A stretch of 46,048 bases of DNA from an uncultured SAR116 cluster alpha proteobacterium (lineage in GTDB: Bacteria; Pseudomonadota; Alphaproteobacteria; Puniceispirillales; Marisalimonadaceae), in contig CACAMV010000007.1 in assembly GCA_902533695.1 (NCBI GenBank), positions 1 through 46,048 of the forward strand. The letters run 5' to 3'. Both the position numbers and the translations under genes were made by a program. The stretch's first letter is position 1. Every line of letters starts with the position of its first letter. Shown piece after piece: positions 1 to 46,048 of the stretch. Below the pieces are notes generated by a model that saw only the letters and a list, made by a program, of their open reading frames with translations, searched no databases and had not been told where the DNA came from.

Positions 1-2
1 TT

Positions 3-824
3 TCTTTTTTAAAAAAAAATATCCCTACTGAAATTGTAATGGGGATGGTTGCGGGTATTTTTATGAGCTTTTGTATAAGTTGGATACAGTCTCTTCAAAG
101 TGCTCCCCTTTTATCTGGTGGAATGACTTTTATTTTCTTTTTATTTTTAATTATTTCAAAAAAAGTTAAATTTTTACCACCCTTATTGGCTTGTTTAATT
201 GCCGGATTAACAATTATCGGACTAGAAACGAAGATTAATTACAACATATTGAATCCAGAAATAGTTTCCCCATTTGTTACCCTTCCTGAATTCAATGCAA
301 ACGCAATAATTGAATTGACAATTCCCCTAATAATAACTGTTATTTTTATCCAAAATGGCCAAGGATTAGCTCTTTTGGAAAGTAGAGGTTACAAGCCACC
401 TATAAACCAAATAACTTACGCATGCGGTTTTGGCTCTTTCTTCAATGCTTATTTTGGTTCGGTATCCACTTGTTTAACTGGGCCAGTAACTGGAATAATT
501 ATAAATGATACTAGAGTAAAGAATCACTTTTTATCTGCAATTATTTTTTCTTTATTTTGTATTGTCTTTGGACTTTATTCCCCTTTTGTCTTAAAAATGT
601 TAAATCAGTTGCCAGAAGAATTCATTATCACACTTGGTGGACTTGCATTATTGACAGTATTAAGACAATCTTTTGTTGAAGCTTTTAAAAAAAATAGATC
701 ACTTGGTGCTCTAATTACATTTCTAGTCACTTTGTCAGAATTTAGTCTTTTTAATATAGGCGCTCCATTCTGGGGATTGATTTCTGGATTTTTGACTACA
801 AAACTTCTCGAACAAGAAAATTAA
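3..824 (+). CDS. benE: BenE-family benzoate/H+ symporter, 5' end outside window
   Basis: Inner-membrane secondary transporter of the BenE family, whose characterised members import benzoate with protons. The reading frame is open from the first base, so the ATG at 39 is probably internal; about 274 residues are visible against a usual length near 390. What remains is a run of hydrophobic segments with the family pattern: an AGIF segment followed by LLSGGMTF, then a conserved core with FGSFFNAYFGSVSTCLTGP, where small and polar residues break the helices, and a final membrane span near the C-terminus. It lies upstream of an ABC importer and an aryl-CoA ligase/Mo-hydroxylase cluster, which supports an aromatic acid substrate. 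Family assignment is from recognised sequence patterns; the actual substrate is inference. Confidence 0.82.
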   Translation, partial: SFLKKNIPTEIVMGMVAGIFMSFCISWIQSLQSAPLLSGGMTFIFFLFLIISKKVKFLPPLLACLIAGLTIIGLETKINYNILNPEIVSPFVTLPEFNANAIIELTIPLIITVIFIQNGQGLALLESRGYKPPINQITYACGFGSFFNAYFGSVSTCLTGPVTGIIINDTRVKNHFLSAIIFSLFCIVFGLYSPFVLKMLNQLPEEFIITLGGLALLTVLRQSFVEAFKKNRSLGALITFLVTLSEFSLFNIGAPFWGLISGFLTTKLLEQEN

Positions 825-920
825 TTAACAAATACATAAAAATAATACATTTGAAACTTGATTATTATTTTTTTTTCGTCAATATCTTTTAAATCATATG
901 ACCTTCAGGAGGAGAAAATT
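825..920 (+). promoter_or_regulatory. Leader before the binding-protein gene, with strong RBS
   Basis: A 96-base gap separates benE from the binding-protein gene. It holds an unusually complete Shine-Dalgarno sequence, AGGAGGAG at 907-914, six bases before the ATG at 921. This decides that start over an in-frame upstream ATG at 858, which would put about 21 extra residues ahead of a normal signal peptide. A TTGAAA sits at 851-856 but has no convincing -10 box at the right spacing, so I do not call a promoter. Confidence 0.5.
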
Positions 921-2258
921 ATGAATTTTAATATTTTAAGATCTTGGTGTAAGTTTGTCCTAGCCTTATGTTTTGCTTTGGGTAGCATACTATCTATATC
1001 TGCATATGCCAAGGATACTATTAAAGTTGGTGTTGTATCATTTTTAACTGGCCCCGCTGGCGGTCCTTTTGGCGTACCTGCTAAACAAGGAGCAGAATTA
1101 GTGATTGATGCAATTAACAACGGTACTATGCCTGCGCCTTATAATTTAAAGGGATTTGCTGGAGCTAAAATGAATGCTGTTTTTAGTGATGAATCAGGTG
1201 GAGGAACTAAACAAGTGGCTTTGTTTCGTGACTTTGTTCAAAAACAAAATGTTGATGCAATGATAGGTTACATATCATCTGGTAACTGTATGGCGATTGG
1301 CCCAGTTGCTGATGAATTAAAAATGTTAACAGTCTTTTCTACTTGTGGTACACCACGTTTATATGAAGAAAAATTAAGATCTCATGTTTTTAGAACACAA
1401 GCTAACGCAGTTGGAGATAGCCTTGCAGCTGCAAAATATATTGCTGACGTATACTTTAAAGGTAAAATTACTACAGCTTCAAAAATGTATACAGGCATAA
1501 ATCAAAATTATGCATGGGGACAAGATTCATATAAGTTTTTTGAGTTAGGTATGAAAGTTTATATGCCTAGTGCGAAAGGATCTAGCAAACCTCAATTTCC
1601 AAAGTTATTTGCAGGACAATATGGGTCGGAAATATCAGCATTATCATTAGATAAAGCAAAAATTGTTCATAGTAGCTTTTGGAATGGTGACTGGGAAGCA
1701 TTTGTACTTCAATCAATGGTTAGGGGATTTTTTAAGCAAAAAATTGTTGTCTCATCTGTTGGTGGATCTGGAGTAGATTCGTTAGGAAAAAAATTCCCTG
1801 ATGGGGTTGTTATGGGCACAAGAGGCTTAGTTGGTCTAAATGTAAGAGATAACAAAGATCCTATGAACGAGTGGTTTATAAATGAATACAAAAAACGTTA
1901 CAAAGCATGGCCACTTGGTCCATCCTATCAATATGCGAGAAGTGTACTTGCTTACAAAATTGCTATGGACAATGCTCGTGAGAGAAATGCGAATAAATTT
2001 CCATCTCAACAGCAAGTAATAAATGCTATGAAAGGTCTGAGATTTAAATCTTTTGTTGATGAAATTCATTTTGCAAGAGGAGATGGCCATCAGGCGGTTC
2101 ATGCTATTTCTTATGGAGTTACTAAATACAATAAAGCAAAAGGGGAACCTGGTATCGAAAAATTAAGGACTTATCCTGCTTCTTGTATTTATCCACCAGC
2201 TGGTGTTAAATCCGAAGATTGGATTAATAACGGAATGCCTGGAAGAAAGTGTGACTAA
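921..2258 (+). CDS. ABC transporter substrate-binding protein, Peripla_BP_6 (LivK-like) family
   Basis: Periplasmic solute receptor of a Liv/HAAT-type ABC importer. The N-terminus is a classic signal peptide: basic start, hydrophobic core at residues 11-27, then an AYA site with likely cleavage after Ala30. The mature protein begins KDTIKVGVVSFLTGPAG, the usual first beta strand and ligand loop of this fold. At 445 residues it is slightly longer than LivK and closer to the subfamily often linked to aromatic acids, amides or short carboxylates. The start is set by the strong RBS at 907-914. It is the first gene of the importer and is followed by a stable hairpin that probably raises its message level over the permease genes. 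The ligand is unknown; BenE upstream and the aryl-CoA ligase downstream favour an aromatic acid. Confidence 0.9.
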   Translation: MNFNILRSWCKFVLALCFALGSILSISAYAKDTIKVGVVSFLTGPAGGPFGVPAKQGAELVIDAINNGTMPAPYNLKGFAGAKMNAVFSDESGGGTKQVALFRDFVQKQNVDAMIGYISSGNCMAIGPVADELKMLTVFSTCGTPRLYEEKLRSHVFRTQANAVGDSLAAAKYIADVYFKGKITTASKMYTGINQNYAWGQDSYKFFELGMKVYMPSAKGSSKPQFPKLFAGQYGSEISALSLDKAKIVHSSFWNGDWEAFVLQSMVRGFFKQKIVVSSVGGSGVDSLGKKFPDGVVMGTRGLVGLNVRDNKDPMNEWFINEYKKRYKAWPLGPSYQYARSVLAYKIAMDNARERNANKFPSQQQVINAMKGLRFKSFVDEIHFARGDGHQAVHAISYGVTKYNKAKGEPGIEKLRTYPASCIYPPAGVKSEDWINNGMPGRKCD

Positions 2259-2266
2259 ATAATATA

Positions 2267-2294
2267 GTTTAAGGGGGATTTACCCTCCTTAAAC
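2267..2294 (+). terminator. Intercistronic hairpin between binding-protein and permease genes
   Basis: Arms 2267-2277 and 2284-2294 can pair over 11 base pairs (one G-U) around a six-base loop, with a GC-rich upper stem in otherwise AT-rich DNA. There is no long T tract after it, only TCTTTAAAGTTTT, so it is more likely a partial terminator or 3' mRNA-stabilising stem than a full stop. Such stems after the binding-protein gene are common in ABC operons and keep the receptor in excess over the membrane subunits. Confidence 0.65.
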
Positions 2295-2312
2295 TCTTTA
2301 AAGTTTTAACAT

Positions 2313-3209
2313 ATGCAATTCATTTCTACAGTTTTTCTTGATGGGCTAGTTTACGCATCTTACCTTTTTATTGTAAGCCTAGGGTTGACAATAACATTTG
2401 GTGTAATGAAAATTTTGAACGTTGCTCATGGAAGTTTTTATGCATGGGGTGCTTATTTAGCTTCAATTTCAATAATTTACTTAGGAGACAACGAATATAA
2501 TTCATTTTTATATTATTTTGCTATTTTTCTTTCAGCAATAATTGTTGGTATTTTTTTTGGTTTCATAATAGAAAAATTTATTTTAAGAAAAATGTATGGC
2601 GAAGATATCCATTTAATTGTTCTAGCTACTTTTGGTATTTTTTGGATTTTAGAAGATTTAATTTTGATTGTTTTTGGTGTTGATCCACTAATGCCCTATT
2701 ATCCAGCCATGGAGCTTGGTGGTATTGAAGTTGTGGGTGTATATCAAGGCGTATATTCTCTTACATTAGCAGCATTAGCTGCAATTGTAGCTTTTATATG
2801 TTGGTATTTTTTAAATAAGACAAAATGGGGTAAGCTACTTCAATCTGTAATTTTCGACAGAGAAGTAAGTGTTTCAATGGGAATAAATGTAAAAAATGTT
2901 TATTTAGTTACTTTCATCATAGGTGGTATGTTGGGTGCTTTAGGCGGAGCTTATGTGGCTCCAACTATTTCAGTCTCTCCAGGTTTTGCAATTGATGTTG
3001 TGGTTATGAGTTTTGCAGTAGTTGTTATCGGTGGAATGGGATCTGTTCCTGGTGCTTTAATAGGCTCTTTAATTGTAGGTATGCTTAGAGCATTTGCAGT
3101 TCACCAAGCACCTGTTTTAGAATTGTTTATAATTTATGCTGTAATGGCAATAGTTTTGATCATAAAACCACAAGGACTTTTTGCCCCACCTAAACCAAGG
3201 AAAATATGA
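2313..3209 (+). CDS. livH: Branched-chain-type ABC permease LivH
   Basis: First membrane subunit of the HAAT-family importer, 298 residues with about eight hydrophobic segments. It shows the family's N-terminal LGLTITFGVMKILNVAHGSFYAWGAY region and the C-terminal VVVIGGMGSVPGALIGS motif, which contacts the ATPases. It pairs with LivM to form the channel. The gene begins 54 bases after the binding-protein gene, with the hairpin between them, and its stop overlaps the livM start in an ATGA junction at 3206-3209, consistent with translational coupling. Length and motifs are normal for the family. Its solute specificity depends on the binding protein and is not known. Confidence 0.92.
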   Translation: MQFISTVFLDGLVYASYLFIVSLGLTITFGVMKILNVAHGSFYAWGAYLASISIIYLGDNEYNSFLYYFAIFLSAIIVGIFFGFIIEKFILRKMYGEDIHLIVLATFGIFWILEDLILIVFGVDPLMPYYPAMELGGIEVVGVYQGVYSLTLAALAAIVAFICWYFLNKTKWGKLLQSVIFDREVSVSMGINVKNVYLVTFIIGGMLGALGGAYVAPTISVSPGFAIDVVVMSFAVVVIGGMGSVPGALIGSLIVGMLRAFAVHQAPVLELFIIYAVMAIVLIIKPQGLFAPPKPRKI

Positions 3210-4055
3210 TGTTTAGAGATATTTTTAAAGATCAAAGTATTCAAATTTCTATTGGTTTTGTTTTAATTTTGCTAATATTAGGAACCTTTGTATTATGGCT
3301 TTGGCGCGTATGCTGTTGCAATGTGTCAAAAATATTTTGGAATGACAGATATATTTTTAAGATTTTTTATTGCAGTTGCGGCTGCAGGTTTATTAGGATT
3401 TGCTCTTGGTTTTATCTTAAGAAGATATAGGGAAATTTTCTTTGCAATGCTTTCCTTAGCTTTTTCTATGGTTTTATATGGACTCCTAGCTAAAGCTGAA
3501 TTTTTAGGATCCACAGATGGAATGTCTATATCTCCATCAACTATTCTAGGATATGAGTTAGGACGTTTTGGTTTATTATACTTTATATGTTTCTTTGTAA
3601 TTTGTGCTATCGTTTTTGCCCAAGCTTATCTCAGATCAAGTTTAGGCCATTTAACCACCGCAATAAGCGATAATGAAATAAGGGTTGAGTATTTAGGTTA
3701 CTCAGTAGAAAAAGCAATTCATATTAAATATGTAATTTCAGCTTGTCTTGCTGGAGGAGCTGGTGGATTAATGGCAGCTAGCTTAGGTCAAGTTGATCCT
3801 GACTCCATGGTTTTGTGGAGTGTTTCCGGTGAGCTGGTATTTGTTACTATAATGTCTGGGCTAGGAAATATTTTAGCACCTTTTATGGGTGCAGTTTTAT
3901 TTGAATTTATTAGGACCTATGCTTTTGAATTAGCTCCTCAAGCTTGGCAAATGATTATAGGAGGAACTTTATTAGCAATAATATTTTTCTCACCAGGGGG
4001 ATTGTGGTCATTTTTTCAAAAATTAAATTTTTTAAGAAAGAAAAATAATGACTGA
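3206..4055 (+). pseudogene. livM: LivM-type ABC permease, broken by frameshift and missing segment
   Basis: Second membrane subunit of the importer, split over two frames. The first frame starts at 3206 (ATGA overlap with livH) and encodes a normal LivM first helix, ending in sense at about LILGTFV near 3290; it then reads into nonsense and stops at 3430. The rest of LivM lies in another frame, from about YYGFGAYAVAM (3291) to 4055, with good family features to the C-terminal SPGGLWSFFQ. The piece normally between them, the second helix and the GLLSFGHAA-type loop (roughly 30-45 residues), is absent, so a plain one-base error cannot restore the gene. A TTG at 3288 or ATG at 3321 could restart translation but would give a subunit lacking its first helices. 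This is either a true lesion or an assembly/consensus error; every neighbouring importer gene is intact. Confidence 0.82.
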
Positions 4056-4797
4056 AAAATTTATTTTGAAAACTACTGAATTACAAAAATCTTTTTCGGG
4101 AATTATTGCAGCTGAAGATATAAACATTTCTGTGAAAGAGGGTGAAATAATTGGTATAATTGGTGCAAATGGAGCAGGAAAAACCGTTTTTGTTAATATG
4201 ATTACTGGTTATCTCAAACCATCAAGTGGAAAAATTGAATTTATGGGGAGAGATATCACCGGCATCAAACCAAGAGAAGCAACTCACATTGGTGTATGTA
4301 GATCTTTTCAAGTGAGCCAAGTGTTCATGACAATGACTGTAAAAGAAAACTTGATGATAGCCATGTCGTTAGCAAAGAAAAGTGGCTTAGAATTATTACT
4401 ACCTTTGGATGATGAAAAATTGTCTAAAGAATGTGATAAAATATTAGATTTATACAAAATAAAAAATCAAAGTAACTTGATAGTAAGTACACTCTCACAA
4501 GGAATGAGAAAGTTATTAGATATTTCAATGGCTGTTGTTGGTAACCCTAATGTATTGCTTTTGGATGAGCCAACATCAGGTGTTTCAGTAGAGGAAAAAT
4601 TTGGAATTATGGATATTGTTATTTCTGCGCTTAAAAAAAGTGGAACCACAGTTCTTTTTGTAGAACATGATATGGAAATTGTAGAAAGATACGTTGATAG
4701 AGTAATTGCCTTTTATCAAGGACAAGTTATTTGCGACGCGCCACCAAGCAAGGCACTTAAAGATAAAAAAGTAATTAAGTATGTTTTAGGTTCTTGA
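4048..4797 (+). CDS. livG: Branched-chain-type ABC ATPase LivG
   Basis: Cytoplasmic ATPase of the importer, 249 residues. Walker A is GANGAGKT at residues 39-46 (family GxNGAGKT, here with Ala40), the Q-loop region is RSFQVSQVF, the signature is LSQGMRKLLD rather than the textbook LSGGQ, and Walker B is VLLLDEPTSGV followed by an H-loop FVEHDM. The LivG-type ending, with an AFYQGQVI strand and a short C-terminal helix, is present. It overlaps livM by eight bases and meets livF at a TGA/TTG junction. An intact ATPase downstream of a broken livM argues that the lesion is either recent or an artefact. Confidence 0.92.
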   Translation: MTEKFILKTTELQKSFSGIIAAEDINISVKEGEIIGIIGANGAGKTVFVNMITGYLKPSSGKIEFMGRDITGIKPREATHIGVCRSFQVSQVFMTMTVKENLMIAMSLAKKSGLELLLPLDDEKLSKECDKILDLYKIKNQSNLIVSTLSQGMRKLLDISMAVVGNPNVLLLDEPTSGVSVEEKFGIMDIVISALKKSGTTVLFVEHDMEIVERYVDRVIAFYQGQVICDAPPSKALKDKKVIKYVLGS

Positions 4798-4820
4798 TTG
4801 CGTGTTTGAGGATAAAGAAA

Positions 4821-5465
4821 ATGTTAAGTCTTACTAAAATTAATGTTGACATTGGTCCTGTAGGGATCTTAAAAAATGCAAGTTTAAATTTAGATCAAGG
4901 TAAAATGGTTGGATTGATAGGCAGAAATGGTGCTGGTAAAACAACATTATTAAAGACTATCATGGGTATTTTAAAAACTAAATCAGGTAATATTAAGTTT
5001 GATAAAAATGATTTAACAGATTTACCTTCTGAGAAAAGAGCTAATATGTTTATTGGGTATATGCCTGAAGACAGAAGACTAATTCCATCTATGTCTGCTG
5101 AAGAAAACATTATGATACCAGTTTGGGCTGTAAATATTGATGATTGGGAAGAAAGATTAAAATGGATTTACAAAATAATTCCAGAAGCAAATGAGTTAAA
5201 AAATAGACCTTCTACAAGCTTGTCTGGAGGGCAACAAAAATTAATAGCTTTATCTAGAGCTTTAATGGTTGGGAAAAAGTTGTTACTTCTTGATGAACCG
5301 ACAGAAGGTATTGCTCCTGCATTAACAAGAAGAATCATTGAGATTCTAAATAATTTAAAAAAAGAAGGTGTTACGACATTGGTCGCAGAGAGTAACGCAG
5401 GTCATTATGATAAAATGTTAGATAGAACATTTATTATTGAACGCGGAGAAATAAAAAAAAAATAA
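4821..5465 (+). CDS. livF: Branched-chain-type ABC ATPase LivF
   Basis: Second ATPase of the importer, 214 residues from the ATG at 4821. I prefer this start to an in-frame TTG at 4794 because MLSLTKINVDIG matches the usual LivF N-terminus and a GAGG lies about nine bases upstream. Walker A GRNGAGKTT is near residues 39-47, the signature is SLSGGQQKLIALSRAL, and Walker B is LLLLDEPTEGIAP, the last motif being typical of LivF. The region after Walker B reads VAESNAG where most ABC ATPases have an H-loop VEQN or VEHD, so the switch histidine appears to be Ser, a noticeable departure. It heterodimerises with LivG in the family. Confidence 0.9.
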   Translation: MLSLTKINVDIGPVGILKNASLNLDQGKMVGLIGRNGAGKTTLLKTIMGILKTKSGNIKFDKNDLTDLPSEKRANMFIGYMPEDRRLIPSMSAEENIMIPVWAVNIDDWEERLKWIYKIIPEANELKNRPSTSLSGGQQKLIALSRALMVGKKLLLLDEPTEGIAPALTRRIIEILNNLKKEGVTTLVAESNAGHYDKMLDRTFIIERGEIKKK

Positions 5466-5500
5466 ACTAATTTCTACTTAATTTTTTCCTAGGCAAAAAA

Positions 5501-6382
5501 TTGAAACCAAGTCCATTTAACTATGTTAATCCAGATACAATTGAAAAAGCACTTAATGCCTTATCAAAGCATAATAATGCAAAATTAATAGCTGGTGGTC
5601 AAACTTTAGTTCCTATGATGAATTTTAGGTTGTCCCAACCTGAGTTGTTAATCGACATTAGCAATATTAGTAAACTTAAAAATATTACTGAAGATAATAA
5701 ATATATTGAGATCGGATCACTCTTAACCCATTCGAACGCTATTAAATCTAATTGCTTAAAAAAATATTTTCCAATTATTTCAAAAGCAATAAGTAATGTT
5801 GCTCATCATACAATAAGAAATGAAGGTACAATTGGCGGAAGTATTGCAAACGCTGATCCAGCATCAGAATGGCCATTATTAGTCACTCTTTTAGAGAGTT
5901 TTATAAAAGTTCAAAATAAAAAGAAAAAAAGAAAAATTTTATATAAAGATTTTTTTGAAAGTCACTTCATAACTAATCTAAGGGATGATGAAATAATAAC
6001 ATCAATAATAATACCTAAAATCAAAAATTCTTACGGTTGGTCTTTCTTAGAAGAGGCACAAAGGGATGGAGACTTTGCTGTTGTTGAAGTAGCAACAATT
6101 ATTGAAATAGGAAAAAATAATTTAATTAAAAAAGCCCGTATTGCTATTGGTGGAGTAGATGAAAAAGTTATTAGATTAAAAAAAATTGAAAATTTATTAG
6201 TTGGTTTCAATCTTAGCGAAAATTTATGCAATTTTACAAAAAAAGATATAGATGACCAAATTAATCCAATTTCTGATAATCATAGTTCAATTGAATACAA
6301 AAAACATCTATCCTTTGTGTTAATAAAAAAAGCTATTAATACTGCAAAAGAACAAATTTTAAATGTTGAAGATGATAGATAA
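5501..6382 (+). CDS. Molybdenum hydroxylase FAD-binding subunit, set 1 (CoxM/CutM-like)
   Basis: Medium subunit of a xanthine-oxidase-family enzyme; it carries the FAD that passes electrons from the Fe-S subunit to an acceptor. The two FAD-binding signatures are visible: AGGQTLVPMMN at residues 31-41 and GTIGGSIANADPASE at 109-123. Translation starts at a TTG with AGG eight bases before it, giving MKPSPFNYVNP, the standard start of this family, so the TTG is credible. Only two cysteines occur, so the extra [4Fe-4S] insertion found in the HcrB subunit of 4-hydroxybenzoyl-CoA reductase is absent. It overlaps the small-subunit gene by 20 bases. Role as a subunit is firm; the enzyme's substrate is unknown. 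Confidence 0.92.
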   Translation: MKPSPFNYVNPDTIEKALNALSKHNNAKLIAGGQTLVPMMNFRLSQPELLIDISNISKLKNITEDNKYIEIGSLLTHSNAIKSNCLKKYFPIISKAISNVAHHTIRNEGTIGGSIANADPASEWPLLVTLLESFIKVQNKKKKRKILYKDFFESHFITNLRDDEIITSIIIPKIKNSYGWSFLEEAQRDGDFAVVEVATIIEIGKNNLIKKARIAIGGVDEKVIRLKKIENLLVGFNLSENLCNFTKKDIDDQINPISDNHSSIEYKKHLSFVLIKKAINTAKEQILNVEDDR

Positions 6383-6851
6383 AATTAAAATAGAAACGAC
6401 TGTAAATAATGTCAAATACTCTAAAAGAATTGAACCAAGGTTACTCGCATCAGATTTTATTAGAGAAAATTTACATTTAACTGGAACACATGTTGGATGT
6501 GAACATGGTGTGTGTGGATCTTGCACGATAAAAATAAATGGTTTAACTAGTAGATCATGTTTAAAGTTTGCAATACAACTGCATGGAAAAAGAGTTGAAA
6601 CAGTTGAAAGCTTTAGTTCTAATCCCCAAAAAAAGATAATCTTAGACACATTTAAAAAATTTCATGCACTTCAGTGCGGATTTTGTACACCTGGTTTTTT
6701 AATTACGGTTGATGAATTATTACAAACAGAGAATTTAGAAAACGAAAAAGAAATAAGAAAAGCCCTTTCAGGAAATCTTTGCAGGTGTACAGGATACGAA
6801 AATATAATTAAAGCTGTTTTAGAATTAAAAAATAATAGGAAAACAAAATGA
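6363..6851 (+). CDS. Molybdenum hydroxylase [2Fe-2S] subunit, set 1 (CoxS/CutS-like)
   Basis: Small electron-transfer subunit, 162 residues. The N-terminal plant-ferredoxin-type cluster is held by Cys46, Cys51, Cys54 and Cys66 (GCEHGVCGSC then C), and the C-terminal helical domain binds the second cluster through CGFC at 105-108 and CRC at 140-142. All eight ligands are present and spacing is standard. It overlaps the FAD subunit gene and ends in an ATGA overlap with the MBL-fold gene. Electrons from the Mo centre pass through both clusters to FAD in the medium subunit. Very similar to the set 2 copy at 12282, indicating paralogous complexes. Confidence 0.95.
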   Translation: MLKMIDKIKIETTVNNVKYSKRIEPRLLASDFIRENLHLTGTHVGCEHGVCGSCTIKINGLTSRSCLKFAIQLHGKRVETVESFSSNPQKKIILDTFKKFHALQCGFCTPGFLITVDELLQTENLENEKEIRKALSGNLCRCTGYENIIKAVLELKNNRKTK

Positions 6852-7606
6852 AATTATATTTCTTAAATTCTGGAAGAGTGGAAATGAAAAAAAAAATATT
6901 CATTCCTGATTTAAAGACTGATGAAAAATTTGAACTTCCCGTTATTTCTACTTACATTAATTACAAAAAAACAAATATACTTTTTGATACTGGTTGTCAC
7001 CCTTCAGTAGAAATAAATGCTGAAAAAAGATGGGGAGGTTTATCTAAAATCATGACACCAATAAATATGAATGGAAAAAATTTAATAACGGAACTTTCTA
7101 CTATCGGCATTTCTCCTAATGACATAGACATAGTTATAAATTCGCATTTGCATCCTGATCACTGCGGATGCAATGCATTTTTTAAAAATGCAGAATTTTA
7201 TTGTCACGAAAAAGAATTCCAAAGTGCTAATGAACCAAACGCAAGTCAAATGGGTTATATTAAAAATGAATGGGATTTACCTATGCCATTAAAACCAATA
7301 AAACAAAGTTATGATTTTTTTGACGATTCACGCATTGTAACTGTTAACTTACCAGGACACACCCCTGGTTCGATAGGTTTATTGGTCAATTTAAATCATA
7401 ATAAATTTTTAATTGCTTCAGATGCATTAAGTTTAGAAAGAAATTTGGATAGAGATGAAGTTCCTAAAAATGCATGGAATCCAAATCTACTCTTAAAGTC
7501 ATACAAAGAATTAATAAAAATTAAAAAATCTGGATCTACTATAGTTTGTGGGCACGATGAAGCTCAATGGAAAAATAAATTAGAAATGGGAATAAATTAT
7601 AAATAA
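6848..7606 (+). CDS. MBL-fold metallohydrolase (AHL-lactonase-like), inside Mo-hydroxylase set 1
   Basis: Metallo-beta-lactamase-fold hydrolase of 252 residues. The di-zinc motif HLHPDH is at residues 100-105, a further metal His follows in LPGHTPGS, and the bridging Asp in IASDAL and a late CGHDEAQW His complete the set. The pattern is that of N-acyl-homoserine-lactone hydrolases, but nothing around it suggests quorum signalling. It is locked into the operon: ATGA overlap with the Fe-S subunit and an immediately adjacent ATG for the Mo subunit. I infer a catabolic role, for example opening a lactone or thioester formed downstream of the hydroxylase. A second, distant MBL hydrolase of the same superfamily lies at 37207-38028. 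Confidence 0.85.
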   Translation: MKLYFLNSGRVEMKKKIFIPDLKTDEKFELPVISTYINYKKTNILFDTGCHPSVEINAEKRWGGLSKIMTPINMNGKNLITELSTIGISPNDIDIVINSHLHPDHCGCNAFFKNAEFYCHEKEFQSANEPNASQMGYIKNEWDLPMPLKPIKQSYDFFDDSRIVTVNLPGHTPGSIGLLVNLNHNKFLIASDALSLERNLDRDEVPKNAWNPNLLLKSYKELIKIKKSGSTIVCGHDEAQWKNKLEMGINYK

Positions 7607-9976
7607 ATGCAGAAAAAATCTCAAAAATATGTTGGTAAGAATGTATTAAGATTTGAAGATGAAAGATTGTTATCGGGAAATGGAGTTTATACTTCTGATT
7701 TAAAATTCTCAAGTCTACTCCATTTATCTTTTCTTAGAAGCAATATAGCCCATGGTAAGATCGTTTCTATAAATAAAGAAAAAGCAGAAGAAATAGAAGG
7801 CATTCATGGAGTATTTACTTACGAAAATTTTAAAGAAGTCCCGCCAATAAAATCAACCTCTAGGATGAAAAATTATTTTGCAACTAATCAGAATGTTTTG
7901 TGTTCCGATAAAATTAGATACGTTGGAGAACCTTTAGCTGTAGTTGTGGCAGAAAATAGATACATTGCAGAAGACGCCGCAGAACTTATTGAAGTTGAAG
8001 TTAAAAATTTAGACCCTGTGATTGATACCTTAGAGGCAACAAAACCTTACTCAGAAATTTTACATAATGAAATAAAATCAAATGTAATCTTAGAAAGAAA
8101 TTTCAACACTGGTGATAAAAATTTTTTACATGATAAAGATCTCTTAAGCGTTAAAAATATTTTTAGGATGACAAGAAAATCTCCTATTTCCATGGAAACT
8201 AGAAGTTATGTTTGTAATATTGATAAATTAACAAAAATTTTAACCTTATATTCTTCTACACAAGTCCCTGGCGTAATTAAAGATGCACTTAGCTTGTTTT
8301 TAAAAATACCTGGAAATAAATTAAACGTAATCGCTCCGGATGTTGGCGGAGGGTTTGGTGGGAAAGCTTCTTTGTACCCTGAAGAAATTATAACTGTACT
8401 ATTATGTCAAAGATTTAACAGACCAATAAAATGGGTATCAGATCGATTTGAAGACTTTATGTCAACTAGCCAAGGGTTTGAAGAAGTGATGGAGGTTGAA
8501 TTATTTTTTAAACCAACAGGACAATTCATAGGCTTATATGGGAAGATAATTGGAGATGTTGGGTCTTATTCAATTTATCCATGGACTGCGGCACTAGAAC
8601 CTATGCAAGTCGCTGGTTTTTTGCAAGGTCCATACAAGATTGACAACTTTAATGCAAATGTTAAATGTGTTGTCACTAATAAACCTCCAACAGGACCTTA
8701 TAGAGGAGTAGGAAGACCTGCTGCTGTATTTGCAATTGAAAGATTGATTGATATGGCTGCAAAAAAATTAAAAACTGATCCAGCAAAATTACGATTACAG
8801 AACATGATAGACAAAAAAGATTTACCTTACAGGATTGGCTCTGGCATCGTTTGGGACAATGCTGGATTTAAAGAATGTTTAAAGTCAGCTTTAAGAATAA
8901 GTAAATATGAAAAATTTAGAAGAATAAAAAATAATGAAAATTCAAATTGGCTAGGAATTGGTATTGCATCTTATGGAGAGTTAACCGGTATAGGTTCTAA
9001 AATATCTGTTGCGCCTGGGATGCCACTTAATACAGGAACAGAAACATGTATAATTGAAATAGATTCGACTGGGAGTATTTCTGCAACTTTTGCAATAGCC
9101 TCGCATGGACAAGGCTTAGAGACTACACTAGCACAAATAATAGCAGAAACTTTAGGATCAAAACCTGATGACATTAAAATTAATCAAGGCAATACATCTT
9201 TAATAAAGCATGGCACAGGTACCTATGCAAGCAGGAGTGCTGCTATAGCTGGAAGTGTAGCTATCAAATCTACAAAAAAATTAAAGAATCAAATAATGAA
9301 AATTGCGTCTTACATTTTTGAAACAACTAAAAAAAATATTCATATTAATGATGGTTTTATATTTCAAAAAGATACAAACAAAAAAATAAGCTTTTATGAT
9401 TTAGCAAAAGCTGTTTATTCTGATATGGAAACATTACCAATAAAATTAAGAAAACCTCTTGTTGCTACTGAAACCTACGATCCTATTTTTGGTGCAACTA
9501 CTACTGCTACACACATTGCAATTGTAGAAGTAAATCCAGAAACGTATAAAATAAAAATTAAGGACTACATAGTTTCTGAAGATTGTGGAAAAGTAATTAA
9601 CCCAATGATAGTTGATGGTCAAGTTCAAGGTGGAGTCGCACAAGGGATTGGAGCTGCACTTTATGAAGAATTAAAATATGATGAAGCCGGTCAATTAAAA
9701 ACAGCTACATTGGCAGATTATTTAATACCCACATCTTCTGAAGTACCTAATATTAAAATTGAACATATTGAAAATTTTCTACCAGATAATCTTGGTAAAT
9801 TTAAAGGCATGGGAGAAGGTGGAACAATTGGCGCAACGGCTGCAATAGCAAATGCAGTTAGCGACGCGATATCACATTTAAATATTGAAATAACTGAACT
9901 TCCAATTTCACAAGATAAATTATATAATTTAATAAATACTGGAGAAAACCAAAATGAACTTAAATTTGGAAAATAA
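7607..9976 (+). CDS. Molybdenum hydroxylase large (molybdopterin) subunit, set 1
   Basis: Catalytic subunit of 789 residues that binds molybdopterin cytosine dinucleotide in this family and hydroxylates carbon centres with water. Visible are the N-terminal hammerhead region, the GGGFGGK Mo-cofactor loop near residue 248, the active-site loop GPYRGVGRP at 363-371 (Arg366), and the catalytic-base glutamate Glu737 in MGEGGTIG. The loop is of the form II, AYRGAGR-like type, not the AYxCSFR of true CO dehydrogenase, so a CO substrate is not supported. It follows the MBL gene with no gap, and its end overlaps the SDR by 23 bases. Substrate unknown; context suggests an aromatic or N-heteroaromatic ring. 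Confidence 0.93.
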   Translation: MQKKSQKYVGKNVLRFEDERLLSGNGVYTSDLKFSSLLHLSFLRSNIAHGKIVSINKEKAEEIEGIHGVFTYENFKEVPPIKSTSRMKNYFATNQNVLCSDKIRYVGEPLAVVVAENRYIAEDAAELIEVEVKNLDPVIDTLEATKPYSEILHNEIKSNVILERNFNTGDKNFLHDKDLLSVKNIFRMTRKSPISMETRSYVCNIDKLTKILTLYSSTQVPGVIKDALSLFLKIPGNKLNVIAPDVGGGFGGKASLYPEEIITVLLCQRFNRPIKWVSDRFEDFMSTSQGFEEVMEVELFFKPTGQFIGLYGKIIGDVGSYSIYPWTAALEPMQVAGFLQGPYKIDNFNANVKCVVTNKPPTGPYRGVGRPAAVFAIERLIDMAAKKLKTDPAKLRLQNMIDKKDLPYRIGSGIVWDNAGFKECLKSALRISKYEKFRRIKNNENSNWLGIGIASYGELTGIGSKISVAPGMPLNTGTETCIIEIDSTGSISATFAIASHGQGLETTLAQIIAETLGSKPDDIKINQGNTSLIKHGTGTYASRSAAIAGSVAIKSTKKLKNQIMKIASYIFETTKKNIHINDGFIFQKDTNKKISFYDLAKAVYSDMETLPIKLRKPLVATETYDPIFGATTTATHIAIVEVNPETYKIKIKDYIVSEDCGKVINPMIVDGQVQGGVAQGIGAALYEELKYDEAGQLKTATLADYLIPTSSEVPNIKIEHIENFLPDNLGKFKGMGEGGTIGATAAIANAVSDAISHLNIEITELPISQDKLYNLINTGENQNELKFGK

Positions 9977-10709
9977 AGTTGCTCTTGTTACTGGAGGAGG
10001 AAGAGACATAGGAAAACTAATCTCCTTACATTTAGCATCTGAGAAAATAAGTGTAGCAGTAAACTACAACTCTTCACCAAAAGAAGCAGAGGAAACAGTA
10101 TCAACTATTAAAAAACTTGGTGGTAACGCAAAGGCTTATAAGGGAGATATTTCTAATTATGATGAAATAAAAAACACTATAGAAATGATTAATAAGGATT
10201 TTGGTGAGATTGACTTTTTAATTAATAATGCTGGCTATACTAGAATAGAAAGATTTTTTGAATCTAAACCAGAAGAATGGGACAAACAAATTGATATCTG
10301 CCTTAAAGGATCTATAAACTGCTGTCATTTAGTTATTGAAAAAATGATAGCAAAAAAGCATGGAAGAATTATTAATATTGTAGGAGATAGTTCAAGAATA
10401 GGAGAAGCAAATTTAGCAATAACAGCTGCGGCTAGAGGTGGAACAATAGCATTGGGAAAATCACTAGCAAAAGAACTTGGAAGGTATGCTATAACTGTTA
10501 ACACTATCTCTTTAGGTTTGGTTAAAACAACACACTCAAATAACGAATTCTTAGAAAAAAATATGGATAAAATTTTAAAATCTTATCCTTTGAAGAGAAT
10601 TGGAGAGGCAGATGATGTGGCCCCAATGGTTACATTTTTATGTTCCAGCAACGCAAATTGGATTACAGGTCAAGTGATCAGTATAAATGGTGGATTCTGC
10701 ATGGTATAA
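9954..10709 (+). CDS. Short-chain dehydrogenase fold protein lacking the catalytic Tyr and Lys
   Basis: SDR-fold protein of 251 residues. The cofactor motif TGGGRDIG is at residues 13-20 and NNAG lies near 90, with a normal C-terminal SINGGF. The catalytic YxxxK is missing: the aligned stretch reads ITAAARGG, putting Thr157 in place of Tyr and Arg161 in place of Lys. The codons (ACA and AGA) are unambiguous in the sequence. NAD(P) binding should survive, but classical SDR oxidoreduction is doubtful, so it may use different chemistry (a lyase, isomerase or decarboxylase-like role) or act as a structural partner. It sits between the Mo subunit and a CoA ligase, so it probably works on a CoA or acid intermediate. 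Confidence 0.88.
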   Translation: MNLNLENKVALVTGGGRDIGKLISLHLASEKISVAVNYNSSPKEAEETVSTIKKLGGNAKAYKGDISNYDEIKNTIEMINKDFGEIDFLINNAGYTRIERFFESKPEEWDKQIDICLKGSINCCHLVIEKMIAKKHGRIINIVGDSSRIGEANLAITAAARGGTIALGKSLAKELGRYAITVNTISLGLVKTTHSNNEFLEKNMDKILKSYPLKRIGEADDVAPMVTFLCSSNANWITGQVISINGGFCMV

Positions 10710-10733
10710 AATTTCAATTTAAAGGATTAAAAA

Positions 10734-12275
10734 ATGATACATAAAGAAGTCATAAAACCTATAAATTATTTATTAGAAAAGCAAGCCAGTGATCTAAACA
10801 ATAAACTAGCTTTTTCTGATCAAACTGAAGATATAACATATAAACAATTAAATTTAGAGACTGCTAACTTAGCAAAGTGTTTTAAAAACTTTAATATTAA
10901 TGCTGGCGATTCTATAGCTGTAATTTTACCTAATTCAGTTAATTGGATTGTTTCATGTTTTTCAATTCTCAGATTAGGCTGCGTGGTAGTCCCAATCAGC
11001 TTTGACTCAACTTTTTCTGAAATAGAATATAAAATACTAGATGCTTCTTGCAAGCTAATAATTACTTCTGAAAAATTTAAAAATCAACTTGATCAATTTA
11101 TTTCTAATAAAAGTTTGTCAATTCAAATTATATATACTGAAGACATAGGAAATTCTGAACATTGTTTAAAAGCTCTTAGAAGTACAAAGAACAATGATTA
11201 CTCTATAAATGACGATAATATAGATCTTCCTGGATATATTTTGTATACATCCGGTACGACTGGTCAGCCAAAGGGCGTGGTTTTATCTTCAAGAAGCATG
11301 CTCTGGATTGTTGCTAGCTGTTGCATGCCTATTATTGGTCTTAATAAAAAAGATTTGGTTCTCTCTCCCTTACCTTTATTTCATTCTTATGCATTGAATT
11401 TATGTGTTCTTGGTGTTTTAGCGTCTGGTGCCACAGAGTATTTACTAGAAAAATTTTCTCCAAAAATGATTTTTGAGCAGTCTACAATAAAACCTTACTC
11501 ACTACTTCCAGGTGTGCCTACAATGTTTCACTATTTGTTAGCAACTGCAAAAAAAGAAAACCTAAGAATAAAAAACATAAACAGATGTGTTTCCGCAGGT
11601 GCAATTATGCCATTACAATTAAACAAAGAATTTGAAGAGTTTTTTAAAATAGAACTTTTAGATGGATATGGAATAACTGAAACATCAACATTTGTTACCA
11701 TGAATTGGCCTGGACAAAATAGAACCATGGGTTCTTGCGGTCTAGCATTACCTGGTTTAGGCGTAAGGATTATAAACCCTGACAATAATAAAGATGTTAA
11801 CCCAAATCAAGAAGGAGAATTAATTTGCAGGGGACCGAATGTAATGCAGGGATATCATAATAAACCTGAAGAAACAAAAAAAGTTTTAAAAGATGGTTGG
11901 TACTACACTGGAGATTTAGCAAAACAAGATGAAAATGGTTTTTTAACTATAACTGGAAGATTAAAAGAAATTATTATTAGAGGTGGTCAAAATATATCCC
12001 CTACAGAAATAGAAGAAGCTATATTAAAAAATGAAAAAGTATTGGATTGTGCTGTTGTTGGATTGCCTCACGATCAATTGGGAGAAATACCTGGAGCTTT
12101 TGTAATACTAAAGGAAGGATATAAATTAGATAAAAAAAATATAATTGATCAATGCAAAGAATTAATTTCTGATTATAAAGTTCCTGAAATAATTATTCAA
12201 ACTGATAACATCCCTAGAACGGGATCGGGTAAAACCATGAGATACAAATTAATTCAATCATATAAAAATAATTAA
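10734..12275 (+). CDS. AMP-forming acyl/aryl-CoA ligase 1
   Basis: Adenylate-forming (ANL) ligase of 513 residues that would activate a carboxylate to its CoA thioester using ATP. Motifs in order: YTSGTTGQPKG from Tyr171, LPLFHSY, a DGYGITET loop, YYTGDLAKQDENGF, the hinge and A8 loop GRLKEIIIRGGQNISP, and the catalytic lysine Lys500 in RTGSGKT. All key residues are present and length is normal. An AAAGGA ribosome site precedes the ATG. It lies 24 bases after the SDR and six before the second Fe-S subunit gene. The acyl pocket cannot be read with confidence: it looks closer to fatty/medium-chain ligases than the second ligase does, but context favours an aromatic or ring-cleavage acid. Confidence 0.9.
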   Translation: MIHKEVIKPINYLLEKQASDLNNKLAFSDQTEDITYKQLNLETANLAKCFKNFNINAGDSIAVILPNSVNWIVSCFSILRLGCVVVPISFDSTFSEIEYKILDASCKLIITSEKFKNQLDQFISNKSLSIQIIYTEDIGNSEHCLKALRSTKNNDYSINDDNIDLPGYILYTSGTTGQPKGVVLSSRSMLWIVASCCMPIIGLNKKDLVLSPLPLFHSYALNLCVLGVLASGATEYLLEKFSPKMIFEQSTIKPYSLLPGVPTMFHYLLATAKKENLRIKNINRCVSAGAIMPLQLNKEFEEFFKIELLDGYGITETSTFVTMNWPGQNRTMGSCGLALPGLGVRIINPDNNKDVNPNQEGELICRGPNVMQGYHNKPEETKKVLKDGWYYTGDLAKQDENGFLTITGRLKEIIIRGGQNISPTEIEEAILKNEKVLDCAVVGLPHDQLGEIPGAFVILKEGYKLDKKNIIDQCKELISDYKVPEIIIQTDNIPRTGSGKTMRYKLIQSYKNN

Positions 12276-12281
12276 TTTCTA

Positions 12282-12785
12282 ATGAAATTTTATAATTCAA
12301 AAAATAAAATAAACATTAAATTCAAACTAAACGATAAGATTATTGAAAAAGAAGTTGAACCAAGATTATTACTAAGTGACTTTTTAAGATATAATTGTGG
12401 TCAAACAGGAACACATGTTGGTTGTGAGCATGGGATATGTGGCGCATGTACTATTTTATTCAATGAACAACCCATAAGGTCGTGTTTAATGTTAGCTGCA
12501 CAAATTAGAGATAGTGAAATACTTACCATTGAAGGTGTAGCAAATGACAGCAAATATAAGGATTTAAGAGAAGCTTTCAAAAAACATCATGCACTTCAAT
12601 GCGGATTTTGTACACCTGGTTTTTTTATAACAATAATTTCAATATTAAATGAAAATGTTTATTACGATGAGGAAGATTTAAGAGAAAAACTAAGTGGAAA
12701 TATATGTAGATGCACCGGTTACACAGGTATTATTTTAGCAGTTTCTGAAGTTATTAAGAAAAGACATTCAAAAGAATTGATATAA
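12282..12785 (+). CDS. Molybdenum hydroxylase [2Fe-2S] subunit, set 2 (CoxS-like)
   Basis: Small subunit of the second Mo-hydroxylase, 167 residues. Cluster ligands are Cys48, Cys53, Cys56 and Cys68 for the ferredoxin-type domain, and CGFC at 107-110 plus CRC at 142-144 for the helical domain, all intact. It is the only unassigned small subunit in the window, so it presumably partners the Mo subunit at 17016 and the FAD subunit at 19966, although four genes separate them. Its stop codon overlaps by one base the ATG of the second CoA ligase, implying coupled translation with that ligase. Closely similar to the set 1 small subunit over the conserved Cys regions, consistent with duplication of a whole complex. 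Confidence 0.93.
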   Translation: MKFYNSKNKINIKFKLNDKIIEKEVEPRLLLSDFLRYNCGQTGTHVGCEHGICGACTILFNEQPIRSCLMLAAQIRDSEILTIEGVANDSKYKDLREAFKKHHALQCGFCTPGFFITIISILNENVYYDEEDLREKLSGNICRCTGYTGIILAVSEVIKKRHSKELI

Positions 12786-14314
12786 TGTTTGATTTAGGCA
12801 CTTCATTTATAGCATCTGTAAGAAGAGACCCCTCTTCTATAGCAATATCTTACAAAGAAAAGAGTTTGTCTTACGCAGATTGGTTTAAGAAAATTTCAAA
12901 TTTATCAGGTTCATTACTTAAATTAGGAATGAAAAAAGGTGATAAAATTTTAACCATATTGCAAAATAATTTTGAAGCTTGCACTGTACATTGGGCTTGC
13001 CAAATTATTGGTATAACCATAGTTCCAATTAATTGGCGAGCTAAAACAAAGGATATAGATTTTTTTTTAAAAGATTCAGAAGCTAGATTGATTATATACG
13101 AAGAATTTAGTAGTGAAGATGTAAAATTATCAAAAAATGCAAAAAATTTGATAAAAATTTCTGTCAATTCAAAAATTGAGGACTGTATCAATTTTGAAGA
13201 ATTGCTTTTGAATTTTCATGAACTTGATTGTTCTTATTCACTTCCTGAAGATATTTCTTTAATTTTATATACATCAGGAACTACAGGAAACCCTAAAGGT
13301 GTACCAAGAACACATTTGGCTGAAAGAACTTCGGCAATTGCTCATGTGGTGCAAAATTATTACGAAAGATACGAGTCTACACTTGGTGTCATGCCTTTAT
13401 ATCACACGATGGGTGTACGGTCTCTAATAGCAATGAGTTTAATAAACGGTAGGTTTGTTGCCCAACCTAAATTTTCTACTGAAGAAACCATAAACTTGAT
13501 TAATAGATATAAAATAACATCTTTGTATCTAGTTCCAACCTTATATCATGAACTAATAGAATCTACTCACTTCAAAAAAGAAGAAGTTATGTCCTGTAAA
13601 AAATTAGGTTTTGCTGGAGCATCAATGACAGACGGTTTAATAAAAAAAATTAAAAATAACTTTTCTGCGATACAACTAATAAATCATTATGGGTCCTCCG
13701 AGATATATACATTTACAATTGAACAAGATGCTTTCAATAAACCTGGCTCCGCAGGAAAAGCTGGATTAAATCAAATAATTAGAGTTGTTAAAATCAATTC
13801 AAATAACCCAAACGCATTAACTAAAGTTGATGAAGAAGGTGAAATCATAGCAAATATAATTAGTGAAGAAGCATTTCAGGGGTATTTAAAAAGACCAGAA
13901 GCAACTAAAAAATCAATAATTGATGGTTGGTATTTTACTAGAGATACAGGATATTTAAACAAAGATGGTGATCTATTTGTGACTGGAAGAGTAGATGATA
14001 TGATAATTTCAGGAGGTGAAAACGTTTCTCCTGTTGAAATTGAAAATGTTTTGTCTCTGCATAAAAATGTCCTTGAGGTAGTAGTAGTCGGTTTAAATGA
14101 CGAAAAATGGGGTCAAAAAATATGTGCTTTTATTAAAAGTGATTCTAAAATTGATACAAAATCTCTTGATGAACATTGCAAAAAATCAACACTTTCAAAT
14201 TTCAAAAGACCTCGTTCATATTTTTTTATTAAAGAAATACCTAAATCACCTACTGGAAAAATTTTAAGAAGGAAAATTGTTTCAGGCGAATATGAACTAG
14301 ACAATTTTAACTAA
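12785..14314 (+). CDS. AMP-forming aryl-CoA ligase 2 (4-chlorobenzoate/4-hydroxybenzoate-CoA ligase-like)
   Basis: ANL ligase of 509 residues. Motifs: YTSGTTGNPKG from Tyr162, MPLYHTMG with His207, HYGSSEI, WYFTRDTGYLN (Arg where most have Gly, Asp kept), GRVDDMIISGGENVSP around residue 409, and catalytic Lys492 in SPTGKILRR. The C-terminal domain, with GRVDDMIISGGEN followed by WGQK and FKRPRSYF, closely follows the pattern I know for 4-chlorobenzoate:CoA ligase, whose histidine after PLY helps shape the aryl pocket. I therefore infer a benzoate-type or heteroaromatic acid substrate. One-base overlap with the set 2 Fe-S gene places it in the same translational unit. Function as a CoA ligase is strong; the exact acid is not known. 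Confidence 0.9.
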   Translation: MFDLGTSFIASVRRDPSSIAISYKEKSLSYADWFKKISNLSGSLLKLGMKKGDKILTILQNNFEACTVHWACQIIGITIVPINWRAKTKDIDFFLKDSEARLIIYEEFSSEDVKLSKNAKNLIKISVNSKIEDCINFEELLLNFHELDCSYSLPEDISLILYTSGTTGNPKGVPRTHLAERTSAIAHVVQNYYERYESTLGVMPLYHTMGVRSLIAMSLINGRFVAQPKFSTEETINLINRYKITSLYLVPTLYHELIESTHFKKEEVMSCKKLGFAGASMTDGLIKKIKNNFSAIQLINHYGSSEIYTFTIEQDAFNKPGSAGKAGLNQIIRVVKINSNNPNALTKVDEEGEIIANIISEEAFQGYLKRPEATKKSIIDGWYFTRDTGYLNKDGDLFVTGRVDDMIISGGENVSPVEIENVLSLHKNVLEVVVVGLNDEKWGQKICAFIKSDSKIDTKSLDEHCKKSTLSNFKRPRSYFFIKEIPKSPTGKILRRKIVSGEYELDNFN

Positions 14315-14332
14315 TTATACCATTATCAAAGC

Positions 14333-14719
14333 ATGAAAAATAAACCACATATAGAATTTGAATTTGTTTCTGACACTGATGGTTGGGAAACACCATCAGG
14401 TTATCCTTCAGGAATAAAGCAAAAAATACTTGCATCTGATTTAAATGAAGAAGAAAAGACAGGCAGCAGATCAAGGTTATTAAGATTTGATCCTGGCGTT
14501 TATACTACAAAACCATTTGTCCATGATCATTGGGAAGAAGTTTTTCTCGTAAAAGGTGATCTCATAGTTGGAAATGATAAAAATGGTAACGGTGGTAAAA
14601 AATTTGATAAATCTACATTTGCATGTAGACCTCCAGGTGTCTACCACGGACCATTTAAATCCGACAATGGATGCACATTATTTGAACTACATTACTATAA
14701 AAGTGACAAAAATTTCTAG
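14333..14719 (+). CDS. Cupin-domain protein
   Basis: Small single-domain cupin, 128 residues. The metal motif is visible as HDHWEEVFLVKGD, giving two His and a Glu, and a second cupin motif lies near PPGVYHGPF, whose His would be the fourth ligand. The pattern resembles ChrR-type cupins, a group containing both metal-binding enzymes and small-molecule sensors. There is no DNA-binding domain, so a direct regulator is unlikely. It sits two bases upstream of the HpaB-type monooxygenase gene, so it may act on that enzyme's product, for example as a ring-modifying or isomerising enzyme. That role is inference from position only. Confidence 0.8.
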   Translation: MKNKPHIEFEFVSDTDGWETPSGYPSGIKQKILASDLNEEEKTGSRSRLLRFDPGVYTTKPFVHDHWEEVFLVKGDLIVGNDKNGNGGKKFDKSTFACRPPGVYHGPFKSDNGCTLFELHYYKSDKNF

Positions 14720-14721
14720 TT

Positions 14722-16197
14722 ATGATTAAAACCGGCAAAGAACATCTTGAACAAATACGTGATGGTAGAACTGTATATATAGGTGATGAAAAAATAAAGG
14801 ATGTCACCAAACACCCTGCTTTTTCAAGGGCTGCGCGAACAGTTTCTCAACTTTATGACCTAAAACATCAAACTGAATTTAAAGAGGATTTGACTTACAA
14901 AGAAAACGGCGAAGAATACTCTACTTGGTTTATTCAAGCAAAAAACAAGAACGACTTGAGGAAACGTTCTAAAGCCCATAAAATTATAGCTGATCATACA
15001 AGTGGAATGATGGGTCGTTCAATGGATCATGTAGCAAGTTTTGTTACTGGAATGTCCACTAGCCCTGAAATTTTTAATAATGATAATTATAAATTCAGTG
15101 AAAACCTTTTAAACTATTATCAACATATGAAAAATAATGATATTTTTGCTTCATATGCGGTTGTTCCTCCTCAAGCTGCAAGAAACCCTGAATTCTATCA
15201 AAAAAGAAATTTACCAATACCTACATTGTCTGTAGTAGATGAAAATGATAAAGGTGTTGTCATTTCGGGAATGAAAATGCTTGCTACCAGTGCTGTTTTT
15301 GCCAATGAAATTTGGATTGGAAATTTAATACCCTTAGCCCCAGATCAAGTTAAACAATCAATAACTTGTACTATACCCTGTAATGTTGAAGGTCTAACTC
15401 TATGGATGAGGCAACCTTTATCAAATCATTATGACAATCAATTTGACGCACCTTTATCTTGGAACCAGGATGAAACTGATGTGTTGGTTATGTGTGATAA
15501 TGTTTTAGTTCCATGGGAAAAAGTTTTTGTAATGAACGATGCTATTCAAGCTAGAGAAATTTATTTCAAAACACCAGCACACTGTTACGGCAACCATCAA
15601 TCAAATGTGCGATACTGGTCAAAAATGGAGTTAATAGTTGGTTTATGTTCAAAAGTTGCAAAAGCTACAGGAGCAGATGAAGTGCCAGCAGTTAGAGAAA
15701 CTTTAGGTAAGATGTCAGCATTAGAAGCAACATTATCTGGAATGATTTTTGGTCAAATTGAAAAAGCTGAAGATTGGCCTAAAAATTACAAAACTTTTAA
15801 TAGAAGAATAATGTATGCTGCATTAAATTTTTGTACAGATAATTACTCAATGATTATTGATGAATTAAGAACCTTATGTGGCGGTGGAGTTTTTCAAATG
15901 CCTGCTAGTGTTAAAGTAATGAATAATAAAGAACTTATTGAAGATTTTGAAAAATACTTTCAAACCCCGCAAATGAATGCAATTAATAGAATGAAACTTT
16001 TTAAATTAGCCTGGGATGTAGTTGGATCAGAGTTTGCAGGAAGACAGCTTCAATATGAAAAGTTTTATGCGGGAGCGTCCTTTATAATAAGAAACCATAA
16101 CTTCAGAGAAACACCTTGGGAAGATTTTGAGTCAGTTGTCGATAAGGTAATGGATAAATACGATATTCCTAACAAAACTAATAAAGCTGCTGAATAA
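14722..16197 (+). CDS. 4-hydroxyphenylacetate 3-monooxygenase (HpaB) family oxygenase component
   Basis: FADH2-dependent monooxygenase of 491 residues with the family layout: an N-terminal GKEHLEQIRDGRTVYIG, KDVTKHPAF, a middle FAD-binding barrel with DNVLVPWEKVF, and the C-terminal four-helix domain with MKLFKLAWDVVGSEFAGR. Residues known as catalytic in HpaB (Arg, Tyr, His; R100, Y104, H142 in Thermus) align to Arg99, His103 and Tyr145, so the Arg is kept but the Tyr and His positions carry His and Tyr. This suggests a subfamily with a different substrate. It is not 4-hydroxybutyryl-CoA dehydratase: the Fe-S cysteines are missing there. No flavin reductase partner (HpaC) lies in the window. 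Probably ortho-hydroxylates a ring formed by the operon's earlier steps. Confidence 0.88.
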   Translation: MIKTGKEHLEQIRDGRTVYIGDEKIKDVTKHPAFSRAARTVSQLYDLKHQTEFKEDLTYKENGEEYSTWFIQAKNKNDLRKRSKAHKIIADHTSGMMGRSMDHVASFVTGMSTSPEIFNNDNYKFSENLLNYYQHMKNNDIFASYAVVPPQAARNPEFYQKRNLPIPTLSVVDENDKGVVISGMKMLATSAVFANEIWIGNLIPLAPDQVKQSITCTIPCNVEGLTLWMRQPLSNHYDNQFDAPLSWNQDETDVLVMCDNVLVPWEKVFVMNDAIQAREIYFKTPAHCYGNHQSNVRYWSKMELIVGLCSKVAKATGADEVPAVRETLGKMSALEATLSGMIFGQIEKAEDWPKNYKTFNRRIMYAALNFCTDNYSMIIDELRTLCGGGVFQMPASVKVMNNKELIEDFEKYFQTPQMNAINRMKLFKLAWDVVGSEFAGRQLQYEKFYAGASFIIRNHNFRETPWEDFESVVDKVMDKYDIPNKTNKAAE

Positions 16198-16229
16198 TTA
16201 ATTCGTAGAAGTTGGTATGGAGATTTTTT

Positions 16230-17009
16230 TTGAAAGTTCAAAAATTTGATGGATTTAGATTAGAAATAAATAAGGAAAAAAAGAGAGCAGACTTAGTGCT
16301 TTCTAGACCACCTCTAAACGTAGTTTTGTTTTCTCAGAGGTCAGAAATGGCCAAATTATTAATAGAATTGGACCAAAATGATGATGTTCGGGTAATTGTA
16401 TTAAGATCAGATGGAGACAATTTTTCTTCTGGAGGAAACATATCTGGTTTTATGGAAGAAACGCCTGAGGATCTTACTTTGCTAGCGCAAAATGTAATGA
16501 CACCAGAAAAATTAAAAAAACCAGTTATTGCGGCCATACAAGGTTACTGTTTTGGTGTTGGTTTTGAGTTTGCACTCGCGTGTGATTTTAGAATTGTTAC
16601 TTTTGATTCTCAATTATCATTACCCGAAATGAAAATAGGTATGATACCTGGGTCTGGTGGTTCCGCAAGACTGGCAAAAATGATTGGTATATCTAGGTCA
16701 AAAAATATTATCATGAGAGGCAAAAGATTATCAGGTGAAGAAGCATTCAATTTAGGGATAGCCTGTGAGGTAGTTAAAAAAGAAAATCTTGACAAAAGCA
16801 CTCAAAGCTTAGTTGATGAATTAATTAATGTTTCACCACTTGCGCAAAGAACAATAAAGTCAGTATTAAATTCTACTCAAAACTCTACATTACATACTTC
16901 TATTGAATTAGAGGGTGAAGCATACGGTCGACTAAGAAGTTCAAATGACTTTAAGGAGGGTGTAGAAAGTTTTTCTGAAAAAAGAAACCCTAAATACACT
17001 GGATCTTAA
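16230..17009 (+). CDS. Enoyl-CoA hydratase/isomerase (crotonase) family protein
   Basis: Crotonase-fold enzyme of 259 residues. I start it at the TTG at 16230, giving MKVQKFDGFRLEI, because GGAG at 16219-16222 lies eight bases upstream; an earlier in-frame TTG at 16212 has no such site. The oxyanion-hole segments SSGGNISGF and GYCFGVGFEFALACDF are present, as is LPEMKIGMIPGSGGSARL, whose PE glutamate and glycine loop are typical of catalytic members. The C-terminal ESFSEKRNPKYTG is the usual trimer-contact tail. It follows HpaB and precedes the Mo subunit of set 2, so it probably hydrates or cleaves an unsaturated or ring-derived CoA ester. The exact reaction (hydratase, hydrolase, lyase) cannot be told. 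Confidence 0.88.
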   Translation: MKVQKFDGFRLEINKEKKRADLVLSRPPLNVVLFSQRSEMAKLLIELDQNDDVRVIVLRSDGDNFSSGGNISGFMEETPEDLTLLAQNVMTPEKLKKPVIAAIQGYCFGVGFEFALACDFRIVTFDSQLSLPEMKIGMIPGSGGSARLAKMIGISRSKNIIMRGKRLSGEEAFNLGIACEVVKKENLDKSTQSLVDELINVSPLAQRTIKSVLNSTQNSTLHTSIELEGEAYGRLRSSNDFKEGVESFSEKRNPKYTGS

Positions 17010-17015
17010 AAAACA

Positions 17016-19985
17016 ATGGATACCGTTAAAGTTGCAAACTGTTATGTCGGAAGTAATGTTCATAGAAAAGAAGATGATAAATTAATTAGTGGAAAAGGAC
17101 AATTCGGTGCTGACCTGGCGATTCCAACAGATTCACTTCACGTTGCTGTTTTAAGATCTGATCATGCATCAGCAATAATAAAAAAAATAAATTTAGAAAA
17201 CGCAATTAATTTAGAAGGTGTCCATTCAATATTAACTGGAAGAGATTTTAGCAAAATATCAAACCCCCTTTTATCAGTTATTAGAACTGATTTTCAATCA
17301 TGGTGTTGTGCAATTGATCAAGTAAAGTACGTAGGGGAACCAATCGCATTAATCCTAGCAGAAAACAGATACATAGCAGAAGATGCAATTGATTTGATTG
17401 AAGTTGAATATTCTATAGACAAACCAATTATAGATATTAAGGAAGCTATTAAAACAAAATCAACATTTGTTCATACTGTTACAAAAAGTAATGTTGTTAG
17501 TGATAGATACTTTGAATATGGAAACCCAAAAAAATATTTTAATAATTCATCTAAACAAGTGGCAATAGAAATCACCTACCCTAGAAATAGCTGTACCCCT
17601 TTGGAAGGTTTTGTTGTTCATAGCTATTATGACCATGATGATGAAACTTATACAGTACAATCTAATTTTCAAGGACCTTATAGCCTTCATTCTGTTTTAT
17701 CAAGAGCTCTAAAAACTGATGAAGGTAAATTAAGATTAATATCAATTAATGATTCAGGTGGAAGTTTTGGAATAAAACAAGCAATTATGCCTATGATAAT
17801 TTTAACTAGTTTGGCATCAAAAATAACAAAAAAAAATATAGTTTGGATTGAAGATAGAATAGAACATCTAACAGCAGCTTCTTCAGCTACTGGTCGTTTG
17901 ACCAAGATAAAAGCATCAGTTTCAAATGATGGTTTAATAAATGCAATTGACTATGATCAAGTAGATGATGTAGGGGCTTATTTAAGAGCTCCAGAACCAG
18001 CTTCATTATATAGAATGCATGGCAATTTAAGTGGTCCCTATATAGTAAAGAATATTAGTTGTAGAAACAGAGTAATTGTCACAAACAAAACTCCAAGTGG
18101 TTTAAATAGAGGTTTTGGAGGACCTCAACATTATTTTGCACTTGAGAGATTAATAAAAAAAATTGCAGATGAACTAAAACTTGATCACTTAGATGTCATT
18201 ACAAAAAATATTTTAAATAAGGATCAATTTCCATATAAATCTCCTGCGGGAGCCATTTTAGATTCTGGAAATTATAAAAAATTAATAGAAAAAGTTAAAA
18301 AATCAGATACATACAAAAAAATATTAAATCAAAAAAAACAATCCTTAAAAAAAGGTATGTTATATGGAATTGGATATTCAGCAATTATTGAACCTTCAAT
18401 TTCTAATATGGGCTATATCACTACAGCTCTTCCCTACATAGAACGAGAAAAATCTGGTCATAAAGGAGGAGCTTTAGCATCATCTTCAGTCTCTATTGGA
18501 CCAACTGGAAGTGTTTATGTTTCGTGTGATAGCATTCCACAGGGTCAAGGTCACAAAACTGTTCTTAGCCAAGTAGTAGCAGATATTTTTTCATTAAACC
18601 CTAATGATATAATAGTTAACACTACCTTAGATACACAAAAGGATCCATGGTCAATTGCTGCTGGAAATTATTCTAGTCGTTTTGCAGGTGCAGTCGCAGG
18701 AACTACATCTATAGCAGCAAAAAAATTAAAAAAAAGACTTATTAAAATTGCTTCTTCCAAACTAAATTGTAAGTCAGAGAATATCAAATTTATAGATGGA
18801 AGAATATCAGATAAAAATAATTCTCAGAATAATATATCATTTAAACGGTTAGCTGGAATATCTCATTGGTCACCAGGTGAAATTCCAGAAGAAATGGAAC
18901 AAGGATTACGAGAAGTAGCCTTTTGGTCAGATGAAGAAATAAAACCTCCAAATGAGAAAGATGAAATAAATGGATCACTTGTATACGGGTTCGTGTTCGA
19001 TGTATGCGGAATAGAAATTGATCCAAGCACATCTTCTATGAAAATAGACAAATATATAACAGGACATGATGCTGGCAAAATTCTTAATCCTTTACTTGCA
19101 GATGGACAAATTTATGGAGCTTATGCTCATGCGGTTGGAGCATCAACTATAGAAGAATTTAGATATGAAAAAGATGGTTCGTTTTTGTCAGGTTCATTTC
19201 AAGATTATCTATTACCCTCAAGCAAAGAAATAAATCAACCCGAGATTATACACATTGAGACTCCTAGCCCACTTACACCACTTGGTTCAAAAGGTCTAGG
19301 AGAAGGCAATTGTATGTCTACTCCGGTCGCAATAGCAAATGCCTTTTCAGATGCAACAGGTTTAAACAACGTAACACTACCACTAACTAAATCAAAAATT
19401 CATAATTATTTAAATCTTAAAGAAAAAGAAATTAAACCAAAATTTGTAAATAAAAATTTGTCCTTAAAAACTGATTATCCGATTTCGGGTTCAGATAATG
19501 TTTTAATAAATATGAATAAAAGTATCCTTTGGAAAAATTTGTTAGATGTAAAATCTCTTAAAGATATTATTCCTGGATGTAAAAATATTAAATTAATTAA
19601 AAAGAATACTTATTTAGGCATTATAAATATAAAGATTGGTCCAATAAAAGGTGAATACAAATTTGTTGTTGAATTAACAAATATAAAAAATGAAAAATCA
19701 TTAACATTAAAGGGAAAAGCTTTAGGAAAACTTGGTCGTGGAAATGGAGAAGGTTCTTTAAATTTGACAGAAGTTGGTAGTAAAATAAATATTTCTTACT
19801 CATATGCCGCTAATGTAAATGGAAAAATATCAATAGTAGGAAACAGATTATTAAATTCAGCATCTAAAATAATTATAAATCAATTTTTTAATTCTTTTTT
19901 AAAAATAAAAAAGCCAAAGAAAACTTCAATGCTAAACTATATTAAAATTAAATTAGGTATAATTAATGAAACCCCCTCCATTTGA
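17016..19985 (+). CDS. Molybdenum hydroxylase large subunit fused to a CoxG-like domain, set 2
   Basis: Catalytic Mo subunit of 989 residues, about 200 longer than the set 1 copy. Residues 1-800 are the molybdopterin part: SGGSFGIKQA cofactor loop near 248, active-site loop GLNRGFGGPQ at 362-371 (Arg365, closer to the xanthine dehydrogenase RGFGGPQ form than to CO dehydrogenase), and catalytic Glu763 in GLGEGNC. From about residue 825 to 970 there is a separate domain with LLDVKSLKDIIPGCKNI, IKIGPIKGEYKF and AANVNGKISIVGNRLL, which match CoxG (SRPBCC fold, cofactor delivery or membrane anchoring in CO dehydrogenase systems). The last segment is Lys-rich. It overlaps the FAD subunit gene by 20 bases. 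The fusion is seen directly; the role of the extra domain is inferred. Confidence 0.92.
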   Translation: MDTVKVANCYVGSNVHRKEDDKLISGKGQFGADLAIPTDSLHVAVLRSDHASAIIKKINLENAINLEGVHSILTGRDFSKISNPLLSVIRTDFQSWCCAIDQVKYVGEPIALILAENRYIAEDAIDLIEVEYSIDKPIIDIKEAIKTKSTFVHTVTKSNVVSDRYFEYGNPKKYFNNSSKQVAIEITYPRNSCTPLEGFVVHSYYDHDDETYTVQSNFQGPYSLHSVLSRALKTDEGKLRLISINDSGGSFGIKQAIMPMIILTSLASKITKKNIVWIEDRIEHLTAASSATGRLTKIKASVSNDGLINAIDYDQVDDVGAYLRAPEPASLYRMHGNLSGPYIVKNISCRNRVIVTNKTPSGLNRGFGGPQHYFALERLIKKIADELKLDHLDVITKNILNKDQFPYKSPAGAILDSGNYKKLIEKVKKSDTYKKILNQKKQSLKKGMLYGIGYSAIIEPSISNMGYITTALPYIEREKSGHKGGALASSSVSIGPTGSVYVSCDSIPQGQGHKTVLSQVVADIFSLNPNDIIVNTTLDTQKDPWSIAAGNYSSRFAGAVAGTTSIAAKKLKKRLIKIASSKLNCKSENIKFIDGRISDKNNSQNNISFKRLAGISHWSPGEIPEEMEQGLREVAFWSDEEIKPPNEKDEINGSLVYGFVFDVCGIEIDPSTSSMKIDKYITGHDAGKILNPLLADGQIYGAYAHAVGASTIEEFRYEKDGSFLSGSFQDYLLPSSKEINQPEIIHIETPSPLTPLGSKGLGEGNCMSTPVAIANAFSDATGLNNVTLPLTKSKIHNYLNLKEKEIKPKFVNKNLSLKTDYPISGSDNVLINMNKSILWKNLLDVKSLKDIIPGCKNIKLIKKNTYLGIINIKIGPIKGEYKFVVELTNIKNEKSLTLKGKALGKLGRGNGEGSLNLTEVGSKINISYSYAANVNGKISIVGNRLLNSASKIIINQFFNSFLKIKKPKKTSMLNYIKIKLGIINETPSI

Positions 19986-20793
19986 TTACGTCCAAGTTAA
20001 AACAATCGATGAAGCTTTATCAATTCTTAATGATTATGGCGATGATGCACAAATTATTGCAGGAGGACAATCAATAGTATCAATGTTGAATATGAGATTG
20101 ATAAAGCCCAAAATTATAATTGACATTAACTTTTTAAAAAATAGCTCATATATAATTTCTAAAAATAAATCTATTTTTATTGGACCTACTTACCGACAAC
20201 TTGATTTAGAAAAAAGAAAAAACACACAACACGATTTACCTTTACTTTCAGAAGCAATTTCATTTGTTGGACACATGCAACATAGGGCAAGAGGTACAGT
20301 TATCGGTTCAATATGTCATGGTGATCCTACATCAGAATTACCACTTTGTTTTTTAGCGTTAAAAGGTAAAATTACTCTAAGAAACAAATTAAGAAAACGT
20401 AAAGTTAATGCCTCTGACTTTTACCTTGGTCCGTTGATTACAACAAAAGAACCAAACGAAATAGCTACTGAAATAGAGTTTCCTGCTTCCCAAAAAAAAA
20501 CTGGCTATGCCTTTAAAGAAATTTCAGAAAAATTTGGTGATTTTGCCATAGCATCATTTGCTGCTGTAATAAACAAAGATAAAATTAGGTTTGCTGTTGG
20601 AGGAGTCTCAGGCAAACCTATAGCAACAGAATGGGAAAATAAAAAACATATTAACTTAGACGACAAACTCAATGAGTTTTCATGTAACATAGATATTTTG
20701 GATAATCAGCACACATCGGCAAAATATAAAAGAGATTTGGTAAGAAAAATAGGATTAAAAACTATAGTAAAAGCTATTGAAAGATCTGAATAA
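19966..20793 (+). CDS. Molybdenum hydroxylase FAD-binding subunit, set 2 (CoxM-like)
   Basis: Medium subunit of the second complex, 275 residues. FAD motifs are AGGQSIVSMLNMRL at about residues 32-45 and GTVIGSICHGDPTSELP near 108-124. In the second motif the usual TIGGS is TVIGS, so one glycine of the pair contacting the FAD pyrophosphate is Ile; the fold otherwise looks normal. The MKPPPFDYVQ start is standard. It overlaps the Mo-CoxG fusion gene by 20 bases and is the last gene of the long plus-strand operon, so it and the preceding gene are surely co-translated. It would complete the set 2 complex with the Fe-S subunit at 12282. Confidence 0.92.
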   Translation: MKPPPFDYVQVKTIDEALSILNDYGDDAQIIAGGQSIVSMLNMRLIKPKIIIDINFLKNSSYIISKNKSIFIGPTYRQLDLEKRKNTQHDLPLLSEAISFVGHMQHRARGTVIGSICHGDPTSELPLCFLALKGKITLRNKLRKRKVNASDFYLGPLITTKEPNEIATEIEFPASQKKTGYAFKEISEKFGDFAIASFAAVINKDKIRFAVGGVSGKPIATEWENKKHINLDDKLNEFSCNIDILDNQHTSAKYKRDLVRKIGLKTIVKAIERSE

Positions 20794-20874
20794 ATAAAAA
20801 CTATTCAAAGGTTTATTGAAACTGAGTTGCTGATCTTAGGACCAATTGCAAATTTATTTCTAATGTAATGTAAA
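20794..20874. other. Short gap after the long operon
   Basis: This 81-base stretch follows the last gene of the long plus-strand operon. I find no convincing terminator hairpin with a T run and no clear promoter; the sequence is AT-rich with several stops in all frames. Transcripts may simply run on into the small gene at 20875. Confidence 0.4.
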
Positions 20875-21066
20875 ATGAACAAAAATATAATAAAAGATAA
20901 TTATGGTAAAAATTTTCCAATAAAAAATATTAATGAGTTTTATAATCATATTTTATACTTTCATTTTACAGGAACTACCATACATGAAGAAGATGGACAT
21001 TATTTTACAGTTGACAATGAGTTTCGAGAAAAAATAAAAAACCTTTTCGAAAATTCAAATCACTGA
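20875..21066 (+). CDS. Small hypothetical protein (63 residues)
   Basis: Possible small cytoplasmic protein that I do not recognise. It has no signal peptide, membrane span or cysteine. The composition looks protein-like rather than random: an acidic/aromatic centre with HFTGTTIHEEDGHYFTVD followed by a charged helix REKIKNLFEN. The ATG at 20875 has no visible ribosome-binding site, which weakens the call. Its stop abuts the stop of the minus-strand epoxide hydrolase in a shared TGATCA. It is the only gene between the long operon and the next one. Could be a real conserved small protein or a chance frame; comparison with related genomes would settle it. Confidence 0.5.
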   Translation: MNKNIIKDNYGKNFPIKNINEFYNHILYFHFTGTTIHEEDGHYFTVDNEFREKIKNLFENSNH

Positions 21067-22203
21067 TCACATTATTTTTTTTACGAAACTGTTTATATCT
21101 GAAGCTAAAATTTCTGGCTGCTCCATCGCAGCGAAATGTCCACCTTTATCATGTTTTTGCCAAAAAATGATATTTTTATAAAATTGGTCAGCTAAAGTTT
21201 TAGGTGGAGAAAAAAGTTCTTTTGGGAATTCACTATACCCCATTGGAACTAATATAGGATGATCCTTATCTATAGGCCAATCAGTCTTATGACGTATATA
21301 GTAAGGCCAAAATGATGCACCTATACATCCCGAAAACCAGTACAAGGATATATTTGCAAGCATTCTGTCAATATTAATTGTTTCAAACAATTTCCCTTTA
21401 TTATCTGTCCAAGCAAAAAATTTTTCAGAGATATACGAACAAAGTGCAATTGGAGAGGAGTTAAGAGCATGAGCGATTGTAAATGGTTTTGTGCCTTGAA
21501 TTGCTTGATAACCTGTTTCAAAATGCATCCAATTTTTAAGTTTAATATAGAACTGCTCCTCAAGCTTATTATTTGGAGTTTTATCAAGACCTCTTGGTAA
21601 CGGCAGAAAGTTAATATGTATACCAAGAATATTTTTAGGATCTTTTATTGCCATTATAGAGGCAATAAATGAACCTAAATCACCTCCTTGAACAAAATAG
21701 TTTTTATAGCCAATTTGTTTCATAAGTTTGATAAAAATGGATGAGATTTGTTTTAAATCTTGGGGTTTTTGATCAATAGAAAAAGAATAGCCTACATTAG
21801 GCAATGAAGGAATTATTAGATCAAAAGGTATCATTGATTTCTTGTTCTCAGTTTTAGGATTTGTTAACAAAGGAATAAGGTCTAAAAATTCAAAAATCGA
21901 TCCAGGCCACCCATGAATTAACATTAATGGTACTGCGTTTTTAAAATTAGATTTTATATGTAAAAAGTGAACTTCTGTATTATCAATTTTGGTTTTGTAT
22001 TGAACAAAACTATTGAGATCTTTTTCTTGTTTTTTCCAATCAAATTTATTTCTCCAATATTTTAAAATATATTTCAAATCTTCAAATTTTATACCAGCAT
22101 TTTTATTTGATACAGGACTCCAATCTATTATTCTTCCATTTAAGATTTGATCTTTTAAATCCTCAACTTGCTTGCTATCTATCTTGCTTCGAAAAAATTT
22201 CAT
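21067..22203 (-). CDS. Epoxide hydrolase (alpha/beta-hydrolase with EHN domain)
   Basis: Microsomal-type epoxide hydrolase fold, 378 residues. An N-terminal EHN region (about 1-90), with typical IIDWSPVSNKNAGI and YWRNKFDWKKQE segments, precedes the alpha/beta-hydrolase core. The oxyanion motif is HGWPGS from residue 97, the nucleophile is Asp175 in GGDLGS (Asp, as in epoxide hydrolases, not Ser as in esterases), and the base is His356 in KGGHFAAME. All three elements are intact. It hydrolyses an epoxide to a diol if the assignment holds. It is the second gene of a two-gene minus-strand operon, 38 bases after the DapA-family gene, and converges on the small gene at 20875. Confidence 0.9.
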   Translation of the reverse strand: MKFFRSKIDSKQVEDLKDQILNGRIIDWSPVSNKNAGIKFEDLKYILKYWRNKFDWKKQEKDLNSFVQYKTKIDNTEVHFLHIKSNFKNAVPLMLIHGWPGSIFEFLDLIPLLTNPKTENKKSMIPFDLIIPSLPNVGYSFSIDQKPQDLKQISSIFIKLMKQIGYKNYFVQGGDLGSFIASIMAIKDPKNILGIHINFLPLPRGLDKTPNNKLEEQFYIKLKNWMHFETGYQAIQGTKPFTIAHALNSSPIALCSYISEKFFAWTDNKGKLFETINIDRMLANISLYWFSGCIGASFWPYYIRHKTDWPIDKDHPILVPMGYSEFPKELFSPPKTLADQFYKNIIFWQKHDKGGHFAAMEQPEILASDINSFVKKIM

Positions 22204-22241
22204 GAATTAATTTTTTTATATAATGATTTAGATGCAAAAAG

Positions 22242-23207
22242 TTATTCAGCAGCATCAATAAATTTATAATTTTCTGATAAATCTATTTTCTTAATCACAG
22301 TCCTTAAAGATTCTATTTCTTCAACTGGTAACTTCATTAATGGTGGCCTAACAAAAGCTTTGTCCATTCTTTTTAGTAATACAAGCGTTTCTTTCATTCT
22401 ATTATGCATGTCTAAAAATGGTTGCTTGTAAAACAATTGAACTAAAGGAAAAATTGAGTCATTTATCTTTTTTGCATTTGAAAGATCGTTAGATTTAATT
22501 GTATTGAACAACTCAACCTGTAAATCCGCGATAACACTACCTGCTCCAGATAACAAACCTTTTGCTCCCATCACGAGAGAAGACATTAACCAAGAACTAT
22601 GAGTTGTCAAAACATTTACAGGTCTATTTAAATTTTGGAAAACCCTAATGTGCTTCTCATGTAACATAGGGTCATTGCACCAATCTTTAATAGCTTTAAT
22701 TGAACCAACTTCTTCAAAAAGTTTTAAAAGTGTGTCAAAAGGATATGACAAATTTCCAGCCGCCGGATAATTAAAACATATAAGTGGTAAGTCAGTAACG
22801 TCAGCAATTCTTTTAAAATGTTCTACAGCCATTTCCGGTCTCAAATGGCCACCCATTGACATGCTTTGTGGAGGAAAACATAAAAGAGCTGAAGCTCCTA
22901 ATTCATCTGACATCTTAGCTATCTTAGCTGCTTCAATACTTCCATCAGAATACACACCATTAACTATTGGAACATTATCTCCAACTTCATCTAATGAAAA
23001 GTTTAATATTCTCTTTTGTTCTTCTATATTACAAGCGTGTATTTCTGAAGAATGTCCATTTACGGTGATTGCAGAGATACCTTTTGTGCCAGCACAAAAA
23101 CTTATGTGCTTCCTACTTTCTTGTTCGTCAATAGAAAGGTCTTCATTAAATGATATTAATGTGGCAGGAATCACCCCTTCTAATTCTAATTTCTTTTTAT
23201 ACGGCAT
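22242..23207 (-). CDS. Dihydrodipicolinate synthase (DapA) family aldolase/lyase
   Basis: Class I TIM-barrel lyase of the DapA/NAL family, 321 residues. The Schiff-base lysine is Lys174 in SIKAIKDW, and the substrate carboxylate loop is NGHSSEIHA (family GTTGE-like). In the usual YNxP strand the sequence is FNYP: Phe145 stands where DapA has the proton-relay Tyr, so true dihydrodipicolinate synthesis is unlikely. Other members of the family cleave or dehydrate keto-acid sugars, or act as hydratase-aldolases on aromatic ring-cleavage products, which would fit this catabolic setting. It heads a two-gene operon with the epoxide hydrolase; a 21-base palindrome lies just upstream. Reaction uncertain. 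Confidence 0.87.
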   Translation of the reverse strand: MPYKKKLELEGVIPATLISFNEDLSIDEQESRKHISFCAGTKGISAITVNGHSSEIHACNIEEQKRILNFSLDEVGDNVPIVNGVYSDGSIEAAKIAKMSDELGASALLCFPPQSMSMGGHLRPEMAVEHFKRIADVTDLPLICFNYPAAGNLSYPFDTLLKLFEEVGSIKAIKDWCNDPMLHEKHIRVFQNLNRPVNVLTTHSSWLMSSLVMGAKGLLSGAGSVIADLQVELFNTIKSNDLSNAKKINDSIFPLVQLFYKQPFLDMHNRMKETLVLLKRMDKAFVRPPLMKLPVEEIESLRTVIKKIDLSENYKFIDAAE

Positions 23208-23217
23208 TAATAAATTC

Positions 23218-23238
23218 TAATTGAAATATTTTCAATTA
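23218..23238. promoter_or_regulatory. Perfect 9-base inverted repeat, possible operator
   Basis: TAATTGAAA and TTTCAATTA flank TAT, a perfect 21-base dyad starting 11 bases upstream of the DapA-family ATG and lying within the 127-base divergent spacer. Its position and symmetry suit an operator for a dimeric repressor. The DNA is AT-rich, so a chance dyad is possible; no cognate regulator is encoded in the window. Confidence 0.4.
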
Positions 23239-23302
23239 ACAACAAATCAATTTTAATATTTAAATTCAAAGAAGTTTTGATTTAATTTTTAATTTATTTT
23301 AA

Positions 23303-23318
23303 AGTTATAATTATAACT
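23303..23318. promoter_or_regulatory. 16-base perfect palindrome containing a TATAAT box
   Basis: AGTTATAATTATAACT is self-complementary and contains TATAAT at 23306-23311, 23 bases before the ATG at 23335. A -10 box at this spot would give a short leader for the plus-strand operon, but no good -35 lies 16-18 bases upstream (TTGATT at 23277-23282 is too far). The palindrome may be an operator overlapping the promoter. Confidence 0.35.
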
Positions 23319-23334
23319 ATTACATGAGAAAATT

Positions 23335-23679
23335 ATGAGTAATTCAAGATATCTATTTATTGTTTCAATGAATGTTAAACGAGATTATGAAGACTTATTT
23401 AATGATGTTTACGATAACGAGCATATTCCTTACCTTCTAGAAGTCCCAGGTGTTAATAAAGTTACACGCACTAAAGGCGAACCTTTTAAATTTTCTATTG
23501 GTGGCGAAACCAAAAATATGGATGGACCTTCTCAAAACTTTGTTGCTTTATATGAAATTGACAGCCCAGAAGTTGTTAATAGCCCAGAATGGGGAATTGC
23601 TGTGGAAAAAGGAAGATGGAGTACTGAAGTAAGACAACATACTTCTGAACGATCCCATTATATGTACAAATACATTTAA
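23335..23679 (+). CDS. Small dimeric alpha/beta-barrel (ferredoxin-like) protein
   Basis: Protein of 114 residues with the pattern of EthD/stress-responsive-type alpha/beta barrels: a first strand YLFIVSMNV, then DVYDNEHIPYLLEVPGVNKVTR with the conserved NEHIP helix and VPGV turn, and a later FVALYEIDSPEVV strand. Such proteins are small dimers that bind or convert ring compounds (decarboxylases, dehydratases or chaperone-like partners). No catalytic residue can be assigned; His in NEHIP is the most conserved polar position. First gene of a three-gene operon with a MaoC dehydratase and an MDR reductase, all acting plausibly on one CoA or quinone-like intermediate. Start ATG is preceded by GAGAAAATT, the same leader as at 34352. 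Confidence 0.78.
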   Translation: MSNSRYLFIVSMNVKRDYEDLFNDVYDNEHIPYLLEVPGVNKVTRTKGEPFKFSIGGETKNMDGPSQNFVALYEIDSPEVVNSPEWGIAVEKGRWSTEVRQHTSERSHYMYKYI

Positions 23680-23692
23680 GTTAGTCTAAAAC

Positions 23693-24151
23693 ATGATTGA
23701 AATTAATAGTCCCCATGAAATTGAAAAATATCTAAATACACCTTTAACTCCAAGTGATTGGTACGAAGTTACTCAGGAAAAAATAAATATTTTTGCTGAG
23801 GCAACTGGTGACTTCCAGTGGATCCATGTAGACGTTGAAAGAGCAAAGAAAGAAATGCCGGAAGGAAAGACGATTGCACATGGTTATTATATGCTATCTC
23901 TGATACCTTTGCTTTCTTCACAAACCGCAAAAATAAATAACTCCAGCAGAACTTTGAATTATGGATCAGACAAAGTAAGATATATTAATCCTGTCAAAGT
24001 AGATTCATTGGTTAGATTAAATAGAAAAATAATTAAAGTAAATCTAATGGAAAATGGTGGCTATAGAGTGATAAACCTATATGAAATGGAAATAAAAGAT
24101 GTTAAAAAACCTGCATATATAGCTGAAACAATTTCCCTCGTATTTCCTTAA
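23693..24151 (+). CDS. MaoC-like enoyl-CoA hydratase/dehydratase
   Basis: Single hot-dog-fold protein of 152 residues. The hydratase 2 motif is clear: INIFAEATGDFQWIHVDVERAK, with the Asp of TGD and the His of WIHVD as the catalytic pair, followed by GKTIAHGYYMLSLIPLL. This is the NodN/MaoC type that adds water to 2-enoyl-CoA with R-stereochemistry. It lies 13 bases after the alpha/beta-barrel gene and nine before the MDR reductase. The set looks like a short CoA-ester pathway, but no dedicated substrate can be named. Length and motif order are normal. Confidence 0.88.
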   Translation: MIEINSPHEIEKYLNTPLTPSDWYEVTQEKINIFAEATGDFQWIHVDVERAKKEMPEGKTIAHGYYMLSLIPLLSSQTAKINNSSRTLNYGSDKVRYINPVKVDSLVRLNRKIIKVNLMENGGYRVINLYEMEIKDVKKPAYIAETISLVFP

Positions 24152-24160
24152 CTTTGAATT

Positions 24161-25132
24161 ATGAAAGCTATAATATGCGACGATTATGGTCCTCTGGAAA
24201 ACTTAATATATAAGGAATCAGAAACACCTAAAATTAATGATCCAGACGATGTGATTATTAAAGTTGAGTCATGTGGGGTTAACTTTCCAGATGGCCTCCT
24301 TGTTCAAGGAAAATATCAGCACAAACCAGAAACCCCTTTCATTCCTGGAATGGAAGTATCTGGAGAAATTTGTTCCATAGGTTTAAATGTTAAAGAATTT
24401 GATATTGGAGATAGAGTTGCAGGTCTTACTCAATTAGGAGGCTATGCAGAAATAACAAAAGTTAATAAACAATCAATTTACAAGTTGCCCGATTCAATGA
24501 GTCATGATGAAGCATGCGCCTTGTTATGCGCTTATGGAACATCACATTATGCCTTAAAACAAAGAGCAAAAATAAAAAATGGAGAAACTCTAGTAGTTTT
24601 AGGAGCATCAGGATCGACTGGCATTGCAGCTATACAAATTGGAAAAATCTATGGTGCTAAAGTCATTGCTGCATCTTCCTCAAAAGAAAAACAAGATTTC
24701 ACTGAAAAATTAGGTGCTGATATTTCTATTGGTTACGAAAATTTAAAAGACAATTTGAAGAAAATCACCAATGGAAAAGGTGTTGATATTATTTTTGATC
24801 CAGTTGGAGGTTCATTATTTGAAACATCTTCTAGAGCCCTTGCCAGATATGGAAGGATACTTGTTATAGGTTTTGCTTCAGGCGAGATACCTAAATTCCC
24901 AGTTAATTTAGCTCTGGTTAAAGAATTCAATGTGATTGGAGTTTTTTGGGGAGCTTTCACAAGAAATAACAAAAAAGATTTTCAAGAAAATATGAAAGAA
25001 TTATTTCAATGGCATGAGAAAGGTCTAATCATACCAAAAATTGAAGAAAAGTTTGCGCTTCAAAACGCTGCTACCGCATTAACTAAAATTTTAAACAGAG
25101 GTACCAAGGGTAAAGTGATTTTAAACCCTTGA
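24161..25132 (+). CDS. Zinc-independent MDR reductase (quinone oxidoreductase / enoyl reductase type)
   Basis: Medium-chain dehydrogenase/reductase of 323 residues, NADPH:quinone oxidoreductase group. An N-terminal GroES-like domain contains ESCGVNFPDGLLVQGKYQ and PFIPGMEVSGEI; the Rossmann domain has VLGASGSTGIAAIQIGK. The zinc-binding cysteines of alcohol dehydrogenases are absent, as expected for this group. It reduces an activated double bond or quinone with NADPH. Its TGA abuts the TGA of the minus-strand thiolase-fold gene in a shared TGATCA. Last gene of the three-gene operon; presumably follows or reverses the MaoC hydration step on the same carbon skeleton. Confidence 0.9.
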   Translation: MKAIICDDYGPLENLIYKESETPKINDPDDVIIKVESCGVNFPDGLLVQGKYQHKPETPFIPGMEVSGEICSIGLNVKEFDIGDRVAGLTQLGGYAEITKVNKQSIYKLPDSMSHDEACALLCAYGTSHYALKQRAKIKNGETLVVLGASGSTGIAAIQIGKIYGAKVIAASSSKEKQDFTEKLGADISIGYENLKDNLKKITNGKGVDIIFDPVGGSLFETSSRALARYGRILVIGFASGEIPKFPVNLALVKEFNVIGVFWGAFTRNNKKDFQENMKELFQWHEKGLIIPKIEEKFALQNAATALTKILNRGTKGKVILNP

Positions 25133-26308
25133 TCAAATAGTTTCTTCTAATCCCCAAATGTTAGTTACCTGACTAGATAAAACTCCACCATTTCCATGAG
25201 CCAAAGAAATTTTAGCATTTTCAATCCACCCACCATCTTTTCTAACGCCAACATTGTCTCCAGCTGAATTTCTTAATTGCCTGAGAGCTTCAAGAGTAAC
25301 AAATAAACCATACATTCCAGGATGTACACACGATAAACCACCTCCATTAGTATTTACTGGCAAAGATCCACCCGGATTTATTCCATTTATTAAATCTTTT
25401 CCTTCACCTTTTTTACAAAAACCTAGGTCTTCAAGAAATAAAATAGTGTTTATAGTAAAAGCATCATAGAGCTGAACTGTATCCATGTCAGAATATTTAT
25501 ATCCTGCCATCTCAAACGCTCTTTTCCCACTATCTGTAGCAGAGGTAGTAGTAAAATTTGGCATTTCTGAAATCATTCTATGATGATGCTCCATTGCTGC
25601 TCCTAGCAAATAAATTGGGGTGTTTTTAGTATCTTTAGCTTTGTCAGATCTTGTCATTACTATCGCTGCAGCGCCATCAGTTACTAAACAACAATCTAAT
25701 TTACCTAAGGGGTCTACGATAGGTCTTGCAGAAAGTATTTCTTCAGTTGTTAATGGACCTTTTTCATGCATGTAAGCTCTTGGATTAAGTAATGCCCATT
25801 CCCTAGCAGCTATTGCAACTTGCGCCAAATGCTCTCTGCTAGCATTAAATTCATACATATATCTTTTTGCAGCTAAAGCATAGGCAGACACTGGCATTCG
25901 TGGATCATACTGAGCCTCAAAAGGCATCGCTTCTGAAATGGTTTTAAATCCACCAGCACTTCTTTGGTTAGATCCATAAGCAATTACGGCAACATTTATT
26001 AATCCAGCATCTAATGCGATTGCCGCAGTCAATATATGGGCTAGAAAACTAGAACCACCTATGTTTGAGCCATCTGCAAACTTTGGTCTAATTCCCAAGT
26101 ATTCAGACAAAGACATCGCTGCCATTGAATGAAAAGCCGTTGCTGCAAACAATCCATCAACTTCTTGAATGCTTAATCCTGCATCATCTATTGCATCATA
26201 TACAGCTGTTGCCATTAATTCCATTGCATTCCAACCAGGAGCTAACCCACAACCAGTCTCTGCCAAACCCACCACAGCTGTTTTTGCTCTTATTTCATTA
26301 ATATCCAT
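25133..26308 (-). CDS. Cys-less thiolase-fold protein (SCP2-thiolase/lipid-transfer type), probable acyl-CoA aldolase
   Basis: Thiolase-superfamily protein of 391 residues of the SCPx/lipid-transfer type. The nucleophilic cysteine is missing: the segment that should hold it reads SNIGGSSFLA at 81-90, and the C-terminal CGGG-like loop is HGNGGVLSSQ. The histidine of the GHP motif survives as His329 in LSCVHPGMYG. Tyr281 (LYDAF) and Tyr333 (GMYG) are about 50 residues apart, comparable with the two catalytic tyrosines described for the steroid side-chain aldolase Ltp2, which is also Cys-less and works with a DUF35 protein. A DUF35 gene lies four bases upstream here. I infer a retro-aldolase acting on a beta-hydroxyacyl-CoA; a thiolase role is unlikely. 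Confidence 0.88.
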   Translation of the reverse strand: MDINEIRAKTAVVGLAETGCGLAPGWNAMELMATAVYDAIDDAGLSIQEVDGLFAATAFHSMAAMSLSEYLGIRPKFADGSNIGGSSFLAHILTAAIALDAGLINVAVIAYGSNQRSAGGFKTISEAMPFEAQYDPRMPVSAYALAAKRYMYEFNASREHLAQVAIAAREWALLNPRAYMHEKGPLTTEEILSARPIVDPLGKLDCCLVTDGAAAIVMTRSDKAKDTKNTPIYLLGAAMEHHHRMISEMPNFTTTSATDSGKRAFEMAGYKYSDMDTVQLYDAFTINTILFLEDLGFCKKGEGKDLINGINPGGSLPVNTNGGGLSCVHPGMYGLFVTLEALRQLRNSAGDNVGVRKDGGWIENAKISLAHGNGGVLSSQVTNIWGLEETI

Positions 26309-26312
26309 TTAA

Positions 26313-26702
26313 TTAATCCTTAATTAAGTCAAAAATTATATTAGGCTCACCTTTTAATTCTACGATTCTAGCCTTGACTTTGTCCCCTACTTCGACTTTA
26401 TCAGGCTCTATGCCGACAACTTTTGACATCAACTTTGGTCCTTCATCTAATTCAATTATGGACAAATTGAAATCGCCGCCTTTTTCTGGTAATCTTCTAT
26501 TACATGAAGTGCTATGAACAATGCCATTTCCACTAACTTCTACCCACTCTAAATCTCTATCTCCAGTTCCTGGAAAAGCTATCCTTGGATGAAAAAAAAA
26601 TTCACCTGTTACATTACTCCTTTGAATCTTAAATTTACCCTCAGCTAAAAATTCATGAAATTGTTTTTGAGGACCAATAGTATCCTTTAAAATTTCAGGC
26701 AT
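26313..26702 (-). CDS. DUF35 (OB-fold) partner protein without zinc cysteines
   Basis: OB-fold DUF35 protein of 129 residues. I choose the ATG at 26702 rather than one at 26720 because AAGGAG lies exactly six bases before it. The N-terminal rubredoxin-like zinc ribbon of the family normally has two CxxC pairs; here the equivalent stretch, QRSNVTGEFFFHPR, has no cysteine, so no zinc is expected. The OB part (GIVHSTSCNRRL, VEVGDKVKARIVEL) is normal. DUF35 proteins form stable complexes with thiolase-fold enzymes, providing a CoA-binding and positioning role. Sits four bases from the thiolase-fold gene and overlaps the ligase by eight. Function is read from this pairing. Confidence 0.88.
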   Translation of the reverse strand: MPEILKDTIGPQKQFHEFLAEGKFKIQRSNVTGEFFFHPRIAFPGTGDRDLEWVEVSGNGIVHSTSCNRRLPEKGGDFNLSIIELDEGPKLMSKVVGIEPDKVEVGDKVKARIVELKGEPNIIFDLIKD

Positions 26703-28794
26703 TTTTTTCTCCTTCTTCATTTGGTATTATTAAGGCATCTAATCCAATAACCATATCTTCTCTAATTACAAGAGGATTCATCTCAACCTCTTTTACAATA
26801 TCTTTACAAATGTAAATAAATTCAGATAATTTAACTATATTATCTAATAAATGATCTAGATTTAATTTTAAACCTCTAGAACCTTCAAACATTTTTGCAC
26901 TTTTTAATCGAGAAATCATTTTTATTGCAATTTTTTTATTCAATGGAGCTTCTGCAAAACTTATATCTTTTAAAACTTCTGTGTAAATTCCTCCCAATCC
27001 AAACATGACCACTGGTCCAAATACCGGATCAACTTTTGCACCCAAAATTGTCTCAACTCCACCTTTGATCATAGGAGAAATCATTACTCCCTCAATTAAT
27101 GCTTTAGGAGATTTCGATTTAACATTTTTAATTATTTCATCATATTTTGTTTCTGCCTCAATTAAACTTTTTATGTTTATTGCAATACCTCCAACTTCTG
27201 TCTTATGTTGAATATCTTTTGAAACGACTTTCATTACATATCCATCTTCTATATCTTTATAAAGATTTTTTATTTCTTTAACGTTATTAATTAACTTTCC
27301 TTTATTCAAATTAATGCCAAATTTTTCTAAAATTTCAGCACATTCAATCTCATTAAGCTTTCTTCTTGGAATATTTATTTTTGATGGAGGTTGTATCTCT
27401 ATTTTTTCATTTTTTTCATTAAACTTTTCACCAAAAAACATTAACGCTGCCATAGAAACAACTGCTCTTGTGGGATCTTCAATAGATAAAAAACCTTCTT
27501 TTTCATAATGTTTGACAATGTCATTAGAGGCAACCATCGAGTTTATAAATATTTTTTCAGAATAATTGGTCATAACCTGTTTTAGTGCATCTAAAAGAGG
27601 TTGTGACATTTTTGGTGAACCTGCTACAGAAGTCCAAAAACCAATAATCCCATCATAACCACCTTGAGATAACATTAAATCAATGAACTTTGGTACAATA
27701 GATAAATCATTAAAAAATTGTGCAGTTACATCAACTGGATTCATAGGTGAAGCAAATGGAACAATTTCTTTTAATTCTTTTTGAGCCCCTTTTGGCATTG
27801 CACCTACTTTCAAACCTACATCTGATGCTGCATCTGCCATTAACACTCCGCCACCTCCAGATATTGTTACAATACCTAAATTTTTTCCTATTGGATAAAT
27901 TTTCGGTTTTGTAGCATAAGCAACATCTAACATTTCTTCTGTACTTCTTACTCTATAAGCACCATGTGCTCTAATTACTTCCTCGTAAATAGCATCTTCT
28001 CCAGCTAAAGAAGCAGTATGTGAATTTGCTGCCGCTGCACCAACATCTGATCTACCGACCTTCATCAAAATTACTGGCTTTTTTTTCTGTCTTGCAGTTT
28101 CTAAGGCATTGACAAATTGGACACCATTTTTGACGCTCTCTACATATGCCATTATGGTGTGTACATTGTCATCTTCCGCTAAAAGCTGAATAGCTTCTCC
28201 AACAGATAAATCAACTTCATTACCTGTAGTTATCCAATACCTTATGCCTAAACCTCTTTGATGAGACACCATGTAAATATGACTTCCATAGGCGCCTGAT
28301 TGACTTGCTATGGAAATGTCCCCTGGTATAGGGGTTGCCCTATCAATCGTAGATGTAAAAGTTGGATAAAACCTAGATTGAGAATTAAACAGACCCAAAC
28401 AATTTGGTCCTATAACCCTTAGGTTTGATTGATGACAAATTTTTCGAATTTTCTGTTGATAAAGCTCACCCTCACCGCCAATTTCTGAAAACCCAGAAGA
28501 AAAAATTAATGCCGTTCTAGCATTTTTTTTTACAGCGTCCTGAATAACGTTAACAACAAATTTAGCTGGAACAGCAATTAAAACAAAATCTAAATCGCCC
28601 GGTATATCTTGTAAGTTTGAATATGATTTTAGTCCTTGAACCATTTCTCTGTTTGGATTTACTGGATAAACTGTTCCCTCAAAATTTTGCTCAATCATAT
28701 GAGAAAGAGGTCTTCCACCAATCCTATTTTTGTCATCTGAAGCTCCAACAATAGCAATAGATTTTGGATTCGTTATTTGATTTAAAGTTGTCAC
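26695..28794 (-). CDS. ADP-forming acyl-CoA synthetase (acetate-CoA ligase family)
   Basis: Single-chain NDP-forming acyl-CoA synthetase, 699 residues. Order of domains: CoA-binding Rossmann domain (SIAIVGASDDKNRIGGRP near residue 12), two succinyl-CoA-ligase-like domains with the phosphorylated histidine His259 in NSHTASLAGED, and a C-terminal ATP-grasp domain (about 480-690) with EVGGIAINI and PVVMFGLGGIY. These enzymes run acyl-CoA + ADP + Pi to acid + ATP + CoA or its reverse. A GTG start at 28794 gives MTTLNQITNPKSIAIVGAS, as expected. It heads the operon with DUF35 and the Cys-less thiolase-fold gene, so it may activate the acid used by that aldolase, or conserve energy from its acyl-CoA product. 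Confidence 0.9.
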   Translation of the reverse strand: MTTLNQITNPKSIAIVGASDDKNRIGGRPLSHMIEQNFEGTVYPVNPNREMVQGLKSYSNLQDIPGDLDFVLIAVPAKFVVNVIQDAVKKNARTALIFSSGFSEIGGEGELYQQKIRKICHQSNLRVIGPNCLGLFNSQSRFYPTFTSTIDRATPIPGDISIASQSGAYGSHIYMVSHQRGLGIRYWITTGNEVDLSVGEAIQLLAEDDNVHTIMAYVESVKNGVQFVNALETARQKKKPVILMKVGRSDVGAAAANSHTASLAGEDAIYEEVIRAHGAYRVRSTEEMLDVAYATKPKIYPIGKNLGIVTISGGGGVLMADAASDVGLKVGAMPKGAQKELKEIVPFASPMNPVDVTAQFFNDLSIVPKFIDLMLSQGGYDGIIGFWTSVAGSPKMSQPLLDALKQVMTNYSEKIFINSMVASNDIVKHYEKEGFLSIEDPTRAVVSMAALMFFGEKFNEKNEKIEIQPPSKINIPRRKLNEIECAEILEKFGINLNKGKLINNVKEIKNLYKDIEDGYVMKVVSKDIQHKTEVGGIAINIKSLIEAETKYDEIIKNVKSKSPKALIEGVMISPMIKGGVETILGAKVDPVFGPVVMFGLGGIYTEVLKDISFAEAPLNKKIAIKMISRLKSAKMFEGSRGLKLNLDHLLDNIVKLSEFIYICKDIVKEVEMNPLVIREDMVIGLDALIIPNEEGEKNA

Positions 28795-28887
28795 GATTAT
28801 TTTAGGCCTAATTAATTTTAATTACTTTAGTAAATAAAGTTATTAAATAAAAGTATATTTTTTAATTTAAAAATTGTATTTAAAAAT
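28795..28887. promoter_or_regulatory. Divergent intergenic region
   Basis: This 93-base AT-rich spacer must carry promoters for the minus-strand ligase operon and the plus-strand MFS operon. It has a perfect 7-base dyad (TAATTAA, TT, TTAATTA) at 28809-28824, just upstream of the GTG start, and several TATATT-like boxes. I cannot assign a -35/-10 pair with confidence. Confidence 0.35.
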
Positions 28888-30120
28888 ATGCGTTTCATAG
28901 TTTTTCTAACTTGCATTTGTCAAATGTTTTCTATGGCAGGTTTTGCAGCTTGGCCAATATATTTAGTCGATCTTCAAAAAGAGTGGTTCTTAACCAACAG
29001 TGAAGCGGGATGGATAAGTGGATCTTTTTTTCTTGGTTATGTTGTTGCAACACCATTCTTAGTTGGGCTTACAGATAATTACGATGCAAGAAAATTATAT
29101 TTTTTATCATCTCTTATAGGTGCATTGGGTTTGATTTTATTTTCATTATTAAGTTATAATTTTCTTTCAGCATTTTTTTTATGGTCTTTAGTGGGAGCTG
29201 GTTTTGCTGGAACCTACATGCCGGGATTACAAATACTTAATGCTAGATTAGACAAAAAAGGGAAAGAAAAATATGTTTCAGTTTACACGGCTTTCTTTGG
29301 ATTAGGTATTGCTTTTTCATTTTTTATTTTAGGGATATTAAAAGATTATAATCTATCATGGGAAAATAGTTTTTTGTTTGTTGGTGTAATACAAGTTTTT
29401 AGTGGCATTCCAATTCTTTTATTTTCTGGAGGTGAAATAGAAAAAAGATCAACCTCTAAATTTGATGGTTTCAGTAAAATTTTTAAATCTATTTGGCGTG
29501 TTACAAAAAATAAACATGCCATGCCTTATATACTTGGATACGGTGGACACACATATGAGTTATTTGGATTTAGAAGCTGGACATTTGCATGCATTGTTTT
29601 TTTATCTTACCAATTTGATGAAAAATTAAGTAATATTTTTATAGCCAATTTTATTGCCATCATCGGCTTCACAGGTATATTTGCTTCAATTTGGGGGGCT
29701 CAATTTTGTATAGGTAAAAATAGAGCTTATGTAGTAAGTAATATGGGTTTAATATGTTTTATTATTTCTATAATTACAGCAATAACATTTTTATTAAATT
29801 TATGGTTAGCTTTAATATTTTTGTTTATATATAATATTTTTATAATCATGGATTCTGGTTCTTTAACTACTGGTACAGTTGTCAATGGAAGTCCTGATGA
29901 TCGAGGATCTAGATTGGCCTTACATTCCATAATTGGATTTTTTGGTGGGGCTTTAGGTGGTCCAATAGTTGGATTATGTTTAGATATTTTTGGTGGTGAG
30001 AATAATACAATGGGTTGGATAACAGGATTTATTTCTTTAGGTCTAGGATCTCTAATTTCATCGATAGTATTAAAAAGATATTTAATAAAACTTTATAAAA
30101 ACGATTATATCAAGGAGTAA
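28888..30120 (+). CDS. Major facilitator superfamily transporter
   Basis: Inner-membrane secondary transporter of 410 residues with about twelve hydrophobic segments. The MFS motif A analog follows the second helix as LVGLTDNYDARKLY (normally GxLaDrxGrR), and a second copy after the eighth helix is weak. The N-terminus MRFIVFLTCICQMFSMAGFAAWPIYLVDL matches members that carry short carboxylates or hydroxy acids, but specificity cannot be read. There is no good RBS; the ATG is preceded by AT-rich DNA. Three bases separate its stop from the ATG of the MDR reductase, making a two-gene operon. It may export or import the compound handled by that reductase. Confidence 0.88.
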   Translation: MRFIVFLTCICQMFSMAGFAAWPIYLVDLQKEWFLTNSEAGWISGSFFLGYVVATPFLVGLTDNYDARKLYFLSSLIGALGLILFSLLSYNFLSAFFLWSLVGAGFAGTYMPGLQILNARLDKKGKEKYVSVYTAFFGLGIAFSFFILGILKDYNLSWENSFLFVGVIQVFSGIPILLFSGGEIEKRSTSKFDGFSKIFKSIWRVTKNKHAMPYILGYGGHTYELFGFRSWTFACIVFLSYQFDEKLSNIFIANFIAIIGFTGIFASIWGAQFCIGKNRAYVVSNMGLICFIISIITAITFLLNLWLALIFLFIYNIFIIMDSGSLTTGTVVNGSPDDRGSRLALHSIIGFFGGALGGPIVGLCLDIFGGENNTMGWITGFISLGLGSLISSIVLKRYLIKLYKNDYIKE

Positions 30121-30123
30121 AAA

Positions 30124-31149
30124 ATGAACAAAAAAATTATTTTGAGACAACGTCCTGTAGGTGAGCCTAAGTTTGATGATTTTGAATTAATTGAAGAAAA
30201 TATACGTGAACCTGAATCAAATGAAGTATTGATAAAAACTATTTATATGTCTCTTGACCCATATATGAGAGGTAGAATGAATGATGCCAAAAGTTATGCC
30301 AAAGCTGTGGAAATTGGAGAAGAAATGGAAGCAGGTGCTGTAAGTCAGGTGATTAAAAGTAATTCTAGCAAATTCAAAGAAGGTGATTTTGTTGAAGGTA
30401 GAACTGGATGGCAAGATAATCCAACAGTTAACGAAAAAAAATTGCGATTACTCGATCCAAACATGGCACCTTTATCAACCGCTATAGGTGTACTTGGCAT
30501 GCCAGGGACTACTGCTTATGTTGGGATGAAAAATTTTGCCAAACCTCAAAAGGGGGAAACTTTAGTTGTTTCAGCAGCTTCGGGTGCAGTTGGCGGTACA
30601 GTAGGACAAATAGGTAAAATTCACGGATGTAAAGTTATCGGTATTGCTGGCAATAATGAAAAATGTGAATACACAAAAGAGGTTTATGGATTCGATGAAT
30701 GTATTAATTATAAGGATCCATCCTTTAAAGAAAGTTTAAAAGAAGTATGTAAAGATGGTGTAGATATATATTGGGAAAATGTTGGAGGATCATCTTTTGA
30801 TGCTGTTATGCCACTATTTAATGATTTTGCAAGAATTCCAGTTTGTGGATTAATTTCATTTTATAATTTAACTTCCTTAAAGCTAGATGGTCCAGATCGT
30901 CTCCCCCTACTCTTTAGACAATTACTAACAAAAAGAATGATGTATAAAGGGTTTATAGTTTTTGACCATTATGATCAAAGGCAAGAATCAATCGAAGAAA
31001 TGTCAAAATGGATAAAAGAAGGAAAGTTAAAATATAAAGAAGACTTTGTCGAGGGTTTGGAAAAAGCAACTGAAGCTTTCATAGGACTATTAAATGGAAA
31101 AAATTTTGGCAAATTAATTGTGCAAATTAATGAAGATCCAACTAAGTAA
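30124..31149 (+). CDS. NADP-dependent MDR oxidoreductase (CurA / prostaglandin reductase-like)
   Basis: Leukotriene B4 12-hydroxydehydrogenase/prostaglandin reductase-type MDR, 341 residues. Characteristic strings are MSLDPYMRGRMNDAKSYA near residue 41, the glycine-rich AASGAVGGTVGQIGK loop, and a FARIPVCGLISFYN segment close to the active site. These enzymes reduce alpha,beta-unsaturated ketones and aldehydes with NADPH; no zinc is bound. Distinct from the quinone-type MDR at 24161. It follows the MFS gene by three bases and ends two bases from the convergent FadB-like gene. Assignment to the enzyme group is strong; the physiological substrate is unknown. Confidence 0.92.
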   Translation: MNKKIILRQRPVGEPKFDDFELIEENIREPESNEVLIKTIYMSLDPYMRGRMNDAKSYAKAVEIGEEMEAGAVSQVIKSNSSKFKEGDFVEGRTGWQDNPTVNEKKLRLLDPNMAPLSTAIGVLGMPGTTAYVGMKNFAKPQKGETLVVSAASGAVGGTVGQIGKIHGCKVIGIAGNNEKCEYTKEVYGFDECINYKDPSFKESLKEVCKDGVDIYWENVGGSSFDAVMPLFNDFARIPVCGLISFYNLTSLKLDGPDRLPLLFRQLLTKRMMYKGFIVFDHYDQRQESIEEMSKWIKEGKLKYKEDFVEGLEKATEAFIGLLNGKNFGKLIVQINEDPTK

Positions 31150-31151
31150 TT

Positions 31152-33248
31152 TTAATTCAAATCTTTAAAAGACTTATTTTCTGATACAAGTTTTGTTAAA
31201 AGGTCTGGACATTTCCAAAATCTTGAGTCTTCTTTTTCATAATTTTTAATATTATTTAAAACTTTGTCTAACCCCATAGAATCTGCATAATTCATTGGAC
31301 CTCCTCTCCATCTTGGAAAGCCATAACCATTTATGTAAACAACGTCTATATCAGAAGGCCTTAAAGAAATTTTTTCTTCTAATATTTTAACCCCTTCTAA
31401 TACTAGTGAAGAAATATATTTGTCTATAATTTCTTGATCATTAAATTCTTTTTGATTTATACCAGCCCTTTTTCTTTCCTCATTGCATATCTGATCTATT
31501 TCTGGATTTGGGGTTAGAAATGGAACATCTTTACCGTACAAATAATACCCTTTACCGGTTTTTTGTCCAAACCAGCCTTTCTCACAGACTCTATCAGGTA
31601 TTTCTACATATCTGTCATCTTTATGTCTAGAGTGAGCCTTTCTCTTTCTTGTAGCCCAACCTATATCTCCACCCGCAAGATCAATCACTTGAAAAGGTCC
31701 CATTGCACATCCAAAGTCTCTAATTACTCTATCGATATCAAATATACTCGCTCCATCCTCAACCATATGGTAAGTGGCAACAAGATATTTTGATAAAATT
31801 CTATTTCCTATAAATCCATCACACACTCCAGAGCGAACTGGAATTTTTTTCATTGATTTTGCAAGGGAAAATGCAGTTGCCACTGTATCATTAGAAGTTT
31901 TTTCTGCTACAACAATCTCAAGCAGTTTCATAATATTTGCAGGAGAAAAAAAATGTAAACCAATAACTCTTTCTGGGTTTGTAACAACATCAGCAATTTC
32001 ATTCACATTTAAATAACTTGTATTTGAAGCTAAAACAGTCTCATTTTTGCATATAGTATTTAACTTTTTAAAAACTTCTTTTTTAACATCCATTTCTTCA
32101 AAAACAGCTTCAATAATTAAATCTCTATCTGAAAGACTATTTAAATCAGTTAGACCTTTAAAATTACTCAAAATTCTTTGTTTGTCATTGGCTGATATTC
32201 TCCCCAAACTTACACTTCGTTCATAAGTAGAATTAATTTTTTCTTGAGCTTTGTTGATGCTTTGCTCGTCTTGTTCAATCATCACAACAGAAAATCCAGA
32301 ATTCAATGCAGCCATAGATATTCCTGTACCCATTGTTCCGCCACCTATTACACCAATTTTATTGATTGATTTAGATTTTCCATTTTTTAATTCTGGAATT
32401 TTATTTACTGCTCGTTCTGAAAAGAATGAATGTATTAACCCCTCTCTTTGCGGACTTTTAATACAATCTGAAAAAAGTTTCCTCTCATTTTTAATTGCTT
32501 GCTCAAAGGTTAATTTTAAACCTTCCTCAACACTTTGAAGAATAGCTTGTGGTGAAAATAAATTTTTGTGCTTTGATTTAAACTTATCTTTAATTTTTTT
32601 AATTGATATTTTTGTTTCTTCAGAATTAATAAATTTTTCATTTCTAAGATATGTTGCTACTGGTTTTGATTTATTAGCAATTAATTTTTTGGCCACTTTT
32701 ATTCCATTTAAAACCGTATCTTTATCATCAATTATTTCATCAATTATTCCATTTTCTATGGCTTCAGAAGCCGGAACATGTCTTCCAGTCAACATCATTT
32801 CTAGACTAATAGATATTCCAGCTAATCTAGGTAACCTTTGTGTTCCTCCAGCACCAGGAATAATTCCTAACAATACTTCTGGTAGCCCAACCTTTGTATC
32901 AGGCGTGGCAACTCTATAATGACATGACATAGCAACTTCTAAACCTCCACCTAATGGGGTGCCATGTAAAGAAGCTATAACAATTTTGTCTAATTTCTCT
33001 AGTCGATTGCAAATATCTGACAAAATAGGACCATCAATATTCTTTCCAAACTCACGAATATCAGCACCAGCAAGAAATGTTCTATTGGGCGCACATATTA
33101 CAACGGCTTTTATTTTCTTGTCGTTCTCAAGATCTATTACTGCGTTCAAAAGATCTTTTCTTACCTCTAAACTAATAGCATTTACAGGAGGATTATTTAC
33201 TTCAATCAAACATATATCATCTTCATATTTAAATTTAACAACACTCAT
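31152..33248 (-). CDS. Bifunctional enoyl-CoA hydratase / 3-hydroxyacyl-CoA dehydrogenase (FadB/FadJ-like)
   Basis: Beta-oxidation fusion protein of 698 residues. The crotonase half (1-280) has NRTFLAGADIREFG and LPEVLLGIIPGAGGTQRLPRL; the dehydrogenase half (from about 295) has the NAD loop IGVIGGGTMGTGISMA, the SNTSYLNVNEIA and HFFSPANIMKLLEIV strands, and a C-terminal 3HCDH domain with YINGYGFPRWRGGPM. I begin it at the ATG at 33248; a TTG twelve bases upstream is possible but has no better ribosome site. Hydrates 2-enoyl-CoA and oxidises the product to 3-ketoacyl-CoA. No classical thiolase is in the window; the next gene upstream in the operon is a nitronate monooxygenase. Confidence 0.93.
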   Translation of the reverse strand: MSVVKFKYEDDICLIEVNNPPVNAISLEVRKDLLNAVIDLENDKKIKAVVICAPNRTFLAGADIREFGKNIDGPILSDICNRLEKLDKIVIASLHGTPLGGGLEVAMSCHYRVATPDTKVGLPEVLLGIIPGAGGTQRLPRLAGISISLEMMLTGRHVPASEAIENGIIDEIIDDKDTVLNGIKVAKKLIANKSKPVATYLRNEKFINSEETKISIKKIKDKFKSKHKNLFSPQAILQSVEEGLKLTFEQAIKNERKLFSDCIKSPQREGLIHSFFSERAVNKIPELKNGKSKSINKIGVIGGGTMGTGISMAALNSGFSVVMIEQDEQSINKAQEKINSTYERSVSLGRISANDKQRILSNFKGLTDLNSLSDRDLIIEAVFEEMDVKKEVFKKLNTICKNETVLASNTSYLNVNEIADVVTNPERVIGLHFFSPANIMKLLEIVVAEKTSNDTVATAFSLAKSMKKIPVRSGVCDGFIGNRILSKYLVATYHMVEDGASIFDIDRVIRDFGCAMGPFQVIDLAGGDIGWATRKRKAHSRHKDDRYVEIPDRVCEKGWFGQKTGKGYYLYGKDVPFLTPNPEIDQICNEERKRAGINQKEFNDQEIIDKYISSLVLEGVKILEEKISLRPSDIDVVYINGYGFPRWRGGPMNYADSMGLDKVLNNIKNYEKEDSRFWKCPDLLTKLVSENKSFKDLN

Positions 33249-33263
33249 ATTTAGACCCAATCA

Positions 33264-34241
33264 TTATTTATTTAAAATTCTGTTCTTTGATTCTTTATAT
33301 TCTTCTTTTAATCTTTCAATTAACAATTTAGCCGGTCCAACCGATTTAACTGCTGAGATTCCTTGGCCAGATCCCCATATATCTTTCCAGTTTTTTGGTT
33401 TTGATGCTCCACTACTAAAATTCATTTTTGACGAATCACTTGTTTCTAGATTCTCTGGATCCATACCTTGAGCTTTTATTGAAGGCTTGAGATAATTACC
33501 GTGAACACCTGTAAATAAATTTGTGTAAATAATGTCATCTGCATTTGATTTGGCAATCATTTCTTTGTAATTTTGGTTTGCATTAGCTTCATCTGTGGCA
33601 ATAAAAGCTGAACCTATGTATGCAAAGTCTGCTCCCATTGATTGTGCAGCTAAAACTGCACCTCCATTAGCTATAGCTCCAGATAATAATAATGGTCCAT
33701 CAAACCATTCTCTTATTTCTTGAACTAGAGCAAAAGGTGACAATGTCCCAGCATGTCCCCCAGCACCTGCCGCAACTGCCACTAAACCATCTGCTCCTTT
33801 ATCTATAGCTTTCTTGGCAAAAAAATTATTTATTATATCATGCAAAACTATCCCTTTTACTTCATGTGCCACTTGATTTACTTCGGGTCTTGCTCCAAGA
33901 GATGTTATCCAGACTGGAACTTTCCATTTAGCACATATTTCAATATCTTTTTCTAATCTAATATTAGATTTGTGAACAATATGATTAACTGCATAAGGAG
34001 CTGCGGGGTTATCGGGATTTTTTTGATTATGACTGTCAATACCTTCTGTAATTTTCTTTAACCAAGTTTCTAACATATTTGGATCACCCTCTTCTTCTCT
34101 TGCATTTAATGCAGGAAAAGAACCCATAACACCATTTGTACATTGTGCTAAAACTAAATCTGGATTCGAAATTAAGAATAATGGGGAACCAACTATTGGA
34201 ATTTTTAATTCATTTAATGGTGATATTAAGGTCAATTTCAT
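33264..34241 (-). CDS. Nitronate monooxygenase / 2-nitropropane dioxygenase family protein
   Basis: FMN-dependent TIM-barrel enzyme of 325 residues. It shows the family pattern IPIVGSPLFLIS at the start, a GAGGHAGTLS phosphate/FMN loop with the His often used as base, and LLLSGAIANGGAVLAAQSMGADFAYIGSAFIATDEA. The family oxidises nitronates, and some members act instead as NADH:quinone reductases or fatty-acid enzymes. The ATG at 34241 is directly abutted by AGGAG; an in-frame TTG six bases inside (34235) has ideal spacing from that site and may be the true start. First gene of the two-gene operon with the FadB-like protein. No nitro-compound pathway is visible. Confidence 0.88.
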   Translation of the reverse strand: MKLTLISPLNELKIPIVGSPLFLISNPDLVLAQCTNGVMGSFPALNAREEEGDPNMLETWLKKITEGIDSHNQKNPDNPAAPYAVNHIVHKSNIRLEKDIEICAKWKVPVWITSLGARPEVNQVAHEVKGIVLHDIINNFFAKKAIDKGADGLVAVAAGAGGHAGTLSPFALVQEIREWFDGPLLLSGAIANGGAVLAAQSMGADFAYIGSAFIATDEANANQNYKEMIAKSNADDIIYTNLFTGVHGNYLKPSIKAQGMDPENLETSDSSKMNFSSGASKPKNWKDIWGSGQGISAVKSVGPAKLLIERLKEEYKESKNRILNK

Positions 34242-34299
34242 CTCCTACTTTTTTTTAACATGCTAACAAAAAAGAATAAACTAATTAAATTTTCTTGAT

Positions 34300-34327
34300 T
34301 TGTTATTAGAAAAAAAATTATTATAAT
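34300..34327 (+). promoter_or_regulatory. Sigma-70-type promoter before the PhyH operon
   Basis: TTGTTA at 34300-34305 and TATAAT at 34322-34327 are separated by 16 bases, giving a start of transcription near 34334 and a leader of about 18 bases before the ATG at 34352. The -10 lies in a perfect dyad (34322-34339, arms TATAATTA and TAATTATA around CT), which could be an operator. The 110-base spacer 34242-34351 also serves the divergent nitronate monooxygenase gene. Confidence 0.45.
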
Positions 34328-34351
34328 TACTTAATTATATAAGAGAAAATT

Positions 34352-35152
34352 ATGAATTTATCAAATGAACAACTAAAACAATTTGAAGATGAAGGATACA
34401 TTTTCCTACCAGAAGTTTTTTCAAAAATTGAAGCTGAACTTTTAAAAAAAGAATCTGAAAAAGTCTATTCTTTAAAAAGAAAAGAAGTTGTTAGAGAATT
34501 AAGTGGTGTTGCTAGAACAGCGTTCGCAGCGCATACTTATAATGAGGCATTTAAAAGACTTGGCGCACATCCAAGATTATTAAATCCTGTAAAAGAAATT
34601 CTTGGTGGTGACGTTTATATGCACCAATTTAAAGTAAATGCAAAAGCAGCATTTGATGGAGATGTGTGGCAATGGCATCAAGATTTTGGAGTATGGCATA
34701 GAGATGATCAAATGCCTGAACCAAGAGCTATGAATATTTCAGTGTTTTTAGATGATGTTACAGCTGCTAATGGCCCATTATTATTTATTCCTGGAAGTCA
34801 TAAATTAGGAGTTGTTGAAGCTGGCCATGACACCGAAACGACTAGCTATCCTTTATGGACTCTTAGTAGAGAAAAAGTTACTGAATTAGCAAATAGAGGT
34901 GGATGTGTTGCCCCAACTGGACCAGCAGGCAGCATGCTATTGTTTTCATCATTACTTGTTCATGCAAGTCCTCCAAATATCTCACCGTTTGGTAGATCTA
35001 TAGTTTACCTTTCATTATGTCATGTTGAAAATCATATTAGAGCCTTTAAAAGAGAGGAATGGATAGCACATAGAAACTTTGAACCTATCAACGCTTTAGA
35101 TGACAATTGTTTAACTGATCTTATCAACAAAAATTTAACGGCAGCAGAATAA
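34352..35152 (+). CDS. Phytanoyl-CoA dioxygenase (PhyH) family Fe(II)/2-oxoglutarate oxygenase
   Basis: Iron/2-oxoglutarate-dependent hydroxylase of 266 residues. The metal triad is His109 and Asp111 (WHQDF) and His204 (VHASPP); Arg215 in FGRSIVY would bind 2-oxoglutarate. FLDDVTAANGPLLFIPGSHKLG is the typical PhyH strand pair. The HQDFGVWH region also recalls ectoine and proline hydroxylases, so the substrate may be a small soluble metabolite rather than a CoA ester. Preceded by GAGAAAATT, then ATG. First gene of an operon with a tyrosine phosphatase-like protein and a SAF-domain oxidoreductase; this combination is not one I recognise from a known pathway. Confidence 0.9.
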   Translation: MNLSNEQLKQFEDEGYIFLPEVFSKIEAELLKKESEKVYSLKRKEVVRELSGVARTAFAAHTYNEAFKRLGAHPRLLNPVKEILGGDVYMHQFKVNAKAAFDGDVWQWHQDFGVWHRDDQMPEPRAMNISVFLDDVTAANGPLLFIPGSHKLGVVEAGHDTETTSYPLWTLSREKVTELANRGGCVAPTGPAGSMLLFSSLLVHASPPNISPFGRSIVYLSLCHVENHIRAFKREEWIAHRNFEPINALDDNCLTDLINKNLTAAE

Positions 35153-35161
35153 AATTTTAAA

Positions 35162-35905
35162 ATGCCATTAGATTTTAAAACCGTTAGCAATTTTAGAGAC
35201 GCATCTATTCATAACATGTCATCTGGAAAAATTTTCAGATCTGCAAAGTTAAGTAACCTTAGTATAACCGAAAGAAATAAATTGGATGACTTAAACATTT
35301 ACAAAGTTATAGATTTCAGAGACCCAAGGGAAATTAAAAAATCACCTAACAATTTGTCCCCATATTTAAAAGAAAGATATATTAATCTTAGTATTTCGGC
35401 ACAAACACTATCTAGGATGGTGACTGCATGCAAAGACAAAAAAGATAATGTCATTTATTACGAAAAAGTGATGGAAGAAAGCTATAAACTATATATCGAA
35501 AATCATAAAAATGTATGGAAAGATTTTTTTAAAATTTTAATTTCTTCTAAAGGTCAACCAATTTTATATCATTGCACTGCTGGAAAAGATAGAACTGGGA
35601 TAGCAAGCTACTTAGTTCAATCTTTATGTGAAGTTGAAGAAAACTTCATCGATGAAAACTATCTGCTATCAAATGATTTACTTTCATCTAAAGAAGCTGT
35701 GTCTGAACAAAAAGATACGGTTAAACATCCCGAAAAACTAGTTACACCATTAATGTTATCCACATTAGGTAAGGTTAAAATTTCTTACCTAAATTCAGCA
35801 AAAAACCTCATAAAAGAAAAGTATCAATCTGTAAAAAGTTTTTTTTTGAACGAGTTAGGTTTTAATAGCCAGGATTTAAATGAATTTTTAGCTATATATA
35901 AATAG
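35162..35905 (+). CDS. Tyrosine phosphatase family protein (DSP-like, Y_phosphatase3 type)
   Basis: Protein-tyrosine-phosphatase-fold enzyme of 247 residues. The P-loop is HCTAGKDRTG at residues 137-146, with nucleophile Cys138 and Arg144; the likely general acid Asp lies in the DFRDPREI segment near 52-58. The N-terminal FRDASIHNMSSGKIFRSAKL matches the bacterial/LipA-like group, which often acts on phosphorylated sugars, lipids or inositols rather than on protein. It has no signal peptide. It starts nine bases after the PhyH gene and ends four before the oxidoreductase. Its place between metabolic genes suggests dephosphorylation of a small metabolite; that is inference. Confidence 0.88.
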   Translation: MPLDFKTVSNFRDASIHNMSSGKIFRSAKLSNLSITERNKLDDLNIYKVIDFRDPREIKKSPNNLSPYLKERYINLSISAQTLSRMVTACKDKKDNVIYYEKVMEESYKLYIENHKNVWKDFFKILISSKGQPILYHCTAGKDRTGIASYLVQSLCEVEENFIDENYLLSNDLLSSKEAVSEQKDTVKHPEKLVTPLMLSTLGKVKISYLNSAKNLIKEKYQSVKSFFLNELGFNSQDLNEFLAIYK

Positions 35906-35909
35906 TAAT

Positions 35910-37217
35910 ATGTTTTTGGAATTAAAAATAAATGAATTGATTGAAAATAATAAGACCGTTAGGGTAGCCTTAATTGGTGCTGGTAAATTTGGCTCTATGT
36001 TCCTTAGCCAGGTTCCGTCAACCAAAGGTCTTTCAGTTTCAACAATTTGTGATTTAAATATTGATAAAGCAAAACAATCTTGTCGTGAAGTAGGTTGGAC
36101 AGAAGATTTAATTTTGAATACAATTTTTTTAGATAATTATGAAGAAGCTATTAAAAGAAATGATGTTGATGTTGTTGTAGAAGCTACAGGTCATCCCAGT
36201 TATGGTATTTTTCATGCACAAAAATGTTTTGAACATGGAAAACATGTTGTAATGGTCAATGTAGAGGCTGATGTATTAGCTGGAGCATACCTATACAAAG
36301 AAGCTAAATCAGCAAATGTTGTTTACTCAATGGCGTACGGAGACCAGCCGGCATTGACAATAGAAATTATCGAATGGGCAAGAGCTTCTGGTTTTAAAGT
36401 AACAGCAGCTGGAAAAGGAACAAAGTATTTACCGGAATTTCATGCTTCTACTCCAGATACCGTATGGAATCATTATGGGTTAAGCAAAGAGGAAGCTGAA
36501 ATTGCTGGCATGAACCCCAAGATGTTTAATTCTTTTTTGGATGGAACAAAGTCTTCATTAGAAATGGCTGCAATTGCAAATGCATCAGAAATGCACGTTC
36601 CTGATGATGGTCTTTTGTTTACTCCTTGCGGAATGGATGAATTGGCAAAAACTTTAAAGCCAAAAAATAAAAATGGTGTTTTAAAATATGATGGTCAAGT
36701 CGAAGTTGTATCTTCTGTTCATAGAGATGGAAAACCAGTCTATAGAGATTTGAGATGGGGTGTTTATGCTGTATTACAAGCTCCAAACGATTACGCAGCT
36801 TCTTGCTTTAAACAATACGGGATGAATACAGATGAAACTGGGGAATATTCCGCAATGTACAAACCTTTCCATTTAATTGGAATGGAGTTGAACACATCTA
36901 TCTTTTCTGCAGCACTTTTAAAAATACCTACCGGTCAAACCAAATCTTTTCTGGCCGACGTAGTTGCCACATCTAAGAAAAAATTATTACATGGAAGTTT
37001 TTTAGATGGAGAAGGAGGATCTACCGTTTGGGGAAAATTAATTCCAGCTGAAAAATCTATAAAACTAAACGCTCTTCCAATTGGTCTTGCTAATAAGCTT
37101 AAATTAAAAAATGACATCCTTGAAGATAAAATTATAACTTGGAATGATGTGGAGTTTAATATCAATGACGAAATTATAAGTTATAGAAAAAAAATGGAAA
37201 GCCAGATCAAGTATTGA
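35910..37217 (+). CDS. Homoserine-dehydrogenase-like NAD(P) oxidoreductase with C-terminal SAF domain
   Basis: COG4091-type oxidoreductase of 435 residues. An N-terminal Rossmann domain has VALIGAGKFGSMF at residues 19-31 and VVVEATGHPSYG; the centre contains VNVEADVLAGAYLYKEAK and YSMAYGDQPALT, typical of this group; the C-terminal SAF domain spans about 345-430. Members have been tied to sugar-acid or branched polyol metabolism, but no reaction is settled from sequence. It is the last gene of the PhyH operon and overlaps the convergent MBL gene by 11 bases, so both C-termini share DNA. Neighbouring OtnI/OtnC genes make a four- or five-carbon sugar-acid substrate plausible. Confidence 0.87.
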   Translation: MFLELKINELIENNKTVRVALIGAGKFGSMFLSQVPSTKGLSVSTICDLNIDKAKQSCREVGWTEDLILNTIFLDNYEEAIKRNDVDVVVEATGHPSYGIFHAQKCFEHGKHVVMVNVEADVLAGAYLYKEAKSANVVYSMAYGDQPALTIEIIEWARASGFKVTAAGKGTKYLPEFHASTPDTVWNHYGLSKEEAEIAGMNPKMFNSFLDGTKSSLEMAAIANASEMHVPDDGLLFTPCGMDELAKTLKPKNKNGVLKYDGQVEVVSSVHRDGKPVYRDLRWGVYAVLQAPNDYAASCFKQYGMNTDETGEYSAMYKPFHLIGMELNTSIFSAALLKIPTGQTKSFLADVVATSKKKLLHGSFLDGEGGSTVWGKLIPAEKSIKLNALPIGLANKLKLKNDILEDKIITWNDVEFNINDEIISYRKKMESQIKY

Positions 37218-38028
37218 TTGGTTTTATAGGTCCCTTATCTAACCTCCATGAAAACTCACAACTATTAACCATGGGAAAATATTCTTTTATTAAAGGATCA
37301 TGACCAGGAATGACTAAATCATTAGATGATGCTAAAATTTTAATTTTTTCAAACCCATCTAGCATTTCTTGAAGATCAATTACAATCGGAAAAGGTTTAC
37401 CTGTCAAAAAATTTTCATAAAAATGACTGGCATCAGAGGCTAGACATAAATAACCCTTTTCTGTCTTTACGCGAACAGATTGAAGACCTCTAGAATGTCC
37501 TCCTATTAAATGAACTGTTAAACCAGGTAAAATATATCCATCACCTTTATAAAACTTAACGCGACCTGAAAAAACATTTTCTACCATCTGACAAACATGC
37601 TTTCCAGTAAATGGCATTTTTATAACTTCATGACACATACATGGACCTGTAGCATAAGACATTTCAGTTTCTTGAAGATGAAATAATGCATTTGGAAAAT
37701 CATTGAGTCCACCTGCATGATCATAGTGAAGGTGAGTAATTATTACATCTGTTACATCCGAAGCGTTTATATTAATTGCGTCCAAAGCTTCAGCAGGAGA
37801 TCTTAAGATTGGTCTTTGTCTTCTTTTTGCCTCTTCATAATCATACCCTGTATCCACTACTATTGTTTTAGCACCTGATTTTAAAACCCAGATATAGTAA
37901 TCTATGACATGATTTTCATCTGAATGATCATCAAAAATAAAACTCTCTTTCCTTGTCCTATTAATTCTTTCAGCATACTTAATAGAATATACTTCCCAGA
38001 ATTCATTTGAAATTTTCTTATTATTCAT
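37207..38028 (-). CDS. MBL-fold metallohydrolase (AHL-lactonase-like)
   Basis: Metallo-beta-lactamase-fold hydrolase of 273 residues. Metal motif HLHYDH is at residues 99-104, with the further metal His in IGGHSRGLQ, the bridging Asp in LASDASH, and the late His of VIPGHDP. It matches the N-acyl-homoserine lactonase branch, but the operon (aldo/keto reductase, OtnI, OtnC) argues for hydrolysis of a sugar lactone or similar ester. It is the last gene of a five-gene minus-strand set, one base after the aldo/keto reductase, and overlaps the convergent SAF oxidoreductase by 11 bases. Not closely similar to the MBL protein at 6848. Confidence 0.88.
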   Translation of the reverse strand: MNNKKISNEFWEVYSIKYAERINRTRKESFIFDDHSDENHVIDYYIWVLKSGAKTIVVDTGYDYEEAKRRQRPILRSPAEALDAININASDVTDVIITHLHYDHAGGLNDFPNALFHLQETEMSYATGPCMCHEVIKMPFTGKHVCQMVENVFSGRVKFYKGDGYILPGLTVHLIGGHSRGLQSVRVKTEKGYLCLASDASHFYENFLTGKPFPIVIDLQEMLDGFEKIKILASSNDLVIPGHDPLIKEYFPMVNSCEFSWRLDKGPIKPINT

Positions 38029-38029
38029 A

Positions 38030-38986
38030 TTAATTTACCTCTTCTATTCTATCAGTTGCTGGAGGTGGTGTGCGTGTTAACTCATTAATCTGTTTATAAA
38101 TTTTTTCATCTAATTTAATTTTTAAAGATTCTAAACATGGTTGTAATTGTTTCATATTTCTTCCCGAAACAATTGGAGAAGTAACCCCCTTATGATGAGC
38201 AACCCAAGCTATTGCTAATGATATAGGGTTATAGTTTAATCTTTTAGATAATTTAATAAAATCTTCACTTACTTTTTTCATCCATTCTTGACCATATCTT
38301 TTTTTATACTTTTCATCATAATCTAGTCTTCCAACAATATTATGATTGTTCTTAGATTTTACGTTGTATTTACCTGTTAAAAATCCTCCACCTAAAGGAC
38401 TGTAACTAACTACATTTAATTTTTCAGATATTGCCATGGGAAGTATTTCCACCTCTACCTGCCTTTTAACAATATTATACATAGGTTGCAAAAACTCTAT
38501 CTGTGGAAAATTATTAATCTTTGAAATCATTTGAGATTTCATAATTTGCCAAGCAGAAAAATTTGAAACACCAAAATGAAAAAATTTTTTTTCATCCTTT
38601 AATCTATTAATCTCTTCCAGACTTTTTTCTAACGGAGTATTATTGTCCCAATGGTGTATAAAAAAAATATCTACATAATCTTGTTTCAGTCTTATTAAAC
38701 TTTCCTCTAGTTGAGATCTTAAGTTTTCTGGTTCAGCTCCCCCTTTTGAGCCTGCCTTGGTAATAATAATTAAATCTTCTCTTTCATTCTTAATTAGTTT
38801 GCCAAGAATTTCTTCTGATTTACCTCCAGTATAAACGTATGCTGTATCAAAAAAATTAATACCAATATTTCTGCAAGCTTCGTACATTTCTTGAGAGTCT
38901 TTTTCATTTGCTCCATCACCAAATTGCATTGTTCCATAACATAGTGATGAATTTTTAAGTTTATACGGTCCAAATAAATTTTTCAT
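38030..38986 (-). CDS. Aldo/keto reductase
   Basis: NADPH-dependent AKR of 318 residues with the (alpha/beta)8 pattern. The tetrad can be placed: Asp47 and Tyr52 in FFDTAYVYTGG, Lys77 in IIITKAG, and a His in DIFFIHHWD. VVSYSPLGGGFLTGKYN and LAIAWVAHHKGVTSPIVSGRNMKQL are family-typical and include the cofactor loop. It is close to the Tas/YajO-like group that reduces sugars, aldehydes or ketones. It lies between the MBL hydrolase and the OtnI-like isomerase with gaps of one and 16 bases, so it likely acts on the same sugar-acid or lactone pool; an oxidising dehydrogenase direction (aldose to lactone) would fit with the lactonase next door. That link is inference. Confidence 0.92.
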   Translation of the reverse strand: MKNLFGPYKLKNSSLCYGTMQFGDGANEKDSQEMYEACRNIGINFFDTAYVYTGGKSEEILGKLIKNEREDLIIITKAGSKGGAEPENLRSQLEESLIRLKQDYVDIFFIHHWDNNTPLEKSLEEINRLKDEKKFFHFGVSNFSAWQIMKSQMISKINNFPQIEFLQPMYNIVKRQVEVEILPMAISEKLNVVSYSPLGGGFLTGKYNVKSKNNHNIVGRLDYDEKYKKRYGQEWMKKVSEDFIKLSKRLNYNPISLAIAWVAHHKGVTSPIVSGRNMKQLQPCLESLKIKLDEKIYKQINELTRTPPPATDRIEEVN

Positions 38987-39002
38987 TTTAAAAATTTAAA
39001 CC

Positions 39003-39773
39003 TTATAGTTTTTGAAATTCTTTTAACCATGAGATACCTTCATCTGTAGTGGTTATTGGATTGTATTCTGCACCAACATATCCTAAATATCCTAATTTAT
39101 CTATTTCTGGAATAATCCAATTATAATTAAGTTCACCATCTATTGGTTCATTCCTGTGAGGGAGAGAGGCTATTTGTATATGTCCTATGAAACACAAATA
39201 ATTTTTAATTTTTCTCATTAAATCACCCTGATTAATTTGAATATGATAAAAATCAAAAATTAATTTTATATTTTTAGAATCCACTAAGTCTATAATTTCG
39301 CATGCTTGTTCTATTGTTGAAATAAAATAATTAGGAATATCTATTCTATTTTTTGGCTCAATTAAAACACCTATGCCTTTAGGTTCACATAGATCCCTGG
39401 CATATTTAAGATTTTCTATAAGTGTAACAAGACATTTTGCAGATAAGTCGGTCTTGCCAGCTAAAAGATGAATGTTTTTACATCCAATTTTCTCTGCATA
39501 ATCAACAGCATTTTTTATACCTTCTTGTGCTTCAGTTTTTTTATCCGGTAATGCACATAATCCAAATTCGCCCTTTTCTAAATCTCCCTTAATTGTGTTC
39601 AAACAAAGAATTGGTAAACTGGTTTCATCAGATGCTTGTTTAATAACATTTGGATCTTCATTATAGGGAAACCAAAGTTCAACAGCATCAAAATTATATT
39701 TTTTTGCTTGGTGAATAGCTTGATCTATTTTTAATTCAGTCCAAAGCAGACCTAGGTTTGCTGAATATTTCAT
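39003..39773 (-). CDS. otnI: Hydroxypyruvate isomerase family, OtnI-like 2-oxo-tetronate isomerase
   Basis: AP-endonuclease-2-type TIM barrel of 256 residues. The sequence follows OtnI/Hyi strongly: FDAVELWFPYNEDP, LNTIKGDLEKGEFGLCALPDKK, GCKNIHLLAGKTD, and GHIQIASLPHRNEP followed by GELNYNWI. Characterised OtnI interconverts 2-oxo- and 3-oxo-tetronates in the acid-sugar pathway in which OtnK phosphorylates and OtnC decarboxylates the product. The gene directly follows OtnC with a four-base gap, exactly the known pairing. Neither an OtnK kinase (DUF1537) nor a tetronate dehydrogenase is visible here, so they may lie elsewhere. Hydroxypyruvate isomerase activity is the alternative. Confidence 0.85.
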   Translation of the reverse strand: MKYSANLGLLWTELKIDQAIHQAKKYNFDAVELWFPYNEDPNVIKQASDETSLPILCLNTIKGDLEKGEFGLCALPDKKTEAQEGIKNAVDYAEKIGCKNIHLLAGKTDLSAKCLVTLIENLKYARDLCEPKGIGVLIEPKNRIDIPNYFISTIEQACEIIDLVDSKNIKLIFDFYHIQINQGDLMRKIKNYLCFIGHIQIASLPHRNEPIDGELNYNWIIPEIDKLGYLGYVGAEYNPITTTDEGISWLKEFQKL

Positions 39774-39777
39774 TTAT

Positions 39778-40425
39778 TTAATCCCATTTAATTTTAAATT
39801 TGTTAATCACATCATTTACATTCTCATTATTAAGTAACCGCGGATTCTGTCCAGTTAAAATTAATGCCAATTTAGCAGTGTTTTCAAGTTCTTCTATAGC
39901 ATTTGCAGCTGATTCTAAACTTTTACCTGCAACAACTGGTCCGTGATTTGCTAATAAAACGGCTGATCTTTTCCCAGCTATCCCTTTAATTTCTTCTCCC
40001 AAGGCAGGGTCACCTGGGACATAAAATGGTAGCAATTTTACCTTCCCAAGTAACATAATTGCGTATGGTGTTAATGAAGGAAAAACGTTATCTTCATCCA
40101 AACCTGGCAACATGGAGTAGGCAACTGAGTGAGTAGAGTGTAAATGAAAAACTGCACCAGTTTCACTATTGTTACTTTCATAAAATGCACGATGAAGAAA
40201 AAGTTCTTTCGTTGGTTTTTTTTTACCTATTATTTCTCCTGACTTCTTTACCTTGACTATATCTTCTGGAATTAACCTACCAAAAGAAGATTCGGTTGGC
40301 GTCACAAGCAAATCCCCATCTTCATCACATGCAGAAATATTTCCTGTAGAACCATGTGTCAAACCCCTATCAAACATAGATTTGCCAATCTCGCAAATCA
40401 GTTCTCTTAAATTACTTTCCTTCAT
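39778..40425 (-). CDS. otnC: Class II aldolase family, OtnC-like 3-oxo-tetronate 4-phosphate decarboxylase
   Basis: Zinc-dependent class II aldolase/adducin-fold protein of 215 residues. Zinc ligands are in VFHLHSTHS (His94, His96) and ANHGPVV (near 158), and the catalytic Glu74 is in PTKELFLH. Strings such as GLTHGSTGNIS, LVTPTESSFGRL and LTPYAIMLLGKV are those of OtnC rather than of fuculose- or ribulose-phosphate aldolases. The start at the ATG at 40425 is preferred over a TTG nine bases upstream because AAAGG is then at a more usable distance. Heads the pair with OtnI. Function follows from close family resemblance and the OtnC-OtnI neighbourhood. Confidence 0.87.
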   Translation of the reverse strand: MKESNLRELICEIGKSMFDRGLTHGSTGNISACDEDGDLLVTPTESSFGRLIPEDIVKVKKSGEIIGKKKPTKELFLHRAFYESNNSETGAVFHLHSTHSVAYSMLPGLDEDNVFPSLTPYAIMLLGKVKLLPFYVPGDPALGEEIKGIAGKRSAVLLANHGPVVAGKSLESAANAIEELENTAKLALILTGQNPRLLNNENVNDVINKFKIKWD

Positions 40426-40450
40426 ATTTTTCAATACCTTTTATTAAGAA

Positions 40451-40933
40451 TTAATAACCAAACAAATTAAAAAACAAACCTATTGCTATACCAATAGCAA
40501 CGTGGCTCCAAATTGATAAAGAACTAATAAACAACGGTCGAGAAGTGTTTAAAGCTAAAAAGCCTTTTCCTAAAACAGGTAACATAAAAAACCACGGTAT
40601 AACTAATGTAACTAATCCAAAGATTAAACCATCAACTAAATTTGCTTCTAAAATATTAGAAAATTTCATAAGTATAAAAAAACCTATAGAGTATATAATC
40701 CCAACAAAATAATGAAAAATCCATCCTATCAATAATTCATTTTTATAAGGTTTCTCATTTTCAATATTTGGATTATATACTTTTTGTTTTAAAATTAGTT
40801 GTATAAACCACCTGCCTATGATTTTCCAATCTGAGGGGTTTATGCCATAAGTTAATTTCAAAACCCTTTGCCATAAATCCATGACAAGACATGACAGCAA
40901 GCCAACGATAATTATATGAAGTGTAAAATGCAA
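40451..40933 (-). CDS. DUF2938 membrane protein
   Basis: Integral membrane protein of 160 residues with about four hydrophobic helices. It matches the DUF2938 pattern: an N-terminal LLSCLVMDLWQRVL helix, GWIFHYFVGIIYSIGF, LVIPWFFMLPVLGKGFLA, and a final WSHVAIGIAIGLFF. The family's function is unknown. The start is a TTG at 40933 supported by a strong GAGGAG at 40942-40947, eight bases upstream, so the rare codon is credible. It precedes OtnC in the minus-strand set with a 25-base gap. It could be a membrane helper of the operon or simply a neighbour. Confidence 0.82.
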   Translation of the reverse strand: MHFTLHIIIVGLLSCLVMDLWQRVLKLTYGINPSDWKIIGRWFIQLILKQKVYNPNIENEKPYKNELLIGWIFHYFVGIIYSIGFFILMKFSNILEANLVDGLIFGLVTLVIPWFFMLPVLGKGFLALNTSRPLFISSLSIWSHVAIGIAIGLFFNLFGY

Positions 40934-41058
40934 AAAATCTTCTCCTCTAATTTAAATACTCTAAAAATTTATTATAGTATTTCCCAAAATAAAATTATAA
41001 AATTAAAAAACATATTTTAGTATAATTTAAAATTACAATTTTTAAAAAAGGAAAAATA
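40934..41058. promoter_or_regulatory. Divergent intergenic region upstream of DUF2938 and the SDR pair
   Basis: This 125-base spacer is very AT-rich. On the plus strand TATAAT at 41021-41026 could be the -10 for the SDR operon, with AAAGGA ahead of the ATG at 41059 as ribosome site; no strong -35 is seen. On the minus strand the GAGGAG for DUF2938 lies at 40942-40947. No stable hairpin stands out. Confidence 0.4.
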
Positions 41059-41793
41059 ATGACAAACTTTAATGGTCAAACAGCAGTTATAACAGGTGGA
41101 GCTCAAGGTATTGGATTTTCAACAGCTGAACGTTTAATCAATGATGGATGTGAAGTAATGATTTGGGATATGGATGAAAAATTAGGTAATGAATCTGCAG
41201 AAAGACTAAACTGTCATTTTTTGAAAGTTAACTTAACCAACGAAAATATTGTTGAAAAAACAACGCAAGAATCATTAAAAAAAATGGGTAAAATTGATAT
41301 TTTAGTATGTAGTGCAGGCATTGCTGGACCGACTCATCCTGTTTGGGACTATCCTACCGAAGATTGGTTAAATGTATTTAATGTCAATGTAAATGGTCTT
41401 TTTTATTGCAATAAACATGTTGTCAGAAATATGAGAGAAACGGGTTATGGAAGAATTGTTAATATAGCTTCAATAGCAGGTAAGGAAGGAAATCCAAACG
41501 CTCCAGCATATTCAGCTTCCAAAGCGGCTGTTATAGGGTTGACAAAATCCTTGGGAAAGGAAACAGCTGATCAGGATATAGCTGTGAATTGCATCACTCC
41601 AGCCACAGCTCAAACAAGAATCCTTGAACAAGTTTCAGAAGAGTTTATAGAATATATGAGATCAAAAATTCCAAGAGGTAGATTTGTTAAAGTTGAAGAA
41701 ATTGCTTCTTTAATTGCATTTCTAGTTGGCAAAGAAAACAGTTTTACCACTGCAGGAGTATTTGATATATCTGGAGGAAGAGCTACATATTAA
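41059..41793 (+). CDS. Short-chain dehydrogenase/reductase 2
   Basis: Classical SDR of 244 residues with all key motifs: TGGAQGIG at residues 11-18, CSAGIAG near 90 (a variant of NNAG), Ser in NIASIAG, and the catalytic pair in YSASK. The C-terminal FDISGGRATY is typical. It resembles sugar-acid dehydrogenases such as 2-keto-3-deoxy-fuconate dehydrogenases in its PATAQTRI loop, but this is a weak guide. It is the first gene of a two-SDR operon downstream of a divergent promoter region, next to OtnC/OtnI, so a role in oxidising a sugar acid is plausible. NAD versus NADP preference is suggested as NAD by the acidic DMDE after strand 2. Confidence 0.9.
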   Translation: MTNFNGQTAVITGGAQGIGFSTAERLINDGCEVMIWDMDEKLGNESAERLNCHFLKVNLTNENIVEKTTQESLKKMGKIDILVCSAGIAGPTHPVWDYPTEDWLNVFNVNVNGLFYCNKHVVRNMRETGYGRIVNIASIAGKEGNPNAPAYSASKAAVIGLTKSLGKETADQDIAVNCITPATAQTRILEQVSEEFIEYMRSKIPRGRFVKVEEIASLIAFLVGKENSFTTAGVFDISGGRATY

Positions 41794-41816
41794 ATTTAAC
41801 CAGCTTTTATTCAATA

Positions 41817-42611
41817 ATGAAAGACAACAATAAACATCAGAATAAAACTGTGTGTATTACAGGCGCAGGAGGTGGCATAGGTAGAGCCATTGCAATTGAG
41901 ATGAATAAAGAGGGATATAACGTTGCTTGCGCTGATACAAATCTTGATGGTTTAAACCAAACTATTCAACTTTTAAGTAATGAAAAATCCGAAGCTATTG
42001 CTTTAAAAACAGATGTCTCCAACGTGCTTGATATAAAAAAAATGGTAAATGAAGTTGTTAAAACCTTTAATTCTTTAGATGTCATGGTTAATAATGCAGG
42101 TGTTACAAGGGCAGCTAAAATTGAAGATTTAAATGAAAAAGATTGGAATTGGATTTTTGATGTAAATGCAAAAGGCACTTTTTTTTGCATGCAAGAAGCA
42201 GCAAAACAAATGATCAAACAAAAAACAGGCGGAAGAATCATCAATATGTCCTCTAATGGAGCAAAGGGTTTTGTTGATGTTTCAAACGCTATTTATGCAG
42301 CCAGCAAAGGTTCAGTTATTAGTATGACCAAAACAGCAGCGCAACAATTAGGTAAATATGGTATCACTGTAAATTCAATATGTCCTGGAGTAACTTTGAC
42401 TGACATTTTAGAAAAAATCATTAAAACCAGAGCCACAGAACAAAATAAAACTCGAAAGCAAGTTTTAGAGCATTACTTGAGAAACGTACCAACAGGTCTA
42501 GCAAATGACCCTAAAGAAATAGCTTTAATGGTTTTGTTTCTATCATCCAAAGGAGGAAGAAATATTTCTGGTCAATCCTATAACATAGATGGAGGAGCCG
42601 TTACAAATTAG
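41817..42611 (+). CDS. Short-chain dehydrogenase/reductase 3
   Basis: Second classical SDR of the pair, 264 residues. Motifs: TGAGGGIG near residue 15, NNAGVTR around 90, NMSSNGAKG for the Ser, and YAASK for the catalytic Tyr/Lys. The ending YNIDGGAVTN is standard. The acidic Asp in CADTNLDG after strand 2 favours NAD(H). It follows the previous SDR by 23 bases; the two share the fold but are clearly different proteins, so they probably act on different steps or enantiomers of one substrate. Converges on the LysE-family gene 11 bases downstream. Substrate unknown. Confidence 0.9.
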   Translation: MKDNNKHQNKTVCITGAGGGIGRAIAIEMNKEGYNVACADTNLDGLNQTIQLLSNEKSEAIALKTDVSNVLDIKKMVNEVVKTFNSLDVMVNNAGVTRAAKIEDLNEKDWNWIFDVNAKGTFFCMQEAAKQMIKQKTGGRIINMSSNGAKGFVDVSNAIYAASKGSVISMTKTAAQQLGKYGITVNSICPGVTLTDILEKIIKTRATEQNKTRKQVLEHYLRNVPTGLANDPKEIALMVLFLSSKGGRNISGQSYNIDGGAVTN

Positions 42612-42622
42612 TTCAAGAAAAG

Positions 42623-43213
42623 TTAAATTGAACTTACACCAGCTAAAATGACAACAACAAATAAACTTAAACCCATAAATTTGTTTACTATTTTTTGTTT
42701 TCCACTTTCTAGTCCCCAAGATCTTAGCCTAATTCCTAACCATAGCCAAAAAAAGTGAGCAGGTATCCAAACTAAGTTTATGATAATTATCTTAGTAAGT
42801 ATTTCTTGATTTAAATTGAAATTTTCAAATGGAAACCCTGCAAATAAAACACCGTTAACTAAATAAGCTTTTGGGTTAATTAGTTGTAAAAATATTGCCT
42901 CAAAAAATTTAGGTTCTTTTTTATTACTTTTGATAGCTGTTTCATTATTAGTAAAAGCGATCCTCCAAGCAATCCAAGTTAAATATGTCAGTGAAATAAT
43001 CAAAAAAAATGGTTCTACAAATGGAATTTCAAACAAAATTCCTTTTAGACCAGTTATTACTAATATCATTACTGAATTTGTTCCTATAAACAAACCAAGT
43101 AAATAAAAAAGACCAGGTCTCCAACCAAAACCTGCCCCTGCACCAGCAAGTGACAATACACCTGGACCAGGAGTAATTATCATCAAAAAAAACGCAATTG
43201 CAAAAGTTACCAT
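42623..43213 (-). CDS. LysE/RhtB-family exporter
   Basis: Inner-membrane amino-acid exporter family, 196 residues with about five to six hydrophobic helices. The family's N-terminal ITPGPGVLSLAGAGAGFGWRPGLFYLLGLFIGTN motif is split but clear, with the conserved PGP, and the LQLINPKAYLVNG segment is another hallmark (F/LxNPK). Members export lysine, homoserine, threonine or other small metabolites. It sits 32 bases after the nearer FAD-linked dehydrogenase gene, in the same direction, and may export a by-product of their hydroxy-acid oxidation. Specificity cannot be judged. Confidence 0.9.
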   Translation of the reverse strand: MVTFAIAFFLMIITPGPGVLSLAGAGAGFGWRPGLFYLLGLFIGTNSVMILVITGLKGILFEIPFVEPFFLIISLTYLTWIAWRIAFTNNETAIKSNKKEPKFFEAIFLQLINPKAYLVNGVLFAGFPFENFNLNQEILTKIIIINLVWIPAHFFWLWLGIRLRSWGLESGKQKIVNKFMGLSLFVVVILAGVSSI

Positions 43214-43245
43214 CTGGTTATAATAAATAAACTAAAAACTTAGAA

Positions 43246-44655
43246 TTATAGGAACAATTTGCCAGGATTCATTATTAAATTTGGATCAAAAGCTTTTTTA
43301 ATATCTTTCATTAAATCAACCGTATTACCTAATTCTTTATACATATATTTTCTTTTTCCTTGACCAATACCATGTTCTCCAGTGCAGGTTCCTTCCATTC
43401 TTATTGCTCTTTTGGATAATCTATCTAAAAAAGGGTCTAATTTAGACACCTCTTCTTTATTATTAATATCAATCATTACCGAAACATGAAAATTACCATC
43501 ACCAGCGTGCCCTGCTAATGGTCCAACAATATTATTGTTTTCCAAGTCTTCTATTGTTTCAACAATACATTGTGAAAGTTTCGAAATAGGTACACAAACA
43601 TCTGTAGCATACATCTCTGTTCCAGGTCTATAAGACATGTTTGCCCAGTAAGCATCATGTCGTGCTTTCCATAGTTTGTTTCTTTCTTCATTATCAGCGG
43701 TCCAGATATAATCTTTTCCATTATTGTCCAATGCAATTTCTCCAAATAATTCAGATTGTTCTTTAACAGATGATTCACTTCCATGAAATTCAACTAAAAG
43801 CATAGGTTCTTCAGGGAGACCCAATTTAGAATAATTGTTACACGATTTAACTTGGTTTTTATCTAACAGTTCAATTCTTGCTACTGGTATACCTGATTGA
43901 ATAGTCATTATAACAGCATCAGCAGCTTCTTTTACAGTAGGGAAACTAACTCTTCCTCCAGCTATTTTTTCAGGAATCCCATGCAATTTTACAGTAATTT
44001 CAGTCATTATTCCAAGTGTTCCCTCTGAACCAATCATTAATCTAGTCAAGTCATATCCAGCAGAACTTTTTTTTGCTCGATTAGACGTTTTGATAATTTC
44101 ACCATTTGGCATAACGGCTTCAATTGAGATTACATTATCCTTCATTGTGCCGTATCTAACTGCGTTAGTCCCAGACGCTCTCGTTGATGTCATTCCTCCT
44201 AAAGAAGCATTTGAACCTGGGTCAATTGGAAAAAATAAACCCGTATCTCTTAAATGTGTATTTAAATCTTCTCTTGTGACACCTGGTTGAACAACCACAG
44301 TCAAATCTTCATGGTGCACTTCTAAAATTTGATTCATATTGTTAACATCAATTGATAATCCACCAAATGGAGCATTTAGATGACCTTCAAAAGAAGAGCC
44401 AACAGCAAAAGGTATAATTGGACAACCATATTCATTGCAAATCTTTACTGCCTTAGCTATGTCATCCTTTGTTTCTACAAATAAAACTCCGTCAGGTAAT
44501 TCAGATTTATGAATTGTCATAGTATGTGTATGTTGTTCCCTTATACTTTTTGAATCAGAAAATTGTTGACCAAATACTTCATTAATTTTTTTTATACAAG
44601 TTTGTATTTTTTCGAAGTTATAACTTTGCCCCAACCAATTATTATTTTTATTCAT
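43246..44655 (-). CDS. FAD-linked 2-hydroxyacid dehydrogenase, copy A (GlcD/Dld-like)
   Basis: FAD-binding type 4 oxidoreductase of 469 residues from the ATG at 44655 (a GTG twelve bases upstream is an alternative). The FAD domain has CPIIPFAVGSSFEGHLN, VQPGVTREDLN and GGMTSTRASGTNAVRYG; the C-terminal domain has GHAGDGNFHVSVMID and CTGEHGIGQGKRKYM, which hold the metal/substrate His residues. This is the layout of D-lactate and D-2-hydroxyglutarate dehydrogenases (cytochrome- or ETF-linked). It is one of two tandem paralogs; the stretch FGQQFSDSKS followed by REQHT is shared almost exactly with copy B. It follows copy B by 12 bases and precedes the LysE exporter. Substrate likely a D-2-hydroxy acid. 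Confidence 0.92.
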   Translation of the reverse strand: MNKNNNWLGQSYNFEKIQTCIKKINEVFGQQFSDSKSIREQHTHTMTIHKSELPDGVLFVETKDDIAKAVKICNEYGCPIIPFAVGSSFEGHLNAPFGGLSIDVNNMNQILEVHHEDLTVVVQPGVTREDLNTHLRDTGLFFPIDPGSNASLGGMTSTRASGTNAVRYGTMKDNVISIEAVMPNGEIIKTSNRAKKSSAGYDLTRLMIGSEGTLGIMTEITVKLHGIPEKIAGGRVSFPTVKEAADAVIMTIQSGIPVARIELLDKNQVKSCNNYSKLGLPEEPMLLVEFHGSESSVKEQSELFGEIALDNNGKDYIWTADNEERNKLWKARHDAYWANMSYRPGTEMYATDVCVPISKLSQCIVETIEDLENNNIVGPLAGHAGDGNFHVSVMIDINNKEEVSKLDPFLDRLSKRAIRMEGTCTGEHGIGQGKRKYMYKELGNTVDLMKDIKKAFDPNLIMNPGKLFL

Positions 44656-44667
44656 GTTTAATCTCAC

Positions 44668-46047
44668 TCAAAAAACTTTTCCAGGATTCATTATGTTATT
44701 TGGGTCAAAGGTTGACTTAATTCTTTTCATAAAATTTACACTTGGTCCTAATTCATCAATTAAATATTGTTTTTTTCCTTGTCCAATGCCGTGCTCTCCA
44801 GTGCAGGTTCCATCCATATTTATTGCTCTATTAGACAGTCTGTCTAAAAAAATATTTAAAACATTAATTTCATTTTTATCTTTAGGATTGACCATTAGTT
44901 GAACATGAAAATTACCATCACCCACATGACCAACTATATGACCATATAAATTGTATTTCTTTAAATCATCTTGAGTTTCCATAATACATTCTGATAACCT
45001 TGAAATTGGGACACATACATCTGTGGCTATGTATTCAGCATCTGGTTTACTTGATTTTGTTGCATAATAAGCATCATGTCTTGCCTTCCATAATTTATTT
45101 CTTTGTTCATTATTAGAAGTCCATTCAAAATTACTTCCTCCAAAATCAGAGGCAATTTCAGCAAATAGTTCAGATTGTTCGTTTACAGATGCTTCACTTC
45201 CATGAAATTCTAGAAGTAGTAATGGCTCTTCTGGTAGATCAAGTTTTGAATAAGCATTACATGCTTTGACTTGTTCTTCATCTAACAACTCAATTCTTGC
45301 TACAGGAATTCCGGATTGGATGACCAAAATAACTGCCTCTGTTGCGTCTTTTATTGAAGGAAAAGTAACTCTACCACCTGCTATAACTTCAGGTATACCA
45401 TATAATTTTAGCGTAACCTCTGTTATAATTCCAAGTGTACCTTCTGAACCTACTATCAAACGTGTAAGATCATATCCTGCTGCACTTTTTTTTGCTTTGT
45501 TAGCTGTTTTTACTATTTCTCCGTTAGGCATAACAACTTTTAAAGAAATTACATTATCTTTCATAGTACCGTAACGAACAGCGTTAGTTCCAGAAGCATT
45601 AGTAGCTGACATACCTCCTAATGAAGCATTGGCACCTGGATCAATTGGGAAAAACAAACCTGTATCCCTTAAATAAGTGTTTAATTGCTCCCTAGTTACA
45701 CCTGGTTGAACTACGGCAAAAGAATCTTCAGCTGCAATTTCTAAAATTTTATTCATGTTATTCAAATCTATTGATATTCCTCCATAAAGAGCATTTACAT
45801 GACCTTCAAGGGAGGAACCAACTCCAAATGGAATGATTGGACATTTATATTTATTACAAATTTTTATAGTCTTCTTAACATCCTTTTCATTTTCAGCAAA
45901 GACAACACCATCTGGTAACTTTGAGGCATGAATTGTAGTTGTATCAGTATGCTGTTCTCTAACACTTTTTGAGTCAGAAAATTGTTGTCCAAATTCTCTC
46001 TTAAGAGCTTCCAATGCTTCCTCTTTGTTGTAATCAAAGTTCTGATC
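44668..46047 (-). CDS. FAD-linked 2-hydroxyacid dehydrogenase, copy B, 5' end outside window
   Basis: Tandem paralog of copy A. The frame stays open to the right edge of the window, reading QNFDYNKEEALEALKREFG before the shared FGQQFSDSKS, so the TTG at 46014 is probably not the start. About 459 residues are visible, close to full length. It has the same motifs: PFGVGSSLEGHVNA, VQPGVTREQLN, GGMSATNASGTNAVRYG, GHVGDGNFHVQLMV and CTGEHGIGQGKKQYL. Differences cluster in the C-terminal substrate-binding part (for instance the loops after ATDVCVPIS), suggesting divergence for a second hydroxy acid or enantiomer. Both copies probably donate electrons to the respiratory chain. Confidence 0.9.
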   Translation of the reverse strand, partial: DQNFDYNKEEALEALKREFGQQFSDSKSVREQHTDTTTIHASKLPDGVVFAENEKDVKKTIKICNKYKCPIIPFGVGSSLEGHVNALYGGISIDLNNMNKILEIAAEDSFAVVQPGVTREQLNTYLRDTGLFFPIDPGANASLGGMSATNASGTNAVRYGTMKDNVISLKVVMPNGEIVKTANKAKKSAAGYDLTRLIVGSEGTLGIITEVTLKLYGIPEVIAGGRVTFPSIKDATEAVILVIQSGIPVARIELLDEEQVKACNAYSKLDLPEEPLLLLEFHGSEASVNEQSELFAEIASDFGGSNFEWTSNNEQRNKLWKARHDAYYATKSSKPDAEYIATDVCVPISRLSECIMETQDDLKKYNLYGHIVGHVGDGNFHVQLMVNPKDKNEINVLNIFLDRLSNRAINMDGTCTGEHGIGQGKKQYLIDELGPSVNFMKRIKSTFDPNNIMNPGKVF

Positions 46048-46048
46048 T

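Follow-up and report, generated by a model that had tools for sequence, protein, structure and literature searches.

A probable furan-carboxylate catabolic operon with an optional molybdenum hydroxylase cassette and an inserted cupin-HpaB pair in SAR116 bacteria

Results

Gene content of the locus

The DNA analyzed here (the window) is a stretch of 46,048 nucleotides from an uncultured SAR116 (Puniceispirillales) alphaproteobacterium, and it lies on contig 7 of a genome of 1.15 Mb that is 60% complete. All genes listed below between 5501 and 20793 are intact open reading frames on the plus strand, with junctions of -23 to +35 bp. Pfam searches identified two complete molybdenum (Mo) hydroxylase sets, two AMP-forming ligases, an HpaB, a cupin, a crotonase, an SDR and an MBL-fold protein, with BenE and a five-gene Liv-type ABC importer upstream of this catabolic block. 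The gene content listed in an earlier note on this DNA is thus borne out; that description did not include the CoxG domain at the C-terminus of the second Mo subunit (17016-19985). The features are as follows.

3..824, plus strand: BenE-type transporter, cut by the contig start (PF03594)
858..5465, plus strand: Liv-type ABC importer with binding protein, two permeases and two ATPases (Pfam)
5501..6382, plus strand: cassette, FAD subunit of Mo hydroxylase 1 (PF00941/PF03450)
6363..6851, plus strand: cassette, 2Fe-2S subunit of Mo hydroxylase 1 (PF01799)
6848..7606, plus strand: cassette, MBL-fold lactonase-like hydrolase, AHL-lactonase/AttM relative (PF00753)
7607..9976, plus strand: cassette, molybdopterin subunit 1, MoL1 (domains, active-site loop, tree)
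9954..10709, plus strand: cassette, SDR, FabG-like (PF13561)
10734..12275, plus strand: cassette, AMP-forming acyl-CoA ligase A (PF00501)
12282..12785, plus strand: HmfC-like 2Fe-2S subunit of furoyl-CoA dehydrogenase (PF01799)
12785..14314, plus strand: HmfD-like furoyl-CoA synthetase, ligase B (identity to HmfD)
14333..14719, plus strand: cupin, predicted cupin fold (weak ChrR-like Pfam match)
14722..16197, plus strand: HpaB-family flavin monooxygenase of a divergent cupin-linked clade (PF11794/PF03241)
16212..17009, plus strand: HmfE-like crotonase, 2-oxoglutaryl-CoA hydrolase candidate (identity to HmfE)
17016..19985, plus strand: HmfA-like molybdopterin subunit, MoL2, fused to CoxG (domains, identity, tree)
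19966..20793, plus strand: HmfB-like FAD subunit (PF00941)

Judged from sequence comparisons, the block from 5501 to 20793 is made up of three putative modules, namely a furoate-type core, a six-gene cassette and a cupin-HpaB pair, rather than a single undescribed pathway.

Other genes lie nearby. Between 21067 and 25132, an epoxide-hydrolase-like gene was seen in the window's own genus only, while the DHDPS-family, 114-aa, MaoC and Zn-ADH genes adjoin the operon in two SAR116 genera and were not seen in the third. A putative second catabolic block at 28888-46014 encodes MFS, Zn-ADH, 3-hydroxyacyl-CoA dehydrogenase, nitronate monooxygenase, PhyH, a DRL-type oxidoreductase, an MBL protein, an aldo-keto reductase and a class II aldolase. 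In another SAR116 genus (g2; loci L063, L064, L065 and L066), the FAD gene is followed by genes for an AMP ligase, an alpha/beta hydrolase and a crotonase-domain protein, which are absent from that position in the window.

A probable furoate-type core

The active-site loops of the two Mo subunits read GPYRGVGR and GLNRGFGG, and neither contains AYxCSFR, the active-site loop of form I aerobic CO dehydrogenase. The two FAD subunits scored 86.7 and 43 bits on TIGR03195, the model for the beta subunit of 4-hydroxybenzoyl-CoA reductase, against a cut-off of 404.55. While the CoxL-like and CoxG-like domains might point to an operon for either enzyme, the form I loop is absent and the models for both enzymes fall far below their cut-offs, so this explanation is refuted at the sequence level and we give it next to no chance. 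The earlier note had excluded CO dehydrogenase and argued against the reductase on its own grounds, and both judgments hold. Its "benzoate-type" ligase found no support, since neither ligase is specific to that type; ligase A scored 257 on TIGR02262 against a cut-off of 375 and its best model is a generic subfamily.

One transcription unit contains homologues of all five products of hmfABCDE, the furoate operon described in Cupriavidus basilensis HMF14 and P. pseudoalcaligenes (PMC6678421, PMC6604932), at 12282-14314 and 16212-20793. Within the collections searched, the Hmf assignment rests on syntenic loci with UbiD/UbiX/GMC genes, which stood in for the characterized C. basilensis and P. putida Hmf proteins. 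In the reference plasmid loci, genes for a Mo-CoxG protein, an FAD subunit, a 2Fe-2S subunit, an AMP ligase and an enoyl-CoA hydratase form a single row. In Burkholderia aenigmatica and Caballeronia Lep1P3, UbiD and UbiX genes border one end of this row and a GMC oxidoreductase gene the other. In these reference loci both UbiD and UbiX exceed their subfamily cut-offs. The furandicarboxylate decarboxylase genes HmfF/HmfG are of the UbiD/UbiX type. HmfH is a GMC oxidoreductase and HmfF/HmfG constitute the furandicarboxylate decarboxylase (PMC6604932).

The similarity to these hmf-type loci extends to each of the five proteins. The HmfA-like subunit is 44-46% identical to HmfA and the HmfB-like subunit 39-42% identical to HmfB. 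Ligase B is 50-53% identical to HmfD compared with 27-28% to other ligases, and the crotonase at 16212..17009 is 52-58% identical to HmfE compared with 28% to another crotonase. For the HmfC-like subunit, the values are 45-54% overall and 49-54% where it is the best match in the window; since the cassette 2Fe-2S subunit is the better match to HmfC in two of the hmf-type loci, identity to HmfC does not discriminate. The MoL1 and MoL2 families share at most about 33% identity, and in a phylogenetic tree MoL2 grouped with the HmfA proteins, in a clade that had full SH-aLRT support. The fusion of the Mo subunit to CoxG is likewise common to SAR116 and to hmf-type loci, being present in all five HmfA proteins checked.

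Transporters are shared with some of these loci as well. BenE comes after the hmf-type row in Paracoccus yeei and Rhizobium TCK, whereas a Liv importer takes this place in Dinoroseobacter shibae and Azospirillum. The P. pseudoalcaligenes furoate locus also has BenE (PMC6678421). The SAR116 operon differs from the described one in its permuted order, its 39-58% identity, the extra cupin-HpaB pair and the optional six-gene cassette; its block contains no HmfFGH genes, and HpaB and cupin are foreign to described furoate operons. The order of hmfABCDE is reported to be highly conserved (PMC6604932), yet the order found in SAR116 is C-D-[cupin-HpaB]-E-A-B and not A-B-C-D-E. We regard the A-B-C-D-E order as a typical and not a defining trait of a furoate module. 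The core operon is kept in three SAR116 genera, so that the gene order is conserved in marine relatives, which the earlier note had set as a check on its proposal.

From the gene content, similarity, order and conservation observed in these genomes, we strongly infer a function in 2-furoate catabolism, and the core is quite probably a furan-carboxylate catabolic operon. At 39-58% identity to hmf-type loci, however, the substrate could also have shifted, for instance to pyrrole-2- or thiophene-2-carboxylate.

The substrate and every step of the following route are predictions from these similarities. Mo hydroxylases take the hydroxyl group from water. BenE, the Liv importer or both would take up 2-furoate or a close five-ring analogue, and ligase B would form the CoA thioester. 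The HmfABC-like Mo enzyme (17016-20793 and 12282-12785) would then place a water-derived hydroxyl on C5, and the product would tautomerize to a lactone and open. The HmfE-like crotonase would finally hydrolyze 2-oxoglutaryl-CoA to 2-oxoglutarate, which would enter the TCA cycle. The described furoate route likewise runs through CoA activation, C5 hydroxylation, lactone opening and thioester hydrolysis to 2-oxoglutarate (PMC6678421, PMC6604932).

An optional six-gene cassette

The cassette (5501-12275) has the order FAD, 2Fe-2S, MBL, Mo, SDR and ligase A, and it occupies a single slot between LivF and the HmfC-like gene. It is present at this slot in nine SAR116 genomes (G000, G001, G004, G007, G020, G022, G027 and G028, with G002 counted by its cassette Mo gene) and absent from seven (G006, G010, G012, G016, G017, G018 and G055). 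In the seven cassette-free loci, no more than about 75 bp separate LivF from the HmfC-like gene, and the remainder is intact as far as the contigs extend. The sequence reads through the slot itself in these loci, whereas absence from the whole genome is a weaker statement because most of the genomes are incomplete. Identities to the window for MoL1 and MoL2 are 82 and 79%, 66 and 67%, and 61 and 61%. Since cassette and core diverge in step, the data suggest an old cassette that was lost several times more than one gained recently.

A module with all six genes in an identical order is found on two Aminobacter plasmids (pANY103b and pSR7), where the proteins are 40-60% identical and a Liv importer is also present. 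The Aminobacter module adds CoxG, crotonase, Fe-ADH, thioesterase and SSADH genes, and hmf genes are absent at the locus. MoL1 of SAR116 and Aminobacter formed one clade in the tree, and ligase A is 52% identical to the Aminobacter cassette ligase compared with 27% to HmfD. We found no described function for the six-gene module. In an unrelated alphaproteobacterial family (f71), three genomes have FAD-FeS-MoL1-SDR directly 3' of hmfABCDE. Loci L145, L146 and L148, from one alphaproteobacterial genus, have this succession of hmfABCDE and FAD-2Fe-2S-MoL1-SDR, which makes a furan-type locus with two Mo enzymes in an order unlike that of SAR116.

These distributions bear on the earlier interpretation of the block as one undescribed linear pathway, in which a ring carboxylate would undergo two successive Mo hydroxylations, an HpaB hydroxylation and ring opening. 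The tight plus-strand gene block is consistent with such a pathway, as is the linkage of the cassette core to hmf genes in a second lineage. However, since the cassette is missing from its slot in seven relatives that have the operon, the two Mo enzymes do not form one obligatory pathway, and the second Mo set belongs to a dispensable cassette. In Aminobacter, moreover, no hmf genes accompany the cassette at its locus, and one Mo set with a ligase and the crotonase matches hmfABCDE, which is by itself a complete described route. The single linear pathway is therefore largely refuted and very unlikely. What the sequences do favor from the same proposal is its more general part, the CoA-dependent breakdown of an imported ring carboxylate, which we judge to be right; as the ring acid, a five-membered heteroaromatic one is a better fit than one with a six-membered ring.

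The cassette can thus occur apart from the furoate core, although in two lineages it is linked to that core. This favors a peripheral role, directed at a related compound, and suggests that the cassette feeds or widens furan catabolism. As a separate optional module, its Mo enzyme and SDR may oxidize another furan-like or O-heterocyclic compound; ligase A and the lactonase-like hydrolase would act with them, and the compound would be degraded in parallel or channeled into the furoate route.

It is also possible, at somewhat less than an even chance, that the cassette is an upper pathway in which the SDR and Mo enzyme oxidize a furan alcohol and aldehyde to furoate for the hmf-type module. This explanation applies to the cassette alone and does not conflict with a furoate core. 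The three f71 genomes argue for it, because what lies 3' of their hmfABCDE includes neither ligase nor lactonase, and the best NCBIfam models for the cassette subunits are those of glyceraldehyde (aldehyde) dehydrogenase, although below cut-off. On the other hand, the second Mo set also ranks best or second best on these aldehyde-type models, so the scores discriminate little, and the SAR116 and Aminobacter cassettes carry a ligase and a lactonase-like gene that aldehyde oxidation would not need.

The MBL protein scored 118.6 bits on NF045700, below the curated lactonase cut-off of 390. It has the HxHxDH metal motif as HLHPDH, and all aligned orthologues have HxHPDH; by family and metal motif, it is plausibly a lactonase. 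Lactone hydrolysis in furoate catabolism has no assigned gene (PMC6678421). We considered the MBL protein for this missing step, and the idea was weakened by the cassette-free operons. The gene is missing both from cassette-free SAR116 operons and from the hmf-type loci that were examined, and the furoate core therefore does not need it.

The cupin-HpaB pair

Both HpaB_N and HpaB domains were detected in 14722..16197. The nearest named relatives, 86-94% identical over the matched part, belong for the most part to SAR116 single-cell genomes and MAGs. Outside the SAR116 family loci, the most similar HpaBs are 68-70% identical; one (TMED23) is beside DUF2848, dienelactone hydrolase and ligase genes, and the other (G377) is near DUF2848 and a cupin. 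Within SAR116, the cupin-HpaB pair has diverged less than most genes of the core; in one genus (g3), HpaB is 87% identical compared with 66-67% for MoL2.

Arg100, Tyr104 and His142 are functional pocket residues of HpaB 4-hydroxyphenylacetate hydroxylase. Compared with 4-hydroxyphenylacetate 3-hydroxylase HpaB (PDB 2yyk), the family domains are shared over nearly the full length and Arg100 is retained, whereas in every cupin-linked HpaB aligned, Tyr104 is replaced by His and His142 by Tyr. The His is retained in a Sulfitobacter HpaB whose gene adjoins that of a ring-cleavage dioxygenase. Since these pocket residues are changed in the cupin-linked clade, a phenol is an unlikely substrate for the SAR116 HpaB. 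4-Hydroxybutyryl-CoA dehydratase was considered and rejected: that enzyme has Cys ligands of a [4Fe-4S] cluster, whereas there is no Cys in residues 88-112 here, and the PDB match was 4.8e-20 compared with 3.3e-63 for HpaB.

For the cupin, a PDB fold search returned acetylacetone dioxygenase first and then many generic cupins with poor superposition, which makes it a weak guide to function. One flavin reductase gene was found elsewhere in the window's incomplete genome.

More distant HpaBs, 34-35% identical, are found with flavin reductase, amidase, DUF2848 and Liv genes. In these clusters from Thioclava, Roseateles and Caballeronia, the cupin is 58-64% identical and the HpaB has the same pocket signature, but the SAR116 operon contains no amidase, DUF2848 or reductase genes. 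The set of flavin reductase, HpaB, cupin, amidase and DUF2848 with Liv genes is conserved in Alpha- and Betaproteobacteria (L038, 8454-12993; L100, 7443-13110; L037, 8439-14224), and we found no described substrate for it. A literature search on the HpaB-cupin cluster, DUF2848 and marine furoate catabolism yielded nothing useful. Homarine was considered but set aside, as the papers covered gave no help, and a comparison with the riboflavin-catabolism cluster did not help either.

These clusters are relevant to an alternative in which the HmfABCDE-like module acts on pyrrole- or thiophene-2-carboxylate, HpaB is a pyrrole-2-carboxylate-type monooxygenase and several five-ring acids enter through shared importers. 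Pyrrole-2-carboxylate monooxygenase is a two-component enzyme of flavoenzyme group D, which also includes 4-hydroxyphenylacetate 3-hydroxylase (PMC6165268), and the association of cupin-linked HpaBs elsewhere with flavin reductase, amidase, DUF2848 and a Liv importer would fit a lactam-opening route. Against this, the SAR116 operon has no amidase, and DUF2848 had zero matches across 15 SAR116 genomes, in a search that had no working positive control and does not demonstrate absence. We consider this alternative unlikely. If the core acts on furoate, as we favor, the HpaB-cupin pair would be an inserted third module that probably uses O2 to hydroxylate the ring of a related heteroaromatic acid.

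Discussion

The core represents a known kind of module, hmfABCDE, in a new setting, SAR116, and in a new arrangement. Tentatively, and with less than even confidence, we propose that the whole is an undescribed extended furan-acid system, in which a furoate core would be joined by an O2-dependent HpaB-cupin step and by a loss-prone cassette, common to SAR116 and Aminobacter, that would degrade a second O-heterocycle by a CoA-dependent route not yet described. The Mo-linked lactonase-like gene of the cassette would be a candidate for the type of lactone-opening step that has no assigned gene in furoate catabolism (PMC6678421). Two clade-wide SAR116 genome studies do not mention furans, aromatics or benzoate (PMC12262181, PMC8547437). 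No account of furan catabolism in SAR116 turned up in the part of the literature covered, though an earlier one may exist.

The window's genome (G000), at 60% completeness, has six MoCoBD_2 matches on contigs C2, C7, C47 and C48, and counts of "CO oxidation genes" may include such paralogues. CoxL/CoxG-like genes in SAR116 may be miscounted as genes for CO oxidation. SAR116 is among the most abundant bacterial groups of the surface ocean. If the furoate-type operon is what it appears to be, furan acids would be a likely dissolved-carbon substrate in the open ocean.
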